This document shows, piece by piece, positions 1 through 64,000 of a DNA stretch of 64,000 nucleotides; position 1 is the stretch's first letter; each line of letters opens with the position of its first letter. A program made the position numbers and the translations under genes. The DNA lies in the NCBI GenBank assembly GCA_026125895.1, contig JAHCKG010000001.1, positions 124,001-188,000 on the forward strand, in the 5' to 3' direction. The stretch is from Pseudolabrys sp. (GTDB lineage: Bacteria > Pseudomonadota > Alphaproteobacteria > Rhizobiales > Xanthobacteraceae). The notes below the pieces were generated by a model, which saw only the letters and a list, made by a program, of their open reading frames with translations, was not told where the DNA came from and searched no databases.

Positions 1-1
1 G

Positions 2-439
2 CTGTTGGCCGAACACACCGGCCCGAAAGGCCAGATTTTTATCAAGGGCCGCGCGCAGCCGATCTGGTTCAGTTCAGTCAGCGAGACCATCGCCTTTACT
101 TTGCTGCCCGAGGAGCCTGCGGGCGTTGCCGCCATCTACGTCAACGATATGGGCAGCACAGACGACCAGGCTCGGCCGAGGCCGGGCGCTTGGGTCGAGG
201 CGAGACGCGCCTGGTATGTCCTCGGCAGCGACGAACGGGGCCGGGCCGGCATGGGCGATATGCAACGAGAGCCGATCCCGTTTGCGGACCGGGATGGCGC
301 ACGACGCTATCAGGCTGCGCATGGTGGGCGCCTCCTGCGGTTCTCGGAGATTCCCGAAGACGCGATCTTGGGAAGCGGTAACGATGCCGGTGGCGGCAAT
401 AATCGCGAGGCTGCCGGATCCGCAGCGCGAACCGATTGA
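2..439 (+). CDS. nosL: NosL, nitrous-oxide reductase copper chaperone (5' truncated by window edge)
   Basis: The frame is open from the first bases, so the true start and the lipoprotein signal lie outside the window. The visible part begins LAEHTGPKGQIF and continues through WFSSVSETIAFTLLPEEP and IYVNDMG, which is the conserved NosL core. NosL is a periplasmic, membrane-anchored Cu(I) protein that supplies copper to N2O reductase NosZ. It lies 9 bp before nosX, the usual nosL-nosX end of a nosRZDFYLX operon. The Gly/Asn-rich C-terminal tail is not conserved in the family. The N-terminal copper-binding Cys/Met motif cannot be checked here. Confidence 0.88.
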   Translation: MLAEHTGPKGQIFIKGRAQPIWFSSVSETIAFTLLPEEPAGVAAIYVNDMGSTDDQARPRPGAWVEARRAWYVLGSDERGRAGMGDMQREPIPFADRDGARRYQAAHGGRLLRFSEIPEDAILGSGNDAGGGNNREAAGSAARTD

Positions 440-448
440 GAGGACGAT

Positions 449-1453
449 ATGAACGTTAACGTCACGCGCCGCCGCTTCATCCGTATCGCCGCGAGTGCGG
501 GAGTCGCCTCGCTTCTGCCGGGCATCGCAGGAACGAAGGCTTCGTCAGGCGGGCTGCGGCATTGGCGCGGCATAGCATTGGGAGCCGATGCGTCGCTGCA
601 GGTCCTTCACCCCGATGGAGCAACGGCCGACCGTCTCATTGCCGCTTCGCTGGACGAAGTGCGGCGGCTGGAGAGCATTTTCAGTCTTTACCGTGATGAT
701 TCTGAAGTCGTGCGGCTCAACCGAGACGGTCGCCTTGACGCGCCGGCATCGGAATTGGTCGAGCTCTTGTCGGTCGCCGGCCGCTTTTCCCGTCTCACGG
801 CAGGCGCTTTCGATGCCACTGTGCAGCCGCTGTGGGATCTGTACGCCAGGCATTTCTCGACTCCGGGCGCCGACTCGGTAGGGCCGAGCGATGAGGCAAT
901 TGCAGCTGCACGCTCGCTCGTGGGGTATGAAGCCGTGCAGATCGATCCGGCAATGATCCGCCTGACAAAACCTGGCGCCAGAGTGACGCTCAATGGCATT
1001 GCGCAAGGCTACGCCACCGACCGCGTCGCCGATTTGCTCCGTGCGGCCGGCTGCGAACACACTTTGGTTGATATGGGTGAAATCCGGGCCATTGGCGATC
1101 ATCCGGAACATCGGCCCTGGGATGTAGCAATTCGAGATCCGCGAGAGGGGGCGCGTGCGCTCGGTGAGCTTCAGCTCAGTAACATGTCGATTGCCACATC
1201 GAGCGGCATCGGCACTCCACTTGATGCAACCGGCCGCTTCAATCACATCTTCGATCCCTCGGACGGTACCTGCGCGTCGCGGTATCTGAGCGTGTCCGTG
1301 AAAACCAGCCGGGCGACGACAGCTGACGCTCTCTCCACCGCCTTTTCATTGATGCCGATGGAGAGCGCCGCGCAAGTTCTCAAGGCAAGCGGCGGCGGCG
1401 AGGCGCTATTCTTCGACAGAGATCGGCGGGCGACATCTGTCCGGAGCACCTAG
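449..1453 (+). CDS. nosX: NosX, periplasmic FAD:protein FMN transferase (ApbE family)
   Basis: A 334-aa protein opening with a twin-arginine signal (TRRRFIR followed by a hydrophobic stretch to about residue 27), so it is exported folded. The ApbE fold follows, with LNGIAQGYATDRVADLLRAAG and a C-terminal TTADALSTAFSLM region, both typical of flavin transferases. NosX attaches FMN covalently to the periplasmic domain of NosR, which delivers electrons to N2O reductase. Its position directly after nosL supports the nos assignment over a generic ApbE. The ATG follows a GAGAGGAC ribosome site at about 437-444. It is the last gene of the nos unit here; no clear terminator was seen after it. Confidence 0.93.
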   Translation: MNVNVTRRRFIRIAASAGVASLLPGIAGTKASSGGLRHWRGIALGADASLQVLHPDGATADRLIAASLDEVRRLESIFSLYRDDSEVVRLNRDGRLDAPASELVELLSVAGRFSRLTAGAFDATVQPLWDLYARHFSTPGADSVGPSDEAIAAARSLVGYEAVQIDPAMIRLTKPGARVTLNGIAQGYATDRVADLLRAAGCEHTLVDMGEIRAIGDHPEHRPWDVAIRDPREGARALGELQLSNMSIATSSGIGTPLDATGRFNHIFDPSDGTCASRYLSVSVKTSRATTADALSTAFSLMPMESAAQVLKASGGGEALFFDRDRRATSVRST

Positions 1454-1738
1454 GTCCGCGACGTGAGTGCCTCAGGTGTGCGGTAACGGCGTCCATGGCA
1501 TGTTCGCCGAGCGGATCGGTCGGCGCCGTTTGATTGCCGGGCGAGGGTCGAAGACGAGCGGCTGAAAGCATTAATTGCTAGTCGAGGTTGGCAGAACTGC
1601 TGCAGGTGTTGGCGGCGTTTGCCGAACGACAGCCTGGAATTTCATTTGCATAATTCCAGTTATTGCCACGGCCGCACAGCGATGAAATCCTCTATAATCG
1701 CGTCCGAGTCCCTTCGATGATGCGGCGGCACTTTGTGA

Positions 1739-2062
1739 ATGGACCGAACAGTAGCCAAACTTAACATAGAGCATTTTAACCGGCTATTAGAGGCCGAGAG
1801 GGTACCACCCGAACGCCGAGAGACCCTCTTGAGACTTCTACGAGAAGAGTGGCTTCGGCCAACAAGGGCCGGGCTGGGCCGCATGCTAATGGTGATCTCT
1901 AGAAGGGGCGGCCGTCCTCTCTCCACGGACGCCAGTGGGTTGGACGAACCTCAAGTCGCCGATGACCGCCGCCCTCCTCGCCGTAAACTGAGATTCAGTT
2001 CTTGGCCGTCGCCTCGCGCAGCTGTCGGCGCAGGGTCTTCAATTCCTCGAAGCGCGTGGTGA
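1739..2062 (+). CDS. Small hypothetical protein with conserved N-terminus, possibly frameshifted
   Basis: The first 36 residues (KLNIEHFNRLLEAERVPPERR then LLRLLREE) resemble a very common short rhizobial protein that normally ends soon after LLAEEE. Here the frame continues with an Arg/Pro-rich tail that looks non-native and overlaps the 3' end of the opposing PAS gene. The likely explanation is a frameshift or lost stop in the tail. No function is known. No good ribosome site precedes the ATG. Confidence 0.4.
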   Translation: MDRTVAKLNIEHFNRLLEAERVPPERRETLLRLLREEWLRPTRAGLGRMLMVISRRGGRPLSTDASGLDEPQVADDRRPPRRKLRFSSWPSPRAAVGAGSSIPRSAW

Positions 2063-2432
2063 CGTCACGCATGACCGCAGCAAGGCCCGAAATTGCACCT
2101 GCCGCGTCGTGAAGCGCAACGAGGGTGAATTCGACCGAGATCTGCGCGCCGTCCTTGCGCAAGGCCGGCACCGACAAAGTGTCGCCGCCGGCATAGCGGC
2201 TCTGGCCGCTGGCCATCATCGCGCGATAGCCGTGCCAATGGCGGGCCCGCAGCCGCTCGGGGATGATGATGTCGAGCGAACGGCCGACCGCCTCGTCGGC
2301 GGCAAAGCCGAAGATGCGCGCCGCGCCTGGATTCCAGAAGCGGATGATGCCGTCGCGGTCGCAGGCGACGATGGCGTCGGCGACGCCCGACAGCAGCGCG
2401 CGGGCAACGTCGTCGCCGAAACTGCCGCTCAC
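1995..2432 (-). CDS. PAS-domain protein coupled to nsrR
   Basis: A 145-aa single PAS domain: VADAIVACDRDGIIRFWNPGAARIFGFAADEAVGRSLDIIIPERLR is the PAS N-cap and core, and VEFTLVALHDAAGAISGLAAVMRDVT the last strands. A short helical tail (RFEELKTLRRQLREAT) follows. There is no output domain. The GTG start is chosen because it overlaps the nsrR stop in the string GTGA, giving translational coupling; the upstream continuation of this frame is only antisense-like sequence over nsrR. It probably senses a ligand or redox state and acts with NsrR or in NO/O2 signalling. The partner is inferred from coupling only. Confidence 0.8.
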   Translation of the reverse strand: MSGSFGDDVARALLSGVADAIVACDRDGIIRFWNPGAARIFGFAADEAVGRSLDIIIPERLRARHWHGYRAMMASGQSRYAGGDTLSVPALRKDGAQISVEFTLVALHDAAGAISGLAAVMRDVTTRFEELKTLRRQLREATAKN

Positions 2433-2902
2433 CGTGCCGCTCCCGCAGTGGCGCGCCGCGGCGCCACCGTCTCGATCCCCAGCAGCGCGCGCATTGAGGC
2501 GCGCGGCTTCACCAGATCGGCCAGCGAATAATCGTCCAGCACCGCGAGGAAGGCCGCATTCGCCCGCGCCAGGGCGCCGCGCAAGCCGCAACACGGCGCG
2601 ATGGCGCAATCTTCCTCGATCGGTTTGAAGCACGGCACCAGCGCCATGTCCGGCTCGCTGAAGCGCACGACGTCGCCGAGATTGATGTCCTGCGCCGGCC
2701 GGGCGAGCCGCAGGCCGCCGCTCCGGCCGCGCACGGTTTCGATATAGCCCGCCGCGCCGAGATGATAGGCGACCTTCATCAGGTGGTTCTTTGAAATGCC
2801 GTAGCGCGCCGCGACGTCGGCGATGGTGGCAAGCCGGCCCTCACTGAGGGCCAGATACATCAGCAGGCGCAGGGCGAAATCGGAATGAACGGTGAGACGC
2901 AT
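2429..2902 (-). CDS. nsrR: NsrR-type Rrf2 transcriptional repressor (Fe-S, NO-sensing)
   Basis: A 157-aa Rrf2 regulator. The winged helix-turn-helix spans about residues 1-65 (MRLTVHSDFALRLLMYLAL, then GISKNHLMKVAYHLGAAGYI). A cysteine cluster C91-x7-C99-x4-C104-C105 matches the NsrR Fe-S ligand arrangement. NsrR represses NO-detoxification genes until NO destroys its cluster. Context agrees: it is divergent from a truncated-haemoglobin operon, near nos genes, with a long palindrome (2917-2947) in front of its own start. IscR and RirA have different Cys spacing, so NsrR is the best call. The C-terminal 25 residues are unconserved. Confidence 0.9.
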   Translation of the reverse strand: MRLTVHSDFALRLLMYLALSEGRLATIADVAARYGISKNHLMKVAYHLGAAGYIETVRGRSGGLRLARPAQDINLGDVVRFSEPDMALVPCFKPIEEDCAIAPCCGLRGALARANAAFLAVLDDYSLADLVKPRASMRALLGIETVAPRRATAGAAR

Positions 2903-2916
2903 GAGGAACCCTTCCG

Positions 2917-2947
2917 CTAAAAGAAGTATCCTAGATATTGCTTTTAG
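2917..2947. promoter_or_regulatory. 31-bp palindrome, candidate NsrR operator
   Basis: CTAAAAGAAGTAT (2917-2929) and ATATTGCTTTTAG (2935-2947) are inverted copies with two mismatches around a 5-bp centre. The site is 14 bp upstream of the nsrR start and 49 bp upstream of the divergent start at 2997. The size and AT-rich arms separated by one helical turn fit Rrf2/NsrR operators (two 11-bp half sites). It would give autoregulation and control of the haemoglobin operon. Confidence 0.65.
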
Positions 2948-2996
2948 GCAAGGCTGCGGCTAGCATGAGTGACATCTCGAAGAACGGAGGGCCTTC

Positions 2997-3164
2997 ATGA
3001 GCAAGGTCGGTTCTCATCTGGCGCGCTTTTTTCTGTGGCCCGGCGACATCGCCCGCGTCGCCATCGGTCTCGATCACGACGACAAGCAGGAACTCGTTCG
3101 CATGCTGGTGAATTCGCTGGTGTGGATCGTCGTCGGCATGGCGGTGGCCGTGGCGGTGATATGA
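2997..3164 (+). CDS. Small single-span membrane protein upstream of truncated haemoglobin
   Basis: A 55-aa protein: MSKVGSHLARFFLWPGD, a charged middle (GLDHDDKQELVRMLVN) and a C-terminal hydrophobic helix (SLVWIVVGMAVAVAVI). Its stop overlaps the haemoglobin start (ATGA at 3161-3164), so the two are translationally coupled. AGAACGGAGGG just upstream is a good ribosome site. It may tether or accompany the haemoglobin at the inner membrane. Function is unknown; the reading rests on codon-level coherence and coupling. Confidence 0.75.
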   Translation: MSKVGSHLARFFLWPGDIARVAIGLDHDDKQELVRMLVNSLVWIVVGMAVAVAVI

Positions 3165-3562
3165 CGGCGCTGAAGTTTTCCGAAGTGACCGACGAGTCGA
3201 TCCGCCGCCTGGTGGACGAATTCTATGCGCGCGTGCGCGACGATGCCGCGCTCGGCCCGGTGTTCGCCAACGCCATCAAGGACTGGGAGCCACATCTTGC
3301 GACCATGCGCGATTTCTGGTCATCGGTGATGCTGACCAGCGGCCGCTACAAGGGCAACCCGGTGATAAAGCATCGTCAGGTCGAAGGCATCAGCTATGAG
3401 ATGTTCGAGCGATGGCTGGCGCTGTTCGACGAGACCGCCCGCGCATTGTTCGAGCCGGCGCTCGCCGCCGTGTTCAACGCCAAGGCGGCGCGCATTGCCG
3501 AGAGTCTGCGGCTGGCGGTGTTCTACCGGCCCGACCAGCCGTGGCCGCCGACCGCGGCGTGA
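3161..3562 (+). CDS. Group III truncated haemoglobin
   Basis: A 133-aa trHb3-type globin: LVDEFYARVRDDAALGPVFANAI, WEPHLATMRDFWSSVMLTSGRYKGNP, then HRQVEGISYEMFERWLALFDETA. The His of KHRQVEG is the expected proximal haem ligand. Proteins of this group bind O2 and NO and commonly sit beside NsrR or denitrification genes; NO dioxygenation or scavenging is the likely role. The start ATG overlaps the preceding stop. A longer open frame upstream in the same phase is a shadow of the small membrane gene. Confidence 0.9.
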   Translation: MTALKFSEVTDESIRRLVDEFYARVRDDAALGPVFANAIKDWEPHLATMRDFWSSVMLTSGRYKGNPVIKHRQVEGISYEMFERWLALFDETARALFEPALAAVFNAKAARIAESLRLAVFYRPDQPWPPTAA

Positions 3563-3641
3563 AAGTGGCGCTTCGCTTCGGTTTGCGGGAGGGGCGCTAC
3601 TTTTAGATCTATGAGTCAACAAGCACAAAAGGTTTTACATC

Positions 3642-4076
3642 ATGAGCAAAGCCCTTGCGCGCGTGATGGGCGCGATCAAATCCAATCTGATTGCCTATGG
3701 GGAAGGTGTCGCGGAGGCGCGCCGGTTGTGCCGTGATTACGAGCGACTCAGCGCCATGAGCGATGGAGAGCTAGCTGCTATGGGGGTTAGCCGTGGAAAC
3801 ATTTCGGCGATCGTCACAGGAGTCTATGGACAAGCGCAACGGTCAGAAAGCCGTGCGTTTGATCTGGGCGGCGGAGCAGGACGCTTTCGCCCGGTGCGCT
3901 GGCTTCCAGCCAATTCGGCAGCTGAGACCGTCGACGCACGGAATCCCGTTCCGGCGCAAAGGCACATGCAGGGGACTGCTAGTCAGCGAGCCGTGGTTCT
4001 CCGTGACGCTAGCCGAGCAGGGCCGACACCAAGCCCGACCCAGGCTAAGCCATCGCGGGGGAGGTACGCTTTCTAG
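3642..4076 (+). CDS. DUF1127-containing protein
   Basis: A 144-aa protein. Residues about 28-60 (LCRDYERLSAMSDGELAAMGVSRGNIS) carry the DUF1127 signature, in which an Arg/Leu-rich helix is followed by LAxMGxxR. Alphaproteobacterial DUF1127 proteins are small, often 45-80 aa; some bind RNA or help in phosphate and carbon control. The second half here (after VTGVYGQ) is low-complexity and may be read-through sequence rather than a domain. It is transcribed away from the globin with an 80-bp gap and is probably its own unit. Confidence 0.7.
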   Translation: MSKALARVMGAIKSNLIAYGEGVAEARRLCRDYERLSAMSDGELAAMGVSRGNISAIVTGVYGQAQRSESRAFDLGGGAGRFRPVRWLPANSAAETVDARNPVPAQRHMQGTASQRAVVLRDASRAGPTPSPTQAKPSRGRYAF

Positions 4077-4151
4077 CGAACGTGTAGCCGCTGATCGCAA
4101 TCAAGCGGAAACAAGTCGTTGTGATAGGAAGGCATTGGTGGTTCCCGTCGC

Positions 4152-4682
4152 CTAGGCCGGATAGATAAGCGCTCCGCCGAGCTGTCGCTTAGCGGCATTC
4201 GTCAAGCTTGCCGGCATAATCTTGCCCGGCCCAAGTATGTGAAAGACATTCTCGCCCGCAGCCAACAGGTAGTCCGTGATGATTCGTCGGTGACATCGCC
4301 ACCAAACCGCCTCCGCGCACATCACGACGCAGCGCTCGACGCTGCCGCGCTCCCGCAGCTTGGCGAGGCCAGACTGGAAGCCGGCGCCCATTGCATAGTC
4401 CGCGTAGTTGTGGAAACTCTGATTCTCCCAGAAAGCATTGACGCTGGGCGCAATGTCGGGTGTACGCGGCCGATGGCCCCCAAGCTCAGCTAGATGTTCA
4501 TAGCTAATCTGAGATTTTGACAACGAGCTTGGTAGCGCTTCCAGATTGTATTGCGGATTTTTCAGCGAACGGGGGACGGAGCGCACGTCCACTACTAGGC
4601 TCACCTCCGAAGCGGTAAGCAATTCGATGAATTGCGCGATGGAGCGAGTGGAATGACCGATGGTGAAGAACGGCAGAGTCAA
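4152..4682 (-). CDS. DUF488 family protein
   Basis: A 176-aa protein matching the DUF488 pattern: FFTIGHSTRSIAQFIELL at the N-terminus, VVDVRSVPRSLKNPQYN, ELGGHRP, then VVMCAEAVWWRCHRRIITDYL, with the conserved Cys and CHR toward the C-terminus. Full length for the family. Biochemical function is not established for this group. The gene stands alone, convergent with the DUF1127 gene, with no recognised operon partner. Confidence 0.85.
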   Translation of the reverse strand: MTLPFFTIGHSTRSIAQFIELLTASEVSLVVDVRSVPRSLKNPQYNLEALPSSLSKSQISYEHLAELGGHRPRTPDIAPSVNAFWENQSFHNYADYAMGAGFQSGLAKLRERGSVERCVVMCAEAVWWRCHRRIITDYLLAAGENVFHILGPGKIMPASLTNAAKRQLGGALIYPA

Positions 4683-5206
4683 TCCCTACTCCTAAGATTC
4701 ATATTCACGTTCGCTACTAGTCGAGATGTCTCATAAATCCGGCTTTGTGTGCAAGGCGACGTGGCCCGTCTTGTCGCTCATGATTTCGAGTGTTCACAAA
4801 AGATGTAATTATTGACGTATCCTTTGTGGAACTATCACGTCGATGCGTCTTCACGAGTTTTCCTCGCGCCCGCTCACCCTCAAAATTAAAACTCGCGCGG
4901 TCGCCGACGTCCACGTCGGCCATTGGCACACGGACATCAGGCACCGAGCCGGAATCGTGGACTTCTGACCCTAGACTGACGTAGTCTGCCAGAGCGCCTC
5001 AGGCCGGCCCAGCGGCCCGAAGCTGTCCTACCGGTCAGGCCACCTCAGCCCGATTTTTGGCCTTGAGAGCGAACTGCCTCCGACAATGGCACCGCAGCCT
5101 CGGAACAGCGATCTTTTGCCGACGCCATGGCATTCCATTCGCTAGTCGGTAGGATGGCTAATCCGCCAAGCAGTGCCCCGAAGCAGATGGGTTCCGGCCT
5201 CGCGGT
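4683..5206. other. Intergenic stretch, no gene recognised
   Basis: Both strands show only short, compositionally odd frames. A 75-residue minus-strand frame (4717-4944) has no ribosome site and no family resemblance. No RNA gene, repeat or strong hairpin was seen. Confidence 0.5.
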
Positions 5207-5386
5207 TTAATCATTATCAGTGCATGGCTCTCGCGACACGTGTGCGGGGCGATCTTTCGGCGGTTCCTCGTTCGAGCATCCGATGGTCACGGTAAGTCCG
5301 CAGGCATGGCACGTGTGGACCACGGCGTCGTCGACGGTTGTCGCTTGCATTGCCAATCGGCAAGCGGGGCAAACGGGCGGATGAAT
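5207..5386 (-). pseudogene. Zinc-ribbon protein frame lacking a standard start codon
   Basis: The minus strand encodes IHPPVCPACRLAMQATTVDD then VVHTCHACGLTVTIG and an acidic hydrophilic tail ending EPCTDND. The two CxxC pairs 17 residues apart mark a treble-clef or zinc-ribbon protein. An in-frame stop (5405-5407) closes the frame upstream, and no ATG, GTG or TTG lies before the first CxxC; only ATT codons are available. It is therefore a 5'-damaged gene or one using a rare ATT start. Similar 60-80 aa zinc-ribbon proteins are frequent in Bradyrhizobium-like genomes. Confidence 0.5.
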
Positions 5387-5510
5387 CGAAACGTGATTAT
5401 TGAGCTAAATCCGAAGCGCGCGCCGCATACGATCAACTCCGTAGTTTTCCGAATGAGTATTCTCTCTCAAAAGAGGCATTTACAATACTGCTTTTAAAGC
5501 GTAGAGGCAA

Positions 5511-5524
5511 TTGCGCCGACGCAA
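5511..5524. promoter_or_regulatory. FixK/FNR-type box upstream of ccoN
   Basis: TTGCGCCGACGCAA is a perfect dyad (TTGCG-N4-CGCAA) that fits the rhizobial FixK2 consensus TTG(A/C)-N6-(T/G)CAA. Its centre is about 49 bp before the ccoN ATG. This is closer than usual for a class II activator at -41.5, which would leave a leader of only about 8 nt and put the AGAGG ribosome site upstream of the transcript start. The true transcription start or the binding mode may differ. Confidence 0.55.
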
Positions 5525-5566
5525 TATTCGGCAGCCAAACAGCCCAAGAATAAGAGGCGCCGGATT

Positions 5567-7213
5567 ATGGCTCAGCTCACAAGAACCGAACGTCAGATCG
5601 CTCTAGCATTGTTCGTTGGTTTAGCGGTCGCTGGGCTGTTGATGGTGGCGGGAGGTCGCGCAGACCCGCTCGGTCTTCACGGCGCGCTCATTTTAGGGGT
5701 GGCGGTTTTCGGAAGCTTCGGGATCATCTCTAAATATTACGAGCCACTGCCCGGCGCTGATCGCCTGCGCGAATATTACGACGATCCCAGCAAGTTCGGT
5801 GTCGTTGCCGCGATGGTTTGGGTCGCATTTGGCCTTTTCATGGGCGACTGGGTGGCGTGGCTCCTCGTCAACCCGGACCTTACCTTTGACGCCGCGTGGT
5901 CGAGTTTCGGTCGCATCCGGCCTGTCCACACGACCTCTGTGATTTTCGGTTTTGGCGGTAACGCACTGATCGCCACGTCCTTCTATGTGATGCAGCGGAC
6001 GTCGCGGGCGCGGCTGCCGGACCAGTTGAGCCCCTGGTTCGTACTGCTCGGCTACAATCTGTTCTGTATTCTGGCAGTGACCGGCTACATGCTGGGTATC
6101 ACGCAATCTCGCGAGTACGCGGAGCCGGAATGGTACGCCGATATCTGGCTGGTGGTCGTGTGGATCGTATATTTCGTGACCTACTTGCGTACCCTAGCGC
6201 GGCGCAAGGAGCCGCACATCTACGTTTCGAACTGGTACTACCTGGCGTTCATTCTGGTCGTGGCGATGCTGCATATCGTCAACAACCTCGCCGTGCCGGT
6301 GTCGCTCGGCCACGCAAAAAGCTACTCATTATTCTCCGGTGTCCAGGATGCAATGACCGAGTGGTGGTACGGCCACAACGCTGTAGCATTCTTTCTGACC
6401 TCGGGCTTTCTCGGCATGATGTACTACTTCATGCCGAAGCGCGCAGGGCGCCCGATTTTCTCTTATCGCCTGTCCATCATCAGTTTCTGGGGCATCACCT
6501 TCTTTTACATTTGGGTAGGCTCGCACCATCTGCATTATACCGCGTTGCCACAGTGGGTGCAGACGCTTGGCATGACGTTCTCGGTCCTGTTGCTCGTGCC
6601 TTCTTGGGCCTCCGCCGGTAATGCCTTGCTTACGCTTAATGGTGCCTGGCACAAGGTCCGTGATGACGCGACCCTGCGTTTCATGATGATCGCGGCGGTC
6701 TTTTACGGACTGACCACGTTTGAGGGATCGTTCATGGCGATCCGACCGGTCAACTCGCTCTCGCACTACACAGACTGGACGATTGGCCATGTCCACGCAG
6801 GCGCGCTCGGCTGGGTGGCGATGATCACCTTCGGCTCGATCTATGCGTCAGTCCCCTGGCTTTGGAAGCGCGACGCCATGTATTCGGCGCGCCTGGTGGA
6901 GGTTCATTTCTGGCTCGCACTGGCGGGAACGATTGTCTACGTCTTCGCAATGTGGAATTCCGGCATCGTGCAAGGATTAATGTGGCGGACCTACAACGAG
7001 AGCGGGACGCTGACTTATTCCTTCGTCGATTCACTAATTGCGATGCATCCTTACTACATCGCACGCGCCGTTGGGGGTCTGCTGTTCCTGATCGGGGCAC
7101 TGGTCGGCTGCTACAACATGTACATGACGATCCGTGCCGCTCCGCAGCGCAAGCGGCTGGCCTCAACTAGCGACATGCCGGCGGCTGTGCCGGCTATCGC
7201 TCCTGCAGAGTGA
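5567..7213 (+). CDS. ccoN: cbb3-type cytochrome c oxidase subunit I (CcoN/FixN)
   Basis: A 548-aa polytopic haem-copper oxidase core subunit, full length. Haem and CuB ligand regions are visible: RPVHTTSVIFGFGGNA (about residue 121), EWWYGHNAVAFF (about 269), GSHHLHYTALPQW (about 320) and HYTDWTIGHVHAGALGW (about 408). It reduces O2 to water with high affinity at the inner membrane. It is the first gene of an eight-gene overlapping operon. AGAGG lies 11 bp before the ATG. The stop overlaps the GTG start of ccoO. The FixK-type box suggests induction at low oxygen. Confidence 0.96.
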   Translation: MAQLTRTERQIALALFVGLAVAGLLMVAGGRADPLGLHGALILGVAVFGSFGIISKYYEPLPGADRLREYYDDPSKFGVVAAMVWVAFGLFMGDWVAWLLVNPDLTFDAAWSSFGRIRPVHTTSVIFGFGGNALIATSFYVMQRTSRARLPDQLSPWFVLLGYNLFCILAVTGYMLGITQSREYAEPEWYADIWLVVVWIVYFVTYLRTLARRKEPHIYVSNWYYLAFILVVAMLHIVNNLAVPVSLGHAKSYSLFSGVQDAMTEWWYGHNAVAFFLTSGFLGMMYYFMPKRAGRPIFSYRLSIISFWGITFFYIWVGSHHLHYTALPQWVQTLGMTFSVLLLVPSWASAGNALLTLNGAWHKVRDDATLRFMMIAAVFYGLTTFEGSFMAIRPVNSLSHYTDWTIGHVHAGALGWVAMITFGSIYASVPWLWKRDAMYSARLVEVHFWLALAGTIVYVFAMWNSGIVQGLMWRTYNESGTLTYSFVDSLIAMHPYYIARAVGGLLFLIGALVGCYNMYMTIRAAPQRKRLASTSDMPAAVPAIAPAE

Positions 7214-7959
7214 CGCTGAAGATGTTTGGCTTCCATTACCGCCTCGAACGCAAGACCATTCCTTTCGTGCTGGCAATCATCGGCGCTGCCAGCATTGGCG
7301 GCTTTGTGGAAATCGCGCCGTTGTTCACGATCCATCAGACGGTAGAAAGCGCGCCGAATATGCGCGTGTACACTCCGCTGGAGCTCGCCGGGCGCAACAT
7401 CTACATCCGGGAAGGCTGTTACGCTTGCCATTCTCAAATGATTCGAACCCTGCGCGATGATGTCGAGCGCTATGGGCATTATTCGCTCGCGGTCGAATCC
7501 AAATACGACCATCCGATGCTTTGGGGGTCGAAGAGAACGGGGCCTGATCTCGCCCGTATTGGGGGCAAGTATTCCGATGCGTGGCACGTCATCCATTTGA
7601 ACAATCCGCGCGATGTCGTTCCTGAGTCCGTCATGCCGGCTTACACTTGGCTGAAACGTACTGAATTGCGGACAGCCGATCTCAGGCTGCATTTGAAGGC
7701 GCTGCGTGAGGTCGGCGTTCCCTACACCGATGACATGATCGCGAATGCGCCTGCAGATGCCTACGGACAGGCCAATCCCGGGACACCCTTAGCCGACGGC
7801 GTTATCAAGCGTTATGGCGAGACGACCGACGTCAACGCCTTCGACGGTTCGCCCGGCAACGTGACAGAGATGGATGCGCTCGTAGCCTATCTGCAGATAC
7901 TCGGGCGCCTCACTGACGTTGCTTCCAATAGTCCAGCGGCGGGAGCAGCAAAGCCATGA
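7210..7959 (+). CDS. ccoO: cbb3-type oxidase subunit II, mono-haem cytochrome c (CcoO/FixO)
   Basis: A 249-aa protein with one N-terminal membrane helix (IPFVLAIIGAASIGGFVEIAPLF) and a single haem c site CYACH at residues 70-74, in the family context REGCYACHSQMIRTL. It passes electrons from CcoP to the CcoN core. The GTG start overlaps the ccoN stop (GTGA). The Ala/Pro-rich C-terminus ends 4 nt into the ccoQ start. Length is normal. Confidence 0.95.
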   Translation: MTLKMFGFHYRLERKTIPFVLAIIGAASIGGFVEIAPLFTIHQTVESAPNMRVYTPLELAGRNIYIREGCYACHSQMIRTLRDDVERYGHYSLAVESKYDHPMLWGSKRTGPDLARIGGKYSDAWHVIHLNNPRDVVPESVMPAYTWLKRTELRTADLRLHLKALREVGVPYTDDMIANAPADAYGQANPGTPLADGVIKRYGETTDVNAFDGSPGNVTEMDALVAYLQILGRLTDVASNSPAAGAAKP

Positions 7960-8129
7960 CTTTCATCGCGCACGACACCGTGGTCTGGTTTTCAAAGTCG
8001 ATCGGACTTTTCTATCTGCTCATTCTGTCTGCGGCGGTTGTAGCTTACGCCTATTGGCCCGCAAACCGGAAGAGCTTCGAGCGCGCCGCGAAGTCAATCA
8101 TCGAGGGTGAGGATAGGCCGTGGGGATAG
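7956..8129 (+). CDS. ccoQ: CcoQ/FixQ small cbb3 oxidase subunit
   Basis: A 57-aa single-span protein: an aromatic N-terminus (TFIAHDTVVWFSKSIGLFYLL), a helix continuing LILSAAVVAYAYWP, then NRKSFERAAKSIIEGED. NRKxFxxAA...I after one membrane helix is the CcoQ signature. It stabilises the CcoNOP complex. The ATG overlaps the ccoO stop (ATGA), and the 3' end overlaps ccoP by 10 bp. Confidence 0.92.
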   Translation: MTFIAHDTVVWFSKSIGLFYLLILSAAVVAYAYWPANRKSFERAAKSIIEGEDRPWG

Positions 8130-8995
8130 GGGAGCGTGACCCGCATACCGGACACATGACCACCGGTCATGAATGGAACGGCATCACGGAGTTAAACACT
8201 CCAGTGCCGCGACCCGTCTATGTCTTTCTCGCAGCCGCGGCGCTGTTCGCCATTTTGTACTGGGTGCTCATGCCGGCCTGGCCGACAGGTGGAAGCTATA
8301 CCAAGGGTCTGCTCGGCTACGACCAGCGAGCAGCGGTGGCGGAGAGCCTGCGTGAGGCCGCCCTAGGCCGGGCGGCCTTGACGAAGAAGATCGCCGCTGA
8401 GGGTTTCGATGCCATCGCGGCCGATCGGGACCTCATGGACACCGTGCGCCAAACCGGCCGAGCCTTGTTCGGCGACAACTGCGCCGCCTGCCACGGCCGC
8501 GAAGCGACCGGTAACAAGGGCTTTCCCAACCTGGCCACGGCTTCGTGGCTTTGGGGCGGTTCGCCGGAGACGATCGCCGAGACAATTCGGGTCGGCATCA
8601 ATTCGGCGCATCCGGACAGTCGCACGTCGCAGATGCCCGCCTTCGGACGCGACGGTGTGTTACCACGGATCGAAATCGAAAACGTCGTCGCTTACGTCAA
8701 GAGTCTTTCCGAGCCGCAGTCAGCGCGGGGACATGAGGCGGCAGTGGCCGCGGGCAGGAAGGTTTTCGCCAGCACCTGCGCCGCGTGCCATGGCGAGCAG
8801 GGGACCGGAAATTCCGAACTAGGCACGCCCAATCTGGCCGACCAGTTCTGGATTTACGGCGGCGATTCTGAGACCCTGGTCAAAACCGTCTGGGGCGGTC
8901 GGCAAGGCCAGATGCCGACATGGGAGGCGCGGCTTACGCCGGTCGAGCGGAAGATTCTTGCGCTCTATGTCTATGATCTCCGGCGGCGACAATGA
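8120..8995 (+). CDS. ccoP: cbb3-type oxidase subunit III, di-haem cytochrome c (CcoP/FixP)
   Basis: A 291-aa protein with GHEWNGITELNTPVPRPV before one membrane helix (residues about 33-52) and two haem c sites, CAACH at 121-125 and CAACH at 220-224. GITELNTPxPRP is characteristic of CcoP. Full length. It is the electron entry subunit. The GTG start lies inside ccoQ. Translation may alternatively begin at the internal ATG 12 codons on (MTTGHEW); the start is the least certain part. Confidence 0.95.
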   Translation: MGIGERDPHTGHMTTGHEWNGITELNTPVPRPVYVFLAAAALFAILYWVLMPAWPTGGSYTKGLLGYDQRAAVAESLREAALGRAALTKKIAAEGFDAIAADRDLMDTVRQTGRALFGDNCAACHGREATGNKGFPNLATASWLWGGSPETIAETIRVGINSAHPDSRTSQMPAFGRDGVLPRIEIENVVAYVKSLSEPQSARGHEAAVAAGRKVFASTCAACHGEQGTGNSELGTPNLADQFWIYGGDSETLVKTVWGGRQGQMPTWEARLTPVERKILALYVYDLRRRQ

Positions 8996-9240
8996 CGCAG
9001 AAGGTCAACACTAGAGCGATCGTCCGATGGCGCGCCCTGGCTTGGTCGCTGGCCGTAATCGTCATCCTGACTTTCGCGGCAGCTAATGCGCATCTCGTCT
9101 ACGTCGCGGCGACGTCGCAGTCGAGTTGTGTTGCGCATGCCCGCCTTGGTGAGGCGCGCGGCCGGGCCTACAGCGCGGCGCAGTCGGCCTGCCCCAGTCC
9201 CGGTGGCGCCGGCTCCGAGCCGATGGAGAAGCATCCATGA
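8992..9240 (+). CDS. Small single-span membrane protein in cbb3 operon
   Basis: An 82-aa protein with one N-terminal helix (ALAWSLAVIVILTFAAANAHLVYVA), then a periplasmic tail with two Cys (SSC and SAC) and Pro/Gly-rich end. It starts inside the ccoP stop (ATGA) and ends inside the next start (ATGA), so it is a genuine coupled gene. It occupies the place where ccoG/H/I genes often follow but is not homologous to them as far as can be seen. It could be an assembly or accessory factor for the oxidase. Confidence 0.8.
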   Translation: MTQKVNTRAIVRWRALAWSLAVIVILTFAAANAHLVYVAATSQSSCVAHARLGEARGRAYSAAQSACPSPGGAGSEPMEKHP

Positions 9241-10040
9241 CAACTATTCCGGCGGTCGTACCGCCCCTGCCGCGGCGTTCACAGTTCGGCCGTCATATTC
9301 CGCCGCGTGCCGCCTTCGCCTGGCTTGGCGCGGGCTGGCGCGATCTCTGCGTAAAGCCGATCGCCAGCCTCACTTATGGTCTTGCCGTCTTCTTCATATC
9401 GGTTGTGCTGGTTGGGGGGCTCTTCCGGTTGGGTTGGGACTACATTCTGTTTCCGGCACTGGCCGGATTTATGGTTGTCGGGCCGGTCCTTGCCACCGGT
9501 CTCTACGAGAAGAGCCGCCGCATCGCGGCAGACGAGCGCGTCAGTTTCCTGCGCATGGTGCTCGTGCGACCGCGATCAACAAGCCAAATCGTCATCACTG
9601 GACTTGTTCTTTGCCTGTTGATGCTGGTCTGGATTCGCGCGGCGGTGATCATCTACGCGCTGTTTTTCGGGCTGCGGCCATTTCCCGGCCTCGGCCATAT
9701 TGCGCCAATGCTTTTCACGACGCCGCTCGGCTGGTCGATGCTAGCCGTCGGCTCGGCCGTCGGCGCGCTGTTTGCCGCCTTCTCGTTCGCTATCAGCGCT
9801 CTCTCAATTCCAAGATTGCTCGAAGAACCGGTCGACGCGTTGACCGCGATGGGAACCAGTCTTGCGCTCGTCTGGCATAATCTGCCGGTGATGGTCACAT
9901 GGGGTGCGATAGTGCTGGTGCTGTTCATTGCAAGCCTAGCGACGGGACTCGTCGGCCTTATCGTCGCTTTCCCGATCTTGGGCCACGGCACCTGGCACGC
10001 CTACCGTGCGTTCTATAGCCGCCCCGATGCGCGATGCTGA
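9237..10040 (+). CDS. DUF2189 polytopic membrane protein
   Basis: A 267-aa integral membrane protein with about six hydrophobic segments. WLGAGWRDLCVKPIASLTYGLAVF near the N-terminus, LFPALAGFMVVGPVLATGLYEKSRR in the middle and WHAYRAFY at the end are typical of DUF2189 proteins, which are often linked to cbb3 oxidase or denitrification genes. Molecular function is unknown. Starts and stops overlap both neighbours, so it is part of the cco transcript. Confidence 0.88.
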   Translation: MTTIPAVVPPLPRRSQFGRHIPPRAAFAWLGAGWRDLCVKPIASLTYGLAVFFISVVLVGGLFRLGWDYILFPALAGFMVVGPVLATGLYEKSRRIAADERVSFLRMVLVRPRSTSQIVITGLVLCLLMLVWIRAAVIIYALFFGLRPFPGLGHIAPMLFTTPLGWSMLAVGSAVGALFAAFSFAISALSIPRLLEEPVDALTAMGTSLALVWHNLPVMVTWGAIVLVLFIASLATGLVGLIVAFPILGHGTWHAYRAFYSRPDARC

Positions 10041-10183
10041 ATTTCTTCTTTCTCATACCAATCTCGATCGGCCTTGGTCTCATCGGACTTGCCGCCTTCC
10101 TCTGGTCGCTGAACGATAACCAATACGACGACCTGGAGGGTGCTGCGCAGCGTATTCTATTCGACGAAAAAGAAGAAACATGA
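10034..10183 (+). CDS. ccoS: CcoS, cbb3 oxidase assembly protein
   Basis: A 49-aa protein: FFFLIPISIGLGLIGLAAFLWSL membrane helix followed by NDNQYDDLEGAAQRILFD, the exact CcoS signature (FLW then QxDDLxGAAxRIL followed by acidic residues). CcoS is needed for cofactor insertion into cbb3 oxidase. It overlaps the preceding gene by 7 bp and the following gene by 4 bp. The usual partners ccoG, ccoH and ccoI are absent next to it. Confidence 0.93.
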   Translation: MLNFFFLIPISIGLGLIGLAAFLWSLNDNQYDDLEGAAQRILFDEKEET

Positions 10184-10500
10184 TCAAATTTGACGGGGAC
10201 ACAATTGAGCTCGATGCCGCGACCATCGCGGACGCACTCGGTATCCATCCATCCTTGCTCCAGCAGCGCATACGTGATGGCGCGCTGACAACGCGATGTG
10301 AGCGCGGTGTAGACACCGACGAAGGCCGATACCGACTGACTTTCTTCACCGAACGCCGACGCTTGCGGCTGATTGTCGATGCGGCTGGGAACGTGCTGCA
10401 GCGGTCGACGATCAATTTTGGCGAACACTCCCCGGGTCGGCCGGTCGGCGGAGATCGCAGGTTAGCGAAGGCAGTAGAGCGGTTCCCGTGTCGCAGGTAA
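10180..10500 (+). CDS. DUF6522-like small protein closing the cco operon
   Basis: A 106-aa soluble protein. DGDTIELDAATIADALGIHPSLLQQRIRDGALTTRCERGVDTDEGRYRLTFF then RRLRLIVDAAGNVLQRS matches the pattern of small proteins labelled DUF6522, which accompany cbb3 and nitrogen-oxide genes in alphaproteobacteria. The last 25 residues look unconserved. It starts in the ccoS stop (ATGA). Family name is recalled from pattern, so moderate certainty; the gene itself is secure through coupling. Confidence 0.72.
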   Translation: MIKFDGDTIELDAATIADALGIHPSLLQQRIRDGALTTRCERGVDTDEGRYRLTFFTERRRLRLIVDAAGNVLQRSTINFGEHSPGRPVGGDRRLAKAVERFPCRR

Positions 10501-10511
10501 AATGCACCGCG

Positions 10512-10757
10512 ATGGCTTCCAAAAGCGATCGTAATGCGGCTTGACCAGCCTGGCGCTCGCACGCGATTTTCGCCCAGGCCCTCGCAGCCGACGATTTGTG
10601 CCTTACCGCGCGCGTTGCGAGCACGAGGAAATTGCACGTCCATTGTGGACAAGAAGCCACGACCACTGAGGCCACAGTCGTTGGTAACGAGGTTTACAAG
10701 GCCCGCGTTGAAGCCGAAACCGGCATGAAGACCGTCAAGGTTTGCACCACGAACTAA
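10512..10757 (+). pseudogene. Remnant of a small exported protein
   Basis: Pieces in different phases assemble into a plausible secreted protein: MASKSDRNAA, then LTSLALA, then AIFAQALAADDLCLTARVAS (signal-like) and HCGQEATTTEATVVGNEVYKAR ending KTVKVCTTN and TAA at 10755-10757. At least two frame changes separate the parts, so it cannot be translated as is. An AAGAGG/CCTCTT hairpin (10776-10800) follows the stop, as expected for the end of a transcript. The family was not identified. Confidence 0.3.
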
Positions 10758-10775
10758 AGCTACTCCCAAAGAGGC

Positions 10776-10800
10776 AAGAGGTCTTATTTGGCGGCCTCTT
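10776..10800 (+). terminator. Weak terminator-like hairpin
   Basis: AAGAGG (10776-10781) pairs with CCTCTT (10795-10800), extended by a T-G and a C-G pair. No T-tract follows, so Rho-independent function is doubtful. Confidence 0.3.
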
Positions 10801-10841
10801 CGTTATGACTGACCGGGACGAGCGAAAGCGCCGCCGCGTCC

Positions 10842-11039
10842 TTAACAAGTCGCTTCCAGCGCCAATAAGTTCGGACACATCTTTTCGAAGGCCCGGCGCC
10901 CGATTTCCTCAGCGGGTGTCCCCGGCTTCGCCAGCTTCTTGACCGCATCGTTTAACTTAAGGCCGACGCCGGACCTCATGGCCTTGAGCTCGACAGCGAG
11001 ATACCAAGCGACACGGTCGGCGCGGTTTATGGTTCGCAT
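10842..11039 (-). CDS. Hypothetical protein
   Basis: A 65-aa frame beginning MRTINRADRVAWYLAVELKA and continuing VGLKLNDAVKKLAKPGTPAEEIGRRAFEKMC. Composition is protein-like and helical, with no membrane segment. No family was recognised and no strong ribosome site is visible. It may be a fragment. Confidence 0.35.
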   Translation of the reverse strand: MRTINRADRVAWYLAVELKAMRSGVGLKLNDAVKKLAKPGTPAEEIGRRAFEKMCPNLLALEATC

Positions 11040-11482
11040 TTAACTCATGGGATCGACTTAAACCGATTCGCTAACGAAATCCTTCGAAACCGCCGAGCAG
11101 TCGGGCGCCAAAAAAAATGCGAGCAGTGCCGCCATAACGGCAAACCCCTTCGGCACTGACGGGAGGCGGGCCCTTCTTCGAAACGGCGCGAGCATCGCGA
11201 ACGCCGAGACAAAGGGGTGCTAGGCGATCCGCGTGCGCTACGGCCCCGACCCCAAGCACGCCGCGCCCTTTCAACAGATAGTCTGTTTCTGGCTTAAAGC
11301 AGACATTTCTCTTCCGGTAACTGGGAGACAGTCAGCGATTGTGGAGTCCGTCGCAGTTAGTAATGTCCTCGCATCGGTTGCGATGCCGCGCAACATTTGC
11401 TGTTTGAACGAGACGGCTTCAAGTGATCGCAGTTCGGCTCCCGACTCGATTACGGCAAGCGTCGGCGGCGACTTGCAGCGCG
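11040..11482. other. Intergenic stretch with a short inverted repeat
   Basis: No convincing gene on either strand. At 11281-11304 GTCTGTTT and AAAGCAGAC form an imperfect inverted repeat with a one-base bulge. Its sequence resembles a short dispersed element (reading MSALxxKxTI on one strand) that is common in Bradyrhizobium-like genomes. That resemblance is from memory and would need a genome-wide count. Confidence 0.4.
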
Positions 11483-12379
11483 TTAGTCGCTCGGCATGAA
11501 CAGCCCGGCGAGTATCGGAGCGTACCCGGAAAGCCTTCGAACTGCGAACTCAGTGAAGAGCCGCACGCGCTTCGTCTTGCGAGTCTCTCCCTGCGTGAGA
11601 ATCCAGAGAGTTCCGTACATATGCAGGTTGGTGCCCGGCACCCTCACCAGCAGAGGGTCTGCATCGCCAATGAAGCACGGCAGCGTCGTGATGCCGAGCC
11701 CTTGCCGGACGGCCGCGATTTGCGCCTCGGCGTCCGTGGTCCTGAATGGTGCGCCCGTGGTGCGAACGTCACCCTCGCTGGCCCACTCCGGAATTCCATG
11801 AATGCTTATGACGATCCACCGGACGGGATCGGCCGGAGCCGGGCGCAATGCGGCCAGTCGATCGCGAGAGATGTAGACCCCGCCGAACACCTCCGGTCCC
11901 TTCAGGCCATGAAGATTGAGCGGCAGGGTCTTACGGTCGTAAACGACGCGGATCGCCACGTCGGCCTCTCGATTGGTCAGATTGGCCAGCTCGCCTGACG
12001 ACAGGATCTCCATCTCGATGTCTGGATGCAGGCGCGCGAAATCGGCGAAGTCCGGCATGAGCAGGTGTGTCGCGAGGGGCGGTGCCAGCGTCACGCGCAG
12101 AAGCCCGCGTACGCTCTGGTCGCGGCCGAAGACGCGCGTCTCCAGCTGGCTCGATGACACTTCCATCTGGTTCGCGAGTTCGAGGACCTCCTCGCCTGCA
12201 GCCGTCAACCGGTAGCCCGAAGGCAGCTTTTCGAACATCTGCGCCCCGAGGTGTTTCTCGAGCTGAGCAATGCGTCGCAGCACCGTGGAGTGGTTCACTG
12301 CGAGGCGCTCGGCGGCGGCCCGCACTGAGCCGCTGCGCGCGACAGCAAGAAAATAGCGAACGTCATCCCAGTCGATCAT
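11483..12379 (-). CDS. LysR-family transcriptional regulator
   Basis: A 298-aa LTTR. MIDWDDVRYFLAVARSGSVRAAAERLAVNHSTVLRRIAQLEKHLGAQMFEKLPSGYRLT is the winged helix-turn-helix with recognition helix. The rest is a periplasmic-binding-like effector domain. The ATG at 12379 is chosen because the LTTR domain begins there; 58 codons of upstream open frame have no homology. It is divergent from the SDR cluster beginning at 12628, so it likely controls that cluster. A TGC-N6-GCA dyad sits directly before its start. Confidence 0.92.
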   Translation of the reverse strand: MIDWDDVRYFLAVARSGSVRAAAERLAVNHSTVLRRIAQLEKHLGAQMFEKLPSGYRLTAAGEEVLELANQMEVSSSQLETRVFGRDQSVRGLLRVTLAPPLATHLLMPDFADFARLHPDIEMEILSSGELANLTNREADVAIRVVYDRKTLPLNLHGLKGPEVFGGVYISRDRLAALRPAPADPVRWIVISIHGIPEWASEGDVRTTGAPFRTTDAEAQIAAVRQGLGITTLPCFIGDADPLLVRVPGTNLHMYGTLWILTQGETRKTKRVRLFTEFAVRRLSGYAPILAGLFMPSD

Positions 12380-12431
12380 GGTGCATTTTGGCACCGTGCG
12401 GTGCGCTTCTAAAGCCCCTATCGCACATATC

Positions 12432-12449
12432 GACCCCCGTAGGGGGGTC
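12432..12449. promoter_or_regulatory. GC-rich palindrome in the LysR/SDR divergent promoter
   Basis: GACCCCC (12432-12438) and GGGGGTC (12443-12449) form a perfect 7-bp dyad around GTAG. It lies 52 bp from the LysR start and about 180 bp from the SDR start. It may be an operator or a leader hairpin; nothing further distinguishes these. Confidence 0.35.
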
Positions 12450-12627
12450 AAAATGACCCATTTCCTCCCAGCGGACACCGCTGGCCGCGGCTGGAGTCGG
12501 GGCGTCCATCTGGATCGATTTTGCACCACAGGTGTGCGTGCTTCCGCACTCAACTCCCGACTGCGGCAGCCCCACCTCAGGGGGGCTCGGGGGCTTCCCC
12601 GACCAACCAGGGATCGACAGAGACATC

Positions 12628-13362
12628 ATGGGAAAGCTTGAAGGCAAGATTGCCGTCATCACGGGCGGCGCCACCGGCATCGGCCGCGCGGCGGCAAAAC
12701 GTTTCGTCGAGGAAGGCGCCTTCGTCTTCATCTTCGGCCGCCGGCAGGAAGCACTCGACGCGGCTGTGGCCGAGCTCGGGCCCAATGCCTGCGCCGTGAA
12801 GGGCTCGGTCTCCGATCTGGCCAACCTCGACCGACTCTACGCGTCGGTGAAGGCGGAGCGCGGAAGCCTCGACATCGTCTTCGCCAACGCGGGGGCGGGA
12901 AGCCCGCTTCCGCTCGGCCGCATCACCGCCGAACACATTGACGAAACCTTCGACACCAATGTGAAGGGTACGATCTTCACGGTCCAGAAGGCACTGCCCC
13001 TGATGGGCAAGGGCGGTTCGATCATCCTGACGGGATCGAGCGCCGGCACCACGGGCGCCCCGGGTTTCACTGCCTACAGCGCCAGCAAGGCGGCAGTGCG
13101 CAATCTCGCGCGGACCTGGGCGGAGGATCAGAAGGGCACCGGCATCCGGGTAAACGTGCTGTCGCCAGGGGCGACGGCGACCGAGCTCGCGAAGGAAGCG
13201 CTCGGCGAGGAAGGCCAAAAGGCCTACGGCGCGATGACCCCGCTCCAACGCATGGCCGATCCGGCGGAGATCGGAGCCGTGGCCGCCTTTCTCGCGTCGT
13301 CAGACAGCAGCTTCATGACCGCCAGCGAGGTCGCCGTCGACGGCGGCCTGGCACAACTCTGA
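12628..13362 (+). CDS. SDR-family NAD(P)-dependent oxidoreductase
   Basis: A 244-aa classical short-chain dehydrogenase: TGGATGIG cofactor loop (residues about 12-19), NAG (about 88-90), catalytic Ser in TGSSAG and YSASK (Tyr/Lys about 148-152). It starts at the ATG preceding GKLEGKIAVITGG; the longer frame upstream is unconserved. First gene of a plus-strand cluster divergent from a LysR gene. Substrate cannot be inferred. Confidence 0.92.
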   Translation: MGKLEGKIAVITGGATGIGRAAAKRFVEEGAFVFIFGRRQEALDAAVAELGPNACAVKGSVSDLANLDRLYASVKAERGSLDIVFANAGAGSPLPLGRITAEHIDETFDTNVKGTIFTVQKALPLMGKGGSIILTGSSAGTTGAPGFTAYSASKAAVRNLARTWAEDQKGTGIRVNVLSPGATATELAKEALGEEGQKAYGAMTPLQRMADPAEIGAVAAFLASSDSSFMTASEVAVDGGLAQL

Positions 13363-13424
13363 CCCGCCTCGTCCGGCCGTTCACTCCAGTAATCCAATTC
13401 TGCACACATTCAAGGAAGAAAAAA

Positions 13425-14192
13425 ATGAACCGCTTTCTTAAAGGAAAAACGGCTCTCGTTACCGGCGCATCGCGGGGCATTGGCCGCGCCATCGCCGAAC
13501 GTCTCGCAAAGGATGGTGCGACGGTCGCGCTGACCTACAACGCCAGCAAATCCGGCGCAGACGAGGCGGTCGCGGCCATCGAGAAAGATGGAGGCTCTGC
13601 GTTCGCAATCCACGCCGACCTAGTTGACCCAGCGACCGTCCCGACCTTGTTCAAGAGACTCGACGACGAGTTCACCCGGCGGAACGGAAGCAAAGCCCTC
13701 GACATTCTGGTCAACAACGCCGGCAACACCGGCTGGATTGGCTTCAAAGACGCGACGCCGGACAGTTGGGACACCCTGATCGCCGTCTATGCCCGCGCGC
13801 CCTTCTTCATCGTTCAGGCCGCCATGGGTCGTCTCGCCGATGGCGGGCGCATTATCAACATCTCTTCCGCTGCCGCGACGAAGCCCGTGACAGCCGCGCC
13901 CATTTATTCGATGGCCAAAGCGGCCATCAACAACCTTACCCAAGCGCTCGCGTCAGAGCTGGGGCCACGCGGAATTACCGCGAACGCCGTAGCGCCAGGC
14001 TACACGCGAACCGACGCGAACGCCGCCTTCCGAGAAAATGCCGAACTCGTAAAGGCGGTCGAGACCCAAATTGCGCTGGGACGTTTTGGCGAGCCTTCGG
14101 AAATCGCCGCCGTCGTGGCGTTCCTGGCTTCCGATGACGGCCACTGGGTGACTGGCCAGACGATTGAGGCGAGCGGCGGCTACAAGCTCTGA
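13425..14192 (+). CDS. SDR-family oxidoreductase
   Basis: A 255-aa short-chain dehydrogenase with TGASRGIG, NNAGN, ISSAAA and YSMAK motifs in the right order and the C-terminal ASGGYKL end. AAGGAAG precedes the ATG. It resembles FabG-like 3-ketoacyl reductases of secondary metabolism. It is the second of three SDRs in the same cluster, which suggests several alcohol/ketone steps on one substrate family. Confidence 0.92.
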   Translation: MNRFLKGKTALVTGASRGIGRAIAERLAKDGATVALTYNASKSGADEAVAAIEKDGGSAFAIHADLVDPATVPTLFKRLDDEFTRRNGSKALDILVNNAGNTGWIGFKDATPDSWDTLIAVYARAPFFIVQAAMGRLADGGRIINISSAAATKPVTAAPIYSMAKAAINNLTQALASELGPRGITANAVAPGYTRTDANAAFRENAELVKAVETQIALGRFGEPSEIAAVVAFLASDDGHWVTGQTIEASGGYKL

Positions 14193-14220
14193 CCGCGCCG
14201 AAAAACGAAAGGAGACTATC

Positions 14221-14820
14221 ATGAGCTATGCGATCATCGGCTTCGGTAACATCGGCCGGGCACTGGCCAAGGCGTTCGCCCGGAAAGGCATCGAAGTATC
14301 CGTTGCAACCACGCGCGACCCTGAGAGCTTTGCATTCGATGCGGCCGCAATCGGGTCGGAGATCATTCCCAAGACCCTATCGGAGGCGGTCAAGGCGGAC
14401 ATCATCTTCTTGGCTGTGCGTTTCGAGTCGCACCCGGAGGTCGCCAGGGCGCTGCCCACCTGGCAGGGAAAGACCGTCATCGACGCGATGAACACGCAGG
14501 CCCCGCCTGAGGAACTGAACGGTCTCCCGTCCTCCGCCGTCGTCGCGAAGGCGTTCACCGGAGCCAAGCTGGTGAAGGGCTTCAACCATCTGGTCGCTGC
14601 CATCCTGGATCAAGACCCGTCCGTGCATGGCGGCAGGAGAGCCGTCTTCCTGGCGAGCGACAATGACGCCGCCGCAGCGGAGATTGGTGCGCTTGCGGAA
14701 AAGCTAGATTTCGCGCCGATCAAACTTGGCAGGCTCTCGGAAGGTGGGCTGCTAGTGCAGGCACGCGGAAATAGCTGGGCGCCCCTCATCTTCCAGGATC
14801 TTTTCAAGAGGGCGTCGTGA
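14221..14820 (+). CDS. NAD(P)-binding F420-reductase-like oxidoreductase
   Basis: A 199-aa protein starting MSYAIIGFGNIGRALAKAFARKGIEVSVATTRDPE, a Rossmann dinucleotide-binding fold of the COG2085 type (predicted dinucleotide-binding enzymes related to NADP-dependent F420 reductase). VKGFNHLVAAIL and AVFLASDND are typical internal blocks. AAAGGAG sits just upstream of the ATG. Located 28 bp after the SDR gene, in the same operon. Physiological substrate unknown. Confidence 0.87.
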   Translation: MSYAIIGFGNIGRALAKAFARKGIEVSVATTRDPESFAFDAAAIGSEIIPKTLSEAVKADIIFLAVRFESHPEVARALPTWQGKTVIDAMNTQAPPEELNGLPSSAVVAKAFTGAKLVKGFNHLVAAILDQDPSVHGGRRAVFLASDNDAAAAEIGALAEKLDFAPIKLGRLSEGGLLVQARGNSWAPLIFQDLFKRAS

Positions 14821-14823
14821 ACA

Positions 14824-15327
14824 ATGTATGACCGTGTAATCTGGCCCGAGCGGTACAGCCCGAAAGTCTCGGCCATCTACGCGCTCAATGACATCGACGT
14901 AAAAGCTCCTCCCGAAGTGGTCTGGAAGCTGCTCGTCGATGCCGAGAAATGGTCGCGCTATTTTCCTGCCGAAGATCAGGTCAAAATCCTAAGCGGCGGG
15001 CGGGAACTGGGGCTCGGGACGCGATACAGCCGGGTGACAGTGGGCTTTCCGATGAGCCTTGTCGTAACGGAATGCGTGTCTGACCGCAGGCTCGCCTGGG
15101 CGACGACCGTCGACGGCGACGAGACAGGTTCGAGCGCCTACCACGGCTGGGTGATTACGCCCACGGCCGACGGCTGTCATGTGCTGACCGAGGAGACGCA
15201 GCAGGGGGCCTGGTTCCTTGAAGAGCTCGGGCGCAAGCATCCCGGCGCGCTTTACCGCTATCACGAGCTATGGGTCGAAAGCCTCGCCCGCGCGGCGGAG
15301 GCAGAATTCGCGCGGATGGCAGGGTAA
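14824..15327 (+). CDS. SRPBCC (START/Bet v1-like) family protein
   Basis: A 167-aa protein with a helix-grip fold pattern: IYALNDIDVKAPPEVVWKLLVDAEKWSRYFP at the N-terminus, AWATTVDG, VLTEETQQG and a long C-terminal helix. SRPBCC proteins bind hydrophobic ligands or catalyse hydrolase/cyclase steps. It starts 3 bp after the preceding stop, clearly in the same operon. No catalytic motif specific enough to name a reaction. Confidence 0.85.
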   Translation: MYDRVIWPERYSPKVSAIYALNDIDVKAPPEVVWKLLVDAEKWSRYFPAEDQVKILSGGRELGLGTRYSRVTVGFPMSLVVTECVSDRRLAWATTVDGDETGSSAYHGWVITPTADGCHVLTEETQQGAWFLEELGRKHPGALYRYHELWVESLARAAEAEFARMAG

Positions 15328-15373
15328 CGCGCCTGTTCTGACGCCAGAACTAGTAGCTTAAATTCAATCGGAG

Positions 15374-16195
15374 ATGAATGACGTGAATATCGAACTCAAG
15401 GGCCGCAAGGCAATCGTTACGGGCTCAACGGCGGGCATCGGCCGCGCCACCGCGGAAGGACTTGCGCGTGCCGGCGCATCGGTCATCATCAACGGCCGTG
15501 GAAGCGTCCGCGTCAATGAAGCGGTGCGGCAGATGCGACAAGCCTTTCCGGATAGCGACATATCCGGCGTCGCCGCCGATCTGTCGACGGCGGCAGGCGC
15601 CGAGACCGTCTTCGCGCAGACGCCCGAAGCCGACATCCTCGTTAACAACGTGGGGACGGCGCACATCCGCGACTACAATGGTATCGAGGACATCGCGAAA
15701 ATCCCCGATGAGGACTGGCTCGGGCTGTTCCAGTTGAACGTAATGAGCGGCGTGCGAATGGCGCGCCATTACCTCCCGCGCATGGTGAGAAAAGGCTGGG
15801 GCCGTGTCGTGTTCGTCAGTAGCGAGTCCGCAGTCAACATTCCAAAGGAGATGCTCGACTACGGCATGACCAAGACCGCGCAGCTCGCGGTCTCGCGTGG
15901 GCTTGCCGAAACGGTCGCTGGCACGGGCGTCACTGTCAACGCCGTCATGCCGGGGCCGACCCGGTCCGCAATCTTGGGCGACTTCATGGCGAAGCAGGCC
16001 GAGACGAACGGAGTCGCGCAGGGGGAAGCCGAGCAGGGCTTCCTGAAGGCGATGCGCCGGACCTCGCTCATCCAGCGCTTCGCAACAACCGACGAGATCG
16101 CCAACATGATCGTCTATGCCTGCTCGGAGCAAGCCTCCGCGACGACTGGTACGGCGCTGCGTGTGGACGGCGGCGTCGTCCGCTTCGTTGCCTAG
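15374..16195 (+). CDS. SDR-family oxidoreductase
   Basis: A 273-aa short-chain dehydrogenase: TGSTAGIGRATAEGLARAG cofactor loop, NNVGTAHI, the Ser of VSSESAV and YGMTK catalytic pair, with GTALRVDGGVVRFVA at the C-terminus. Third SDR of the cluster. Its stop codon (16193-16195) touches the decayed IS3 transposase frame, so the cluster ends at a mobile-element boundary. No terminator is visible between them. Confidence 0.92.
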   Translation: MNDVNIELKGRKAIVTGSTAGIGRATAEGLARAGASVIINGRGSVRVNEAVRQMRQAFPDSDISGVAADLSTAAGAETVFAQTPEADILVNNVGTAHIRDYNGIEDIAKIPDEDWLGLFQLNVMSGVRMARHYLPRMVRKGWGRVVFVSSESAVNIPKEMLDYGMTKTAQLAVSRGLAETVAGTGVTVNAVMPGPTRSAILGDFMAKQAETNGVAQGEAEQGFLKAMRRTSLIQRFATTDEIANMIVYACSEQASATTGTALRVDGGVVRFVA

Positions 16196-16616
16196 CGAGC
16201 GCGTGTGGCACGACCTGCTGGCCGACGGCGTGGACTGCGGGCTGCATCGGATCGAGGATTGATGCGCCAGCATGAGCTTAAAGCACGCCCGCGCCGGCGT
16301 CGGCTGCCGCCTGACCTGGGCGAGAGGCCGACCGATCCTGTGGCTTCGAACGTTCTCGATCGCGCCTTCGTCACTCCCGCTCCTAACCGTCGATGGTCGC
16401 AGACTTCACCTATCATCTGGATGGCGGAGGCTGGCTCTACCTCGCGGCGGTCGTCGAGCTGTTCGCACGTCATCGTCGGCTCATCGATGAGCGCGGCGAC
16501 GACCGTGCAGCTTGTGACGGACGCGCTGGAGATGGCGATCTGGCGCCGTGGCAAGCCCGAGGCTCTGGCGCCCCCGGATCGCGGCAATATCGTCCAGTGG
16601 CTTCCGACCCGCTGAG
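16194..16616 (+). pseudogene. IS3-family transposase (OrfB) remnant, several frameshifts
   Basis: Broken frames together read SERVWHDLLADGVDCGLHRIE, then LMRQHELKARPRRRRLPPDL and RPTDPVASNVLDRAFVTPAPNRRW, then ADFTY/GGGWLYLAAVVELFAR in one phase and SMSAATTVQLVTDALEMAIWRRGKPEAL in another. This is the central part of an IS3-type DDE transposase with the rve core. Frame breaks are near 16258, 16395 and 16480. The N-terminal third, the C-terminus and both inverted repeats are missing. It begins directly at the stop of the SDR gene. Confidence 0.8.
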
Positions 16617-16635
16617 CTCGAATCGAGCAGCCTCG

Positions 16636-16872
16636 TCAACCCTGCGGGCGAACAAGGGCGTCTATGTAAGCTCTGGTCCGCTTGGCGAAGTCCTGTTCCA
16701 ACTCCGAATTTGGCAGCGCTGCAAGATATGCGTCGATGTTTCCAATCACCCGGTATTTGAAACTGGGGTCGCTGAAGGAGGCATGGTCTATCAGCGCCTT
16801 GAGGATCGTGTCGACTGCCAGCTTCCTGGCCCCATCCGCCACGCCAAATTTGTCAGCCTCGCTAACATCCAT
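16636..16872 (-). CDS. Hypothetical protein
   Basis: A 78-aa protein: MDVSEADKFGVADGARKLAVDTILKALIDHASFSD, then PSFKYRVIGNIDAYLAALPNSELEQDFAKRTRAYIDALVRPQG. Helical, soluble and compositionally normal. A GGAG-type site (AAAAGGAGTTCG at 16876-16887 on the complementary sense) precedes the ATG. No family recognised. It lies next to the IS3 remnant. Confidence 0.6.
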   Translation of the reverse strand: MDVSEADKFGVADGARKLAVDTILKALIDHASFSDPSFKYRVIGNIDAYLAALPNSELEQDFAKRTRAYIDALVRPQG

Positions 16873-17675
16873 TGGTCGAACTCCTTTTCACAGCGCGCCT
16901 GCAACTACAGTCAATGACGTGTGGGCTAGCAAGGGTCTGAGGCAAATCCATGCTCTGTCCCGACTGGTGGAGGTGCCTAGACGACAGGATGCTGCCCTGC
17001 GCAACTCTTCCCGAAGGCGCTACCGGCATGCTCGTAGCGCGTCGGCGTGACGGGCGAGCGAAAGCTGAAAGCCCAGGTGGCCTCACGGTACGGGGAACTT
17101 CAGGGCGCTCCCCTTTTTCACCATCCGTAAGGCGGCGAAGTCGACGGTGAGGGGATGCGAAAGGCTCCCGAGCATCGCGGCGTTTATTGCCGATGTAAGG
17201 GGAGCTGTGGGCGCCCACGTTTTCGAGCGGAAAGCGGATGCTGGATGGAGTTGTTTAAGAAGGGCGGCTCCGCGAGGAATCGGAAAGACGCGCATAGAAA
17301 AAAGTTACCAACCTTCTTGCGCTAGAGGCCGTCTAAGCATTTTTAAAATGCGCGTGCTTGTTTATGGCGTGCTCGAGATTCTGAACCAAATTCGCGTTGT
17401 CAATCTGGCTTTCCAGGCGGCAGGGGACCACGCGATTGATGGCGGCCGCGTTGGTCCTGGGGTTGCAGAAAAGCTCGGTGTCCAGGTCAGCAAGCAATCA
17501 GGGCCGGCGAAAGGGACCCGAAAGGTCATCGGGCGCACCGCTTGCGAGGTGGTGTTGGAAGCGACCCGACGGCGAGTAGGCTTTTTAACCTTTGTCGATC
17601 CAGGAGAAATCCGTTCGCTGTCGAGGAACAGTGATGCCTCGGCTGCGTTAGCTGCTCGGGTTAAAAGGGAAAATC
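16873..17675. other. Long stretch without a confident gene
   Basis: No frame shows recognisable homology. The most protein-like piece is a minus-strand frame at 17333-17497 with a TTG start right after a stop; it encodes about 54 residues ending in an amphipathic, Asn/His-rich helix. The plus-strand frame leading up to the response regulator (about 17349-17707) has no initiation site and no family resemblance. Confidence 0.4.
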
Positions 17676-18023
17676 TTGGGCAAATCGATTTTGGCGGTAG
17701 AGGATGAATTTCTCATCCTTGAGTACCTTGCCGACATTCTCACGGAAGCTGGCTTTGACGTCGTCACAGCCATGAATGCGGACGTGGCTATAGAGATACT
17801 GGAGGAGCGACCGGATATCTTTGCCCTGGTGACAGATATCGATATGCCTGGGTCCATGGACGGGCTGAAGCTGGCGGCAGCCGTCCGCGATCGGTGGCCG
17901 CCCATTCACGTGGTCATAACCACCGGGAAAAATATCGGCCGGGGAACCCCGCCGAACACGCATTTCATTCCCAAACCCTATACCGCGACCGGCTTGCTGA
18001 AAGTGCTCCACGGCCTGCACTGA
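17676..18023 (+). CDS. Single-domain response regulator
   Basis: A 115-aa REC domain only: acidic pair ED (residues 9-10), phosphoacceptor Asp54 in LVTDIDMPG, Thr of ITTG (about 82) and Lys100 in FIPKPY. There is no output domain. The start is TTG because an in-frame TAG lies just upstream and AAAAGGGAAA precedes the codon. Such proteins shuttle phosphate in HWE-kinase networks of alphaproteobacteria, and an HWE kinase lies 1.3 kb downstream. Partnership is inference. Confidence 0.85.
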   Translation: MGKSILAVEDEFLILEYLADILTEAGFDVVTAMNADVAIEILEERPDIFALVTDIDMPGSMDGLKLAAAVRDRWPPIHVVITTGKNIGRGTPPNTHFIPKPYTATGLLKVLHGLH

Positions 18024-18138
18024 GTTTGACCTTTGTCAAAGCAGGCATGCTTGGCTCGCCGCTTGATGAGGTTGGGCGGCCCGGGACCTCGGAGCCGGAC
18101 GGCGGGGAACCCTCCCGTCGCCACGACTCCGGGGCTCT

Positions 18139-18357
18139 CTAAGGGTTTACTTCCACAGGAACGGAATTGCCGTCCTTGTCTACGACCCGGCTGGCCTCGT
18201 GGCTGCATTCGCGGCAAGTAAAACGCTGCTCTTCGAAACTTTTCCCTAGCGTAGGGTGTGGGCTTCGTCTGGTGAGCATCATCTGCCCATCGCAAACCTT
18301 ACAGGCCAAAACGTCGCCGGCGCCGAAATTGCCTGGCTTTTGACTGACGAGGTTCAT
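18139..18357 (-). CDS. Small zinc-ribbon-like protein
   Basis: A 72-aa protein: MNLVSQKPGNFGAGDVLACKVCDGQMMLTRR, then FTCRECSHEASRVVDKDGNSVPVEVNP. Two CxxC pairs 27 residues apart form a likely zinc site. The internal ATG at 18357 is preferred over the longer frame, whose N-terminus (VPVLFFYTLFLC) is unconserved. Belongs to the numerous short Cys-pair proteins of rhizobia; function unknown. Confidence 0.65.
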   Translation of the reverse strand: MNLVSQKPGNFGAGDVLACKVCDGQMMLTRRSPHPTLGKSFEEQRFTCRECSHEASRVVDKDGNSVPVEVNP

Positions 18358-18494
18358 GACTTCCTGACTGGTGGAGATTCGATGTGGCGCACACAGAAAT
18401 AGTGTGTAAAAAAACAAAACAGGAACGCTATCGGTTCGCAACCAGACCTTTGGAGAGGTACCAAAGGTGATCAGACCAGGAATTTGCCTCTGAT

Positions 18495-18768
18495 ATGCGG
18501 CTTGTCGATTATCCGTTCATCGTTGTGAGGTTTCGCTGCGAACTTTGCAAGCGGTCTGGGCAGTCGAGGCTGGCCTGTTTGGCGGCAAAATACGGATGCG
18601 AGACCACCCTCGATGCCATTTGCGAGAGAATGACCCGCGACTGCCCATGGGCGGAGTGACAAGGCGCTCGAAATCAAGGGATGCGGCGTCTACATGCCGG
18701 ATCCTCAGGCAAAGCTTCCGCCGGACTTGCCGCCAGGGATGGCTCGGCTGAGGGTGGTGGGGCGCTAA
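18495..18768 (+). pseudogene. Frameshifted small Cys-rich (zinc-binding) protein
   Basis: First phase from ATG 18495: MRLVDYPFIVVRFRCELCKR, GQSRLACLAAKYGCETTLDAIC, then RDCPWAE and TGA at 18657-18659. Second phase continues the gene: DKALEIKGCGVYMPDPQAK, LPPDLPPGMARLRVVGR and TAA at 18766-18768. The first half matches a common rhizobial small protein with CxxC and DCP; the second half is its usual GCG...DLPPGM...LRVV end. A frame change near 18656 has split an ORF of about 90 codons. Confidence 0.6.
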
Positions 18769-18793
18769 AACGCTCTGAGGAGGTCAGAAGGTT

Positions 18794-18979
18794 CTAGTAG
18801 CCGTGGTGAGTTTCATCATGCGGGTGCCCGCTGAGTATCTTTCGGGCCTCCGCTTTTGCCTGGCTCGGGGTTTTGATCTCAATTCCCTCGCGTCTGCCCA
18901 GAGCGAGAATGGTGCTGATCGAGCGGCCGAAGCGGAACTCTGGGTTCCAATGAGTCATCATGGCTGCCTTGATCCTCAT
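18794..18979 (-). CDS. Hypothetical protein
   Basis: A 61-aa frame containing MTHWNPEFRFGRSISTILAL, then RREGIEIKTPSQAKAEARKILSGHPHDETHHGY. Hydrophilic, with a His-rich end. The start is uncertain: ATG codons at 18979, 18961 and 18958, with further open frame upstream to 19027. No family recognised. It is divergent from the zinc-ribbon gene at 19027. Confidence 0.4.
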   Translation of the reverse strand: MRIKAAMMTHWNPEFRFGRSISTILALGRREGIEIKTPSQAKAEARKILSGHPHDETHHGY

Positions 18980-19026
18980 CGTCTGTGGGATAGAGTTTTG
19001 CAAATCCGGGGAAGACGGAGGGATCA

Positions 19027-19200
19027 TTGCCCGACACCCAGATCAGCAAGTGGGGATCATCTGACAGCGTCCGCCCGGCATGTCCGATGTGCGGCGTCCC
19101 GAAATGGCTAGTCAAGACATCGCCGATCGCGGGTAAATCCGCGTGGTCCTTTGTCTGCCCAGTCTGCGAGCTCCCCAATCAGCTCAAAGTCACGAAATGA
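19027..19200 (+). CDS. Small zinc-ribbon protein (TTG start)
   Basis: A 57-aa protein read from TTG: LPDTQISKWGSSDSV, PACPMCGVPKWLVKT, SPIAGKSAWSFVCPVCELPN, ending QLKVTK. Two CPxC pairs 25 residues apart indicate a zinc ribbon. GGAGGG lies about 6 nt before the TTG, and an in-frame TAG farther upstream excludes an earlier start. Function unknown; it resembles the other short two-CxxC proteins in this window. Confidence 0.6.
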   Translation: MPDTQISKWGSSDSVRPACPMCGVPKWLVKTSPIAGKSAWSFVCPVCELPNQLKVTK

Positions 19201-19279
19201 AGACGAAGCCTAGAAACAAGGCCGTTCAATACGTCAAGTCAGGGATATATATCGCCTAGGCCGCCTTCCGTGCTACACG

Positions 19280-20515
19280 TTGGGAACTGGTAGCGGGGAC
19301 CTCATCGTGACGCGTGTATCATCTGGCGGCGCCGCCCAATATCTCCAGCCGGCCTCGGAAGTTGAAAGGCTGCTAACGCACGAGGTCGAGGACCTTAAGA
19401 CCATTCATGGTCTGAGCCTGCGCTTAGCGAGTGCCGATACGCTCGCCAACATTCTTGCCGATACGCTGACGACTGCCGCTGGTTTGGTTGATGCCAAGCT
19501 CGGTTCGGTGCAGCTCGTTACTCCTGACGGCAAACTTGAGATGATGGGACAGGTTGGCTTTGGTGACGTCATATTCGACCAGTTCGGTACCCTTAGCCTA
19601 GAGGATTGCTCCACCTGCGCGGTGGCACTACAGCGCCGCTCCCGTGTGATAGTGCCCGACCTGCAGACCGACCCCGATTTTGCAGGTATAGCGGCGGCTC
19701 TGCAGTCTTATGGGGCCGCCAGCGCTGTATCGACGCCGGTCAAAAATCAGGCCGGCAAAGTGCTGGCAATGTTCTCTGTTTATTGGACCGAAAAGCGTGA
19801 TCCGGACGAGCGCGATCTGAGGACGCTTGACCTTTGCGCCGAGCTTGCCGGGCGCCATGTTGAGCGTAGTGTGTCGGCGAACGAACTACGCGATGTCAAT
19901 CAGCGCCGCGTACTGCTGATGAGAGAGTTGGCTCATCGCGGGAAGAATCTTCTGGCGGTCATTCAGTCCATTGCCGCGCGGTCGCTACGCGGTGAAAGAA
20001 GTCTGGATGAGGCCCGCGATGTCTTTATCGGTCGCCTCGGCGCATTGGCCAGCACCTACAACACTTTCACGGAAGAGTATCCGGAGAGCGTCCATCTGCG
20101 CGATATCGTCTCTGCCGGCCTGGAAGCTTACGGAGAGCGAACGGTTATCGAAGGCCCCAAGATTCTTATTCCCGCAAAGCAAGCACAGACCCTGGCACTG
20201 GTCATACACGAACTGGCGACGAACGCGGCAAAGTACGGTGCGCTATCTTCGGTAAACGGGCGTGTCGATGTGTCCTGGAAGATTTTTCAAGCGGACGGCC
20301 ACGCCAACTTTTCACTTACCTGGTCGGAAAGTGGCGGTCCTCCGGTGAAGGCTGGCGCCAAAAAAGGCTTCGGGTCTGTAATCATCACATCCTTGATCGC
20401 CACCGAATTGAATTGCTCACCAACAGTCGAGTTTCGTCCGAGCGGCATTGAATACAGGTTGGAGTGTTTCTTCTCTGCCCTAAGCGCCGATACAGCGCAC
20501 GGGCGACCGCGCTAG
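19280..20515 (+). CDS. GAF-domain HWE-family sensor histidine kinase
   Basis: A 411-aa soluble kinase. Residues about 35-195 form a GAF sensor (LSLRLASADTLANILADTLTTAAGLVDAKLGSVQLV ... VSTPVKNQAGKVLAMFSVYW). His219 in RELAHRGKNLLAVIQSIAAR is the HWE/HisKA_2 phosphoacceptor. HELATNAAKYGALS (310-323) is the N box, and W348-x-E350 before SGGPP completes the HWE signature. No transmembrane segment, so it senses a cytoplasmic cue. The start is TTG 19280 or GTG 19307. HWE kinases often feed the PhyR-EcfG general stress response; the nearby single-domain regulator could be a partner. Confidence 0.92.
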   Translation: MGTGSGDLIVTRVSSGGAAQYLQPASEVERLLTHEVEDLKTIHGLSLRLASADTLANILADTLTTAAGLVDAKLGSVQLVTPDGKLEMMGQVGFGDVIFDQFGTLSLEDCSTCAVALQRRSRVIVPDLQTDPDFAGIAAALQSYGAASAVSTPVKNQAGKVLAMFSVYWTEKRDPDERDLRTLDLCAELAGRHVERSVSANELRDVNQRRVLLMRELAHRGKNLLAVIQSIAARSLRGERSLDEARDVFIGRLGALASTYNTFTEEYPESVHLRDIVSAGLEAYGERTVIEGPKILIPAKQAQTLALVIHELATNAAKYGALSSVNGRVDVSWKIFQADGHANFSLTWSESGGPPVKAGAKKGFGSVIITSLIATELNCSPTVEFRPSGIEYRLECFFSALSADTAHGRPR

Positions 20516-21020
20516 AGGCGGCTCCGTTCGATGCAGGCCTGACCGTTGCTTCTCGGGCGGTTTGGAATTGTCAGCCGAGGCGCATGATCGGTAAGCCAGA
20601 AGTTGACCCGAACGGACCACAAAGGGAAGGATGCATAAGGTCGGTTCGGCTCCTGGCCCTTTCCGGGCTGAGCGTATGGCCGGCGCCACGACCGTCTCAT
20701 CTGCGGATGTTAACTGCCAATAACAGAGGCGGCCTTCCGGCCTTCGGTCGCCTTCCGCAGCAGAATTCGGGTTCCGGGAGCGCGGAGGCCAAGTGGACCC
20801 CGATCGGCACCGGCAGTGCCCTAATTCGACGTCGCATCGCCTGATAGCCGGCGAAAATTTCCTTGTTCTTTCCCCTAGGGAGTAACGCCGCAAGTGCCTG
20901 GATTTTCTTCTGATTAAGCCCGCTCCGGCGGCCTTCCGCCGCTCTTATGCGGCGGGATCCCTGTTTTTTCGCTGTAAGCAGGGAAATTGGCTTAGCAGAC
21001 AGGTTCGACGATGACTGCGT
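20516..21020. other. Intergenic stretch, no gene recognised
   Basis: No plausible start plus family match on either strand. A minus-strand open frame continues out of the integrase remnant but has the Arg/Ala/Pro composition of non-coding GC-rich DNA. Confidence 0.4.
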
Positions 21021-21024
21021 CCGC

Positions 21025-21275
21025 CACCGGTGGGACCTGCGTCCAGCGTCTTCGCGAGTCTCGGCAAGACCGGCACCACGGCGGTGACCTTCAGGCCGCT
21101 TCGGTCGGGATGCGGCCGACCCCGTTACGGACATGTTGGCGGCCGTAACGCACGGCATCGCCGCGTCGCAGACCGCTATAGAGCAGCACGTCGAGCCACA
21201 CGCGTTGGCGCGTGCCGAGGGGCCAGCGCTTGTGGTAGCGCGCGACCTGTTCCTCGGCACGGAGCGCGACGGTGA
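21025..21275 (-). pseudogene. Tyrosine-type integrase remnant
   Basis: The minus strand encodes VALRAEEQVARYHKRWPLGT, RQRVWLDVLLYSGLRRGDAVR and YGRQHVRNGVGRIPTEAA then a stop. After a shift of phase it continues LKVTAVVPVLPRLAKTLDAG and PTGG. This is the catalytic domain of a phage-type integrase: the SGLRRGDAVRxGRQHV block carries the first catalytic Arg. The upstream DNA-binding half and the downstream HxxR...Y half are missing. Decayed and inactive. Confidence 0.75.
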
Positions 21276-21402
21276 TTTATGGATATGCGCGGGTCTCAAG
21301 CGGCGGGCAGGAGCTTGCAATCCAGCTTGCGCAGTTGGGTGCGAGAAGCAGAGCGGCATGAAGGACGAGCGCCGCGTATTGGCTCAAGCCTTCGAAAATT
21401 AG
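21272..21402 (+). pseudogene. Serine recombinase (resolvase/invertase) N-terminal remnant
   Basis: GTG at 21272 opens VIYGYARVSSGGQELAIQLAQL, the N-terminal catalytic motif of resolvases (Y-x-R-V-S). The frame then runs into a stop at 21359-21361. A neighbouring phase continues EKQSGMKDERRVLAQAFEN with stop at 21400-21402, the next conserved block. Only about 43 residues survive. It overlaps the opposing integrase remnant by a few bases. Confidence 0.65.
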
Positions 21403-21404
21403 AC

Positions 21405-22060
21405 ATGGCCCGTCCCCAAAAATCCACCAAACCTCCTAAGGCTGTTGCATCCATGCAGTCGCTGCCGGCCTTTGTGAAGAACATCTGCGATGTGATGCGC
21501 CGCTCCAATTGTGCGAGCGCGCTCCAATACGTGCCGAAGCTGACCTGGATACTGTTTCTCCGCATTCTCGACGCGCAGGAGGCGCGCGACCAGGAAAAGG
21601 CCGATGTGGTCGGCGCGAGTTTCACACCCGCCCTGCGCAGCCCCTACCGCTGGCAGGATTGGGCCGTGCCGCCGCCCAAGAATGAGGTGGGCAGACGCGC
21701 GCACCCCAAAACGCCTGAGGGCAAACCTTCGGCTGGAAGCGGCAGAAGCTGTTTGCTGCAGGCGATGGTAAGTTATTCGATTTCATCAACAAAGAGTTGT
21801 TACCGTATCTGCATGGTCTCGATGTGGACCCGCGCACTAATCTGCCGAGGCCCGGCGCTACGCCCAAGCAGCGCATCATCGGCCGCATTATGACGGCAGT
21901 AGAACGCGTGCGAGTGGACTCCGAAACCAATCTTCGAGATATCCTCGACAAAGTGGATGAGCTCGCCGCTGGCGTGAGCATTATGCTTCTCGAAATCCTG
22001 ATGGTGGCGCGCATCATCCTTAGGTGCTGGCCGCCATCGCCTACGCGCCCATGAATGTGA
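21405..22060 (+). pseudogene. hsdM: HsdM (type I restriction-modification methyltransferase) N-terminal remnant
   Basis: ATG 21405 opens MARPQKSTKPPKAVASMQSL, then PAFVKNICDVMRRSNCASAL, QYVPKLTWILFLRILDAQEA, FTPALRSPYRWQDWA: the HsdM N-terminal helical domain. Near 21740 the frame is lost. A second phase gives FDFINKELLPYLHGLDVDPR, TNLPRPGATPKQRIIGRIMT and SETNLRDILDKVDEL up to about 21965. The catalytic methylase domain with NPPF is absent. No hsdS or hsdR is nearby. Confidence 0.8.
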
Positions 22061-22091
22061 TTCTCCAGAATAATCGCGCCGACTGGTTCGG

Positions 22092-22166
22092 GGCGAGTAC
22101 CTGGCATTGACGGGGGAGGGGAAGCTCCGCCATCGTTCATTCAAAGTGTCGAAGGAAGACCTTTAG
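22092..22166 (+). pseudogene. Possible 3' remnant of an ATP-dependent DNA ligase
   Basis: The frame reads GEYLALTGEGKLRHRSFK then VSKEDL and TAG at 22164-22166. It resembles the OB-domain end of LigD-type ligases (W-T-x-D-G-x-L-R-H-x-S-F-x-G-L-R-E-D). Only 24 residues, so the identification is tentative. Confidence 0.3.
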
Positions 22167-22173
22167 GGGCGCC

Positions 22174-22356
22174 GTGACATTCCGCGATTTTCTGGCCAAG
22201 CAAAGGAAGCAAGCGTCAATCGCTGCGCTTTTCAAGAGTATGCCCAACGTTAAGACATGGGCTGAAGTTCGCAGCTTTCTCAATAAGCAGGAAGCGACGG
22301 AAGACCAGCTCGTCGCCGCGCGCGGCCTTTGGCCGAAGTTTCAAGACCGTCTGTGA
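22174..22356 (+). CDS. Small hypothetical protein
   Basis: A 60-aa protein from GTG: MTFRDFLAKQRKQASIAALF then KSMPNVKTWAEVRSFLNKQE and a helical C-terminus ending LWPKFQDRL. The opening is reminiscent of YozE/SAM-like short helical proteins (F-x-F-L), but this is only a suggestion. Its stop overlaps the GTG of the next small frame (GTGA at 22353-22356), which supports real translation of both. Confidence 0.5.
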   Translation: MTFRDFLAKQRKQASIAALFKSMPNVKTWAEVRSFLNKQEATEDQLVAARGLWPKFQDRL

Positions 22357-22499
22357 CCCCGGTTCAACAGTTCCCGAATCTTGAAGCCGAGGATCCCGAG
22401 CAAAAGGCAGACGGACACGCTGTTGGCAGTGATCACAACAATGTCGTTTCGCATCACGCGGAACCTCGGTCCGATTCCCTAGGCGCTGAAAAGAAGTGA
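22353..22499 (+). CDS. Small acidic hydrophilic protein coupled to the preceding gene
   Basis: A 48-aa frame beginning MTPVQQFPNLEAEDPEQKAD and containing GHAVGSDHNNVVSHHAEPRS, ending LGAEKK. It starts inside the preceding stop (GTGA). Low hydrophobicity suggests an unstructured peptide. No family recognised; listed because of the coupling. Confidence 0.35.
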   Translation: MTPVQQFPNLEAEDPEQKADGHAVGSDHNNVVSHHAEPRSDSLGAEKK

Positions 22500-22568
22500 A
22501 GCGCGTCCTTGTTATCCCTGGATTGGTAGCCATCTGTATTGGGTAGATGCTTTAAAAAGGAATTTCAA

Positions 22569-22745
22569 ATGACCAATCAAGACCAGAAAAACCCGCAAGA
22601 TCAGAAGCAGCAGACTCAAGGCGCTCCGAACAAGGAGGGTCAGCTGGGCGACACCAATAAGCAGGGCCAGCACAACCAGGGTAACGACAAGCCTGGGCAG
22701 GCCGGTCAGCAGAGCGGCGGCGCTAGCCCGCAGAACCAGAAGTAA
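22569..22745 (+). CDS. Gln/Asn/Gly-rich disordered small protein
   Basis: A 58-aa protein, about half Gln, Asn, Gly and Lys (MTNQDQKNPQDQKQQTQGAP ... NQGNDKPGQAGQQSGGASPQ). It has no hydrophobic core and is predicted fully disordered. Similar short Q/G-rich proteins occur in Bradyrhizobium-like genomes. AAAAAGGAATTTCAA gives a ribosome site before the ATG. A strong terminator follows, so it is a monocistronic gene. Such proteins are often stress-related, but no function is known. Confidence 0.65.
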   Translation: MTNQDQKNPQDQKQQTQGAPNKEGQLGDTNKQGQHNQGNDKPGQAGQQSGGASPQNQK

Positions 22746-22767
22746 CCTTCTGATTCTAAAATAAGAG

Positions 22768-22794
22768 AGCCCCGTTTCGGCGGGGCTTTTTCTT
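22768..22794 (+). terminator. Rho-independent terminator
   Basis: AGCCCCG (22768-22774) and CGGGGCT (22781-22787) form a perfect 7-bp stem with a 6-nt loop, followed by TTTTTCTT. It ends the Q/G-rich gene 22 bp after its stop. Confidence 0.9.
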
Positions 22795-22799
22795 GCGCC

Positions 22800-23103
22800 C
22801 CATCTGCTTCCTTACAGGGCCAAATTTTTGTCGCAGACGCGAGCGCCGCGGCGATATCGAAGTCGGCGGCAATGTGGAAACGCCGTCCCAGTTTCTATGC
22901 TGCTTCATTATCCATTTGATCGTCATTATCGGTCAGCTATCGGCTGACTTGCTGTCTCAATGACTTTGGCACAAAAGCCTCGCATCTGGGGATCAGAGCC
23001 GCTATAGTGTATTCTATCATCGGCAGATGCCTCAGGCGTCGATGACTGAGAGACATGCAGACGTTCAATGCGTCTACGCTCCCGACTCAACAGGAGCATA
23101 AGC
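22800..23103. other. Intergenic stretch before rpsU-like gene
   Basis: No gene recognised on either strand. The last 20 bp hold the AACAGGAGC ribosome site for the rpsU-like gene. Confidence 0.4.
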
Positions 23104-23389
23104 ATGCAAGTTTTTGTCCGCGACAACAATGTCGATCAGGCGCTGCGCATTCTGAAGAAGAAAATGCAGCGCGAAGGCTTGTTTCGCGAGTTCAAGCGCC
23201 GCCGCTTTTATGAAAAGCCATCCGAGCAGACGGCTCGCGAGAAGGGCGAAGCGGTTACGCCGCATTCGTAAGCTAGCGCGAAAGAAAGCGATTCGTGAGG
23301 GGCTACTCGCGCCACCGAAACCAAAGCCTAGGTTCGACGCCCAAGGCAAGCCGATTGCGCTCCGTCGCGCGAGCTACTCCGGCGTTTAA
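23104..23389 (+). pseudogene. rpsU: Ribosomal protein S21 paralogue, frameshifted
   Basis: ATG 23104 opens [40 protein letters not shown] and [11 protein letters not shown], a clear bS21 N-terminus. One extra base near 23257 moves the frame to a stop at 23269-23271 (55 aa). The next phase continues [20 protein letters not shown] and KPKPRFDAQGKPIALRRASY to TAA 23387-23389, the expected basic C-terminus. Either a recent single-base insertion has truncated the protein, or it is a sequence error. Rhizobiales commonly carry several rpsU copies, so loss would be tolerated. Confidence 0.82.
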
Positions 23390-23399
23390 GGAGTGACCA

Positions 23400-23618
23400 A
23401 TGCGTCTTTATATATTCACGTCAGAGCCCAGCGGTCTGTCCGCCTTCTGCACCGACATGGAGGGGAACAAGCTGCCAAAGCAATTCGCCCCGTGGAAGTC
23501 TGCCGGATTCGTCGAGGACGGCGCGCAGCCGCCGTACAATTTTTCTCTGTTTAAGATTGAAGCGGCGCTCAAACTGGTTGGCTTCCAGCTGTGGCGTGTG
23601 AAGACGAAGGCGGATTAG
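23400..23618 (+). CDS. Small hypothetical protein
   Basis: A 72-aa protein: MRLYIFTSEPSGLSAFCTDM, GNKLPKQFAPWKSAGFVEDG, then PYNFSLFKIEAALKLVGFQL and WRVKTKAD. It has a mixed alpha/beta composition and no membrane segment. It starts 10 bp after the rpsU remnant stop with AAGGAGTG as ribosome site, so the two probably share a transcript. Family not recognised. Confidence 0.7.
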   Translation: MRLYIFTSEPSGLSAFCTDMEGNKLPKQFAPWKSAGFVEDGAQPPYNFSLFKIEAALKLVGFQLWRVKTKAD

Positions 23619-23931
23619 GCTAAGGCCCTGAACGTCTCTCTCGTCTCTCGGGGGGCCGCAAGCCGTTTGAGAAGAAAAAGAGGCTTCCGGTCACGGTGTT
23701 CTATGTTCGTGCACAAAAGTCTTTCGGAGCAGGCAGTCATTAGCGTGCTTAATGTCAGTCTAACAATACCGTAAGCGGTTTCCGCCGAGCCTCGGCGAAG
23801 AGAGAGTTCAGCGGAGGACCGGTGGGCTCAGTTAAGGGAGATGGGACTATCGGCCCCGACCTACTGCAGACTTTTTTCGTTCTAAGCCCGATGTCGTCCT
23901 CGTCGCGGCTTCTCATTGAGGGAGGAATGGC
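23619..23931. other. Intergenic stretch, no gene recognised
   Basis: Neither strand has a convincing frame or hairpin. The last few bases contain the GGGAGGA ribosome site of the gene at 23932. Confidence 0.4.
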
Positions 23932-24078
23932 GTGTCGGACCGCCGAGAGCTTTACCGGAACTCGAACGGCGACGCCTGGTTTCTCGGGCGCGAGCCCACG
24001 AGCGGTCGCGCCTTTGTCATTCACCAACCGAATGCGCCACTGGGTAGTAAGTTGACGCACATCGAAGTGGGAAACTAG
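23932..24078 (+). pseudogene. 3'-truncated small conserved hypothetical gene
   Basis: GTG with a GGGAGGA site opens MSDRRELYRNSNGDAWFLGR, EPTSGRAFVIHQPNAPLGSK and LTHIEVGN, then TAG. This matches a widespread rhizobial protein of about 65-70 residues that normally continues after THIEVG with FLSRG..PEHQALLRLIG. Here the sequence after the stop is instead enoyl-CoA hydratase. The gene was cut by a recombination or deletion at about 24,078. Confidence 0.6.
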
Positions 24079-24079
24079 G

Positions 24080-24358
24080 CTGACCGATGCGCAGGAGATG
24101 CATCGCTGGGGACTCATCAATCGGCTCTGTCCGCCGCCGCAGGTGTTCGAGGAAGCCATGGCGCTCGCCCGCGTGATTGCGGCCAACGCGCCGCTGAGCA
24201 CGCGCCGGATGAAGGAAATGGCGAGGAAGGGCATGGGCCTGCCGCTCGCGGCGGCGCTGCGCCTCAATGTCGGCCCCAATCCTTACGCCTCGGAAGACCG
24301 CATTGAGGGAGCGCGCGCGTTCCTCGAGAAGCGGCAGCCGAACTGGAAGGGGCGTTAG
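24080..24358 (+). pseudogene. Enoyl-CoA hydratase/isomerase, C-terminal fragment
   Basis: The open frame gives LTDAQEMHRWGLINRLCPPP, FEEAMALARVIAANAPLSTR and RMKEMARKGMGLPLAAALRL, ending AFLEKRQPNWKGR. This is the last 90 or so residues of a crotonase-fold enzyme; the oxyanion-hole and active-site half is missing. An in-frame stop lies just upstream (24047-24049). Only residues from ATG 24098 could be translated and they would be inactive. It abuts the HDAC-like gene directly, so the two were probably one operon before the deletion. Confidence 0.85.
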
Positions 24359-25468
24359 ATGAATTCGACGGCATTCTACTGGAACGAACGCTGCTTCTGG
24401 CATTCCGGCGGCAATTACGCCTTCGTCGTGCCGGCGCAGGACTACGTGCAGCCGATGGCAGCCGGCGGCCTGCCGGAAACGCCGGAAAGCAAGCGGCGGT
24501 TTCTCAACCTGCTCGATGTCACCGGACTTCTCGCGCAGCTCGATGTCATTCGCGGCCAGCCCGCGAGCGAAGAGGAACTGCGGCGCGTGCATCCCGCCGC
24601 CTATCTCAAGGAGTTCAAGTCGCTCAGCGATGCCAATGGCGGCGAACTGGGCCTGCGGACGCCGTTCAGCAAAGGCGGCTACGAGATCGCGGCGCTGTCG
24701 GCGGGCATGGCCGTCGAGGCCGTCCGCAATGTCGCCAAGGGCATGCATCGCAACGCCTACGCTCTGTGCCGGCCGCCCGGTCATCACTGTCTGCCGACCG
24801 TGCCGATGGGCTTCTGCCTCATGGCCAATATCTCGATCGCTATCGAGGCTGCGCTGGCCGAGCGAACGGCAGCGCGCGTTGCCGTGCTGGATTGGGACGT
24901 TCATCACGGCAACGGCACCGAACACATCTTCTACGACCGCGCCGAAGTGTTCACGATCTCGATCCATCAGGAAGGCAACTTCCAGGCGGCCAGCGGCGCG
25001 GCGGACCGGCGCGGCGAGGGCGCGGGCGCCGGTTACAACATGAATGTGTCGCTGCTGCCGGGCAGCGGTCACGACGGCTATTGCTACGCGATGGACCGAA
25101 TCGTCGTCCCGGCGCTGCGTCAGTATCGTCCCGACATCATCGTCGTCGCCTGCGGCTTCGACGCGGCCGGTGTCGATCCCTTGTCGCGCATGCTCGCCAC
25201 CTCCGAGACCTTCCGGATGATGACGCAGAAGGTGCAGCAGGTCGCCGATGAGCAGTGCGGCGGCAAGCTCGTTCTCGCTCACGAAGGCGGCTACTCCGAA
25301 GTCTACGTGCCGTTCTGCGGGCACGCGGTTGTGCAGACGCTCAAGGGCTCCGCCATCGATGCCGGCGATCCGTTGCTGGAGCGGCTCAATTCCAAACAGC
25401 CGAGCCGGCGCTTCTGCGACTTCCAGCGGACGCTGATCGACGAAATGGCTGCCTATTTCGGGCTTTGA
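24359..25468 (+). CDS. Class II histone-deacetylase-like amidohydrolase
   Basis: A 369-aa zinc hydrolase of the HDAC/acetylpolyamine amidohydrolase superfamily. RPPGHHCLPTVPMGFCLMAN carries the catalytic His pair (about residues 140-141). LDWDVHHGNGTEHIFY supplies zinc Asp/His ligands, ACGFDAAGVDPLSR the second zinc Asp, and LAHEGGYSEVYVPFCG the final block. Bacterial members deacetylate acetylated polyamines or small amides. The ATG touches the stop of the enoyl-CoA hydratase remnant. A GNAT gene follows 24 bp later, pairing a deacetylase with an acetyltransferase. Confidence 0.92.
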   Translation: MNSTAFYWNERCFWHSGGNYAFVVPAQDYVQPMAAGGLPETPESKRRFLNLLDVTGLLAQLDVIRGQPASEEELRRVHPAAYLKEFKSLSDANGGELGLRTPFSKGGYEIAALSAGMAVEAVRNVAKGMHRNAYALCRPPGHHCLPTVPMGFCLMANISIAIEAALAERTAARVAVLDWDVHHGNGTEHIFYDRAEVFTISIHQEGNFQAASGAADRRGEGAGAGYNMNVSLLPGSGHDGYCYAMDRIVVPALRQYRPDIIVVACGFDAAGVDPLSRMLATSETFRMMTQKVQQVADEQCGGKLVLAHEGGYSEVYVPFCGHAVVQTLKGSAIDAGDPLLERLNSKQPSRRFCDFQRTLIDEMAAYFGL

Positions 25469-25492
25469 GAAGCGATCACAAGGGACGGCGTC

Positions 25493-25978
25493 ATGATTCG
25501 CGAACTAACGACGGACGATTGGAAAGTGTTTCGGCAGATTCGTCTTGAATCCCTTCAGAAGGAGCCGGGGGCCTTCGCGATATCCGCCGATGAATTCGAA
25601 GTGCTTCAGGAGCCCGCGCTGCGGGCCATCCTCGCAAACAAGATCACGCATGTCGCGTTCGACGGCGACGAGCCGGTCGGCATGATGTCGCTGGTCCCGC
25701 AGCACCTGAGCAAGAAGCATCATCGCAGCACGCTGGTCTTCGTTTATCTGCGCGGCGCTGCCCGGGGCCGTGGCCTGTCAAAAGCGCTTCACGCCGCGAT
25801 CGTCGAATCGGCGCGCAAGGCGGGTCTGCGCCAGATCGAGCTGCAGGTGACCGCCGAGAATACGCAGGCGATCGAGTTCTATGACAGGCTCGGCTACCAG
25901 AAGGTCGGCCGCATTCCCGGTGGCTTTCTGCACGACGGCCGCGAGATCGACGAGATCGTCATGGCGCTGCGCATTTGA
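25493..25978 (+). CDS. GNAT-family N-acetyltransferase
   Basis: A 161-aa protein with the GNAT fold: MIREL and WKVFRQIRLESLQKEPGAFA at the start, the acetyl-CoA loop RGAARGRGLSKALHAAIVES (R/Q-x-x-G-x-G/A type) and TAENTQAIEFYDRLGYQKVG, a RimI-like motif B. It acetylates an amine on an unknown substrate. Same strand as the deacetylase-like gene and probably co-transcribed. It is convergent with the DUF35 gene, which ends 18 bp away. Confidence 0.9.
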   Translation: MIRELTTDDWKVFRQIRLESLQKEPGAFAISADEFEVLQEPALRAILANKITHVAFDGDEPVGMMSLVPQHLSKKHHRSTLVFVYLRGAARGRGLSKALHAAIVESARKAGLRQIELQVTAENTQAIEFYDRLGYQKVGRIPGGFLHDGREIDEIVMALRI

Positions 25979-25996
25979 GGCGCAAGCGCGGACCGT

Positions 25997-26386
25997 TCAG
26001 GCGGCCGTGAACATCACGACCTTCTGGCCGCTCGCACTGTCGATGAAAACCGGCGTCAGCGTTTGGCCGATATGGACGCTCTCCGGAGCGCAGCCGATGA
26101 TATTGGCCATCATGGCGACGCGGTCGGCGATCTCGACATAGGCGATGATGTATTGACCTGCGCCGGAGCCGACGACGCTGAACGAATAAATTCGCGCCGG
26201 GGGCTTCGCATCGCGAAATTCCAGGCGCGTCGAATGGCAGTGCGGGCAAAGCGCGCGCGGGTAATGATGGCCGCGTCCACAGTCGAGACACGTCGCCACG
26301 ACGAGACGACCTGCATTGGCCGCATCCCAGAACGGCTTGGCCTCGGGCGAAATCTCCGGCGCGACCGGCGGGCGATCGGTTGCCAC
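25997..26386 (-). CDS. DUF35 zinc-ribbon/OB-fold protein (pair 1)
   Basis: A 129-aa protein: an N-terminal helix, a zinc ribbon (TCLDCGRGHHYPRALCPHCH, four Cys) and a C-terminal OB fold (PPARIYSFSVVGSGAGQYIIAYVEI). DUF35 proteins form complexes with thiolase-like partners; the steroid side-chain aldolase Ltp2-ChsH2 is a characterised example. The GTG start abuts the stop of the upstream thiolase-like gene with no gap, so they form one operon. First of three such pairs in the window. Confidence 0.9.
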   Translation of the reverse strand: MATDRPPVAPEISPEAKPFWDAANAGRLVVATCLDCGRGHHYPRALCPHCHSTRLEFRDAKPPARIYSFSVVGSGAGQYIIAYVEIADRVAMMANIIGCAPESVHIGQTLTPVFIDSASGQKVVMFTAA

Positions 26387-27556
26387 TTAACTCTCCCTGG
26401 CTAGAACGAGCGTGGCGCAGGCGTGCCGTGTGCCGAGCGCGCCGCCGGTGCCGTGCACCAGCGCCAGCCGGCAATCCGGCACCTGAACCGCGGCATGCGC
26501 CTCGCCGCGAAGCTGGCGGACCGCCTCGATGATCTTCGTCATGCCGCCGCGGTTCGCCGGATGATTGTTGCACAGGCCGCCGCCGTCGGTGTTGAACGGC
26601 AGGGCGCCCACGCCGGCAATGAGCGTGCCGTTTTCGACAAAGCCGCCGCCCTGGCCCTTCTTGCAGAAGCCGAGATCCTCGAGCGCGATCAGCACCGTGA
26701 TGGTGAAGCTGTCGTAGATGGACGCATACTGGATCTGGCTCGGCGCAACGCCGGCCTCGCGGAACGCCTGCGGCCCGCTCCATCGCGCCGCCGTGTAGGT
26801 GAGGTCGATGTCGCCCCCAGCCTGGTGCTTGACGGCCTCGCCGGCGCCGAGAATTTTGACGAAAGGCTTCTTGAGACTGCGCGCCGCGTCCGGCCGCGCC
26901 AGGATGATGGCGCCGCCGCCGTCGGTCACGACGCAACAGTCGAGCCGGCGCAACGGCGAAGCGACCATCGGCGATGCCAGCACGTCATCGACCGTGACGA
27001 CGTTGCGCAAGAGCGCATAAGGGTTATGACTGGCGTGCCGCGAAGCCGCGACCTTGATCCAGGCGAGTTGGGCGCTGGTCGTGCCGTATTCGAACATGTG
27101 ACGCGCGGCGCACAGTGCGTAACTGGCCGGCGTGGTGGGCCCATACGGCACTTCGAAATCACGCTCCGGCCGGTCGGCCGGCACCGCAAGCGCCGCCGCG
27201 CTCGACGACCGGTTGGCGCTGCGCGGCTTTCCGGCAAGGGTGATGAGCGCCACGTTGCAATAGCCGGCATCGATGGCGCGAGCCGCCCGCAATGCATGCG
27301 ACAGATAGGACGCACCGCCAAAATCCGTGGCGTCGATATACCGTGGCGAGATATTCATGTAGTCGAGGACGCTCAGCGCGCCCAGGCCCGGCGCGTCTCC
27401 GGCGCAGAAATAGCCGTCGATGTCGGAGAAATCGATGCCGGCATCGGCGACCGCGCCGAGGGCGCATTCCGCATGAAGCTGCACGATCGACTTGTCGGGC
27501 GCGTTGCGAGTCGGGTGTTCGTAGGCGCCGATGATCCCGGCCCGGTAGCTCGTCAT
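26387..27556 (-). CDS. Thiolase-like protein lacking the nucleophilic Cys (pair 1)
   Basis: A 389-aa protein of the SCP2/lipid-transfer thiolase family. At the position of the acyl-accepting Cys the sequence is FGGASYLSHALRAARAIDAG, with Gly in place of Cys. IYDSFTITVLIALEDLGFC carries the conserved YD-F. NNHPANRGG keeps the His block, but the C-terminal CxG is replaced by HGTGGALG. It cannot be a normal thiolase; an aldolase-type or other C-C cleaving role with its DUF35 partner fits. The ATG at 27556 is taken instead of one six codons earlier. Confidence 0.88.
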   Translation of the reverse strand: MTSYRAGIIGAYEHPTRNAPDKSIVQLHAECALGAVADAGIDFSDIDGYFCAGDAPGLGALSVLDYMNISPRYIDATDFGGASYLSHALRAARAIDAGYCNVALITLAGKPRSANRSSSAAALAVPADRPERDFEVPYGPTTPASYALCAARHMFEYGTTSAQLAWIKVAASRHASHNPYALLRNVVTVDDVLASPMVASPLRRLDCCVVTDGGGAIILARPDAARSLKKPFVKILGAGEAVKHQAGGDIDLTYTAARWSGPQAFREAGVAPSQIQYASIYDSFTITVLIALEDLGFCKKGQGGGFVENGTLIAGVGALPFNTDGGGLCNNHPANRGGMTKIIEAVRQLRGEAHAAVQVPDCRLALVHGTGGALGTRHACATLVLARES

Positions 27557-27643
27557 TGGCTCGGTTTCCCGCAATTGCCCGCAGTCGAGAAACTATATCG
27601 GGGCCACAGCAGGACCTAAAGGCAGGCGCCGCGGCTCATTCGG

Positions 27644-27668
27644 ATATCAGCTATAGTTTCCAACTATA
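27644..27668. promoter_or_regulatory. Overlapping dyads upstream of thiolase/DUF35 pair 1
   Basis: ATATCAGCTAT (27644-27654) fits ATARC-W-GYTAT with one mismatch. Overlapping it, TATAGTT (27652-27658) and AACTATA (27662-27668) form a perfect 7-bp dyad. The sites lie about 90-110 bp upstream of the thiolase-like start at 27556. Confidence 0.45.
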
Positions 27669-27763
27669 TGAATGCGGCGGGCCGCCCGGTTACCGATGGC
27701 CGTCCGACTGCCATGGCTTCCGCGGCCCGGCGCGTATCCGGCCAGGGGCGGCCGCTCCGGACT

Positions 27764-28687
27764 CTATGTCAATCGGTAGTACTTCAGCGCGTTGTCGTGA
27801 AACAGCTTGCGCTGGTCAGCCTCGGAGCGATCCGCGACGGCGGCAAAGAAGCCGGCATAGATGTCGCGGTAGGAGCCGGCCAGGCTATCGACGGGATAGT
27901 TGCTGGCGAACATGCAGCGCCCGGCGCCGAAAATGGCGATGGTATCGCGGATGATCGGACCATTGGCTTCGACCGTCCACGGCAGGCCGCGCCGGCCGAG
28001 ACCGGAGATCTTGATCGCGACATTGTCCTGCGCCGCCACGCGGTCGAGCGCGCCGCGCCATGCGGCGAGGCCTTCGGCGCTGCGATCCGCCGGCAGTCCG
28101 GTGTGATTGATGATGATCGTCGTGCGCGGGAAATCGGCGGCCAGTTCCGCCGCGGCATCAAAGTGCCACCACGGCGTTTGCAGGTCGTAGGACAGGCCGT
28201 ACGTCTCGAGTAGCGCATAGCCGTTGCGCCAGGTTGGATCGTCCATCGAGCCGGGCAGGCCGCGCTGCGCCCCGGTGGCTGTCGCGGCGGCGGCCGGTTT
28301 CTGGCGAATGCCGCGCATCAGTTTGCTGGCAGCGTGCCCGGCGAGTACGTCCTTGATATTGTCGCGCTCGAATTCGGCGTGGCCGATGCACGCCGTCGGC
28401 AGCCCGGTCGCGGCGTTGAGGGTTTCCAGCCAGCGCGTTTCGGCAACGGGATCGGCGCGATCCCATTCGGCCTCCATGTGCACAGTCATGCGCAGATCGA
28501 GGCCGGCGCTGTCGCGGCGCAGGTCGCCGGGCAGGTAGTTGCGGCGGATGGCCGAATAGTCGCCGTAGCGGAACGGGATCGGCTCCTTGTCGCAGAGCCA
28601 CGGGTAGTAGTTGCGCGTCAGGTCCCAGAAATGCTGGTGCGCATCGACGATCGGAAAGGGGGGAAGGTCGGTGCGCTGGTCGGCCAC
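27764..28687 (-). CDS. Amidohydrolase family protein (TIM barrel)
   Basis: A 307-aa metal-dependent hydrolase of the amidohydrolase-2 (PDC lactonase / fuconolactonase-like) group: PIVDAHQHFWDLTRNYYPWL with the HxH metal site near residue 17, TIIINHTG with the later metal His, and MFASNYPVD near the C-terminus. Members hydrolyse lactones or decarboxylate ring-cleavage products. It lies 10 bp downstream of the PdxA-like gene on the same strand. In this context a lactone of a sugar acid or a dicarboxylate is a reasonable substrate, but this is inference. Confidence 0.9.
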   Translation of the reverse strand: MADQRTDLPPFPIVDAHQHFWDLTRNYYPWLCDKEPIPFRYGDYSAIRRNYLPGDLRRDSAGLDLRMTVHMEAEWDRADPVAETRWLETLNAATGLPTACIGHAEFERDNIKDVLAGHAASKLMRGIRQKPAAAATATGAQRGLPGSMDDPTWRNGYALLETYGLSYDLQTPWWHFDAAAELAADFPRTTIIINHTGLPADRSAEGLAAWRGALDRVAAQDNVAIKISGLGRRGLPWTVEANGPIIRDTIAIFGAGRCMFASNYPVDSLAGSYRDIYAGFFAAVADRSEADQRKLFHDNALKYYRLT

Positions 28688-28697
28688 GGCTCGTCCC

Positions 28698-29729
28698 TTA
28701 GGCCGCCGAGCGCGCCATGCGCAACGAGGTCAGCGACAAGAGCGTCTCGAACGCCTTGATGGTGGCGGACGGGTCGGCGATGCCCTGGCCGGCGATGTCG
28801 TAGGCCGTGCCGTGCGCCGGCGTCGTGATCGGCACCGGCATGCCGCCGAGGATGGTGACGCCGCGTTCGAAGCCCATCAGCTTGAGGGCGATCTGGCCCT
28901 GGTCGTGGTACATCGTCAGGACGACGTCGTAGTCGCCGCGCCGCGCCTTGAGCCAGACTGTGTCGGCCGGGAACGGGCCTTCGACCGCGTATTGCCGGCC
29001 CTGGGCGTCGGCGACCGCCGGGGAAATGATGTCGATCTCCTCGTTGCCGAACAGCCCCCCTTCGCCGGCGTGGGGGTTGAGGCCGGCGACGGCGATGCGC
29101 GGCCGGGCGATGCCGGCGGCTTGGAGTGTCGCCGCAGTCGCCTCGATCGCCCTGACGACCCGCTCGCGGGTCAGGAGGCCGGCGACCTCGCGCAGCGGTT
29201 CGTGCGAGGTGACGCGGGCATTCCACAGGTCGTCCAGGCGGTTGTATTCGCTGCACTCGCCCTTCCAGCCGAGGATGTCCACCGCCCAGCGGATCTCGTC
29301 CGGGTAGGGGTTGCCGGCCTTTTTCAGCGCCAGCTTGTTGAACGGCGTGAACATGATGCCGTCCACCTGCTGCTGCTTCGCCAGCAGCAGCGCTTCCTTG
29401 AAATTCCTGATCGCGAACGCCCCGCCCTCAGCGCTCGCTTCCTTCGCATGGATGGTCGCCGGATCGAGGTGACCAAGATCGATGAACACCGGCTGACCCG
29501 GCGCCGCGCGACCGATGTCGCCGGCTGGCACGGTGCGCACATCCACCTTCACGCCGGCTGCTTTTTCTCCAGCGTCCAGAGCACGGCGGTCGCCGATGAT
29601 CGCGACGGCGGCGCGATCGAGCCGTTCGCGGCGATCAAGCAGGCGCGCCAGCAATTCCGGACTGATGCCGGCAGGGTCGCCCATGGCGATGACAATGCGG
29701 GGAAAGGTGTCGGTCGTCGCCTGCGTCAT
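28698..29729 (-). CDS. PdxA-like 4-hydroxythreonine-4-phosphate dehydrogenase family protein
   Basis: A 343-aa enzyme: IVIAMGDPAGISPELLARLL at the N-terminus, MFTPFNKLALKKAG, LNPHAGEGGLFGNEE and MYHDQGQIALKLMGF (metal His residues), then TTPAHGTAYDIAGQGIADPS. These are the PdxA family signatures. No vitamin B6 genes are near. The gene shares an operator with a TRAP transporter and an operon with an amidohydrolase, so it more likely belongs to the PdxA2 group that oxidises four-carbon acid-sugar phosphates or related acids. A long open frame continuing upstream over the TRAP gene is antisense shadow. Confidence 0.9.
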   Translation of the reverse strand: MTQATTDTFPRIVIAMGDPAGISPELLARLLDRRERLDRAAVAIIGDRRALDAGEKAAGVKVDVRTVPAGDIGRAAPGQPVFIDLGHLDPATIHAKEASAEGGAFAIRNFKEALLLAKQQQVDGIMFTPFNKLALKKAGNPYPDEIRWAVDILGWKGECSEYNRLDDLWNARVTSHEPLREVAGLLTRERVVRAIEATAATLQAAGIARPRIAVAGLNPHAGEGGLFGNEEIDIISPAVADAQGRQYAVEGPFPADTVWLKARRGDYDVVLTMYHDQGQIALKLMGFERGVTILGGMPVPITTPAHGTAYDIAGQGIADPSATIKAFETLLSLTSLRMARSAA

Positions 29730-29766
29730 TGCGCTTTCAGCCCGTCGTTTTCTGCAAACGCCAATT

Positions 29767-29788
29767 TGCATATTGCATTCAATATGCA
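29767..29788. promoter_or_regulatory. Perfect FCD-GntR-type operator between PdxA-like and TRAP genes
   Basis: TGCATATTG (29767-29775) and its exact complement CAATATGCA (29780-29788) flank CATT. The TTG-N4-CAA core is typical of FCD-GntR operators. The site lies 38 bp from the PdxA-like start and 62 bp from the TRAP start, placed to control both. The likely binder is the GntR encoded at 32703 at the end of the TRAP operon. Confidence 0.7.
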
Positions 29789-29849
29789 GGTATGAATAAT
29801 TCTTTGGCATAGAGGGGTCAACCCTCACCAACGATCGGGAGGAAATGCC

Positions 29850-30851
29850 ATGCGTGTTCTCGCGCCGCTTTGCGCCGCCGTGGCGACGGCACTTGCCATA
29901 GCCGCCGGTCCGGCCGCGGCTCAGCAGAAAATCATCCTCAAATACGCGCATGTCGGCGCCGAGGGCGAGACGCAGACGCAATATGCCGCCGAGCTCGCCA
30001 AGCTGGTCGGCGAGAAGACGCAAGGCCGCATCGAAATCCGCGTCTTCCCGGGTTCCCAGCTCGGCAATCTCAGCGAGATGATCGACGGCGTCCGTATCGG
30101 CGCCATCCAGATGGGCCATCACGACTTCTCCTCGCTCGACCGTATCGATCCCGACGTCGCTGTGTTCAACGCGCCGTTCCTGTTCACGAGTCCCGAACAG
30201 GCCATGCGCGCCACCAACGAGGCGACGTCGCCGGTGCTTCAGGAGATCAACAAGAAGCTCGTTGAAAAAGGTGGCGTGCGCATCGTCGGCAACTTCTATC
30301 GCGGCGCCCGTCAACTGTCGGCGCGCTATGCGGTGCGCTCGCCGAAGGACATGGAAGGCAAGAAGTTCCGCTCCGTGCCGGTGCCGCTGTGGAACTCCAT
30401 GATTAAGGGCATGGGTGCGATCCCGACGCCGGTCGAAATCTCCGAGATCATGCCGGCCCTCATGACCGGTCTCGTCGACGGCCAGGAAAACCCGCTCAAC
30501 AACATCATCGCCCGCAAGATGTGGGAAGCGAACAAGTTCGTGATGATGACCAGCCATATGGAGTCGGTGCTTGCGGTGTTCATTAATGAAAAGGCGTGGG
30601 AGGGCATCCCGGCCGCCGACCGCAAGATCATGCAGGATTGCTTCGCCGAGATGGGCCAGCGCTCATTGAAGTGGGCGAAGGACGCCGAAGCGGACGAAAT
30701 CGCGACGCTGAAGAAGAACGGCGTCACCATCATCGACGAGAAGAGCGGTCTCGACCTCAAGGCGTTCCGCGAATCCGTCGGCAAGCAGATTCTCAAGGAC
30801 TACCCGAACTGGGGTCCGTATATCGCCAAGCTCAAGGAAACGCAGGGCTGA
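29850..30851 (+). CDS. dctP: TRAP transporter substrate-binding protein (DctP family)
   Basis: A 333-aa periplasmic binding protein with a Sec signal (residues about 1-25, cut after AAGPAAA). The TRAP fold is visible: LKYAHVGAEGETQTQYAAEL, GRIEIRVFPGSQLGNLSEMI, and GKKFRSVPVPLWNSMIKGMG with the carboxylate-binding Arg, followed by GLVDGQENPLNNI. It captures an organic acid for the DctQM permease. GGGAGGAAATGCC is a strong ribosome site. First gene of dctPQM-gntR-hibadh. Confidence 0.94.
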   Translation: MRVLAPLCAAVATALAIAAGPAAAQQKIILKYAHVGAEGETQTQYAAELAKLVGEKTQGRIEIRVFPGSQLGNLSEMIDGVRIGAIQMGHHDFSSLDRIDPDVAVFNAPFLFTSPEQAMRATNEATSPVLQEINKKLVEKGGVRIVGNFYRGARQLSARYAVRSPKDMEGKKFRSVPVPLWNSMIKGMGAIPTPVEISEIMPALMTGLVDGQENPLNNIIARKMWEANKFVMMTSHMESVLAVFINEKAWEGIPAADRKIMQDCFAEMGQRSLKWAKDAEADEIATLKKNGVTIIDEKSGLDLKAFRESVGKQILKDYPNWGPYIAKLKETQG

Positions 30852-30903
30852 TGGAAGGGGCGGGCGGGCCGCGTGTCCGTCCGCCCATCCGCTAGCAAGC
30901 ACT

Positions 30904-31392
30904 ATGCAGAAGTTCTGGACCCTGATCGAACGCTGGCTGGGCGTCGTCGCGATGGCGGCGCTGTTTTCGCTCGTCGTGCTCCCGGCGCTCCAGGTCGTTC
31001 TGCGCGGCGTGTTCAACAGTCCGATCACCGGGCTCGAAGAATCGACGCGCTGGGGCCTGATCATCTTGGTCTTTATGGCGAGCCCGCTGCTGATATCCGC
31101 CAACGAGCATATCCGGCTGGCCGAGTTCATCGACTTCCTGCCGAAGCCGGTGCGCATCCTGCTCGAGCGCGTGATCATGCTGGTAAGCGGCCTAGCGCTC
31201 GGTATCGTCGCCATCGCGGGCGGGCTGTCGATCTGGCGCAATTTCGGCACGCGCACGCCGATCCTCGACATTCCGTTCTGGCTGTTCGCGGCGCCGATGC
31301 TGATCGGCTTTGCTCTCGGGGCCATCGGTTACGTCTGGTACGCCGTTCGCCGCAAGCCGCCGACCGTCGAAGGTCCGAGCCCCGTTATCTGA
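30904..31392 (+). CDS. dctQ: TRAP transporter small permease (DctQ family)
   Basis: A 162-aa membrane protein with four hydrophobic helices. FNSPITGLEESTRWGLIILVFMASP is the conserved DctQ helix 2 region (E-x-x-R/T-x-x-x). It lies 52 bp after dctP and 18 bp before the large permease. Full length. Confidence 0.92.
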   Translation: MQKFWTLIERWLGVVAMAALFSLVVLPALQVVLRGVFNSPITGLEESTRWGLIILVFMASPLLISANEHIRLAEFIDFLPKPVRILLERVIMLVSGLALGIVAIAGGLSIWRNFGTRTPILDIPFWLFAAPMLIGFALGAIGYVWYAVRRKPPTVEGPSPVI

Positions 31393-31410
31393 CGACAGGA
31401 AGACGCGACG

Positions 31411-32691
31411 ATGGACCTTGGCCTTCTGGTGATTGCGGCCTTCTTTGTATTGTTCGTGCTCGGCTTTCCGGTGGTGTTCGCCATCCTGGTGCCGTCGATC
31501 GCCTATATCTGGTGGCAGGACATTCCGCTGGCGACCATCGGTCAGCGCGTTCTCTATTCGATGGACTCGTTTCCACTGGTGGCGGTGCCGGTATTCATCT
31601 TCGTCGGCAATCTCATGAATTCGGCCGGCATCACGCAGAAGCTGTTTCACTTCGCCGACGTGCTGGTCGGCCGCCTCTATGGCGGGCTGGCGCAGGTCAA
31701 TATCGTCGCCAGCCTGATCTTCTCCGGCGTTTCCGGCGCGGCGCTGGCCGATGTCGGCGGCCTCGGCCGCATCGAGATCAAGGCGATGAAGGATCGCGGT
31801 TTCTCGTTGCCGTTCTCCGCCGCGATCACCGGCGCCTCCGCCATCGTCGGGCCGATCTTCCCGCCATCGATCCCGCTGATCATCTATGCCTCGATCACCT
31901 CGATCTCGGCGCTGCAGTTGCTGGTCGCCGGCATCATCCCGGCGCTGATCTGCGTCGCCATGCTGATGATCGCGACCGCCATCATCGCGATGAAGGCCGA
32001 CCTGCCGCGCTCCGACCGCTGGCCGACCTTCGGCGAACTGTGGCGCGCGCTGTGGCCGGCGGCGCCGGCGCTGTTCGCGCCCGTGGTGCTGGTCGGCGGC
32101 ATGCTGTCCGGCAGCTTTACGCCGACCGAAGCGTCGGCGATCTGCGTCATCTACGTGCTGCTGATCGGCGCGTTCTACTACCGCGACATGAACTGGGGCT
32201 TCATCCGCGAAGCGGCGATCGCTACCGTGCGCGGCACTGCCGCCATCCTCATCATCGTCGCGGCCGCCTCGATGTTCGGCTGGATCCTCGCGGTCGAACA
32301 GGTGCCGCAGGAGTTCTCGGCCTGGTTCAAGGATATTTCCACCAACCCGCTGGTGCTGCTGCTGGTGGTGAACTGCATCTTCTTCATCGCCGGCATGTTC
32401 GTCGATTCGACCACCGCGACGCTTCTGCTGGTGCCGATCGTCGCGCCGCCGGTCGTCGCCGCGGGCGTCGATCCGATCCATCTCGGCATCGTCGTTGTCT
32501 TCAACCTGATGATCGGCACGATCACGCCGCCATTCGGCCTGTCGCTGTTCCTGCTCTCGAGCATGACCGGCGTGCCGATGGTCAAACTCCTGAAGGCGAT
32601 GTTGCCGTACTACCCGCCGCTGCTGATCACGCTTGCCATCCTGACGGCGGTACCCGCGCTGGTTCTTTTCATCCCCAATCTTTTGCGATAG
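31411..32691 (+). CDS. dctM: TRAP transporter large permease (DctM family)
   Basis: A 426-aa polytopic protein with about 12 helices. MDLGLLVIAAFFVLFVLGFPVVFAI, PVFIFVGNLMNSAGIT, FSGVSGAALADVGGLG, GPIFPPSIPLIIYA and GTITPPFGLSLFLLSS are the standard DctM blocks. It catalyses sodium-coupled uptake of the acid delivered by DctP. Its stop overlaps a possible GTG start of the GntR gene. Confidence 0.94.
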   Translation: MDLGLLVIAAFFVLFVLGFPVVFAILVPSIAYIWWQDIPLATIGQRVLYSMDSFPLVAVPVFIFVGNLMNSAGITQKLFHFADVLVGRLYGGLAQVNIVASLIFSGVSGAALADVGGLGRIEIKAMKDRGFSLPFSAAITGASAIVGPIFPPSIPLIIYASITSISALQLLVAGIIPALICVAMLMIATAIIAMKADLPRSDRWPTFGELWRALWPAAPALFAPVVLVGGMLSGSFTPTEASAICVIYVLLIGAFYYRDMNWGFIREAAIATVRGTAAILIIVAAASMFGWILAVEQVPQEFSAWFKDISTNPLVLLLVVNCIFFIAGMFVDSTTATLLLVPIVAPPVVAAGVDPIHLGIVVVFNLMIGTITPPFGLSLFLLSSMTGVPMVKLLKAMLPYYPPLLITLAILTAVPALVLFIPNLLR

Positions 32692-32702
32692 TGATCCGCC
32701 GC

Positions 32703-33410
32703 ATGGCAGACCCCGCAGAGCAGACCACGGCGATTGATCTCGGCGGCCGGATCGAATGGCGCTCGCTCCACGAAACTGTGGTCGCGCGTTTGCGCGATCT
32801 GATCGCCGAAGGCCAGCTTCCCGAAGGCAGCCGCATCGTCGAGCGGGAGTTGTGCGACCAGCTCGGCGTGTCGCGCACCCCGCTGCGCGAAGCCTTCAAG
32901 GTGCTGGCGTCCGAGGGGCTCGTCGAAATCCTGCCGAACCGCGGCGCTGTGGTTACGCGCTTGAGTCCGCGCGAGGCGCACGACATGCTGGCCGTGCTCG
33001 CCCGGCTCGAGGCCTTCGCCGGCGAACTCGCCTGTACGCACGCGACCGATGCCGAGTTGCGCGGCTTGCGCGATCTTCACGGCTGCATGATGGAGCACTA
33101 CCGGCAGCGCGAGAAACTGGAGTACTTCCGCATCAATCAGAGCATCCATGTGGAGATCGTCCGCGTTGCGCGTAACGACGTACTGCGCTCGACCCACGGC
33201 CGCCTTCATGCGCGGATGAAGCGCAGCCGTTTCCGCGGCAACGATATCCCCGACAACTGGGCCGCGGCCGTCGCCGATCATGAAGAGTTGATAGTCGCGC
33301 TGGAGACGCGCAATGGGCGGCTGGCTCACGACGTCCTGCGGCGTCACATCGAGGCATCCTGGACGCGGCTGGCCAACTCGCTCGCCATCGATCCCGCCAC
33401 GTTCGATTAA
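32703..33410 (+). CDS. GntR-family regulator, FCD subfamily
   Basis: A 235-aa regulator: an N-terminal winged helix (LHETVVARLRDLIAEGQLPEGSRIVERELCDQLGVSRTPLREAFKVLASEGLVEI) and a C-terminal all-helical FCD effector domain (EAFAGELACTHATDAELRGL ... VADHEELIVALETRNGRLAHDVLRRHI) with the HxE metal/ligand motif. ATG at 32703 is used; GTG at 32691, overlapping the dctM stop, is the alternative. It probably binds 29767-29788 and responds to the transported acid. Confidence 0.92.
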   Translation: MADPAEQTTAIDLGGRIEWRSLHETVVARLRDLIAEGQLPEGSRIVERELCDQLGVSRTPLREAFKVLASEGLVEILPNRGAVVTRLSPREAHDMLAVLARLEAFAGELACTHATDAELRGLRDLHGCMMEHYRQREKLEYFRINQSIHVEIVRVARNDVLRSTHGRLHARMKRSRFRGNDIPDNWAAAVADHEELIVALETRNGRLAHDVLRRHIEASWTRLANSLAIDPATFD

Positions 33411-33430
33411 CCTCCGCGGAGGATTGCACC

Positions 33431-34306
33431 ATGGACAAGACCATCGGATTCATCGGCCTCGGCTTGATGGGCGAAGGCTTCACGCGTCGGCTGGTCGAGA
33501 AAGGCTATCGCGTCATCGGTTACGACATCGATGCCAAGCGCACGGCTGCGGCCGCAGGGTGGGGCGTGATATCGGCCAAAAACGCGGCTGACGTGGCCGC
33601 GCAAAGCGACATCATTCTGTGCTGCGTCATCAACACGGCGGCGGTCGAGGATGCGGCGCTCGGCGTGTCCGGTGTCGTCAACACGCCTAAGCCAGCCGGC
33701 AAGATCTTTATCGACCATTCGACCACGGAACTCGAGGCGACACGCCGCATGGCCGCGGCACTCGCTGCGAAAGGCATGTCGTTTATCGATGCGCCGGTGT
33801 CCGGCGGGCCAGGCGCGGCCAAGGCCGGCACTCTGGCGATCATGGCGGGCGGCGACGATGCAGCCATCGCGAAGGCTGCGCCGGTGCTGGCCGCTCTCGG
33901 CACCATGACGCATATGGGCGCGGTCGGCACCGGACAGGCGACCAAACTGGTCAATCAGACTCTGGTGCTGACGAATTACTGCGTCATCGCCGAGGCGCTG
34001 CGGCTCGCCGAATCCTACGGCGTCGATGCCACAAAGATCCCGAAGGCGCTGGCGACCGGCCATGCCGGTTCGAACCTTCTGGCCGCGGCCATGCCGCAAA
34101 TGATCGCCGAGGATTTCGTGCCCCGCGGCTTTGCCCGGCAGGTGTTGAAGGACCTCGAAATGCTGCAGGCGGCGGCACGCGAGCAACATCTGGCGATGCC
34201 GATGGCATCGCAGGCGCTGACCTTGTACCGGTTGCTGGTCGCGTCCGGCAAAAGCGAGCTCGACGCCACCGCGGTGGTGACGCTGTATCCCAAGCACTAT
34301 CCATGA
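33431..34306 (+). CDS. NAD(P)-dependent oxidoreductase, 3-hydroxyisobutyrate dehydrogenase family
   Basis: A 291-aa beta-hydroxyacid dehydrogenase: Rossmann motif GFIGLGLMGEGFTRRLVEKG, FIDHSTTE, substrate loop DAPVSGGPGAAKAG, and catalytic Lys in GTGQATKLVNQ. It oxidises a 3-hydroxy acid such as 3-hydroxyisobutyrate, tartronate semialdehyde or a relative. TCCGCGGAGGA precedes the ATG. It is the last gene of the TRAP operon, 20 bp after the GntR gene, and is convergent with the second GntR gene. Confidence 0.93.
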   Translation: MDKTIGFIGLGLMGEGFTRRLVEKGYRVIGYDIDAKRTAAAAGWGVISAKNAADVAAQSDIILCCVINTAAVEDAALGVSGVVNTPKPAGKIFIDHSTTELEATRRMAAALAAKGMSFIDAPVSGGPGAAKAGTLAIMAGGDDAAIAKAAPVLAALGTMTHMGAVGTGQATKLVNQTLVLTNYCVIAEALRLAESYGVDATKIPKALATGHAGSNLLAAAMPQMIAEDFVPRGFARQVLKDLEMLQAAAREQHLAMPMASQALTLYRLLVASGKSELDATAVVTLYPKHYP

Positions 34307-34330
34307 CGCGGCTTCTGCAGCGGTGCGTCG

Positions 34331-35014
34331 TCAAGCCGTTGCTGCTGCATCCTGCTGTGCCGCAAGGTCGCGGCCTCTGTCGGTTTCCGCAAAGCCGGCC
34401 TTGAGGATCTCTTCGCGCTTGTGACGCAGGTGCGCGCGCAGAATGTGGGCGAGCCCGAGGGCGTCTCGCCGCTGCAGCGCGTTGAGGATCGCTTCGTGTT
34501 CGCGGATGGCGGTGGCCCAGCGCGGCGGCGTCATCGGCGTCAGGTAGCGCGCGCGACGGATACGCGCCGTCACCGAGTCGTACAGCCCCGACAGCACGGG
34601 GTTGCACGCCGCGGCGACGATCGCTTCGTGGATTTGCCGATTACGCCGATAATATTGAGTGAGATCGCCGTCGCGGTAGTGCTCGACCATGGCGGCATGT
34701 GCCTTGGCGATTTCCTGCAACTGCTCCTCAGTGACGCGCTCGCAAGCGAGCTCGCCGGCCAGCGCCTCGAGGCCCTGACACACTTCGAAAAGATCGTGGA
34801 CGTCCTTGTCGGTGAGGCGCGCGGCGCGCGAGCCGCGGTTCGGCAGCAGCAGCACCAGGCCTTCGGCGGCGAGAACCTTCAGCGCCTCGCGCAGCGGCGT
34901 GCGCGAGATGTTCAGCTTGAGGCAAAGCTCGCGCTCCGGAATGCGGGCGCCGGGCGGCACCTCGCCCTCCAGCAGCAAGTCCCGCAGGCGGGACACAACC
35001 TCCTCATGCAGCAT
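34331..35014 (-). CDS. GntR-family regulator, FCD subfamily
   Basis: A 227-aa regulator: MLHEEVVSRLRDLLLEGEVP, PGARIPERELCLKLNISRTP and LREALKVLAAEGLVLLLPNR form the winged helix. The FCD domain follows (GLEALAGELACERVTEEQLQ ... AIREHEAILNALQRRDALGLAHILRAHLRHKREEIL). The ATG at 35014 is chosen because the DNA-binding domain begins there and because the operator-like dyad 35038-35050 then lies 23 bp upstream; earlier ATGs (for example 35080) would put that dyad inside the gene. Divergent from the enoyl-CoA hydratase operon. Confidence 0.9.
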   Translation of the reverse strand: MLHEEVVSRLRDLLLEGEVPPGARIPERELCLKLNISRTPLREALKVLAAEGLVLLLPNRGSRAARLTDKDVHDLFEVCQGLEALAGELACERVTEEQLQEIAKAHAAMVEHYRDGDLTQYYRRNRQIHEAIVAAACNPVLSGLYDSVTARIRRARYLTPMTPPRWATAIREHEAILNALQRRDALGLAHILRAHLRHKREEILKAGFAETDRGRDLAAQQDAAATA

Positions 35015-35037
35015 CGGATTTTGGCTTCCCGGGCCGA

Positions 35038-35050
35038 TTTTGCATTCAAA
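35038..35050. promoter_or_regulatory. FCD-GntR-type half-perfect dyad
   Basis: TTTTGCATTCAAA has the TTTG-CATT-CAAA arrangement, the same central CATT as the 29767 operator. It lies 23 bp upstream of the GntR start and fits autoregulation. Confidence 0.5.
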
Positions 35051-35100
35051 CTGGAACCATATACGGAAAAATCCTGCCATTGTCTCTTGAATAATACGAG

Positions 35101-35114
35101 TTTTGAATTCAAAA
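35101..35114. promoter_or_regulatory. FCD-GntR-type palindrome
   Basis: TTTTGAATTCAAAA is a perfect 14-bp palindrome with the TTG-N4-CAA core. It is 34 bp upstream of the enoyl-CoA hydratase ATG and 86 bp from the GntR start. With the neighbouring dyad it would let one GntR protein control both directions. Confidence 0.6.
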
Positions 35115-35148
35115 TCGCGGCAACACCAGGGTAGGAAACACAATCAAA

Positions 35149-35946
35149 ATGGATCAGCCGCACTCGGGCGCCGACGACCTCCTGTTCGAAATCAAGGGCG
35201 GCATCGGCTGGGTCACCTTCAACCGGCCGCAGGCGCGCAACGCCTTTACCTTCGCCATGTACGAGCGCCTCGCCGAGATCAGCGAGCAGGCCAATGCCGA
35301 CCGCTCGATCAAGGCCATCGTGTTCACCGGCGCCGGCGACAAGGCCTTCGCCTCGGGCACAGACATCAACCAGTTCCGCGCCTTCAAGACGCCGCAGGAT
35401 GCCCTCGACTACGAAGGCCGCATCGACCGCGTGCTCACCAAGCTGGAAGAGTGCCGAGTCCCGACCATCGCAGCGATATCCGGCGCCTGCACCGGCGGCG
35501 GCGCCGGCATCGCCGCCTGCTGCGACCTGCGCATCGGCACCAGGACCACCAAGGTCGGCTTCCCGATCGCCCGCACGCTCGGCAACTGCCTGTCGATGTC
35601 GAACATCAGCCGCCTGACGGCGCTGATCGGCCCGGCGCGCGTCAAGGACGTCATCTTCACCGCGCGCCTGATCGGCGCCGAAGAGGCCGCGCATGTCGGC
35701 CTCCTGCACGAGGTGGTCGAGGATCATCCTGCGCTGATGCAGCGCGCCGACGAACTGTCGAAGCAGATCGCCGGTCACGCGCCGCTGACTCTCGCCGCCA
35801 CCAAGCGGGCGCTGGCCCGGCTGCAGAAGCGGCTGACCCGCGAGGAGGGCGAGGACCTGATCGTCAGTTGCTACATGAGCCAGGACTTCCGCGAGGGCAT
35901 GGACGCCTTCCTCAACAAGCGCGCGCCGCAGTGGAAGGGCGAGTAA
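35149..35946 (+). CDS. Enoyl-CoA hydratase/isomerase family protein
   Basis: A 265-aa crotonase: LFEIKGGIGWVTFNRPQARNAF, the first oxyanion-hole strand AFASGTDINQF and the second GACTGGGAGIAACCDLRIGT. At the usual Glu region the sequence is ARTLGNCLSMSNISRL, so the standard catalytic Glu is not obvious and the reaction may be hydrolysis or isomerisation rather than hydration. Full length. It starts after GTAGGAAAC and ends 4 bp before the CoA-transferase gene, forming one operon with it and the TctCBA transporter. Confidence 0.92.
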   Translation: MDQPHSGADDLLFEIKGGIGWVTFNRPQARNAFTFAMYERLAEISEQANADRSIKAIVFTGAGDKAFASGTDINQFRAFKTPQDALDYEGRIDRVLTKLEECRVPTIAAISGACTGGGAGIAACCDLRIGTRTTKVGFPIARTLGNCLSMSNISRLTALIGPARVKDVIFTARLIGAEEAAHVGLLHEVVEDHPALMQRADELSKQIAGHAPLTLAATKRALARLQKRLTREEGEDLIVSCYMSQDFREGMDAFLNKRAPQWKGE

Positions 35947-35950
35947 CGAG

Positions 35951-37198
35951 ATGGGTAGCCAGAGCCGTCCGCAGGGGCCCCTGACGGGTCTCAAGGTCGT
36001 CGATCTGACGCATGTCATGGCGGGACCGACCTGCACCTTGATGCTCGCCGACATGGGCGCCGAGGTCATCAAGATCGAAAAGACGCCGAAGGGCGACGAC
36101 ACCCGCTATTCGGTGCCGCCGAAGATCGGCGACGAGGCCGCGTCCTTCCTTATGATGAATCGCAACAAGCGCGGCGTCGTCATCGACCTCAAGACCAAGG
36201 GTGGCGCGGCGATCCTGCGCAAGCTGATCGCCAAGGCCGACGTGCTGGTCGAAAACTTCGCCCCCGGCGTGCTCGAGCGTCTCGGCTTCGGCTACGAGGC
36301 GATGCACAAGGAATTCCCCGGCCTCATCTACTGCTCGCTGTCCGGCTTCGGCCGCACCGGCCCCTACAAGGAGCGGCGCGGTTTCGACCTCGTCGCGCAG
36401 GCGATGAGCGGCATCATGAGCTTCACCGGCGAACGTCCCGACGGCCCGCCGGTCAAATGCGGCGCGCCGCTGTCCGACATCACCGCCGGCATCCTCGCCG
36501 CGCTCGGCATCCTGGCCGCCTATACCAACAAGCTGAAGACCGGGAAGGGCCAGTGGGTCGAGACCTCGCTCTATGAGGCGGCGCTCGTGCAGACCTACTG
36601 GCAGTCGGCCATCGCGCTGGCGACCGGCGTCGCGCCGAAGGCAATGGGCTCGGCGCATCCCTTGAACGCGCCGTATCAGGCCTTCGAAGCCGCGGACGGG
36701 TGGATCGTCGTCGGCGGCGCTAACCAGAAGCACTGGGGCCTGATGCTCGACGCCATGGGCCTGAGCGAGCTGGCGCAGGACCCGCGATTTGTCACCGGTG
36801 CCGACCGCATGGCGCATCTCAAGGAGCTGGATGCGGCGCTGAGCAAACGTTACCGCGAAAAGCCGTCGCAATATTGGCTCGACGAACTGGACAAGCGCGG
36901 CGTGCCCTGCGGGCCGGTCATGAACATGCTGCAGGCCCTGTCCGATCCGCAGACGCTGGCGCGCGAGATGGTCGTCGACGTCGAGCACGCCACGCTCGGC
37001 CCGGTGAAGACCATGGGCCTGCCCATCAAGTTCTCGGAGACGCCGGGCAAGGTTCGCTCTGGTGCGCCGCTCTACGGCCAGCATACGCGCGAGGTGCTGC
37101 GCGAATACGGATTTGACGAGCAGGAGATCAAGCGCCTCGAGGAGGAGGGTGCCGTGGTATCGGCGCCGGAAGACAAGACGCGGCAACGCGTCGCCTAA
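35951..37198 (+). CDS. CaiB/BaiF family CoA-transferase (formyl-CoA-transferase type III)
   Basis: A 415-aa class III CoA-transferase: GPLTGLKVVDLTHVMAGPTC, VIKIEKTPKGDDTR, NRNKRGVVIDLKTKGG, then RRGFDLVAQAMSGIMSFTG with the acyl-accepting Asp, and GQWVETSLYEAAL. It transfers CoA between acids (for example succinyl- or formyl-CoA donors) and would activate the acid taken up by the neighbouring TctCBA system, ready for the crotonase. Normal length. Confidence 0.94.
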   Translation: MGSQSRPQGPLTGLKVVDLTHVMAGPTCTLMLADMGAEVIKIEKTPKGDDTRYSVPPKIGDEAASFLMMNRNKRGVVIDLKTKGGAAILRKLIAKADVLVENFAPGVLERLGFGYEAMHKEFPGLIYCSLSGFGRTGPYKERRGFDLVAQAMSGIMSFTGERPDGPPVKCGAPLSDITAGILAALGILAAYTNKLKTGKGQWVETSLYEAALVQTYWQSAIALATGVAPKAMGSAHPLNAPYQAFEAADGWIVVGGANQKHWGLMLDAMGLSELAQDPRFVTGADRMAHLKELDAALSKRYREKPSQYWLDELDKRGVPCGPVMNMLQALSDPQTLAREMVVDVEHATLGPVKTMGLPIKFSETPGKVRSGAPLYGQHTREVLREYGFDEQEIKRLEEEGAVVSAPEDKTRQRVA

Positions 37199-37235
37199 CA
37201 ACGTCGATAATAAAAAACACCATCAGGAGGAAACT

Positions 37236-38234
37236 ATGCGTTCATTTGCCAAACTGGTCATGCTGTCCGGCGCCGCCGCCTTCGCCGTGCTTGCGGCGCA
37301 GCCGGCGCTGGCTGCCTGGAAGCCCGAGAAGCCGATCGAATTCATCGCTACCGCAGGCCCCGGCGGCGGCACCGACATCATTGCCCGCACGGTCCAGGGC
37401 ATCATCACCAAGTACAAGTTCATCGATAAGCCGATCGTGGTGGTGAACAAGGGCGGTGGCAGCGGTGCCGAGGGTTACACCTACGGCAAGGCCATGGCCG
37501 GCGACCCCCACAAGGTCATCTTCGGCACCTCGAACGCCTGGCAGCAGCCGATGGTGTCGAAAGTGGCGTTCAACTACACCGACCTGACGCCGATCGCGGC
37601 GATGGCGCAGGACGAGTTCCTCATCTGGGTGAAGCAGGATTCGCCGTGGAAGACGGCCGGTGACTATCTCAAGGCCGCCAAATCCGGCGACCTGAAGATG
37701 GGCGGCGCGCAGTCCAAGGACACCGATGAGGTGCTTACCCGCATGATCGAGAAGATCGGCAATGTGAAGATCACCTACATCCCCTTCAAGTCGGGCGGCG
37801 AAGCCGCAGTGCAACTCGCCGGCGGCCATATCGACTCGCACGTCAACAACCCGAGCGAGAGCGTCGGCCAGTGGCGTGGCGGCACGCAGCACCCGATCTG
37901 CGTATTCAGTTCCAAGCGGCTGACCAACACCGACAAGGTGACGGCGACCGAGGGCTGGTCGGACATCCCGACCTGCGTCGAGCAGGGCATCAATATCCCG
38001 GTCTACCAGCAGCCGCGCACCGTCTGGCTGCCGGGCAAGGTGACGCCGGAGCAGGCGGCGTTCTATGTCGACGTCATGAAAAAGGTCCAGGACACGCCGG
38101 AATGGGCCGAGTACATCAAGCGCACCTCGCAGACCAACACCTTCCTCACCGGCGATGGCTTCCAGAAGTTCATCAAGGAAGATATCGAGCACGTGCATCA
38201 GATCGCCCAGGAACAGGGCTGGCTGGTGAAGTAG
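37236..38234 (+). CDS. tctC: Tripartite tricarboxylate transporter substrate-binding protein (TctC/Bug family)
   Basis: A 332-aa periplasmic protein with a clear signal peptide (MRSFAKLVMLSGAAAFAVLA, cleavage after ALAA). KPIEFIATAGPGGGTDIIAR is the ligand loop of Bug proteins, followed by VVVNKGGGSGAEGYTYGKAM. Captures a carboxylate for TctAB. AGGAGGAAACT precedes the ATG. Positioned 37 bp after the CoA-transferase gene. Confidence 0.94.
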   Translation: MRSFAKLVMLSGAAAFAVLAAQPALAAWKPEKPIEFIATAGPGGGTDIIARTVQGIITKYKFIDKPIVVVNKGGGSGAEGYTYGKAMAGDPHKVIFGTSNAWQQPMVSKVAFNYTDLTPIAAMAQDEFLIWVKQDSPWKTAGDYLKAAKSGDLKMGGAQSKDTDEVLTRMIEKIGNVKITYIPFKSGGEAAVQLAGGHIDSHVNNPSESVGQWRGGTQHPICVFSSKRLTNTDKVTATEGWSDIPTCVEQGINIPVYQQPRTVWLPGKVTPEQAAFYVDVMKKVQDTPEWAEYIKRTSQTNTFLTGDGFQKFIKEDIEHVHQIAQEQGWLVK

Positions 38235-38240
38235 CGCGGG

Positions 38241-38708
38241 ATGATCTCGCAACGCGCCATTGAACTGACGACGGCGGCGGTCACCGGCCTGTTCGGCGTG
38301 GCCGTCGCCGTCTCGAGTCTGGATAACGGCATCGGCTGGGGTGAACGAGGCGTCGACGCCGGCACCTTCCCGATGATCGTCGGCACGGCGATCGCACTCG
38401 GGAGCCTCTACAATTTCGTGCGCGGCGCCGTGGCCGCGCACGAGATCGCAGTCACCTGGACGGCGCTGCGTCGCGTCGCCGGTCTGTTCGTGCCGGCGGC
38501 GATCTTCATCGCGTTGATCCCGAGCCTGGGCATGTATGTCGCGTCATTCGGTTACATGCTCGCGACCTTGGGCTGGCAGCGCAAGCTGCCGGCGTGGAAG
38601 ACGGCGGCGATTGCGATCGCCGCGCCGCTGTTCCTCTACATCGTTTTCGAAAAGGCCTTCGTGGTGTCGCTGCCGCATGGCGCGCTGTTCGAGATGATGG
38701 GATTCTGA
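38241..38708 (+). CDS. tctB: Tripartite tricarboxylate transporter small permease (TctB family)
   Basis: A 155-aa membrane protein with about four helices; GWGERGVDAGTFPMIVG near residue 35 and FVPAAIFIALIPSLGMYVAS are typical TctB blocks. It starts 6 bp after tctC and ends 7 bp before tctA. Confidence 0.88.
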   Translation: MISQRAIELTTAAVTGLFGVAVAVSSLDNGIGWGERGVDAGTFPMIVGTAIALGSLYNFVRGAVAAHEIAVTWTALRRVAGLFVPAAIFIALIPSLGMYVASFGYMLATLGWQRKLPAWKTAAIAIAAPLFLYIVFEKAFVVSLPHGALFEMMGF

Positions 38709-38715
38709 GCGTACC

Positions 38716-40236
38716 ATGGAAAGCAACATCGAATCCCTGATGCACGGCTTCGGCATCGCGATCACGATGCAGCACATCCTGCTGATGATGGTCGGCGTGC
38801 TGCTCGGCATTTTGGTCGGCGTGCTGCCCGGCCTCGGCGCGCCGAACGGTGTGTCGTTGTTGCTGCCGCTGACCTTCGGCATGCAGCCGGTGTCCGCGAT
38901 CATTTTGTTGTCGAGCATGTACTGGGGCGCGCTGTTCGGCGGCTCGGTAACGTCGATTCTGTTCAATATTCCCGGCGAGCCATCGTCCGTCGCAACGACA
39001 TTCGACGGCTACCCGATGGCGCGCGACGGCCGGCCGAGCACGGCGCTGGCGACGGCCTTCGGCTCGGCCGCGTTCGGCGCGCTGGTCGGCGTCGTCCTGA
39101 TCACACTGGTGGCCTCCTGGGTCGCGCAATTCGCCTTGCGCTTCGGACCGCCGGAATACTTCGCCGTTTACTTTCTCGCCTTCGCCAGCTTCGTCGGCAT
39201 GGGCGGTACGCCGCCGTTGAAAACGCTGGTGGCGTTGTCGATCGGCTTCGCCATCGCCGCCATCGGCATCGACACGGTGTCCGGCAGCGTGCGCCTCAAT
39301 TTCGGCATCCCGGAACTGGTCAAGGGCGTCGATTTCGTCGTCGCCGTCATGGGCCTGTTCGGCATCGGCGAGCTGCTGCTCGCGGTCGAGGAGGAGATGC
39401 ACGCCAAGGCGGTCTCATCGAAGATCGACTGGCGCGAGGTCTTCCGCACCGTCGTTGGCCTGCCGCGTTACGGCTGGACGCTGCTGCGTAGCGCCGCGAT
39501 CGGCTGCTGGATGGGCATCACGCCCGGGGGACCGACGGCGGCATCGTTCATGAGCTACGGCATCGCCAAGCGCTTCGCCAAGAGAGGCACCCGGTTCGGC
39601 ACCGGCGTGCCGGAAGGCATCGTCGCGCCGGAGGCGGCCGATCACTCCGCCGGCACCAGCGCGCTGCTGCCGATGCTGTCGCTCGGCATCCCGGGCTCGG
39701 CCACCGCCGCGGTAATGATGGGCGGCCTGATGATCTGGGGACTCAACCCCGGCCCGATGCTTTTCACCGACCAGCGCGACTTCGTCTGGGGGTTGATCGC
39801 GTCGATGTATGTCAGCAACATCGTCGCCGTTGTGCTGGTGCTGCTGACGGTGCCGATGTTCGCAGCGCTGATGCGCATTCCTTTCTTCATCATCGCGCCG
39901 CTGATCTTCATCATCTGCACGGTCGGCGCCTATTCGGTGTCGAACTCCTACCTCGACGTGATCCTGATGTTCGGCTTCGGCATTCTCGGATACCTGTTCA
40001 AGAAGGCGTCCTATCCACTGGCGCCGCTGGTGCTGGCGATCGTCATCGGCGACAAGGCGGAAGATGCATTCCGTCAGGCGATGCTGATGTCGAAGGGTTC
40101 GCTCGGCATCTTCTTCAGCAGCCCGCTGGTGACCTGCCTCATCCTCGGCGGCTTCGCGTTCCTGCTGCTGCCGCAATTGATGAAGCTTGTGCGTCCGCAG
40201 CGGCGCCAGCCGGACCTGGGCCCGACCGAGGTCTGA
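38716..40236 (+). CDS. tctA: Tripartite tricarboxylate transporter large permease (TctA family)
   Basis: A 506-aa permease with about 12 helices: VGVLLGILVGVLPGLGAPNGVSLLLPLTFGM is the TctA signature, SVTSILFNIPGEPSSVATTFDGYPMA and the repeated GIPGSATAAVMMGGLMIWGLNPGP follow. Full length. Last gene of the crotonase/CoA-transferase/TctCBA operon; a long inverted repeat follows (40286-40314). Confidence 0.95.
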   Translation: MESNIESLMHGFGIAITMQHILLMMVGVLLGILVGVLPGLGAPNGVSLLLPLTFGMQPVSAIILLSSMYWGALFGGSVTSILFNIPGEPSSVATTFDGYPMARDGRPSTALATAFGSAAFGALVGVVLITLVASWVAQFALRFGPPEYFAVYFLAFASFVGMGGTPPLKTLVALSIGFAIAAIGIDTVSGSVRLNFGIPELVKGVDFVVAVMGLFGIGELLLAVEEEMHAKAVSSKIDWREVFRTVVGLPRYGWTLLRSAAIGCWMGITPGGPTAASFMSYGIAKRFAKRGTRFGTGVPEGIVAPEAADHSAGTSALLPMLSLGIPGSATAAVMMGGLMIWGLNPGPMLFTDQRDFVWGLIASMYVSNIVAVVLVLLTVPMFAALMRIPFFIIAPLIFIICTVGAYSVSNSYLDVILMFGFGILGYLFKKASYPLAPLVLAIVIGDKAEDAFRQAMLMSKGSLGIFFSSPLVTCLILGGFAFLLLPQLMKLVRPQRRQPDLGPTEV

Positions 40237-40285
40237 GACATCCTAATCCGTCAACGAATGGGCCCCGCTGATCTGGTGTCGGCCG

Positions 40286-40314
40286 GATCTGGCGGCTAGT
40301 CGCCTCGCCAGATC
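40286..40314. terminator. Bidirectional terminator-like inverted repeat
   Basis: GATCTGGCG (40286-40294) and CGCCAGATC (40306-40314) form a perfect 9-bp stem with an 11-nt loop between the convergent tctA and acyl-CoA ligase genes. No T-run follows, so it may act with Rho or simply block convergent transcripts. Confidence 0.5.
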
Positions 40315-40326
40315 TCCAAACAGCGA

Positions 40327-41934
40327 TTACCGTTGTTGGGTGAAATTCCCGGCAATTCCTGCACGGCTGACCTTGCCCGTGGACGTACGCGGGAGGTCCG
40401 CTTCCGCCATGAAGTGGTAGACGCGGGGGACCTTGTAGCTCGCCAGTTGCTTCTTCATTTCGGTGCGGAGTTCATTTTCCAGCACCTGGACGTCGACGCT
40501 CGCTCGGGCGACGATGAGAGCGCCGACGATTTCGGTTTTGACGGGATCTGGAACAGGCACGACGTAGGCGATCTCGACGCCCGGATGCGCCATGAGCGCC
40601 TCCTCGACTTCGGCGGGAGACACGCTGATGCCGCCCGACTTGATCAGTTCCTTGAGGCGGCCCTTGAAATGCAGGAAGCCGTCTTCGTCGAGCAAGCCCA
40701 GATCGCCCGTCCTGAAAAATCCGTCCTCCGTGAAGGCGGCTGCATTCTTGTCCTGATCCTTGTAGTAGCCAATGGTGACGCGCCCGCGCACCTGGATCTC
40801 GCCGATCTCGCCCGGTTGACAGGGCGCCAGCGTTTCGGGATGGACGATGCGCTGTTCAACGCCCTCGACGGCGCGTCCGACAGTGCTGTGGGCCTTGTCT
40901 CGCGGGTCGAGTCGACCGTCGGTGAGGTTGGTGTTGCCGTAGGTCTCGGTCAGCCCGTAGACGTTGCAGATTTCGGTGGCGCCTAATTCGACGACGCGCC
41001 GGATCTGTTCCGGAGTGCCGACGCAGGCGCCGGATCGCAGCGATGACAGGTCGTATTTAGCGCGGTCGGGATGCTCGAGCATCGCGCCCGCCATGTTGGG
41101 CGAGCCATGATAGACCGTGCATCGCTCTTTCGAGATCAGCCGCAAGGCTTCGCCCGGTTCGAAGAATTCCTGAAGCACCACGGCGCCGGCATGGGTCAGC
41201 GCGTTGAACAGGATGTTTTCGCAGCCAAGGGCCCAGAACATCGAGACAGCGGCCCAGAATCGATCTCCCGGCACGGAGTGCATGCGGTTGCCGAGATGCC
41301 ACATGTTCTCGATCAGCGGATGATGGAGAAGCTGTACGCCTTTCGGCGTCGATGTCGAGCCGGATGTATACAAGAGATAGGCGACATCGGTCGGCGTGAC
41401 TGCGGCGATCATCTCGTTGAGCGCCGATTCGCTGGTTTGCGCGCCGCGTCGCATCGCATCGGCGAAGGAAACGCTGCCGTCGCGGCCGCGGGCTCCGACG
41501 TGAATGAACTGCGTGAGCATCGGCGCGCTTTTGGCCAGCGGCTCGATGCTCGAAAGGATCTCGATATAGTCGTATTTCAGGAAGCTGTCGGCATGGATCA
41601 GCAGCTTCGCGTCCGAGTGGCGAAGAATATACGCCAGCTCCGGGCCGGTGACGTACGTGTTGACGGAAACCATCACCGCGCCGATCGAGCAGATGGCCAG
41701 GTCGGCGACGATCCATTCGACCTTGTTGCCCATGAGGATCGCGACGTGATCGCCGCGACGAATGCCCATCGCCATGAGGGCCTTGCTGAAGGCGCGCACG
41801 TCGGACCAGAGCTGCGTATAGTTATAGCGCCGACTGTCTCCGATGAGGGCGTCGTACTCGCCGTAGCGGGCGGCTTGTTCTGCCAGCAATGCCGGAATGG
41901 TGCGCGCCTTTGGCATGTCGCCGGGATGCGTCAT
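40327..41934 (-). CDS. AMP-forming acyl-CoA synthetase/ligase (paralogue 1)
   Basis: A 535-aa ANL-superfamily ligase: A3 motif YLLYTSGSTSTPKGVQ, VYGLTETYG (A5), FRTGDLGLLDEDGFLHFKGRLKELIKSGG (A7-A8) and the C-terminal Lys in TSTGKVSRAG. It activates a carboxylic acid as acyl-CoA through an acyl-AMP. It is clearly paralogous to the ligase at 50181: both begin MPK-RTIPALL and share HSDA and FLKYDY. Divergent from the LysR gene at 42396, with a perfect GATAGC-A-GCTATC dyad in between. Confidence 0.93.
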   Translation of the reverse strand: MTHPGDMPKARTIPALLAEQAARYGEYDALIGDSRRYNYTQLWSDVRAFSKALMAMGIRRGDHVAILMGNKVEWIVADLAICSIGAVMVSVNTYVTGPELAYILRHSDAKLLIHADSFLKYDYIEILSSIEPLAKSAPMLTQFIHVGARGRDGSVSFADAMRRGAQTSESALNEMIAAVTPTDVAYLLYTSGSTSTPKGVQLLHHPLIENMWHLGNRMHSVPGDRFWAAVSMFWALGCENILFNALTHAGAVVLQEFFEPGEALRLISKERCTVYHGSPNMAGAMLEHPDRAKYDLSSLRSGACVGTPEQIRRVVELGATEICNVYGLTETYGNTNLTDGRLDPRDKAHSTVGRAVEGVEQRIVHPETLAPCQPGEIGEIQVRGRVTIGYYKDQDKNAAAFTEDGFFRTGDLGLLDEDGFLHFKGRLKELIKSGGISVSPAEVEEALMAHPGVEIAYVVPVPDPVKTEIVGALIVARASVDVQVLENELRTEMKKQLASYKVPRVYHFMAEADLPRTSTGKVSRAGIAGNFTQQR

Positions 41935-42395
41935 ATGGGTACAAGTCCTCTTCGGAGACCTGGATTGAAGCGCGAAATACTAGCCGCGTCGCAAGGCGAC
42001 TCAAGCTGCAGAACCTGCTTAGCGATCGATACCGTCGCGGCAGACATCATGAATGAGATAGCAGCTATCCGGGCGATGAGGCTTATCAGTCTATGAAATC
42101 GATTTTAGGGTGCGCAGCTTGTGATTGATAATCCGCGTGCTTCGCGGGCTCATAGCCGACTCTGAGGGTTTGCCGGGCTTTGGCTGCGGTGGCCGACCTC
42201 GAGGACTGGACGCATGCTTGTGCTGTCACTCGCTCTGTCGCGCGACCTCCTCGTTCCGTCTGACGGAATGGAACGGCGGCCCATCATCAGTCGGGTCCCG
42301 AGCCGTACGCATTGCCTACGATAATGGCCCGTGATAATTCCCATATTGGCGTTAGCGCCCAAGCGGCCGGTAAAGGCCGTCCCTGGGAGGGCGTA
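41935..42395. other. Ligase/LysR divergent regulatory region
   Basis: 461 bp with no convincing gene. It holds the dyad at 42057-42069 and the LysR ribosome site GGGAGGG just before 42396. A weak 28-codon in-frame extension of the LysR frame (from 42312) lacks a ribosome site. Confidence 0.5.
42057..42069. promoter_or_regulatory. Perfect dyad GATAGC-A-GCTATC
   Basis: GATAGCAGCTATC is a perfect 6+1+6 dyad, matching ATARC-W-GYTAT exactly. It is 123 bp upstream of the ligase start and in the intergenic region of the LysR gene, the typical place for an LTTR activation or autoregulation site. Confidence 0.6.
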
Positions 42396-43397
42396 TTGGA
42401 ACTGAAGCAACTGGCGTATTTTCTTGCCGTCGCTGAGCATGGTGGCTTTTCAAAAGCCGCGGCCGTCTTGTCCATTGCGCAGCCGGTTCTCTCGCGCCAG
42501 ATCAAGAGTCTCGAAGACGAGCTTGGCATCGATTTGCTGCACCGCAACGGGCGCGGCACATTGATGACCGACGCCGGCGAGCGGCTCGCCGAACATGCCC
42601 GTTCAATTTTGAATGCCGAAGTGATGATCCGTGCGGATATCGACGCCATGCGCTCGAATCCGACCGGCAAGCTGGCGATCGGGCTGCCGCCGTCCGCCGC
42701 TCCCGTGTTGTCGGCCCCGCTAGTTCGCCGTTTTCGCGAGACCTATCCGCAAGTCAAGCTGAGGGTGCAGGAGGGCTATAACGGCCACGTTCTCGAGTGG
42801 CTCTCCAAGGGGCGGATCGATGTTGCCGTGCTCTATGACGCGCCGCGCACGTCGACGCTCATCACCGAGCCCCTTATCGAGGAGGAATTGTTCCTGATCG
42901 GTTCGGCCCGCGCCACTCCGGAACAGCTTCGGATTGGCGGCGTCGGAGTGAGCATGCTCGGCGAATTGCCGCTGATATTGCCGTCGCATCCGCACGGCAT
43001 CCGCGCCCTCGTCGAGAATCGGCTGGCGAAAGTTGGCGTCGTCCCTTCGGTGGAATGCGAAATCGACAGCCTGAGTACGACCCTTCAGCTTGTCGAGCAG
43101 GGCGTCGGCTATGCGGTGCTGCCTTACGCGAGCGTGATCAGCAGAGTTCAGGCCGGCCAGGTCGTGATCATGCCGATTGTCGGAGCCCGTCTGTACCGGC
43201 AACTCGTGCTCGCCACATCGACGCATCGTCCTGTGACCCAGGCAACGCGCTCTCTCGCCAAAGCGGTGATCCAGCTCGTGCGCGATCTCGTCGATGAAGG
43301 CGTGTGGATGCCGAAGGGGCAATCGCCTGTGGCCGTGGATGTGTCCGACGGACAGCATCGCGCGAAGGGAAAGTTGCTGATTGATGACGTACGCTGA
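42396..43397 (+). CDS. LysR-family transcriptional regulator (candidate master regulator of the catabolic block)
   Basis: A 333-aa LTTR: LELKQLAYFLAVAEHGGFSK, AAAVLSIAQPVLSRQIKSLE, DELGIDLLHRNGRGTLMTDA form the DNA-binding domain, followed by a CbnR/BenM-like effector domain (GKLAIGLPPSAAPVLSAPLV ... VQEGYNGHVLEWLSKGRIDVAVLYD). The TTG at 42396 is preferred because GGGAGGG lies 5 nt upstream and the conserved domain starts at once. The upstream ATG codons lack a ribosome site. It sits between the divergent ligase and the DUF35/thiolase-like operon. Confidence 0.92.
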   Translation: MELKQLAYFLAVAEHGGFSKAAAVLSIAQPVLSRQIKSLEDELGIDLLHRNGRGTLMTDAGERLAEHARSILNAEVMIRADIDAMRSNPTGKLAIGLPPSAAPVLSAPLVRRFRETYPQVKLRVQEGYNGHVLEWLSKGRIDVAVLYDAPRTSTLITEPLIEEELFLIGSARATPEQLRIGGVGVSMLGELPLILPSHPHGIRALVENRLAKVGVVPSVECEIDSLSTTLQLVEQGVGYAVLPYASVISRVQAGQVVIMPIVGARLYRQLVLATSTHRPVTQATRSLAKAVIQLVRDLVDEGVWMPKGQSPVAVDVSDGQHRAKGKLLIDDVR

Positions 43398-43431
43398 GGC
43401 GCGAATTTCAATATCCGAAAACGGCCGGCGT

Positions 43432-43442
43432 ATAACTGTTAT
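43432..43442. promoter_or_regulatory. Dyad ATAAC-T-GTTAT upstream of DUF35/thiolase pair 2
   Basis: ATAACTGTTAT is a perfect 5+1+5 dyad matching ATARC-W-GYTAT, 97 bp before the DUF35 start at 43540 and 35 bp after the LysR stop. Confidence 0.55.
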
Positions 43443-43539
43443 CAGAGCTCGCTATCTATCTCCCTGACAATGCAGACGATATCGTCGTGCTCGACGTGCG
43501 CCTTTTCGGTGCGCGTGCTGTTCTCCGCCGGAGGCTCAG

Positions 43540-43959
43540 ATGCCTTACCTGCCCGACGGGGCGCCGCTGCCGCAGGCGACTCCGGACGATAGTCCATATT
43601 GGGACGCGCATGCGCGCAGGGAGTTGCGCATTCAATGCTGCGCGGATTGTGGCACGTTCCGTCATCCGCCCGGCCCGTTGTGCGCGAACTGCGGAAGCAG
43701 CCGGGTCAATTGGACGCAGGTGTCCGGCAAGGGCAAGATTTTTTCTTACACCGTCGCTCACTACGCGACGCATCCGGCCCTAAAGCAATCGGTGCCTTAC
43801 AACGTCGCCGTCGTCATGCTCGAGGATGCGGGCGACGTCCGGATTGTCTCCAACGTCGTCGATGCGTCGCCGGACGAGATGCGTATTGGCATGAAAGTCG
43901 AGTTGTTCTGGGACGCAGTGTCGGAAGGCGGCTATCTGCCGCGTTTCCGAAAGGCATGA
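43540..43959 (+). CDS. DUF35 zinc-ribbon/OB-fold protein (pair 2)
   Basis: A 139-aa protein: an N-terminal helix with DSPYWDAHARRELRIQ, zinc ribbon CCADCGTFRHPPGPLCANCG (four Cys) and OB fold from VNWTQVSGKGKIFSYTVAHY onward. It is the expected non-catalytic or substrate-binding partner of the following thiolase-like protein. The stop overlaps that gene's ATG (ATGA at 43956-43959). First gene of an operon continuing through the SMP-30 enzyme and a TRAP transporter. Confidence 0.92.
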   Translation: MPYLPDGAPLPQATPDDSPYWDAHARRELRIQCCADCGTFRHPPGPLCANCGSSRVNWTQVSGKGKIFSYTVAHYATHPALKQSVPYNVAVVMLEDAGDVRIVSNVVDASPDEMRIGMKVELFWDAVSEGGYLPRFRKA

Positions 43960-45173
43960 GTGCAGAAGAAGAATCGATGACCAGTGATACCAGCGAAAAG
44001 GTCGCGGCCTTCGCCGACAGTTGCGCCATCGTCGGCATCGGCGCAACGGAGTTTGCCAAACGCGGCGGCATTCCGGACAAGTCCGAGTTCCAACTCTGCT
44101 GCGAAGCGATCCGGCTCGCGGCCGAGGATGCTGGCCTCGACATTCACGACATCGACGGCTTTTGCTCTTACGGGGCCGAGCGTCATGAGCCGGTCCTGCT
44201 GCAGGTCGCGCTCGGCATCCCGGAAATAAGATTCTCCAATCTGGTGTGGGGCGCAGGTGGCGGCGGGTGCACGGCCGCGGTGATGGACGCCGCGCTCGCC
44301 GTGCATGCCGGCATCTGCAAGCACGTCGTCGTTTATCGCTCGCTTTGTCAGGGCCAGTATCACCGCTATGGGCAGTACAATGCGGCGGCAGTGGGCGGCA
44401 GTTACATGGCGCCCTTCGGACTCATGAGTCCGGGCCAGAAAACCGCGCTGACGTTCCGTCGCCACATGTATGTCTACGGCACCCCGGCCGAAGCTCTGGG
44501 CCACATCGCTGTCACGTTTCGTGAGCATGCGCAGCGCAATCCCGCTGCGCTCATGTACGGCAAGCCGATGACGCTGGACGATTACGCCAAGGCCCGCATG
44601 ATCGCCGATCCGTTCCGCCTGTTCGACTGCTGTCTGGAAACCGACGGCGCCGCGGCGATCGTCGTCACGTCGAAGGAGCGCGCTCGCGATATGCGGCAGA
44701 AGCCGGTTCGTATCCTGGCGGCGGTCCAAGCCAGCGGCAAAGGCTGGGGCATGGGGCCCATGGGCTCCAACAATATGCCGGTCGAGACCTATCACACGAC
44801 CAATGCGCAACCGGTCGCCAAGCATCTGTTCCCGATGGCCGGCATCAGTCCGCAGGATCTCGATTGTGCGCAGATCTACGACGCGTTCTCGGGCATCGTC
44901 ATCATGGCGCTCGAGGACTACGGCGTCTGCGCCCCCGGCGAAGCAGCCGACTTCATCATGAAGGGCAACCTCCGGCATGACGGCGGCCAACTGCCGACGA
45001 ACACCGCCGGCGGCCTGTTGTCAGAAGGCTATTTGCAGGGCTTCAACCTGATCCCCGAAGCGGTGCGCCAGATGCGCGGCACCTCGCTGACGCAGGTGGC
45101 CGACGCCGAAACCTGCCTTGTCACTTCCGGCGGCGGCGGCGGGCACAAGAGCGCGATGATCGTGGCGGCCTAG
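43956..45173 (+). CDS. Thiolase-like protein lacking the nucleophilic Cys (pair 2)
   Basis: A 405-aa SCP2-thiolase-family protein. The nucleophile region reads WGAGGGGCTAAVMDAALAVH; aligned by the following AG, the acyl-Cys position is Gly, and the nearby Cys is three residues off. CAQIYDAFSGIVIMALEDYG keeps the YD-F motif. The GHP block is LSEGYLQG, with Tyr instead of His. The C-terminal CxG is absent (VTSGGGGGHK). It is therefore not a canonical thiolase. ATG 43956 overlaps the DUF35 stop; ATG 43977 is an alternative. Confidence 0.9.
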   Translation: MSAEEESMTSDTSEKVAAFADSCAIVGIGATEFAKRGGIPDKSEFQLCCEAIRLAAEDAGLDIHDIDGFCSYGAERHEPVLLQVALGIPEIRFSNLVWGAGGGGCTAAVMDAALAVHAGICKHVVVYRSLCQGQYHRYGQYNAAAVGGSYMAPFGLMSPGQKTALTFRRHMYVYGTPAEALGHIAVTFREHAQRNPAALMYGKPMTLDDYAKARMIADPFRLFDCCLETDGAAAIVVTSKERARDMRQKPVRILAAVQASGKGWGMGPMGSNNMPVETYHTTNAQPVAKHLFPMAGISPQDLDCAQIYDAFSGIVIMALEDYGVCAPGEAADFIMKGNLRHDGGQLPTNTAGGLLSEGYLQGFNLIPEAVRQMRGTSLTQVADAETCLVTSGGGGGHKSAMIVAA

Positions 45174-45187
45174 CGAAGGGAGCGACC

Positions 45188-46057
45188 ATGACAGACGTTC
45201 AAGTCCTGAGCTCTGCCGTCTCGAGCCTCGGCGAGTCACCGACCTGGTCCGCGGACGAGAAGGCGTTGTACTGGGTCGATCTCGATAACCGCACGATCTG
45301 GCGGCACGACACTGAGCGCAATGAGACGCGCTTCTACAAGATGAGCGGGATTCCGACGGCGCTCGCTCTGCGCCGGCGCGGCGGTTTGCTCGTCGCTCTC
45401 CGGAACGGCTTCGCCTTTCTCGATACCGAGACCGGCGAGGAGCGTCGCATCGAGACCAAGGTCGATTTTTCACGCGAACGCTTCAACGACGGCAAATGCG
45501 ACCGCCGCGGCCGCTTCTTCGTCGGCAGCCTGGACAAGACCTGGAAGGACCCGATCGGCGGACTGTGGCGCCTCGATCCGGATCTGTCGCTGCATCGCGT
45601 GGACGACGGCATTTTGCTCGGCAACGGCATCGCCTTCAGCCCCGACGACAAGACGATGTATTTCGCCGACTCGCGGCCCGGCCCCGTCTATGCCTACGAC
45701 TACGACATCGAGACGGGGACGCCGTCGAACCGCCGGCTGCACCTCGATTTCCACGGCAAGGAAGCGCACCCGGACGGATGCACCGTCGATGCGGAAGGTT
45801 GCTTGTGGATCGCCGAGATGGGCACGGGCTCCGTGGGCCGTTACAGCGCCGACGGCCGGCGCCTCAGCGGCATCGATCTGCCGACAACGCGCGTGACGTC
45901 AATTGCCTTTGGCGGCCTCGACTACCGGACCCTCTTCATCACCTCGATGCGATACGGGCTCGATGAGGCGCAGCTGGCGAAGCAGCCCGATGCCGGCCGT
46001 ACGTTCTTCGCGCGGGTTGATGCGGCCGGCTTGCCGGAGACGAAATTTGCCGGGTGA
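45188..46057 (+). CDS. SMP-30/gluconolactonase-family lactone hydrolase
   Basis: A 289-aa six-bladed beta-propeller: LGESPTWSADEKALYWVDLD (metal Glu), RFNDGKCDRRGRFFVGSLDK (metal Asn), LGNGIAFSPDDKTMYFADSR and HPDGCTVDAEGCLWIAEMGT (metal Asn/Asp region). These are the regucalcin/gluconolactonase signatures. It hydrolyses a lactone, probably one made or imported by this operon. AGCGAAGGGAGCG precedes the ATG. It lies 14 bp after the thiolase-like gene. Confidence 0.93.
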   Translation: MTDVQVLSSAVSSLGESPTWSADEKALYWVDLDNRTIWRHDTERNETRFYKMSGIPTALALRRRGGLLVALRNGFAFLDTETGEERRIETKVDFSRERFNDGKCDRRGRFFVGSLDKTWKDPIGGLWRLDPDLSLHRVDDGILLGNGIAFSPDDKTMYFADSRPGPVYAYDYDIETGTPSNRRLHLDFHGKEAHPDGCTVDAEGCLWIAEMGTGSVGRYSADGRRLSGIDLPTTRVTSIAFGGLDYRTLFITSMRYGLDEAQLAKQPDAGRTFFARVDAAGLPETKFAG

Positions 46058-46094
46058 CGGGCGTCAAGAAAACAGGACAGCAGGAGGAAGCATC

Positions 46095-47111
46095 TTGAAG
46101 AAGCACGCGCTAGCAGCGGCGGTGGCCGCGTTGACTCTCGGCTCCGTCACCGCTCATGCGGAGCAGTTGAAGGTCGCTCATATCTCCGTCGAAAGCTCGC
46201 CGCTGTCGGTCGCCGACCGGCATTTCGCCAACGAGGTTAAGCGGCTGACCAACGGCGATTTGACCATGCGCTTCTTCTGGAGCGGTTCGCTCGGCAGCGG
46301 GGAGGAGATCATCCACCTGATTGCCGGCGGCGCCATTCCGGCGGGCGTCACGGCGCCGGTCTACTATCCGTCCGAACTGCCGATCGATGCCGTCACCAAC
46401 AGCCTGCCCTTCACCTTCGCCAGTGCGGGCGATGCGATGGACGCCAAGCGCGAGATCGCCAAGACCGCGCCGGCCTTGGCCGAGTACAAGCGGATGGGCG
46501 TGTATCCGCTCAATCATCATGGCCTCGGCATGCTGCATCTCGTTTGCAGCAAGAAGGCGGAGACGCTCGCGGAACTCAAGGGCTTCCGGATTCGCTCGAA
46601 CGGCTTCTATTGGCCGACGGCCTTCGAATCGATCGGCGTCATTCCGGTCTCCGTCCCCTTCAACGAGATGTACGAGTCGCTGCAGCGCGGCGTCGTCGAC
46701 TGCACCTTCACGACGTGGGCCGGTGCGTCGGCCGGCCGGCTCGGCGAAGTCGCCAAATACTGGATCGACATCAACCTTGGCGCTCTCACCGGCCCCAGCT
46801 TCTATGTGCCCTACAGCAAGTACAAGGAAGGCGGCTGGAGTCCGGAGCGGATCAAGGCCGTCGACGAGGCCGCCGAGATCGCGTTCCAGGCCGAGAAGAA
46901 GAGCATCGAAGAGCTGGATGCCAAGAAGCTGGCGGAGGCGACCGCCAAGGGCGTCGAACTCGTGCGCTTCAAGGACAATGACAAGCTCAAGACGGCCATC
47001 CCCGACATGATCGCGCTCTGGGGCAAGAAGGAAACCGGGGCCGGCGTCTCGCCCGAGGCCGCCAAGGCGATCATGGACGTCGTCTACCGCTACAGCACCA
47101 ACCGGAAATAA
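46095..47111 (+). CDS. dctP: TRAP transporter substrate-binding protein (DctP family)
   Basis: A 338-aa protein with a signal peptide (KKHALAAAVAALTLGSVTAH, cut before EQLK) and TRAP fold: VKRLTNGDLTMRFFWSGSLG, and LAELKGFRIRSNGFYWPTAF with the carboxylate-binding Arg, then YESLQRGVVDCTFTTWAG. The start is TTG: CAGGAGGAAG sits 5 nt upstream, and longer open frame upstream covers the SMP-30 gene antisense-style. Second TRAP system in the window and only distantly similar to the first. Confidence 0.92.
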   Translation: MKKHALAAAVAALTLGSVTAHAEQLKVAHISVESSPLSVADRHFANEVKRLTNGDLTMRFFWSGSLGSGEEIIHLIAGGAIPAGVTAPVYYPSELPIDAVTNSLPFTFASAGDAMDAKREIAKTAPALAEYKRMGVYPLNHHGLGMLHLVCSKKAETLAELKGFRIRSNGFYWPTAFESIGVIPVSVPFNEMYESLQRGVVDCTFTTWAGASAGRLGEVAKYWIDINLGALTGPSFYVPYSKYKEGGWSPERIKAVDEAAEIAFQAEKKSIEELDAKKLAEATAKGVELVRFKDNDKLKTAIPDMIALWGKKETGAGVSPEAAKAIMDVVYRYSTNRK

Positions 47112-47207
47112 CAGGGCGAGCATCGCCAGGCGCCCGCGGCATTTTGAGGGCCGGCGGGCGCCCAGCCGCCGGCCCTCGCGCCGGAAGCACCACAGGAGAA
47201 GCCCGTC

Positions 47208-47723
47208 TTGCTCGCGCGTCTTCAGATCTCAGCCGAACGTCTGTCGTCGGTCCTGCTCTATGTATCCGCAGTGGCGATCGCCCTGATCGCCATTGCCGGC
47301 GCGGCGGACGCGATCGGCTCGGCGGTCTTCAACAGGCCGATATCCGGCGTGTTCGAACTGACCGGCCTGTCCCTGGTCGTCATCATCTTCATGGCGCAGC
47401 CCTATGTCACGCTCAGCGGCTCGCACATCGAGCTCGACCTGTTCCGGTTCGATCGAAAATCCGTGCTCGGGCGGACGCGGCATTTCCTGACCTCGCTTTT
47501 CGGCGCCATCTGTTACGCCGCCATCTTCATCGCGTCCTGGCGAGGCTTCACCGAGGCATGGCATGTCCGCGAGGCAACCGCCGGCATCTACGCCTTTCCG
47601 GTCTATCCGGTGAAATTGATACTCGTGATCGGCGCATTCCTGGCCTTCTGCATGTCGGTGCTGAGCTTTTTCGTTCGTTCCGAAGCAGCCAAGGTCGCCG
47701 AAACATTTGAAGAGGGCCTGTGA
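47208..47723 (+). CDS. dctQ: TRAP transporter small permease (DctQ family)
   Basis: A 171-aa four-helix membrane protein: FNRPISGVFELTGLSLVVIIFMAQP is the DctQ helix-2 block, with SGSHIELDLF following. The start is TTG with CAGGAGAAG upstream. Its stop overlaps the dctM start. Confidence 0.9.
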   Translation: MLARLQISAERLSSVLLYVSAVAIALIAIAGAADAIGSAVFNRPISGVFELTGLSLVVIIFMAQPYVTLSGSHIELDLFRFDRKSVLGRTRHFLTSLFGAICYAAIFIASWRGFTEAWHVREATAGIYAFPVYPVKLILVIGAFLAFCMSVLSFFVRSEAAKVAETFEEGL

Positions 47724-49042
47724 TGGAGCTCGATCCGACGCTGTTCGCGCTCGTCGCGTTCATGATCATCTTCGGCCTGATCAGTTTCGGCATCCCGGTG
47801 GCGCTGGCCATCATGACCGTGACACTGGTCAGCATGTATCTGCTGGTCGGCGGACCTTTCATCCTCGCCACGGTGCGTACCATCACGTTCTCGATATCGA
47901 GCAGTTACTCCTTCGCCGTCATACCGATGTTCGTCCTGATGGGAGAGATCGCGGGGAGGACGCGGATCATCGCCGACCTCTATCAAACCTGCTATCGCTT
48001 CATTTCGGGTATCCGGGGCGGCGTCTATAACGCCACGGTCCTGGCGTCCGCCGGCTTTGCCGCCATTTCGGGTTCGACGATCGTCAACTCGGCTATCTTC
48101 ACGCGTGTGGCGCTGCCGGAGATCGAGCGTCTCGGCTATCACAAGGGCTTCGGTGTCGGTTGCATCGCCGCAGCCGGCGCCCTGGCGGCGATGATCCCGC
48201 CGTCGCTGACGATGGTGCTGTTCGGCATCCTCACTGAAACATCCATCGGCGCCTTGCTCATCGCCGGCATTTTGCCCGGGTTGCTCACGGCGGCGGTGCT
48301 GATGCTGACAGTGACCATATCCGTCAAGGTGAAGCCAGACCTTGCTCCTCCCAGCACGGACAAGTTCTCGAACGAAGAAAAGCTTCGCGGCCTGCTCGAT
48401 ATCTGGCCGGCCATGCTTTTGATCGTCGTCGTTCTCGGTGGCATCTATTCCGGTCTGGTGTCGCCATCGGCCGCCGGCACGGTTGGCGCCGTCGGTGCAG
48501 TTCTTATTGGTGTGATGAAGCGGCGCATGACCTGGCCGCTTTTCATCGCCGCGCTCCGGCGTACGGCGACGATCTCGGCATCGATCTTCATCATTCTCGT
48601 CGCCGGCTTGCTGTTCTCGCGTCTGCTGCTGTTTTACGGATCGGTCTCCGACCTGACGGATCTGCTGAACGCTGGAGGCTTTACCTCATTCCAGTTCATG
48701 GCCTGCGTGATCCTCGGCTACTTCATCTTCGGCATGTTCATGGATCCGGTGCCGATGCTGGTGATCACGCTGCCGTTTCTATTCCCGACCGTTCAGGCCC
48801 TGGGAATCAATCCGATCTGGTTCGGCATTATCATCGTCAAGCTGATCGAGATCGCCGCGATCACGCCGCCAATCGGCATCAATCTTTTCGCGGTGATGGC
48901 GGCATCGGACGGCCGGGTGAAGGCGAGCGAGCTCTTCAAGGGGGTGCAGCCCTTCGTGGTCGCCGAACTCGTCGTACTGGGCATCCTGCTGGCTTTCCCG
49001 ACGATCTGCACCTATTTGCCCGAGAAAATGATGGGACACTAA
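47723..49042 (+). CDS. dctM: TRAP transporter large permease (DctM family)
   Basis: A 439-aa permease: FMIIFGLISFGIPVALAIMT, SSYSFAVIPMFVLMGEIAGR, ASAGFAAISGSTIVNSAIFT, AMIPPSLTMVLFGILTE and AAITPPIGINLFAVMAASD are DctM blocks. ATG 47723 overlaps the dctQ stop (TGATG); GTG 47720 is the alternative. It closes the operon DUF35-thiolase-SMP30-dctPQM. Confidence 0.93.
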   Translation: MELDPTLFALVAFMIIFGLISFGIPVALAIMTVTLVSMYLLVGGPFILATVRTITFSISSSYSFAVIPMFVLMGEIAGRTRIIADLYQTCYRFISGIRGGVYNATVLASAGFAAISGSTIVNSAIFTRVALPEIERLGYHKGFGVGCIAAAGALAAMIPPSLTMVLFGILTETSIGALLIAGILPGLLTAAVLMLTVTISVKVKPDLAPPSTDKFSNEEKLRGLLDIWPAMLLIVVVLGGIYSGLVSPSAAGTVGAVGAVLIGVMKRRMTWPLFIAALRRTATISASIFIILVAGLLFSRLLLFYGSVSDLTDLLNAGGFTSFQFMACVILGYFIFGMFMDPVPMLVITLPFLFPTVQALGINPIWFGIIIVKLIEIAAITPPIGINLFAVMAASDGRVKASELFKGVQPFVVAELVVLGILLAFPTICTYLPEKMMGH

Positions 49043-49098
49043 TTTCCCGGAATGCCACTAGCGCCGTATTGACGTTTCGCCGCGGCGGCAGAGGGACC

Positions 49099-49109
49099 AT
49101 AACAGCTAT
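49099..49109. promoter_or_regulatory. Dyad ATAAC-A-GCTAT upstream of amidohydrolase/ligase operon
   Basis: ATAACAGCTAT fits ATARC-W-GYTAT with arms that pair except for one position. It is 99 bp before the amidohydrolase start at 49209 and 57 bp after the dctM stop. Confidence 0.5.
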
Positions 49110-49208
49110 ACGCGATGTAACAGCATTTCGTCGTTGAAACGGAAATGGACATCGCGTCATAAATTTACTGCCCGGACGTGGGCGGGCGTGAGGGGCGGGT
49201 CCGTACCA

Positions 49209-50177
49209 GTGCTCACAGTCGATTCACACGCGCATATTTGGGGCGCTGGCTTCGTTCCGGCTGCATTCTTTCGGCGATCGGCGGAAGCGTGGGCGGCGAA
49301 GTCTCCCGATCGCACGCCGGGTATGATCATGCCGAAGCTCCTGACCGGGCTCGTGGATCAGGATGGTGACGACTTCATTGCCAATATGGATCGGGCTGGC
49401 GTGCATGCCAGCATGATCATGATGATCGATGTCGGTGCGCCCGTTTTCGGCGAGGAGCCCGAGACGCCACTTGAGCGGCAAATCGAATTCTATGGCGAGG
49501 TTCAAAGGCGGCATCGCGGGCGGCTCTACAGCCACGCCTATGTCGATCGCCGCCGCCCGGACCATGTTGCCTTGCTGCGCCGCGCCATCGTCGACCATGG
49601 GCTGGTCGGGATCGGCGAACTCACGCCAGACGGTGTGCCGGTGTCGCATGCCGAATTCTACCCGACGATGAAGCTGGCGGCCGAACATGGCGTCCCGGTG
49701 CAGATTCACACGCGCGCGGGCGTCTGGACCGATCTTGAGGCGTTGGATTACTCCGAGGCCAATCCCGTTCACCCGGTTCATGTCGCCGATCTCGCTCGCA
49801 AGCTACCTGATCTAAAGATAATTCTTTGCCACGCTGGCTATTCGAAGTGGTGGCAGGTCGCAGCGGAAGCAATCGCCGATCTGCCGAACTGCGTGCTCGA
49901 CATCTCAAACTGGAACGAAAGCTTCGCAGATGATCCAGGCGACATGGTTGCCAGGATCGCCACGTGGCGTTCGATCGTCGGCATCGATCGCATCTTGTTC
50001 GCTTCGGATCAGCCTTCCGGCCTCCGATTCACTGGTGAACGTTCGCACCTTCCCGCCTGGGCCGATTTCATCCGCAATCTTCCCGAGATCGGATGGCAGT
50101 GGGGCTATACGTTCACGGAAGAAGAAGCTGCGAAGATTGCCGGGAAGAATGCGCTGCGATTCTATGGACTAGGTTGA
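49209..50177 (+). CDS. Amidohydrolase family protein (ACMSD/PDC-hydrolase-like TIM barrel)
   Basis: A 322-aa metal-dependent enzyme: LTVDSHAHIWGAGFVPAAFF (HxH metal site at the N-terminus), VQIHTRAGVW, KIILCHAGYSKWWQV (metal His) and ILFASDQPSGLRF (metal Asp). Members decarboxylate or hydrolyse ring-derived acids. GTG 49209 is chosen because the conserved VDSHAHIWG starts there; GTG 49188 is also possible. It lies 3 bp before the ligase gene and is probably co-transcribed with everything to 53407. Confidence 0.88.
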   Translation: MLTVDSHAHIWGAGFVPAAFFRRSAEAWAAKSPDRTPGMIMPKLLTGLVDQDGDDFIANMDRAGVHASMIMMIDVGAPVFGEEPETPLERQIEFYGEVQRRHRGRLYSHAYVDRRRPDHVALLRRAIVDHGLVGIGELTPDGVPVSHAEFYPTMKLAAEHGVPVQIHTRAGVWTDLEALDYSEANPVHPVHVADLARKLPDLKIILCHAGYSKWWQVAAEAIADLPNCVLDISNWNESFADDPGDMVARIATWRSIVGIDRILFASDQPSGLRFTGERSHLPAWADFIRNLPEIGWQWGYTFTEEEAAKIAGKNALRFYGLG

Positions 50178-50180
50178 GCG

Positions 50181-51770
50181 ATGCCGATGGAAATGCCGAA
50201 GAGCCGCACCATCCCCGCCTTGCTGCAAGAGCAGGCGGAAAGGTATGGCGATCTCGAAGCGCTCGTCGGCGGGACGCAGCGTTACACCTATCGCAGCTTG
50301 CGTGAGAGGGTGCGAGCCTTCGCCAAAGGGCTGTCCGCTCTCGGGGTCCGCAAGGGCAGTCGCGTCGCCATTCTGATGGGCAACAAGCCGGAGTGGGTGA
50401 TTGCCGATCTCGCCATATGCTCGCTCGGCGCCGTCATGATTGCGGTGAACACCTGGGTCACGACGCGCGAACTGCACTACATCCTCGACCATTCGGATGC
50501 CGATACGCTGATCTTCGCCGGCAAGTTCCTCAAGTACGACTATTCGCGCATGCTCGAGGAGATGGAGCCGCACGCGAAGAGCCTGCCCAAGCTCAAACAA
50601 ATCATCCACGTCGGAGATGGGTACCGCGACAGTGTTCCATTCGACCGGGTCTATGAGCTAGGCAAGAGCGTGCCCGACGACACGATCGATGCCGCGGCGG
50701 CGGCGGTCGAACCCCAGGACGTCGCCTATGTGCTCTACACATCAGGTTCGACGTCGACGCCGAAGGGTGCGCAGATGCAGCACTACGGCATCATCGAAAA
50801 CCCGTTCTACATCGGCAACCGAATGCACGTGGAGCCGGGCGACCGCTGCTGGCTGGCAGTTTCCCTGTTCTGGGGATTGGGCTGTGAGAACGCGCTTCCG
50901 AACATGTACACGCATGGCGGCTGCGTCATCCTCCAGGAGCACTTCGAATCGGGTGAAGCACTGCGGCTTATCGAAGAAGAGCGGTGCACGATCTATTACG
51001 GCATGCCGAACATGTCGCAGGCCATGTACGATCATCCGGACCGCAAGAAGCGTGACCTGAGCAGCTTGCGGTCGGGCGGCCAGCTCGGCACGCTGTCGCA
51101 ATTCAAGGTGCTGGTCGATCTCGGCGTGAGAGAAGCCTGTCACATTTACGGTCTCACCGAGACGTTCGGCAACTGCAACGTGTCGGATGGACGGCTCGAT
51201 CCTCGCGACAAGGTCTTTGCGACACTCGGCCGTCCGCTGGACGGCGTCATCCAGCGCATCGCCAATCCGGAGACGAATGAGCCATTGCCGACGGGGCAAA
51301 TCGGGGAAGTGCAGGTCAAGCGCTACGTGACGCTCGGTTACTACAAGGACGAGGACAAGAATCGCGAGGCCTTCACGCCTGACGGTTATTTCCGGACCGG
51401 CGACCTCGGCTTTTACGATGAAGGCGGCTATCTGCACTTTCGCGGCCGCATCAAAGAGACTATCAAGACGGGTGGCTTGAATGTTGCGCCGGCGGAGATC
51501 GAGACGATCCTCACGCAGATACCGGGCGTTAGCCTCGCATATGTGGTCGGAATCCCCGACCCTGTGCGCGATGAAGTGGTCGGCGCCGTGATCGTGCCGC
51601 AGGGCGAACCTGCGGCGGACATGGCGGCAAAGCTGTCCGCCGAATTGAGCAAGCAGCTTTCGAAATTCAAGATTCCTCAGCACTACCGTTTCGTGAGCGA
51701 GGCGGATTTGCCTCTGACGAAGAGCGGCAAGGTGCAAAAGAACCGACTGGTTGAGCTCTTCAAAAGCTGA
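50181..51770 (+). CDS. AMP-forming acyl-CoA synthetase/ligase (paralogue 2)
   Basis: A 529-aa ANL ligase with YVLYTSGSTSTPKGAQMQHY (A3), IYGLTETFGNC (A5), YFRTGDLGFYDEGGYLHFRG then RIKETIKTGG (A7-A8) and catalytic Lys in SGKVQKNR. It aligns end to end with the ligase at 40327, including the unusual FLKYDY segment and the STSTPKG variant, so the two are duplicates with related substrates. It is coupled to a thiolase-like gene and a DUF35 gene downstream. Confidence 0.94.
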   Translation: MPMEMPKSRTIPALLQEQAERYGDLEALVGGTQRYTYRSLRERVRAFAKGLSALGVRKGSRVAILMGNKPEWVIADLAICSLGAVMIAVNTWVTTRELHYILDHSDADTLIFAGKFLKYDYSRMLEEMEPHAKSLPKLKQIIHVGDGYRDSVPFDRVYELGKSVPDDTIDAAAAAVEPQDVAYVLYTSGSTSTPKGAQMQHYGIIENPFYIGNRMHVEPGDRCWLAVSLFWGLGCENALPNMYTHGGCVILQEHFESGEALRLIEEERCTIYYGMPNMSQAMYDHPDRKKRDLSSLRSGGQLGTLSQFKVLVDLGVREACHIYGLTETFGNCNVSDGRLDPRDKVFATLGRPLDGVIQRIANPETNEPLPTGQIGEVQVKRYVTLGYYKDEDKNREAFTPDGYFRTGDLGFYDEGGYLHFRGRIKETIKTGGLNVAPAEIETILTQIPGVSLAYVVGIPDPVRDEVVGAVIVPQGEPAADMAAKLSAELSKQLSKFKIPQHYRFVSEADLPLTKSGKVQKNRLVELFKS

Positions 51771-51810
51771 AGCGAAAGCACATCGTTTACGTGCAGAGCC
51801 GGGATCGAGA

Positions 51811-52977
51811 ATGAAGGTGAATGCTGCTATCGCGGGCGTCGGCGCATCGGAATTCGGGCGCAATCTGCCCGACAGTCAGGTCGGCTTGGCCGCCAAGGCG
51901 CTCAAGCAGGCACTCGACGATTCCGGGCTGAAGCGTGAAGACATAGACGGCGTTTCGATCCATCTCGGGTGGCCTCTCGGCCTCGACTACGATCGGGTGG
52001 CCGAGGGGTTGGGCCTCAATATTCGCTACGTGAGCCAGACCTGGTTGCATGGCCGGTTCGTCTGTAGTGCGCTGATGAACGCCGCTTTGGCCGTTTCGGC
52101 CGGGCTCGCCAATGTCGTCGCCTGCGTCACCGCACCCAGCTTCAACCGCGAGCGCGAATTGTTGGGCGGGCCGGGCGATCTCGAGGGCAATCGCGAGGAG
52201 GGCGGAACGCATGGCGAAAGCCCACCTTACGGTTTGACTTCGCCGGCGGGCGGATCGGCCCTCGCGATGCAGCGCTACATGGCGCTCTACGGCGTGACCA
52301 GCGAGAAGCTGGCGGCGGTGCCGATATCGATCCGCAAGCATGCTCTGCGCAATCCCGATGCGCTCATGAAGAAGGAGTTGACGCTCGACGATTACATGGC
52401 GTCGCGAATGATCATCGATCCGCTGCGGCTATTCGACTGCTGCTTGATCACCGACGGGGCGATCGTGACGCTGGTGACGACGCTCGAGCGGGCGAAGGAT
52501 CTCAAGCAGAAGCCGGTCAAGATTGCCGGCTTCCAGGGTATCCGCTCCGGCAAGGAAGAATTTCAGCACGCGCCGCCAGGACTCGGCATCGCGCAGCAGA
52601 CGACGACGCGCATTCACGCGCGCGATATCGATCAGGAAGTGTTCCGAAGCAGCGGCGTCGCGCGGTCCGACGTGAAGGCGCTTTACACGTATGACGCCTT
52701 TTCACCTCTCGTGCTCTTTACGCTCGAACGCTTCGGCTATTGCGGCGCCGGTGAGGCGACCGATTTCGCCCATGGCGGCGGAATCGCACCGGGAGGCTCG
52801 CTGCCGGTGAACACGAATGGCGGGTTGCTCTCCGAGGCCCACATCGCCGGCTGGAATCACATTCGCGAAATGACGCGGCAAATCCGCGGCACCGCGGGCG
52901 AACGGCAGCTTGCCAATGCCGATGTTCTTCAATGGGGGGCGGCGTGGGGCGATTCCTTCATTCTGACATCGGTATGA
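51811..52977 (+). CDS. Thiolase-like protein lacking the nucleophilic Cys (pair 3)
   Basis: A 388-aa SCP2-thiolase-family protein. The nucleophile region is TWLHGRFVCSALMNAALAVS; aligned to thiolases by the following AG, the catalytic position is Gly, with a Cys four residues on. LYTYDAFSPLVLFTLERFGY keeps YD-F. LSEAHIAGWNHI replaces the GHP block, and the C-terminus is WGAAWGDSF without CxG. ATG 51811 fits the family start and is followed by KVNAAIAGVGASEFG. Order is ligase-thiolase-DUF35, the reverse of pair 2. Confidence 0.9.
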   Translation: MKVNAAIAGVGASEFGRNLPDSQVGLAAKALKQALDDSGLKREDIDGVSIHLGWPLGLDYDRVAEGLGLNIRYVSQTWLHGRFVCSALMNAALAVSAGLANVVACVTAPSFNRERELLGGPGDLEGNREEGGTHGESPPYGLTSPAGGSALAMQRYMALYGVTSEKLAAVPISIRKHALRNPDALMKKELTLDDYMASRMIIDPLRLFDCCLITDGAIVTLVTTLERAKDLKQKPVKIAGFQGIRSGKEEFQHAPPGLGIAQQTTTRIHARDIDQEVFRSSGVARSDVKALYTYDAFSPLVLFTLERFGYCGAGEATDFAHGGGIAPGGSLPVNTNGGLLSEAHIAGWNHIREMTRQIRGTAGERQLANADVLQWGAAWGDSFILTSV

Positions 52978-52987
52978 GGAGGGTGCG

Positions 52988-53407
52988 GTGAGCGGCTCGC
53001 AAAGTCCGAACGAAAAGCCACGGCCCAGGATCGGCCCAGACAGCAGGCCGTTCTGGGAAGGCTGCCGCGCGCATCAGTTGAAGATTCCGTTCTGTGACGA
53101 CTGCGGCAAACCGCACTGGCCGGCGGGTCCGGTCTGTCCTTATTGCCTCTCCGCTCGGCTGCGATGGCGGCAGGTGAGCGGCAAAGGTGTCGTTTCCACC
53201 TTTGTCGTCATTCACAAGGCGTGGTTTCCCGCCTTCGCCAAAGAGGTGCCCTATAACGTCGTCCAGGTCGAATTGGACGAGGGGCCGCGACTGACCGCGA
53301 AGATGATCGGGGTCGCGAACGACCGGATCGCCGTCGGCCAGCGCGTGCAGGCCGATTACGAGGACGTGGACGACGAACTTACCTTGCTGTGTTTCCGCCC
53401 GGCTTGA
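52988..53407 (+). CDS. DUF35 zinc-ribbon/OB-fold protein (pair 3)
   Basis: A 139-aa protein: DSRPFWEGCRAHQLKIP helix, zinc ribbon FCDDCGKPHWPAGPVCPYCL (four Cys) and OB fold beginning LRWRQVSGKGVVSTFVVIHK. GAGGAGGGTGCG precedes the GTG start. It lies 10 bp after the thiolase-like gene and completes pair 3. Sequence is closest in style to the DUF35 of pair 2. Confidence 0.9.
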   Translation: MSGSQSPNEKPRPRIGPDSRPFWEGCRAHQLKIPFCDDCGKPHWPAGPVCPYCLSARLRWRQVSGKGVVSTFVVIHKAWFPAFAKEVPYNVVQVELDEGPRLTAKMIGVANDRIAVGQRVQADYEDVDDELTLLCFRPA

Positions 53408-53449
53408 TCCGGCCGGAGGAGGAATCGTGCGGCGAGTCTCGATTGTTAC

Positions 53450-53462
53450 TATAGCAGCTATA
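53450..53462. promoter_or_regulatory. Perfect dyad TATAGC-A-GCTATA upstream of ABC transporter operon
   Basis: TATAGCAGCTATA is a perfect 6+1+6 dyad that also has the T-N11-A form of LysR-type sites. It lies 175 bp upstream of the ABC permease start and is the best match to ATARC-W-GYTAT in the window. Confidence 0.6.
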
Positions 53463-53636
53463 ACGGCCCCAGCGTTGACGCCACTCGGCGCCACTGGCCT
53501 AGTAATACAACAAGCAGGACGGCCTCGATGCCGACCGCTTGTGTCGAGGAAGCGCAGAACTTCCGGACGATCCAGGGGAGTGTGAAATGATCGCCGTCTC
53601 GCGCCGCGATGCGCCAAGTTGGTTGATCCAGTTTCC

Positions 53637-54590
53637 ATGACGATCTTTCTCGAGAATTTCCTGCAGGTCCTCGCAACCGGCCTCATGGTCGGTTGTCTCT
53701 ATGGCCTGATGTGCGTCGGCCTCGGGATGATCTTCGGCATCATGCGCGTCATCAATTTCGCTCAAGGCGATCTGATGATGCTCGGCATGTATTCGGCCTG
53801 GTACCTGTTCGCCGGCTTCGGCGTCCTTGCCTTCCTCGGCACCTATGTCGGACCGATCTTTGCGGCGATCCTCACCGGGCCGCTGCTCTTCGTGGTCGGT
53901 TACTACATGCACAAGTTCCTCATTGCGCGCGTGACCGGCTACAAGGTCGCCGGCGTAGAGGCGGAGGGGCACTACTCGCAGCTCATCCTCACGCTCGGCA
54001 TCAGCCTGATTCTGCAAAACGGCGGCCTGATCGTTTTCGGCTCCGAGCCGATTTCGATCCGCACGCCGTTGTCGTCGAGCGCCTGGGAGGTCATGCCGTT
54101 CGGCGGCGATTATATCTCCATCTTCGTCAACAAGGCCCGCGCCGTCGGCGCCGTCGTCTCCATCGCGGTCGCGGTCGCGTTGTTCGCCTTCGTCGCGCGC
54201 TCCCGTATCGGCAAGGCGATGCGGGCATCGGCCGATAATCCGGAGGCGGCGCTCTATATGGGCGTGAACGTCGATCAGGCGCACCGCATCGCCTTCGCGC
54301 TCGGCACGGCCGCGACCGCGATCGCGGGCGGGCTTGTCGCGACCTACTTCCCGTTCCAGCCCTATGTCGGCCTCGAGTTCGTGATCGTCATGTATGCCGG
54401 CGTCGTGCTTGGCGGCATCGGGTCGATCAGCGGCGCCTTCTGGGGCGGCATGGTCATCGGCCTCGTCCAGCAGCTCTCGACGCTGATCCTGCCCAATCAG
54501 CTGCAGAACACGGCGATCTTCGTCGTGTTCCTGCTGGTGGTGTTCTTCCGCCCGCAAGGCCTGTTCGGCAAGAACGTGGAGCGCGTGTGA
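53637..54590 (+). CDS. livH: Branched-chain-amino-acid-type ABC transporter permease (LivH family)
   Basis: A 317-aa permease with about eight helices: LMVGCLYGLMCVGLGMIFGIMRVINFAQGDLMMLGMY is the LivH N-terminal signature; GKAMRASADNPEAALYMGVN is the EAA-like cytoplasmic loop. ATG 53637 is used; TTG 53619, six codons earlier, is possible. The stop overlaps the next start (TGATG). In this context the system more likely imports an aromatic or hydroxy acid than an amino acid. Confidence 0.93.
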   Translation: MTIFLENFLQVLATGLMVGCLYGLMCVGLGMIFGIMRVINFAQGDLMMLGMYSAWYLFAGFGVLAFLGTYVGPIFAAILTGPLLFVVGYYMHKFLIARVTGYKVAGVEAEGHYSQLILTLGISLILQNGGLIVFGSEPISIRTPLSSSAWEVMPFGGDYISIFVNKARAVGAVVSIAVAVALFAFVARSRIGKAMRASADNPEAALYMGVNVDQAHRIAFALGTAATAIAGGLVATYFPFQPYVGLEFVIVMYAGVVLGGIGSISGAFWGGMVIGLVQQLSTLILPNQLQNTAIFVVFLLVVFFRPQGLFGKNVERV

Positions 54591-56371
54591 TGGGAGACCG
54601 CGGGCTGTTTTTTCGATCGCTTATCCCCGTCTGCATCTTCTCGGCCGTCTTCCTGGCGCTGATCTTCCTGGTGAAGAACCAGTATTACCAGCTGATGCTG
54701 ACGCTCGTCGCTGTGTGGGCCGTCGTCGGAATTTCGTGGAACATCCTGTCCGGTTATTCGGGCCTCATTTCCTTCGGCCATGCCTCGTTCTTCGGCATCG
54801 GCGCCTATACGGTCGTGCTGGCGCAGATCCACTTCGGCATATCGCCCTGGCTCGGCATCATCGCGGCAGGCGCGCTGGCCGCCGTTGCCGGCTTGCTCAT
54901 CGGTATCGTCACGTTCCCACTGCGCGGGCATTACTTCGCCCTCGCCATGCTCGCCTATCCTCTGGCGCTTCTTTACGTGTTCGAATGGCTCGGCCTGCAG
55001 GAAGTCCCGGTGCCCATGGTGCGCGACAATCCGATCGCGTACATGCAGTTTCCCGACGCTCGCTACAGTTCCGCGTTTGCGCTCGTTTTGTTGATCATCG
55101 CGATCGTGATCTCGCGACTGATCGAGACGTCGCGGTTCGGAATGTCGCTGCTCGCCATCAAGCAGAACGAGCTCGCGGCGGAAGCGGCCGGAATCGAGAC
55201 CCGCAAATGGAAGCTGCGGGCCATCGCCACCTCCAGCGCCATCGCCGGCGTTGTCGGCGGCTTCTATGCGATCATCATGCTCATCGTCACGCCGCAAAGC
55301 GTGTTCGGCATGTTGACGTCGGCGCAGGCGCTGATCGTCACGCTCTTTGGCGGCATCGGAACGGTGTGGGGGCCGGTGATCGGCGCTTCCATTCTCATCC
55401 CGCTGTCCGAAGTGCTGCATGCCGAAATCGGCCAGATCCTGCCGGGCATCCAGGGCGTCGTGTTCGGCCTGGCGATTCTGCTGGTCATGTTTTTCGCGCC
55501 GGAAGGCATCTTCTGGAAGATCCGCGACAAGATGGCGCAAGCCAAGGCGGCCGACAGTGCTGCCGTCGAGGAAGCGCCGCCGATCGTCGCCCCCATGGCC
55601 GCCTTGGCGGCGCCGGAAGGCCGGCAAGAGCGCTTGTCCGGGCCGGTCATTCTCGAGGTCCGCAATGTCTCGAAATCCTTCGGCGGCTTGCGGGCGGTTC
55701 AGGATGTTTCGTTCTCCGTACGAAAGGGCTCCGTCGTCGGCATCATCGGACCGAACGGCGCTGGCAAGACGACGCTGTTCAACCTGCTCAACGGCTTCCA
55801 GAAGCCGGACGACGGTGAAGTCCTGTTCAACGGCGAAAGCCTGCTCGGCCTGCAGCCCAGCGGCGTGTGCAGGAAAGGGATCGGCCGCACATTCCAGGTC
55901 GCGCGGCCGTTCCGCCGACTGTCCATTCTTCAGAACGTCCTGATCGGCGCTTATGTCCGCACGCCGGATGACGCCAAGGCCCGCGAGCATGCCCGCGAGG
56001 CGCTTGCCCAGGTTGGCCTGGGCGGCGACGTCGACCGGCTGGCAGGCGGCCTGACGAGCGTCGAGCAGCGGTTGATGGAGTTGGCCCGCGCGCTCGCCGG
56101 AAACCCCAGCGTGCTGTTCCTCGACGAAATTCTTGCCGGCCTGGGCGGATCCGAGGTGAACCGGGTCATCGCGGTCGTGCGCGAACTGTCCCGCACGGGC
56201 ATCACGATCGTCATCATCGAGCACACCATGCAGGCGATGCTCCGCCTTGCCGACTACTTCATCGTGCTCGACCACGGCGCACTTTTGACGCAAGGCGACC
56301 CGCAAGAAGTGGTTCGCGAGCCGGCGGTCATCGACGCCTATCTCGGAAAAAGGTGGCGCGAGCGTGCTTGA
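54590..56371 (+). CDS. Fused ABC transporter permease and ATPase (LivM-LivG fusion)
   Basis: A 593-aa two-domain protein. Residues about 1-310 are a LivM-type permease (LVAVWAVVGISWNILSGYSGLISFGHASFFGIGAYT ... IETRKWKLRAIATSSAIAG). After an Ala/Glu-rich linker, residues about 345-590 are a LivG-type ATPase: Walker A GPNGAGKTTLFNL, GIGRTFQVARPFRRL, signature LTSVEQRLMELARAL and Walker B VLFLDEILAGLGG. The usual LSGGQ is replaced by LTSVEQ. LivM and LivG are normally separate; this fusion replaces two genes. Confidence 0.93.
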   Translation: MGDRGLFFRSLIPVCIFSAVFLALIFLVKNQYYQLMLTLVAVWAVVGISWNILSGYSGLISFGHASFFGIGAYTVVLAQIHFGISPWLGIIAAGALAAVAGLLIGIVTFPLRGHYFALAMLAYPLALLYVFEWLGLQEVPVPMVRDNPIAYMQFPDARYSSAFALVLLIIAIVISRLIETSRFGMSLLAIKQNELAAEAAGIETRKWKLRAIATSSAIAGVVGGFYAIIMLIVTPQSVFGMLTSAQALIVTLFGGIGTVWGPVIGASILIPLSEVLHAEIGQILPGIQGVVFGLAILLVMFFAPEGIFWKIRDKMAQAKAADSAAVEEAPPIVAPMAALAAPEGRQERLSGPVILEVRNVSKSFGGLRAVQDVSFSVRKGSVVGIIGPNGAGKTTLFNLLNGFQKPDDGEVLFNGESLLGLQPSGVCRKGIGRTFQVARPFRRLSILQNVLIGAYVRTPDDAKAREHAREALAQVGLGGDVDRLAGGLTSVEQRLMELARALAGNPSVLFLDEILAGLGGSEVNRVIAVVRELSRTGITIVIIEHTMQAMLRLADYFIVLDHGALLTQGDPQEVVREPAVIDAYLGKRWRERA

Positions 56372-57071
56372 AATCTCCCACCTTCATACGGTCTACGGCG
56401 CCGTCGCCGCATTGAACGACGTGTCGATGCGGGTCGGCGAGGGTGAGTTCGTCTCCATCGTCGGGCCGAATGGCGCGGGCAAGACCACATTGTTCAAGAC
56501 CATCTCCGGCACGGTCGCCGAGAAATCCGGTGCCGTCACCTTTGAAGGCAGGAACATCCTGTCAATTCCTCCGCATGAGCGCCCGCATCTCGGCATCGCG
56601 CATGTGCCCGAGGGCCGCCAGGTCTTTCCAAATCTGACCGTCGAGGAAAATCTGGAACTGGGAGCTTTCACCCAGGCGGGCCGGCGTGATTGGCAATCGA
56701 ATCTCAGCTACATCTTCGAGCTCTTCCCCATTCTCTTGGAACGGCGGCTGCAACTGGCGGGCACTCTGTCGGGCGGCCAGCAGCAAATGCTCGCTATCGG
56801 TCGCGGCCTTGCCTCGTCACCCAAGCTTCTGATGCTGGACGAGCCGTCGATGGGTCTGGCCCCGACGGTGGCCGACTCGATCTTTGAAGCGATCGTGCAG
56901 ATCAGGCGCAAGCGCAAGCTGACCGTGCTGCTGGTGGAACAGCGCGCGCTCGAGGCGCTCGAGTCCTGCGATAGGGGCTACGTGATCGAGACCGGCCGCG
57001 TGGTTCTGGAAGGAACGCCGGCCGAGCTGACCGCCGATGAGCGGGTGAGACAGGCCTATCTGGGAATTTGA
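56364..57071 (+). CDS. livF: ABC transporter ATP-binding protein (LivF family)
   Basis: A 235-aa ATPase: Walker A GPNGAGKTTLFKT, LGIAHVPEGRQVFPNLTVEENLELGAF (LivF-specific), signature LSGGQQQMLAIGRGL and Walker B LLMLDEPSMGLAP. The GTG start overlaps the fused gene by 8 bp. Pairs with the LivG half of the preceding protein. Confidence 0.94.
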   Translation: MLEISHLHTVYGAVAALNDVSMRVGEGEFVSIVGPNGAGKTTLFKTISGTVAEKSGAVTFEGRNILSIPPHERPHLGIAHVPEGRQVFPNLTVEENLELGAFTQAGRRDWQSNLSYIFELFPILLERRLQLAGTLSGGQQQMLAIGRGLASSPKLLMLDEPSMGLAPTVADSIFEAIVQIRRKRKLTVLLVEQRALEALESCDRGYVIETGRVVLEGTPAELTADERVRQAYLGI

Positions 57072-57099
57072 AACGTCACAACGACAGGGGAGGTATAAG

Positions 57100-58329
57100 A
57101 TGTTGACGCGTAGAAGCACCGTCGCAGCGGCCGTTGCCGGCATCATGGCGGCGTCGTTGTCGACGCCGGCCTGGTCACAGGCAAAGCCGATTCAGGTTGC
57201 CGTCATCGCGCCGATGACGGGTCCGTGGGCGCGGCAAGGGCAGTTGATGCTCAAGGGTGCCGAACTCGCAATCAAGGATATCAACGCCGCTGGCGGCATC
57301 AAGAAGCTCGGCGGCCGTCCGCTCGAGCTCGTCGTCTTCGACACCGGCGATTCCGCCGAGAAGGCGAAGAACGCCGCGCAGCGCATGGTCTCGCAATATC
57401 CCGATCTCGTCGCCGTGTCTGGCGCGTGGCTCTCGTCCTTCACCATGGCCGTGTCGGAAGTCACCGAGCGCGCCGAACTGCCGATGCTGACGTTCTCGAT
57501 TTCGGACGCAATCACCAGTCGCGGCTTCCATTACATCTTTCAGACGCCGCTGACGGGCGGTCAGCAGGCGGATTTGGCTGTGCCGACGCTGATCGACCTG
57601 GCGACGCAGGTTACCGGAAAGAAGCCGACGAAGGGCGGCATCATCGCCGATAACAGTGCCGGCAATGTCAGCTTTACGAAGCCGCTGCGGTCGGGGCTGT
57701 TGAAGAGCCTCGGCGTCGAACTGCTGGTCGATGAGACCTTCACCCCGCCGCTGGCCGACGCCACATCCCTCATCCAAAAGGCTCGTGCGACGAAGCCCGA
57801 CTTCGTGTTCCTGCTCGCCACTGCGGTGTCGGATGCAAAACTCCTGCTCGAGAAGGTGAACGAGTTCAATCTCGGCAAGGGCCGGATGCCGCTGATCAGT
57901 ACCGGCGCCGCCATGGGAACGCCTGAGCTGTTGCGCAATGTCGGCGCCGACCAGTTGGAAGGCCTCATGTCGATCGTCGCCAACTGGGCCGGCAAGGGTC
58001 ATGAAGCGACCGTCGAGCGCTTCAAGAAGGAGACCGGAGAACCCTGGATCACGCAGGATTCGATCACGACCTATGCCGATATCGAGCTGATCGCCTACGC
58101 GCTCGAACAGGCCGGGCAAGCGGATCGCAATGCCGTGGCCAAGGTTTTCCGTTCGATGGACACCACCGAGGGCCCGGCGAAGTACTACGCCGGCAACCGC
58201 CTGAAGTTCAACGAGAAGGGCCTCAATATCGGCGCTAAGCTCGTCATCATTCAATGGCAGGGCGGCCAGCCGAAACCCATCTATCCGCCGGACGTGGCGA
58301 TCGCCGCGCCGATCTGGCCGAAGCAATGA
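57100..58329 (+). CDS. ABC transporter substrate-binding protein (LivJ-type)
   Basis: A 409-aa periplasmic binding protein with a signal peptide (LTRRSTVAAAVAGIMAASLS, cut after AWSQA). IQVAVIAPMTGPWARQGQLM, LKGAELAIKDINAAGGIKKL and GRPLELVVFDTGDSAEKAKN are the type-I fold opening of the family. GGGGAGGTATAAG precedes the ATG. It supplies substrate to LivH-MG-F. Aromatic-acid-binding members have similar length. Confidence 0.93.
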   Translation: MLTRRSTVAAAVAGIMAASLSTPAWSQAKPIQVAVIAPMTGPWARQGQLMLKGAELAIKDINAAGGIKKLGGRPLELVVFDTGDSAEKAKNAAQRMVSQYPDLVAVSGAWLSSFTMAVSEVTERAELPMLTFSISDAITSRGFHYIFQTPLTGGQQADLAVPTLIDLATQVTGKKPTKGGIIADNSAGNVSFTKPLRSGLLKSLGVELLVDETFTPPLADATSLIQKARATKPDFVFLLATAVSDAKLLLEKVNEFNLGKGRMPLISTGAAMGTPELLRNVGADQLEGLMSIVANWAGKGHEATVERFKKETGEPWITQDSITTYADIELIAYALEQAGQADRNAVAKVFRSMDTTEGPAKYYAGNRLKFNEKGLNIGAKLVIIQWQGGQPKPIYPPDVAIAAPIWPKQ

Positions 58330-58374
58330 CAGGCGACGGAGGTGGCGTGCCGCGCCACCTCCGCTCTTTCGATC

Positions 58375-59196
58375 ATGTCCTGCATCTACTTCACTGAAAC
58401 CTATCAACGCTCCTTTGGCACCTTCCCGCTCAAGGGGAAGGAGCTGAGGCAGGCGCTCGGGCGCGCCTTCGAGGCGGGCTATCGCGCGATCGACACGGCG
58501 CAAAGCTATCTCAATGAGGATGCGGTCGGGCAAGCCATCGCTGACGCGGGACTGCGGCGCCAGGATCTGTGCATCACCACAAAAGTGCGGCCCGATAACT
58601 TCCACGAGGAATCGTTTATTCCCAGCGTCGTGCAGAGCCTGAAGAATCTCGACGTCGATTATGTCGATGTCCTTTTGCTGCATTGGCCGCCCATCGATGG
58701 CAACGTCAAGCCCTCGCTCAAGCTGCTGCAGCAGGCCAAAGATCTGGGGCTCGCGCGCCACATCGGCGTCAGTAACTACACAGCGAAGATGATGCGCGTC
58801 GCCGCGGAGATTGTTCCCGGGCCTATCGTCGTCAACCAGGTCGAATTCCACCCGCTTCTCGATCAGAACAAGCTGCTGGCGGCCGCGAGAGCTACGAACA
58901 TCGCGTTGTCCTCGTATTGCTCCATCGCGAGGGGCGAAGTCTTCAAGTACGACCTGTTTGCCGATCTGGCGCGGGACTATGGCAAAGATCCGGGGCAGAT
59001 CGTCTTGCGCTGGATTCTTCAGAAAGGTGTGCCGATCAACACGATGTCGCGGCATCCGGAGCACATCCGGCGCAATTTCGACGTCATGGATTTCACCTTG
59101 TCCAGCATCGACATGGCAAGGATCGATGCGCTCACCGCGACCAACCTCAGGCTGGTCACGAGTGAGAATACGCCATTCGCGCCGGCATGGGATTGA
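58375..59196 (+). CDS. Aldo/keto reductase
   Basis: A 273-aa AKR: AIDTAQSYLNEDAVGQAI (catalytic Asp and Tyr), TTKVRPDNF (Lys), VLLLHWPP (His) and GVSNYTAKMM (cofactor loop), then NQVEFHPLL. The N-terminus is slightly short before FGTFPLKGKELRQAL. ATG 58375 is used because the 11 codons upstream look unrelated. It reduces an aldehyde or ketone with NADPH; it follows the ABC operon by 45 bp and is probably in the same transcript. Confidence 0.91.
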   Translation: MSCIYFTETYQRSFGTFPLKGKELRQALGRAFEAGYRAIDTAQSYLNEDAVGQAIADAGLRRQDLCITTKVRPDNFHEESFIPSVVQSLKNLDVDYVDVLLLHWPPIDGNVKPSLKLLQQAKDLGLARHIGVSNYTAKMMRVAAEIVPGPIVVNQVEFHPLLDQNKLLAAARATNIALSSYCSIARGEVFKYDLFADLARDYGKDPGQIVLRWILQKGVPINTMSRHPEHIRRNFDVMDFTLSSIDMARIDALTATNLRLVTSENTPFAPAWD

Positions 59197-59263
59197 TGGG
59201 CGCGCAACGCCGTTGGCCTTATGCGAGCGGTGCCACGAAGTCACAAAAGGAAAGACTAGGCTG

Positions 59264-60163
59264 ATGTCTGACAAACAGGAATTGGGGTTCATCGGTGTCG
59301 GCCGCATGGGCATTCATATGGCCGGGCGTCTGCTCGAGGCCGGCTATGGCGTCACCGTCTATGACCTGAACGAGACCAATGTTGCTCGCCTCGTGCAACG
59401 CGGCGCCAAGCGCGCCGGCTCTCCCGCCGAAGTGGCCTCCGCCGCCGAGACGGTGCTCGCCAGCCTGCCGACCCCGGACATCGTCAAGACGGTGGCGACC
59501 AATGTGGCGACCGGCAGCAAGGTGAAGACCTTCATCGACCTCTCCACCACCGGCCCGGTCGTCGCCAAGGAGGTCGCGGCGCTCCTTGCCGCCAAGGGCA
59601 TCGCGGCCGTCGATGCGCCCGTGAGCGGCGGTCCTGGCGGCGCCGAGAAGGGCACGGTCGCCGTCATGGTCGCTTGCGAGAAAGGCCTCGCCGACAAGCT
59701 GCGGCCGATCGTCGAGGTCATCGGCAAGATGTTCTGGGTCGGTGCGCAGCCAGGCCAGGGCCAGGCGATGAAGCTCGTCAACAATATTCTCTCGGCCACC
59801 GCCGTCGCCATGACGTCGGAAGCGTTGGCGATGGGCGCCAAGGCCGGCCTCGATGCCGACACCATGATCGCCGTGATCAACTCCGGCAGCGGCCGTAATA
59901 CGGCGACCGAAGACAAGTTCCCGCGCTGCGTGCTGACCCGCCGTTTCGACTTCGGTTTCTCCGTTGGCCTGATGCACAAGGACGCCAAGCTCGCCGTGTC
60001 GTTTGCGGAATCTCTCGGCGTGCCGATGATCGTCGGCAATGCCGTCAATCAACTGCTGTCGATCACCGAGGCGAACGAAGGTTTCGACGGCGATCTGACG
60101 CGAACGGCGCAAACCGTGGAGAAATGGGCGGGCGTCGAAGTCAGGGGCAAAGCAGCCGGCTGA
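59264..60163 (+). CDS. NAD(P)-dependent oxidoreductase, 3-hydroxyisobutyrate dehydrogenase family
   Basis: A 299-aa beta-hydroxyacid dehydrogenase: LGFIGVGRMGIHMAGRLLEA Rossmann loop, FIDLSTTGP, VDAPVSGGPGGAEKGTVAVM substrate loop and catalytic Lys in GQAMKLVNN. Second member of this family in the window; the two share the same core but differ in the loops. GGAAAGACTAGGCTG precedes the ATG. Convergent with the ThDP enzyme gene. Confidence 0.93.
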   Translation: MSDKQELGFIGVGRMGIHMAGRLLEAGYGVTVYDLNETNVARLVQRGAKRAGSPAEVASAAETVLASLPTPDIVKTVATNVATGSKVKTFIDLSTTGPVVAKEVAALLAAKGIAAVDAPVSGGPGGAEKGTVAVMVACEKGLADKLRPIVEVIGKMFWVGAQPGQGQAMKLVNNILSATAVAMTSEALAMGAKAGLDADTMIAVINSGSGRNTATEDKFPRCVLTRRFDFGFSVGLMHKDAKLAVSFAESLGVPMIVGNAVNQLLSITEANEGFDGDLTRTAQTVEKWAGVEVRGKAAG

Positions 60164-60202
60164 CCCGTCCGAAAGGAACAGTGGCCTTGCCAAACGGAAC
60201 TG

Positions 60203-61807
60203 CTAGCCGCGCAATGAGATGAGCTGCTCGTGATAGGCGGCGGGGTTGACGCGGACGTCCACCAGGACCGGACCCTCGGAGGCGAAGGCGCGTTGCATGG
60301 CCGGCGCAAGATCGCCGGGATCGTCGACGCGGATGGCGAGGCAGCCGAACCCTTCGCCGATCTTGGCGAAATTCGCCGGCGAGAAATCGACGCCGGCATT
60401 CGGCATCTGGCGGCGGCGCTGGCGCGCCCCGATCAGCGTCAGCGTTTCGTCGTTGAAGACGACGACCACCAGATTGCAGCCATATTGCACGGCGGTGCCG
60501 AGTTCGCCGGAGCACATCATCAGGCCGCCGTCGCCGGTGAAGGCGATGACAGGGCGCTCCGGTTCGGCCAGCGCCGAGGCGACCGCGGCGGGCAGAGCGT
60601 AGCCCATGGTAGCGTCGCCGCGCGAGATCAAGGTCTGGCGCGGTTCGGTCGCGTTCCAGTAATGCAGCGCCGGGATCATGTGCGCGCCGGCATCGAGCGT
60701 GATGCGGGCGTTCGGCGGCGCGGCCGCGATAACGGCGTCCACCACCATGTGAGGCGAAATGGGACCGCCGTCGCCGGCCCTGGCGCGTTCGGCGATGGCG
60801 CGCTTGGCCTTGCCGAGGAAATCGGCCGGCCATTCGGAATTGAATTTCAGCTTCATCAGCGCCGCGCCGGTTTCGTCGAGCGGGCCGACGACGGTGACGT
60901 CCGGTTCGACGATGTTGCGGTCGAACGGATAGGCGGTCAGGTCGATCATCGGCGCCGAGTAACGCCACTTGTGCGGCGGGAATTCGATGGCGTCGAAGCC
61001 GAAGAAGACGATGAGGTCGGCCTGCTTCACCCAAGGCTCTTCGGCGACGCCGCCGATGTAGTAGCCGATGAGGTGGTCGTCATCGTCGGCCACGGCGCCC
61101 TTGGCCTTGTAGGTGACGATGACGGGCACGTTCCAGTGCGCGACGAGCTTGCGCAGCGTCTGGGCCGCCGCCGCGTCGCAGGCCTGAAGCCCGGCAATGA
61201 CGATGGGCCGCTTGGCCTCGGCAAGGAGTTCCTGCACCTTCGGCGGCAGCTGCGGCGCGGCCGGTCGCGGCGCCGGTGCGCTGCGCTTGTCCGATTCTGC
61301 GGTCTCTTCGCGAATGTCGGACGTGCGCAACTCCAGATAGACCGGGCCTTGCGGTGCAGCCAGCGTGACATCGACGAGCTTGTCGAGCCGGACACCGACA
61401 TCCTGGCCGCCGAGATGGTCGTGCGCCTTGACGAGCGGTCGCAGCATCGCGACCTGATCGATGCGCTGGTGGGAAACATGATCGTGGGCGCTGTCGAAGG
61501 CTTCGGCGAGCACCATCATGGGCGTGCGGTCCAGCGCTGCATGCGCGACGCCGTTCATGGCGCTGGCGATGCCTGGACCGCGGGTGGTGATGACGACGCC
61601 GGGCGTGCCGCTGAGCTCGCCGGTGGTCGCCGCCATGATGGCGGCGGCGCCTTCGGTGCGCGTCAGGATGAAGTCGATGCCGTGGTCGGCCGCGGCCTGG
61701 ATGAGATCGAGGCTGCAATCGCCGCCGGGCACGCCGAAGAAGCGTTTGACGCCGTATGCCGCCAGGCGCTCCGCCCAGAGATTGGCGACCGATCTCGTCT
61801 TGCCCAT
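60203..61807 (-). CDS. Thiamine-diphosphate-dependent enzyme (acetolactate synthase / benzoylformate decarboxylase family)
   Basis: A 534-aa ThDP enzyme: GVKRFFGVPGGDCSLDLIQA, catalytic Glu52 in LTRTEGAAAIMAA, a central FAD/nucleotide-like domain, and the ThDP motif FTGDGGLMMCSGELGTAVQY ending VVVVFND. It catalyses a 2-oxo-acid decarboxylation or carboligation. No small regulatory subunit (IlvH-like) is adjacent, so it is not a standard biosynthetic acetolactate synthase. It is transcribed alone, divergent from the beta-propeller lactonase. Confidence 0.92.
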   Translation of the reverse strand: MGKTRSVANLWAERLAAYGVKRFFGVPGGDCSLDLIQAAADHGIDFILTRTEGAAAIMAATTGELSGTPGVVITTRGPGIASAMNGVAHAALDRTPMMVLAEAFDSAHDHVSHQRIDQVAMLRPLVKAHDHLGGQDVGVRLDKLVDVTLAAPQGPVYLELRTSDIREETAESDKRSAPAPRPAAPQLPPKVQELLAEAKRPIVIAGLQACDAAAAQTLRKLVAHWNVPVIVTYKAKGAVADDDDHLIGYYIGGVAEEPWVKQADLIVFFGFDAIEFPPHKWRYSAPMIDLTAYPFDRNIVEPDVTVVGPLDETGAALMKLKFNSEWPADFLGKAKRAIAERARAGDGGPISPHMVVDAVIAAAPPNARITLDAGAHMIPALHYWNATEPRQTLISRGDATMGYALPAAVASALAEPERPVIAFTGDGGLMMCSGELGTAVQYGCNLVVVVFNDETLTLIGARQRRRQMPNAGVDFSPANFAKIGEGFGCLAIRVDDPGDLAPAMQRAFASEGPVLVDVRVNPAAYHEQLISLRG

Positions 61808-61918
61808 CGTTCCTCCACCGTCCGGCGGCCTGCGCGGGCTCCCCGGTTATTGCGTCATTGCCGAAGCGGCGACGCTAGCATGGGATGGCCGGAGCCGGGC
61901 GCGGCGGTGAAGAATTTC

Positions 61919-61934
61919 TATGCCTCCTGGCATA
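61919..61934. promoter_or_regulatory. Palindrome in ThDP-enzyme/lactonase divergent promoter
   Basis: TATGCC (61919-61924) and GGCATA (61929-61934) are exact complements around TCCT. The site is 112 bp from the ThDP-enzyme start and 86 bp from the lactonase start used here. It may be an operator; the cognate regulator is unknown and the motif differs from the two families seen elsewhere. Confidence 0.35.
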
Positions 61935-62019
61935 ACGCATGCACCATACTGAAGTGGTGCCGATGGAGGTTAGTGTCATCGGGCGGTGGCCGGACGATGG
62001 CTGCGGAATGAGAGGGGGC

Positions 62020-63201
62020 ATGCCGCATCTTGCGCTTTACCGCAGTCTCGGCTCGCGGCTGTTCCATGACGTGGTCGACGTGGACGATGCGCGGCTGCAT
62101 GCGGCGTCGTCGCTGGATCTTGGCGAGCCGATCGAGTTCGGCTGGTTTCATCCGTCGAAGCCGCTGCTTTATGTCGCCTGCGGCCACCGCGGCGCGGCGC
62201 GGCGGCATTTGCGGCATCAGCTGTGCGTGTGCCGTATCGATGGTGTAACCGGTGTCGTGAGTGCCGTGGGTGCGCCCCTCCGCCTCCCCGCCCGCCCAAT
62301 TCATTTGTCGGTCGATCGAGAAGGGCATCACCTGTTCATCGCCTATAGTGAGCCGAGCGGGTTCGCGGTCCATGCGATTGATCAGGACGGCATGGTAGGT
62401 GAGGCGCTGCCCTCCGACGGACCGCTCGATGCCGGGATATATGCGCATCACATCCAGGCCATGCCGGCTGGCGCCGTGCTCCTTGTCGCACGAGGCAACA
62501 GTGCCGCTGCCCGAAAAGCGGAAGAACCTGGCGCGCTCAAACTGTTTCACCTCAAAAGCGGAGCGATAACGGCGGGCGCGTCGGTTGCTCCGAACGGCGG
62601 CTATGGTTTTGGTCCGCGAGACGTTGTCTTCCATCCCTCGCAACCTAGGTGCTATGTCTCGCTTGAGCGGCAGAACCGCCTGCAGATGTTTCGCATGAGG
62701 AATGACGGGCTGGAGCCGACGCCGGCCTACGATGTTACAACCTTGCGCGACCCGGCAAACGCCGTCAGGCGTCAGTTGGCGGGCGCCCTGCAAATCCATC
62801 CCAACGGCCGCGTCCTCTATGTCATCAACCGCGCCGATGACCTTATCGATTGGCAGGATACGAAAGTATTTCGCGGCGGCGAGAACAGCATCGCCGTCTT
62901 CACCATCGATCCGCAGACCGGCGAGCCGCGTCTCGTGCAAAGCGAAGATGCCCGCTCGATCTACGTGCGCACCTTTGCGCTCGATCCAGGCGAACGTCTG
63001 CTGATCGCCGCCAGTTCGCGTGAGATTGCGGTGCAGGCGGGAAACGAAGCTGTCACGCGTCCGGCGGCGCTGACGCTTTTCCGAATCGGCGGCGACGGCG
63101 AACTCACCTATGTGCGCAGCTATGATGTCAAAACTCGCCGCGACGAAGTCGAGCAGCAGTGGATAGGCCTTGTCGACCCTTCGGTCTACGGCAATGGCTA
63201 G
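62020..63201 (+). CDS. Lactonase-family beta-propeller protein (6-phosphogluconolactonase-like)
   Basis: A 393-aa seven-bladed-propeller protein: MPHLALYRSLGSRLFHDVVD, PIHLSVDREGHHLFIAYSEP, GPRDVVFHPSQPRCYVSLER, ALQIHPNGRVLYVINRADDL and IAVFTIDPQTGEPRLVQSED show the repeated blade pattern of the Pgl/YbhE lactonase family. The start is uncertain: ATGs at 61939, 62008 and 62020 are in frame, and 62020 has GAGGGGG just upstream and fits family starts. Probably hydrolyses a sugar-acid or ring-cleavage lactone. Confidence 0.85.
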   Translation: MPHLALYRSLGSRLFHDVVDVDDARLHAASSLDLGEPIEFGWFHPSKPLLYVACGHRGAARRHLRHQLCVCRIDGVTGVVSAVGAPLRLPARPIHLSVDREGHHLFIAYSEPSGFAVHAIDQDGMVGEALPSDGPLDAGIYAHHIQAMPAGAVLLVARGNSAAARKAEEPGALKLFHLKSGAITAGASVAPNGGYGFGPRDVVFHPSQPRCYVSLERQNRLQMFRMRNDGLEPTPAYDVTTLRDPANAVRRQLAGALQIHPNGRVLYVINRADDLIDWQDTKVFRGGENSIAVFTIDPQTGEPRLVQSEDARSIYVRTFALDPGERLLIAASSREIAVQAGNEAVTRPAALTLFRIGGDGELTYVRSYDVKTRRDEVEQQWIGLVDPSVYGNG

Positions 63202-63215
63202 CGGTGATACGACGA

Positions 63216-63226
63216 CTAACTGCTAT
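63216..63226. promoter_or_regulatory. Degenerate ATARC-W-GYTAT site upstream of hydroxy-acid dehydrogenase
   Basis: CTAACTGCTAT differs from ATARC-W-GYTAT at the first base and is less symmetric. It lies 119 bp before the gene at 63346, the same distance range as the other copies. Confidence 0.35.
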
Positions 63227-63345
63227 AAAAAAATCGACGTGAGGATACCCGGCCGATATCCTACAATAGACAGATCGAATTCTCTGACGCATTCGCTTCC
63301 GCCTAGAATGTAGGCCGCACTTTCTGCAAAAACGGCAACCTCATA

Positions 63346-64000
63346 ATGCCCAAGGACTTCAAAGCCTATAATATCGCCGACCTGCGCGAACTGGCGCGCA
63401 AGCGGATGCCAAAAGGCTTGTTCGAATACGTCGATCGTGGCACCGAAGACGAAGTGTCGCTGCGCAATAATCGGGAGGTGTTCGAGCGGTTGCGCTTCCG
63501 CCCGCGCACCATGGTCAATGTTTCGAAGCGCACGCTCCGGACCGAGATATTTGGCAAGACTTACAATTTGCCCGTCGGCATCGCGCCAACCGGATCTGCG
63601 GGGCTGATGTGGTACGAAGGCGAGATTGAACTCGCGCGCGCCGCACGCGAGGCCGGCGTGCCGTTCACGCTGTCCACGAGCTCGCTCACCGCGATGGAGC
63701 GCGTCGCCGCCGATGCCGGTGGCGATATCTGGTTCCAACTATACTTCTGGCCTGATCGCTCGATGTCGGCGCAGCTCGTCGAGCGCGCCAAAGCTTGCGA
63801 CTTCAAGGTGCTGATGGTGACCGTCGACGGCGTATCGGCGGGCAATCGCGAATACAACATGCGAAACGGCTTCACCGCGCCGTTCTCGGTGACCCCGCGT
63901 AACTTCGTCGACATCGGCATGCATCCGCGCTGGCTGCTCAGCGTCATGGCGCGCTACATGATGACCACCGGCATGCCGATGTTCGAGAACTATCCGGCAG
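63346..64000 (+). CDS. FMN-dependent alpha-hydroxy-acid dehydrogenase/oxidase (3' end beyond window)
   Basis: The first 218 residues of an LldD/glycolate-oxidase-type flavoprotein: MPKDFKAYNIADLRELARKRMPKGLFEYVDRGTEDEVSL, then RFRPRTMVNVSKRTLRTEIF, GIAPTGSAGLMWYEGEIELA (FMN-binding PTG/A) and WFQLYFWPDRSMSAQLVERA, with VDGVSAGNREYNMRNGF. It oxidises a 2-hydroxy acid to a 2-oxo acid, which could feed the ThDP enzyme nearby. The active-site His/Arg half lies outside the window. Confidence 0.92.
   Translation, partial: MPKDFKAYNIADLRELARKRMPKGLFEYVDRGTEDEVSLRNNREVFERLRFRPRTMVNVSKRTLRTEIFGKTYNLPVGIAPTGSAGLMWYEGEIELARAAREAGVPFTLSTSSLTAMERVAADAGGDIWFQLYFWPDRSMSAQLVERAKACDFKVLMVTVDGVSAGNREYNMRNGFTAPFSVTPRNFVDIGMHPRWLLSVMARYMMTTGMPMFENYPA

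Follow-up and report, generated by a model that had tools for sequence, protein, structure and literature searches.

A recurring 11-bp dyad as the probable operator of a LysR-type regulator in a catabolic gene cluster of Pseudolabrys sp.

Do the copies of a short inverted repeat that lie upstream of catabolic and transport genes in Pseudolabrys sp. belong to one regulon, and is the LysR-type regulator encoded among these genes the protein that reads them? An earlier note on this DNA had proposed so, listing six copies of ATARC-W-GYTAT in the window, by which we mean the whole stretch of 64,000 nucleotides analysed here. All six are present where it placed them, four matching exactly (42058, 43432, 49099 and 53451) and two with one mismatch (27644 and 63216), and the distance to the start codon, given there as about 90-175 bp, was measured as 88-176 bp (Table 1). 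A seventh copy, also with one mismatch, was absent from that list; it lies at 3771 (CTAGCTGCTAT), within an ORF that may or may not be coding. The window further encodes two GntR/FCD proteins, at 32.7 and 34.3 kb. A minus-strand ORF at 59219-60193 was rejected, as it is without a Pfam match while the plus strand encodes a dehydrogenase.

Table 1. Dyads and genes of the cluster (window positions; distances run from dyad to start codon)
Feature	Position	Strand	Basis
Weaker candidate dyad ATATCAGCTAT, 88 bp upstream of thiolase (26387-27556, -)	27644..27654	.	one mismatch
Acyl-CoA ligase 1, predicted target	40327..41934	-	Pfam AMP-binding
Dyad ATAGCAGCTAT, 124 bp upstream of ligase 1	42058..42068	.	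exact match
LysR-type regulator, TTG start, presumed dyad binder	42396..43397	+	Pfam HTH_1 and LysR_substrate; relatives beside motif
Dyad ATAACTGTTAT, between lysR and DUF35 gene, 98 bp from the latter	43432..43442	.	exact match
DUF35 / OB_ChsH2_C protein, predicted target	43540..43959	+	
SCP2-type thiolase partner, start not certain	43956..45173	+	domain scan from 43932
Dyad ATAACAGCTAT, 100 bp upstream of amidohydrolase (GTG 49209)	49099..49109	.	exact match; same place in 8/8 relatives
Amidohydrolase family 2, predicted target	49209..50177	+	
Acyl-CoA ligase 2	50181..51770	+	
Thiolase (Thiolase_C_1)	51751..52977	+	
DUF35 / OB_ChsH2_C protein	52988..53407	+	
Dyad ATAGCAGCTAT, upstream of Liv-type ABC operon, 158 or 176 bp from LivH (TTG 53619 or ATG 53637; by subtraction)	53451..53461	.	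exact match; counterparts in 6 relatives
TTGACG, -35-like box, 13 bp after 53451 dyad	53475..53480	+	promoter-box scan
Liv-type ABC operon, predicted target: permease, permease-ATPase fusion, ATPase, binding protein	53619..58329	+	
3-Hydroxyisobutyrate-dehydrogenase-like protein	59264..60163	+	homologues often near lysR in relatives
Weaker candidate dyad CTAACTGCTAT, 120 bp upstream of FMN-dependent dehydrogenase	63216..63226	.	one mismatch

In the genome searched (4.52 Mb, 82% complete), ATARCWGYTAT matched exactly at four places, compared with six for a reversed control pattern; all four lie in the window, within 11.4 kb, and all are intergenic. Copies as frequent inside genes as upstream of catabolic operons had been named as an argument against a regulon, and none of the exact copies falls in a gene. 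The looser form ATANCWGNTAT was found at six places (control, six), five of them in the window and the sixth adjoining an IS1595 transposase gene. With up to one mismatch there were 36 genomic places (control, 137), seven in the window and 29 outside; of eight outside places inspected, six lie clearly in long coding ORFs and two are unclear. At up to two mismatches, counted in the window only, 19 matches stood against 11.2 expected, a modest excess with one of 100 shuffles equally high.

The gene at 42396-43397 encodes a LysR-type regulator with an N-terminal HTH_1 and a C-terminal LysR_substrate domain, both above the Pfam cut-off. Its best NCBIfam matches are the NAC and CynR subfamilies, but its scores lie below both cut-offs (NAC, NF008410: 173.6 bits against 309; CynR: 166.4 bits against 277) and membership of either was rejected. 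In eight relatives, a LysR protein of 57-68% identity is encoded just upstream of an amidohydrolase-ligase pair, and a dyad precedes the amidohydrolase gene; this site fits ATANCWGNTAT in all eight, but exact ATARCWGYTAT in only three. A dyad also precedes a Liv-type permease gene in six relatives, with four of these copies exact. The earlier note had held that loss of the sites in relatives keeping the LysR gene would speak against the regulon; they are retained in every one of the eight with a close orthologue and the amidohydrolase-ligase pair. Conservation at matching genes covers two of the six window promoters, those at 49099 and 53451. In the slot directly downstream of lysR, corresponding to the 43432 dyad, the motif is present in several relatives, there preceding other genes, and the 63216 dyad resembles sites upstream of lysR in relatives. 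Conservation does not extend to the flanks of all members of the LysR subfamily at large. A Shinella relative (LysR identity 43.5%) has a single one-mismatch copy in 20.9 kb; a plasmid search for annotated neighbours returned a Shinella record without annotation in the matching stretch.

The association was also seen across genomes. In 11 genomes, two of them (G459 and G774) from one genus, 22 of 26 exact ATARCWGYTAT matches lay within 30 kb of lysR, with 0.35 expected, and 15 of 19 did so in the nine genomes that remain once the window's genome and G103, which was chosen by motif, are set aside. ATARCWGYTAT is the fairer test here, since the form ATAVCWGBTAT was widened after the relatives were seen. 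De novo EM motif finding beside 40 lysR genes gave the same core as its top motif, and in 23 of these 40 loci the motif is no more than 300 bp away from lysR, compared with one of 21 other LysR genes; mononucleotide shuffles gave 0.40 on average. The flank counts leave out L134 and L175, which come from the same genome as L081, and L083, which has a 33% ligase but neither motif nor LysR match; L082 has no lysR in the stretch examined, its lysR being in L174. That LysR is common to 27 loci is largely circular, because it was the selection criterion for most of them. Every row of the nine-row clade (100/97) that holds the window LysR is motif-positive, while 11 rows of the wider 38-row clade, including three genus-mates (L117-L119), are without an adjacent motif; in a wider set of 13 genomes, which leaves out G121 and G125, only 18 of 68 ATANCWGNTAT matches were near lysR. 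If the dyads were chance AT-rich words or artefacts of promoter composition, the small window excess at two mismatches would be in keeping; however, such an origin is hardly compatible with the exact sites, all confined to the cluster, with their conserved places in relatives or with 23 of 40 loci where shuffles give 0.40, and for the exact sites we reject it as exceedingly improbable.

The motif lies upstream of lysR, within 300 bp, in 20 of the 40 loci; measured to the lysR match, it is 42-135 bp away in 19 of them and 191 bp away in the other, and in relatives such a copy may let LysR limit its own synthesis. The 42058 copy had been taken for a classic autoregulatory site, a view that we do not share: it is 338 bp from the lysR start, and the 300 bp that precede lysR in the window hold no motif. 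Given this difference from the relatives, the 42058 dyad more likely serves ligase 1, 124 bp away, than lysR. The position before lysR also bears on the idea that the dyads are bound by a different regulator, whether a GntR/FCD protein or the product of a gene elsewhere, and that LysR is a mere neighbour. The two GntR/FCD genes in the window would provide a candidate, and LysR sites do not usually take the form of an 11-bp dyad whose centre is fixed; however, a search of L076-L081 at E 1e-10 found no counterpart of the GntR proteins, and the motif keeps its place before lysR across those 20 subfamily loci with varied neighbours. This makes another regulator improbable. As the dyad is limited to the cluster and is conserved together with close LysR orthologues, and also across much of the broader subfamily, we infer binding by LysR, and consider it very likely, on comparative sequence evidence, that the dyads are the operators of the regulator encoded at 42396-43397. 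The co-conservation of dyad, close LysR orthologues and target genes thus favours the LysR regulon that the earlier note had suggested. An operator shared near its regulator, upstream of catabolic and transport genes and conserved in relatives, is that of a LysR-type catabolic regulon, a known kind and an ordinary gene switch, of which this would be a new and well-supported instance.

Promoter geometry would suit an activator. Among 39 promoter sites selected and oriented by hand, in which the counted Liv promoters are related to each other, 16 have a TTGAC-like -35 box past the dyad, at an offset of 13, 14 or 24 bp; the other 23, including four of the six window sites, are without such a box at the favoured offsets. 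The offset is 13-14 in the Liv promoters of five of six relatives. Where the -35 box is visible, 19 or 30 bp separate it from the dyad centre on its upstream side, which places that centre near -55 or -65. We propose that the LysR protein binds ATA-N-C-W-G-N-TAT and, from dyads so centred, would activate the promoters of ligase 1, DUF35/thiolase, amidohydrolase/ligase 2 and the ABC transporter, and possibly those of thiolase 1 and the FMN dehydrogenase. The ligand would probably be an acid of the pathway or its CoA ester, and the cluster genes may serve to take up a carboxylic acid and degrade it via CoA esters.

The form of the operator is the unusual point. The T-N11-A form claimed in the earlier note is met by the 53451 copy alone among the six, and three of 35 distinct sites combine T at -6 and A at +6; in 32 pooled sites, no column between 6 and 20 bp away from the centre exceeds 0.35 bit. 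We therefore rejected the canonical 15-bp LysR box, and the operator looks shorter than a textbook LysR site. NAC reads ATA-N9-TAT. BhbR1 of Pigmentiphaga kullae, a LysR-type protein that controls a catabolic operon, has a 15-bp ATA-N9-TAT site with T-N11-A, and the protected region, -22 to -75, includes a site of the type that as a rule has its centre near -65 (PMC12016517). Its ATAGC...GTTAT arms have the same form as those of our dyad (PMC12016517), but here arms of that form stand 1 bp apart around a fixed CWG centre, giving 11 bp. Similarly, the extended LysR box CTATA-n9-TATAG (T-n11-A) shares TATA-type half-sites with the dyad (PMC5002191) but is spaced much more widely, and T-N11-A is not conserved here. 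A search for the motif strings and for ATA-N5-TAT, followed at the level of titles and abstract starts, listed no paper titled on an operator; three of the listed papers concern bacteria and contain a single string one time.

It could be that LysR binds but that the 11 bp are part of a larger, canonical T-N11-A site with a second half so weak that it escapes notice, which would be compatible with LysR as the binder. The match of the ATARC/GYTAT arms to the half-sites in the 15-bp BhbR1 site and the weaker second site that BhbR1 also uses (PMC12016517) point that way, as does the conservation of bases -8 to -5 (GTGC, up to 1.26 bit) at sites upstream of lysR, where the loci are related. The weak flanking columns and the rarity of T-N11-A argue against it, and we regard a hidden larger site as rather unlikely. 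A further reading is that a LysR subfamily found in several families of alphaproteobacteria recognises a compact operator of 11 bp (T-N7-A, fixed CWG centre) in which ordinary LysR arms have moved 4 bp closer; to this we give about an even chance.

Literature searches by enzyme names identified no pathway, and a search for comparative-genomics papers found none. The cluster would contribute two CoA ligases, thiolase/DUF35 pairs, an amidohydrolase and ABC uptake as pathway components. Should the compact operator prove to be the complete site, it would be an exception to the T-N11-A rule used in finding LysR sites, and the DNA-binding domain pair would be seated differently from that at known T-N11-A sites. 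Our findings connect an apparently uncharacterised LysR subfamily, across many alphaproteobacteria, with its probable operator and the genes that it would control, and through this link the regulon, and with it the pathway, may be predictable in other genomes.

The ATARCWGYTAT dyads of the window are very probably operators of a LysR regulon, as the earlier note proposed from sequence, since the exact sites cluster by lysR and the sites are kept in relatives. All six dyads named there are present, and a scan of the 4.52 Mb genome found the exact form at four places, every one intergenic and all within window 42058–53461; its reversed control pattern occurred six times. With up to one mismatch, this signal is lost (36 places versus 137 for the control). 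Among 29 one-mismatch copies outside the window, eight were checked, six lying clearly within coding ORFs and two being unclear. The form ATANCWGNTAT occurs at six places, five of them in the window, versus six for the control.

Coordinates of dyads and neighbouring features in the window
Feature	Position	Strand	Remark
Dyad	27644		one mismatch
Dyad	42058		exact
Dyad	43432		exact
Dyad	49099		exact
Dyad	53451		exact
Dyad	63216		one mismatch
Dyad-like copy CTAGCTGCTAT	3771		one mismatch; inside an ORF that may or may not be coding; probably a chance match
lysR	42396–43397	+	presumed binder of the dyads
Amidohydrolase	49209–50177	+	
Acyl-CoA ligase 2	50181–51770	+	directly after amidohydrolase
Liv-type ABC operon	53619–58329	+	
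3-Hydroxyisobutyrate-dehydrogenase-like	from ~59264	+	homologues in 22/27 LysR-subfamily loci, window counted
ORF	59219–60193	−	rejected; shadow of the plus-strand dehydrogenase-like gene

Across 11 genomes, the best lysR match is no more than 30 kb away from 22 of the 26 exact matches (0.35 expected) and from 30 of 46 matches to ATAVCWGBTAT (0.63 expected), a form widened only after the relatives' sites had been seen. Genome G103 was chosen because its motifs cluster; without it and the window's own genome, 15 of 19 exact matches are within 30 kb of lysR (nine genomes, one hitless). Of 198 family genomes, 106 have at least one exact match, and G103, which has a 42% identical LysR beside a 57% ligase homologue, holds the sole tight cluster among 14 multi-hit genomes, among the matches listed.

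Phylogenetic footprinting, suggested in the earlier note, bears out the amidohydrolase-promoter site. When named genomes were scanned with ligase 2, eight loci came up (L076–L083). In six of them (L076–L081; ligase 66–71%), the amidohydrolase-ligase pair is preceded by the gene for a LysR of 57–68% identity, usually no more than about 0.3 kb away (about 1.5 kb in L081), and all six have an ATANCWGNTAT-form site before the amidohydrolase, which compared with ATARCWGYTAT is exact in L081, has one mismatch in L076, L078, L079 and L080, and two in L077. Together with L133 and L135, found via LysR and having the exact dyad at this place, the site is kept in 8/8 relatives with LysR and the amidohydrolase-ligase pair and is exact in 3/8, L081 and L133 belonging to one genus. 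In L082 (ligase 55%), the ligase and a thiolase are each preceded by an exact copy, and the same genome encodes a 46% LysR within 14 kb of these copies; no dyad was found in the L083 locus (ligase 33%). A site precedes a Liv-type permease gene in L078, L079, L080, L135, L170 and L171 (exact in four of the six), the last two being from the same genomes as L076 and L077, with permeases that are candidate orthologues of the window's. Other promoters with sites in relatives are those of CMD-family, MaoC-like (FAS1_DH_region) and thiolase genes. In L145, the identical ATAACAGCTAT stands twice (3577 and 3624, 47 bp apart) between Liv-type permease and binding-protein genes.

A search for LysR relatives at 1e-80 covered 391 genomes of the family and 397 of the order, of which 16 and 15 had matches (own genome in each count; 45–62% identity), and G055, G028:C38 and G103 (LysR 41–43%) were added. 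EM motif discovery, run without shuffle calibration, gave GcATAaCAG.TAGCA as top motif from 350 bp on each side of 40 lysR genes, and GGCATAACAGcTttC from the 30 loci not of amidohydrolase-ligase type alone. At 23/40 loci a copy of the strict core is found no farther than 300 bp from lysR; for other LysR genes the count is 1/21, and shuffles average 0.40 and 0.26, respectively. In the LysR tree, labelled by a looser motif form, the window LysR falls into a nine-row clade (100/97) that is entirely motif-positive, within a 38-row clade (98/95) with 27 motif-positive rows. In seven of the 11 negative rows, exact copies of ATAVCWGBTAT occur no more than 9 kb from lysR, and L117, L119, L131 and L142 have none within that distance; in L145–L148, the gene behind such a copy mostly codes for a Liv-type permease, a binding protein or a lactamase-fold protein. 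In 13 genomes of the wider set, only 18 of 68 ATANCWGNTAT matches are near lysR, 17 of them in G642, G658, G475 and G689. Another LysR branch has asymmetric lysR-adjacent sites, CTANCTGTTAT before and AAAGCTGTTAT after the gene. In a Shinella relative (43.5% LysR), 20.9 kb hold just one copy, with one mismatch; this 4.6 Mb record is filed as a plasmid and has two annotated features only.

The copy at 42058, proposed as autoregulatory, more likely serves ligase 1; the window lysR has no dyad within 300 bp upstream. In relatives, a site stands 42–135 bp before lysR at 19/40 loci and 191 bp before it at one more, counted to where the protein match starts, which would be compatible with autoregulation. 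A TTGAC-like word (at least 4/5) follows the dyad at 13 bp (six sites), 14 bp (four) or 24 bp (six) among 39 oriented promoter sites. No offset exceeded five counts in 500 shuffles, a level surpassed at 13 and at 24 but not at 14 taken by itself. Kinship among the Liv promoters means that these counts are not independent, and no such box is present at the favoured offsets in four of the six window sites. Roughly one helical turn separates the two spacings, with which the dyad would be centred near −55 or −65; LysR sites usually have their centre near −65 (PMC12016517). This placement would fit LysR acting as an activator.

The cluster encodes two AMP-binding CoA ligases, thiolase/DUF35 pairs, amidohydrolases, an SMP-30-like protein, an FMN-dependent dehydrogenase, Liv-type ABC, TRAP and Tct transporters, and one LysR and two GntR/FCD regulators, from which we infer carboxylic acid uptake and CoA-dependent breakdown. 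Compared with window 29850–43397, the TRAP and Tct transporter genes of two genus-mates (L118, L121) are 67–95% identical, four of six at 90% or above, yet the closest LysR in these genus-mates shares only about 50% identity, and LysR relatives of 57–68% occur in other families. This pattern suggests horizontal acquisition of the LysR/amidohydrolase/ligase cluster.

The T-N11-A form of the canonical LysR box, which the earlier note ascribed to one of the sequences, is present in just 3/35 sites, about chance level. In 32 pooled sites, whose inner positions are fixed by the search pattern, columns 6 to 20 bp off centre reach at most 0.35 bit; the group of sites upstream of lysR additionally shares GTGC at −8 to −5 (up to 1.26 bit), but its loci are related. 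The 15-bp ATA-N9-TAT site of BhbR1, a LysR-type protein of Pigmentiphaga kullae, has arms of the same form (PMC12016517), those of the dyad being 4 bp closer together, and the extended LysR consensus reads CTATA-n9-TATAG (PMC5002191). Titles and abstract starts yielded no bacterial-operator paper for the motif strings or ATA-N5-TAT; three bacterial papers contain one such string once. The probable regulon would be of a known kind, with a candidate compact operator; the dyad may be the whole site or part of a larger one.
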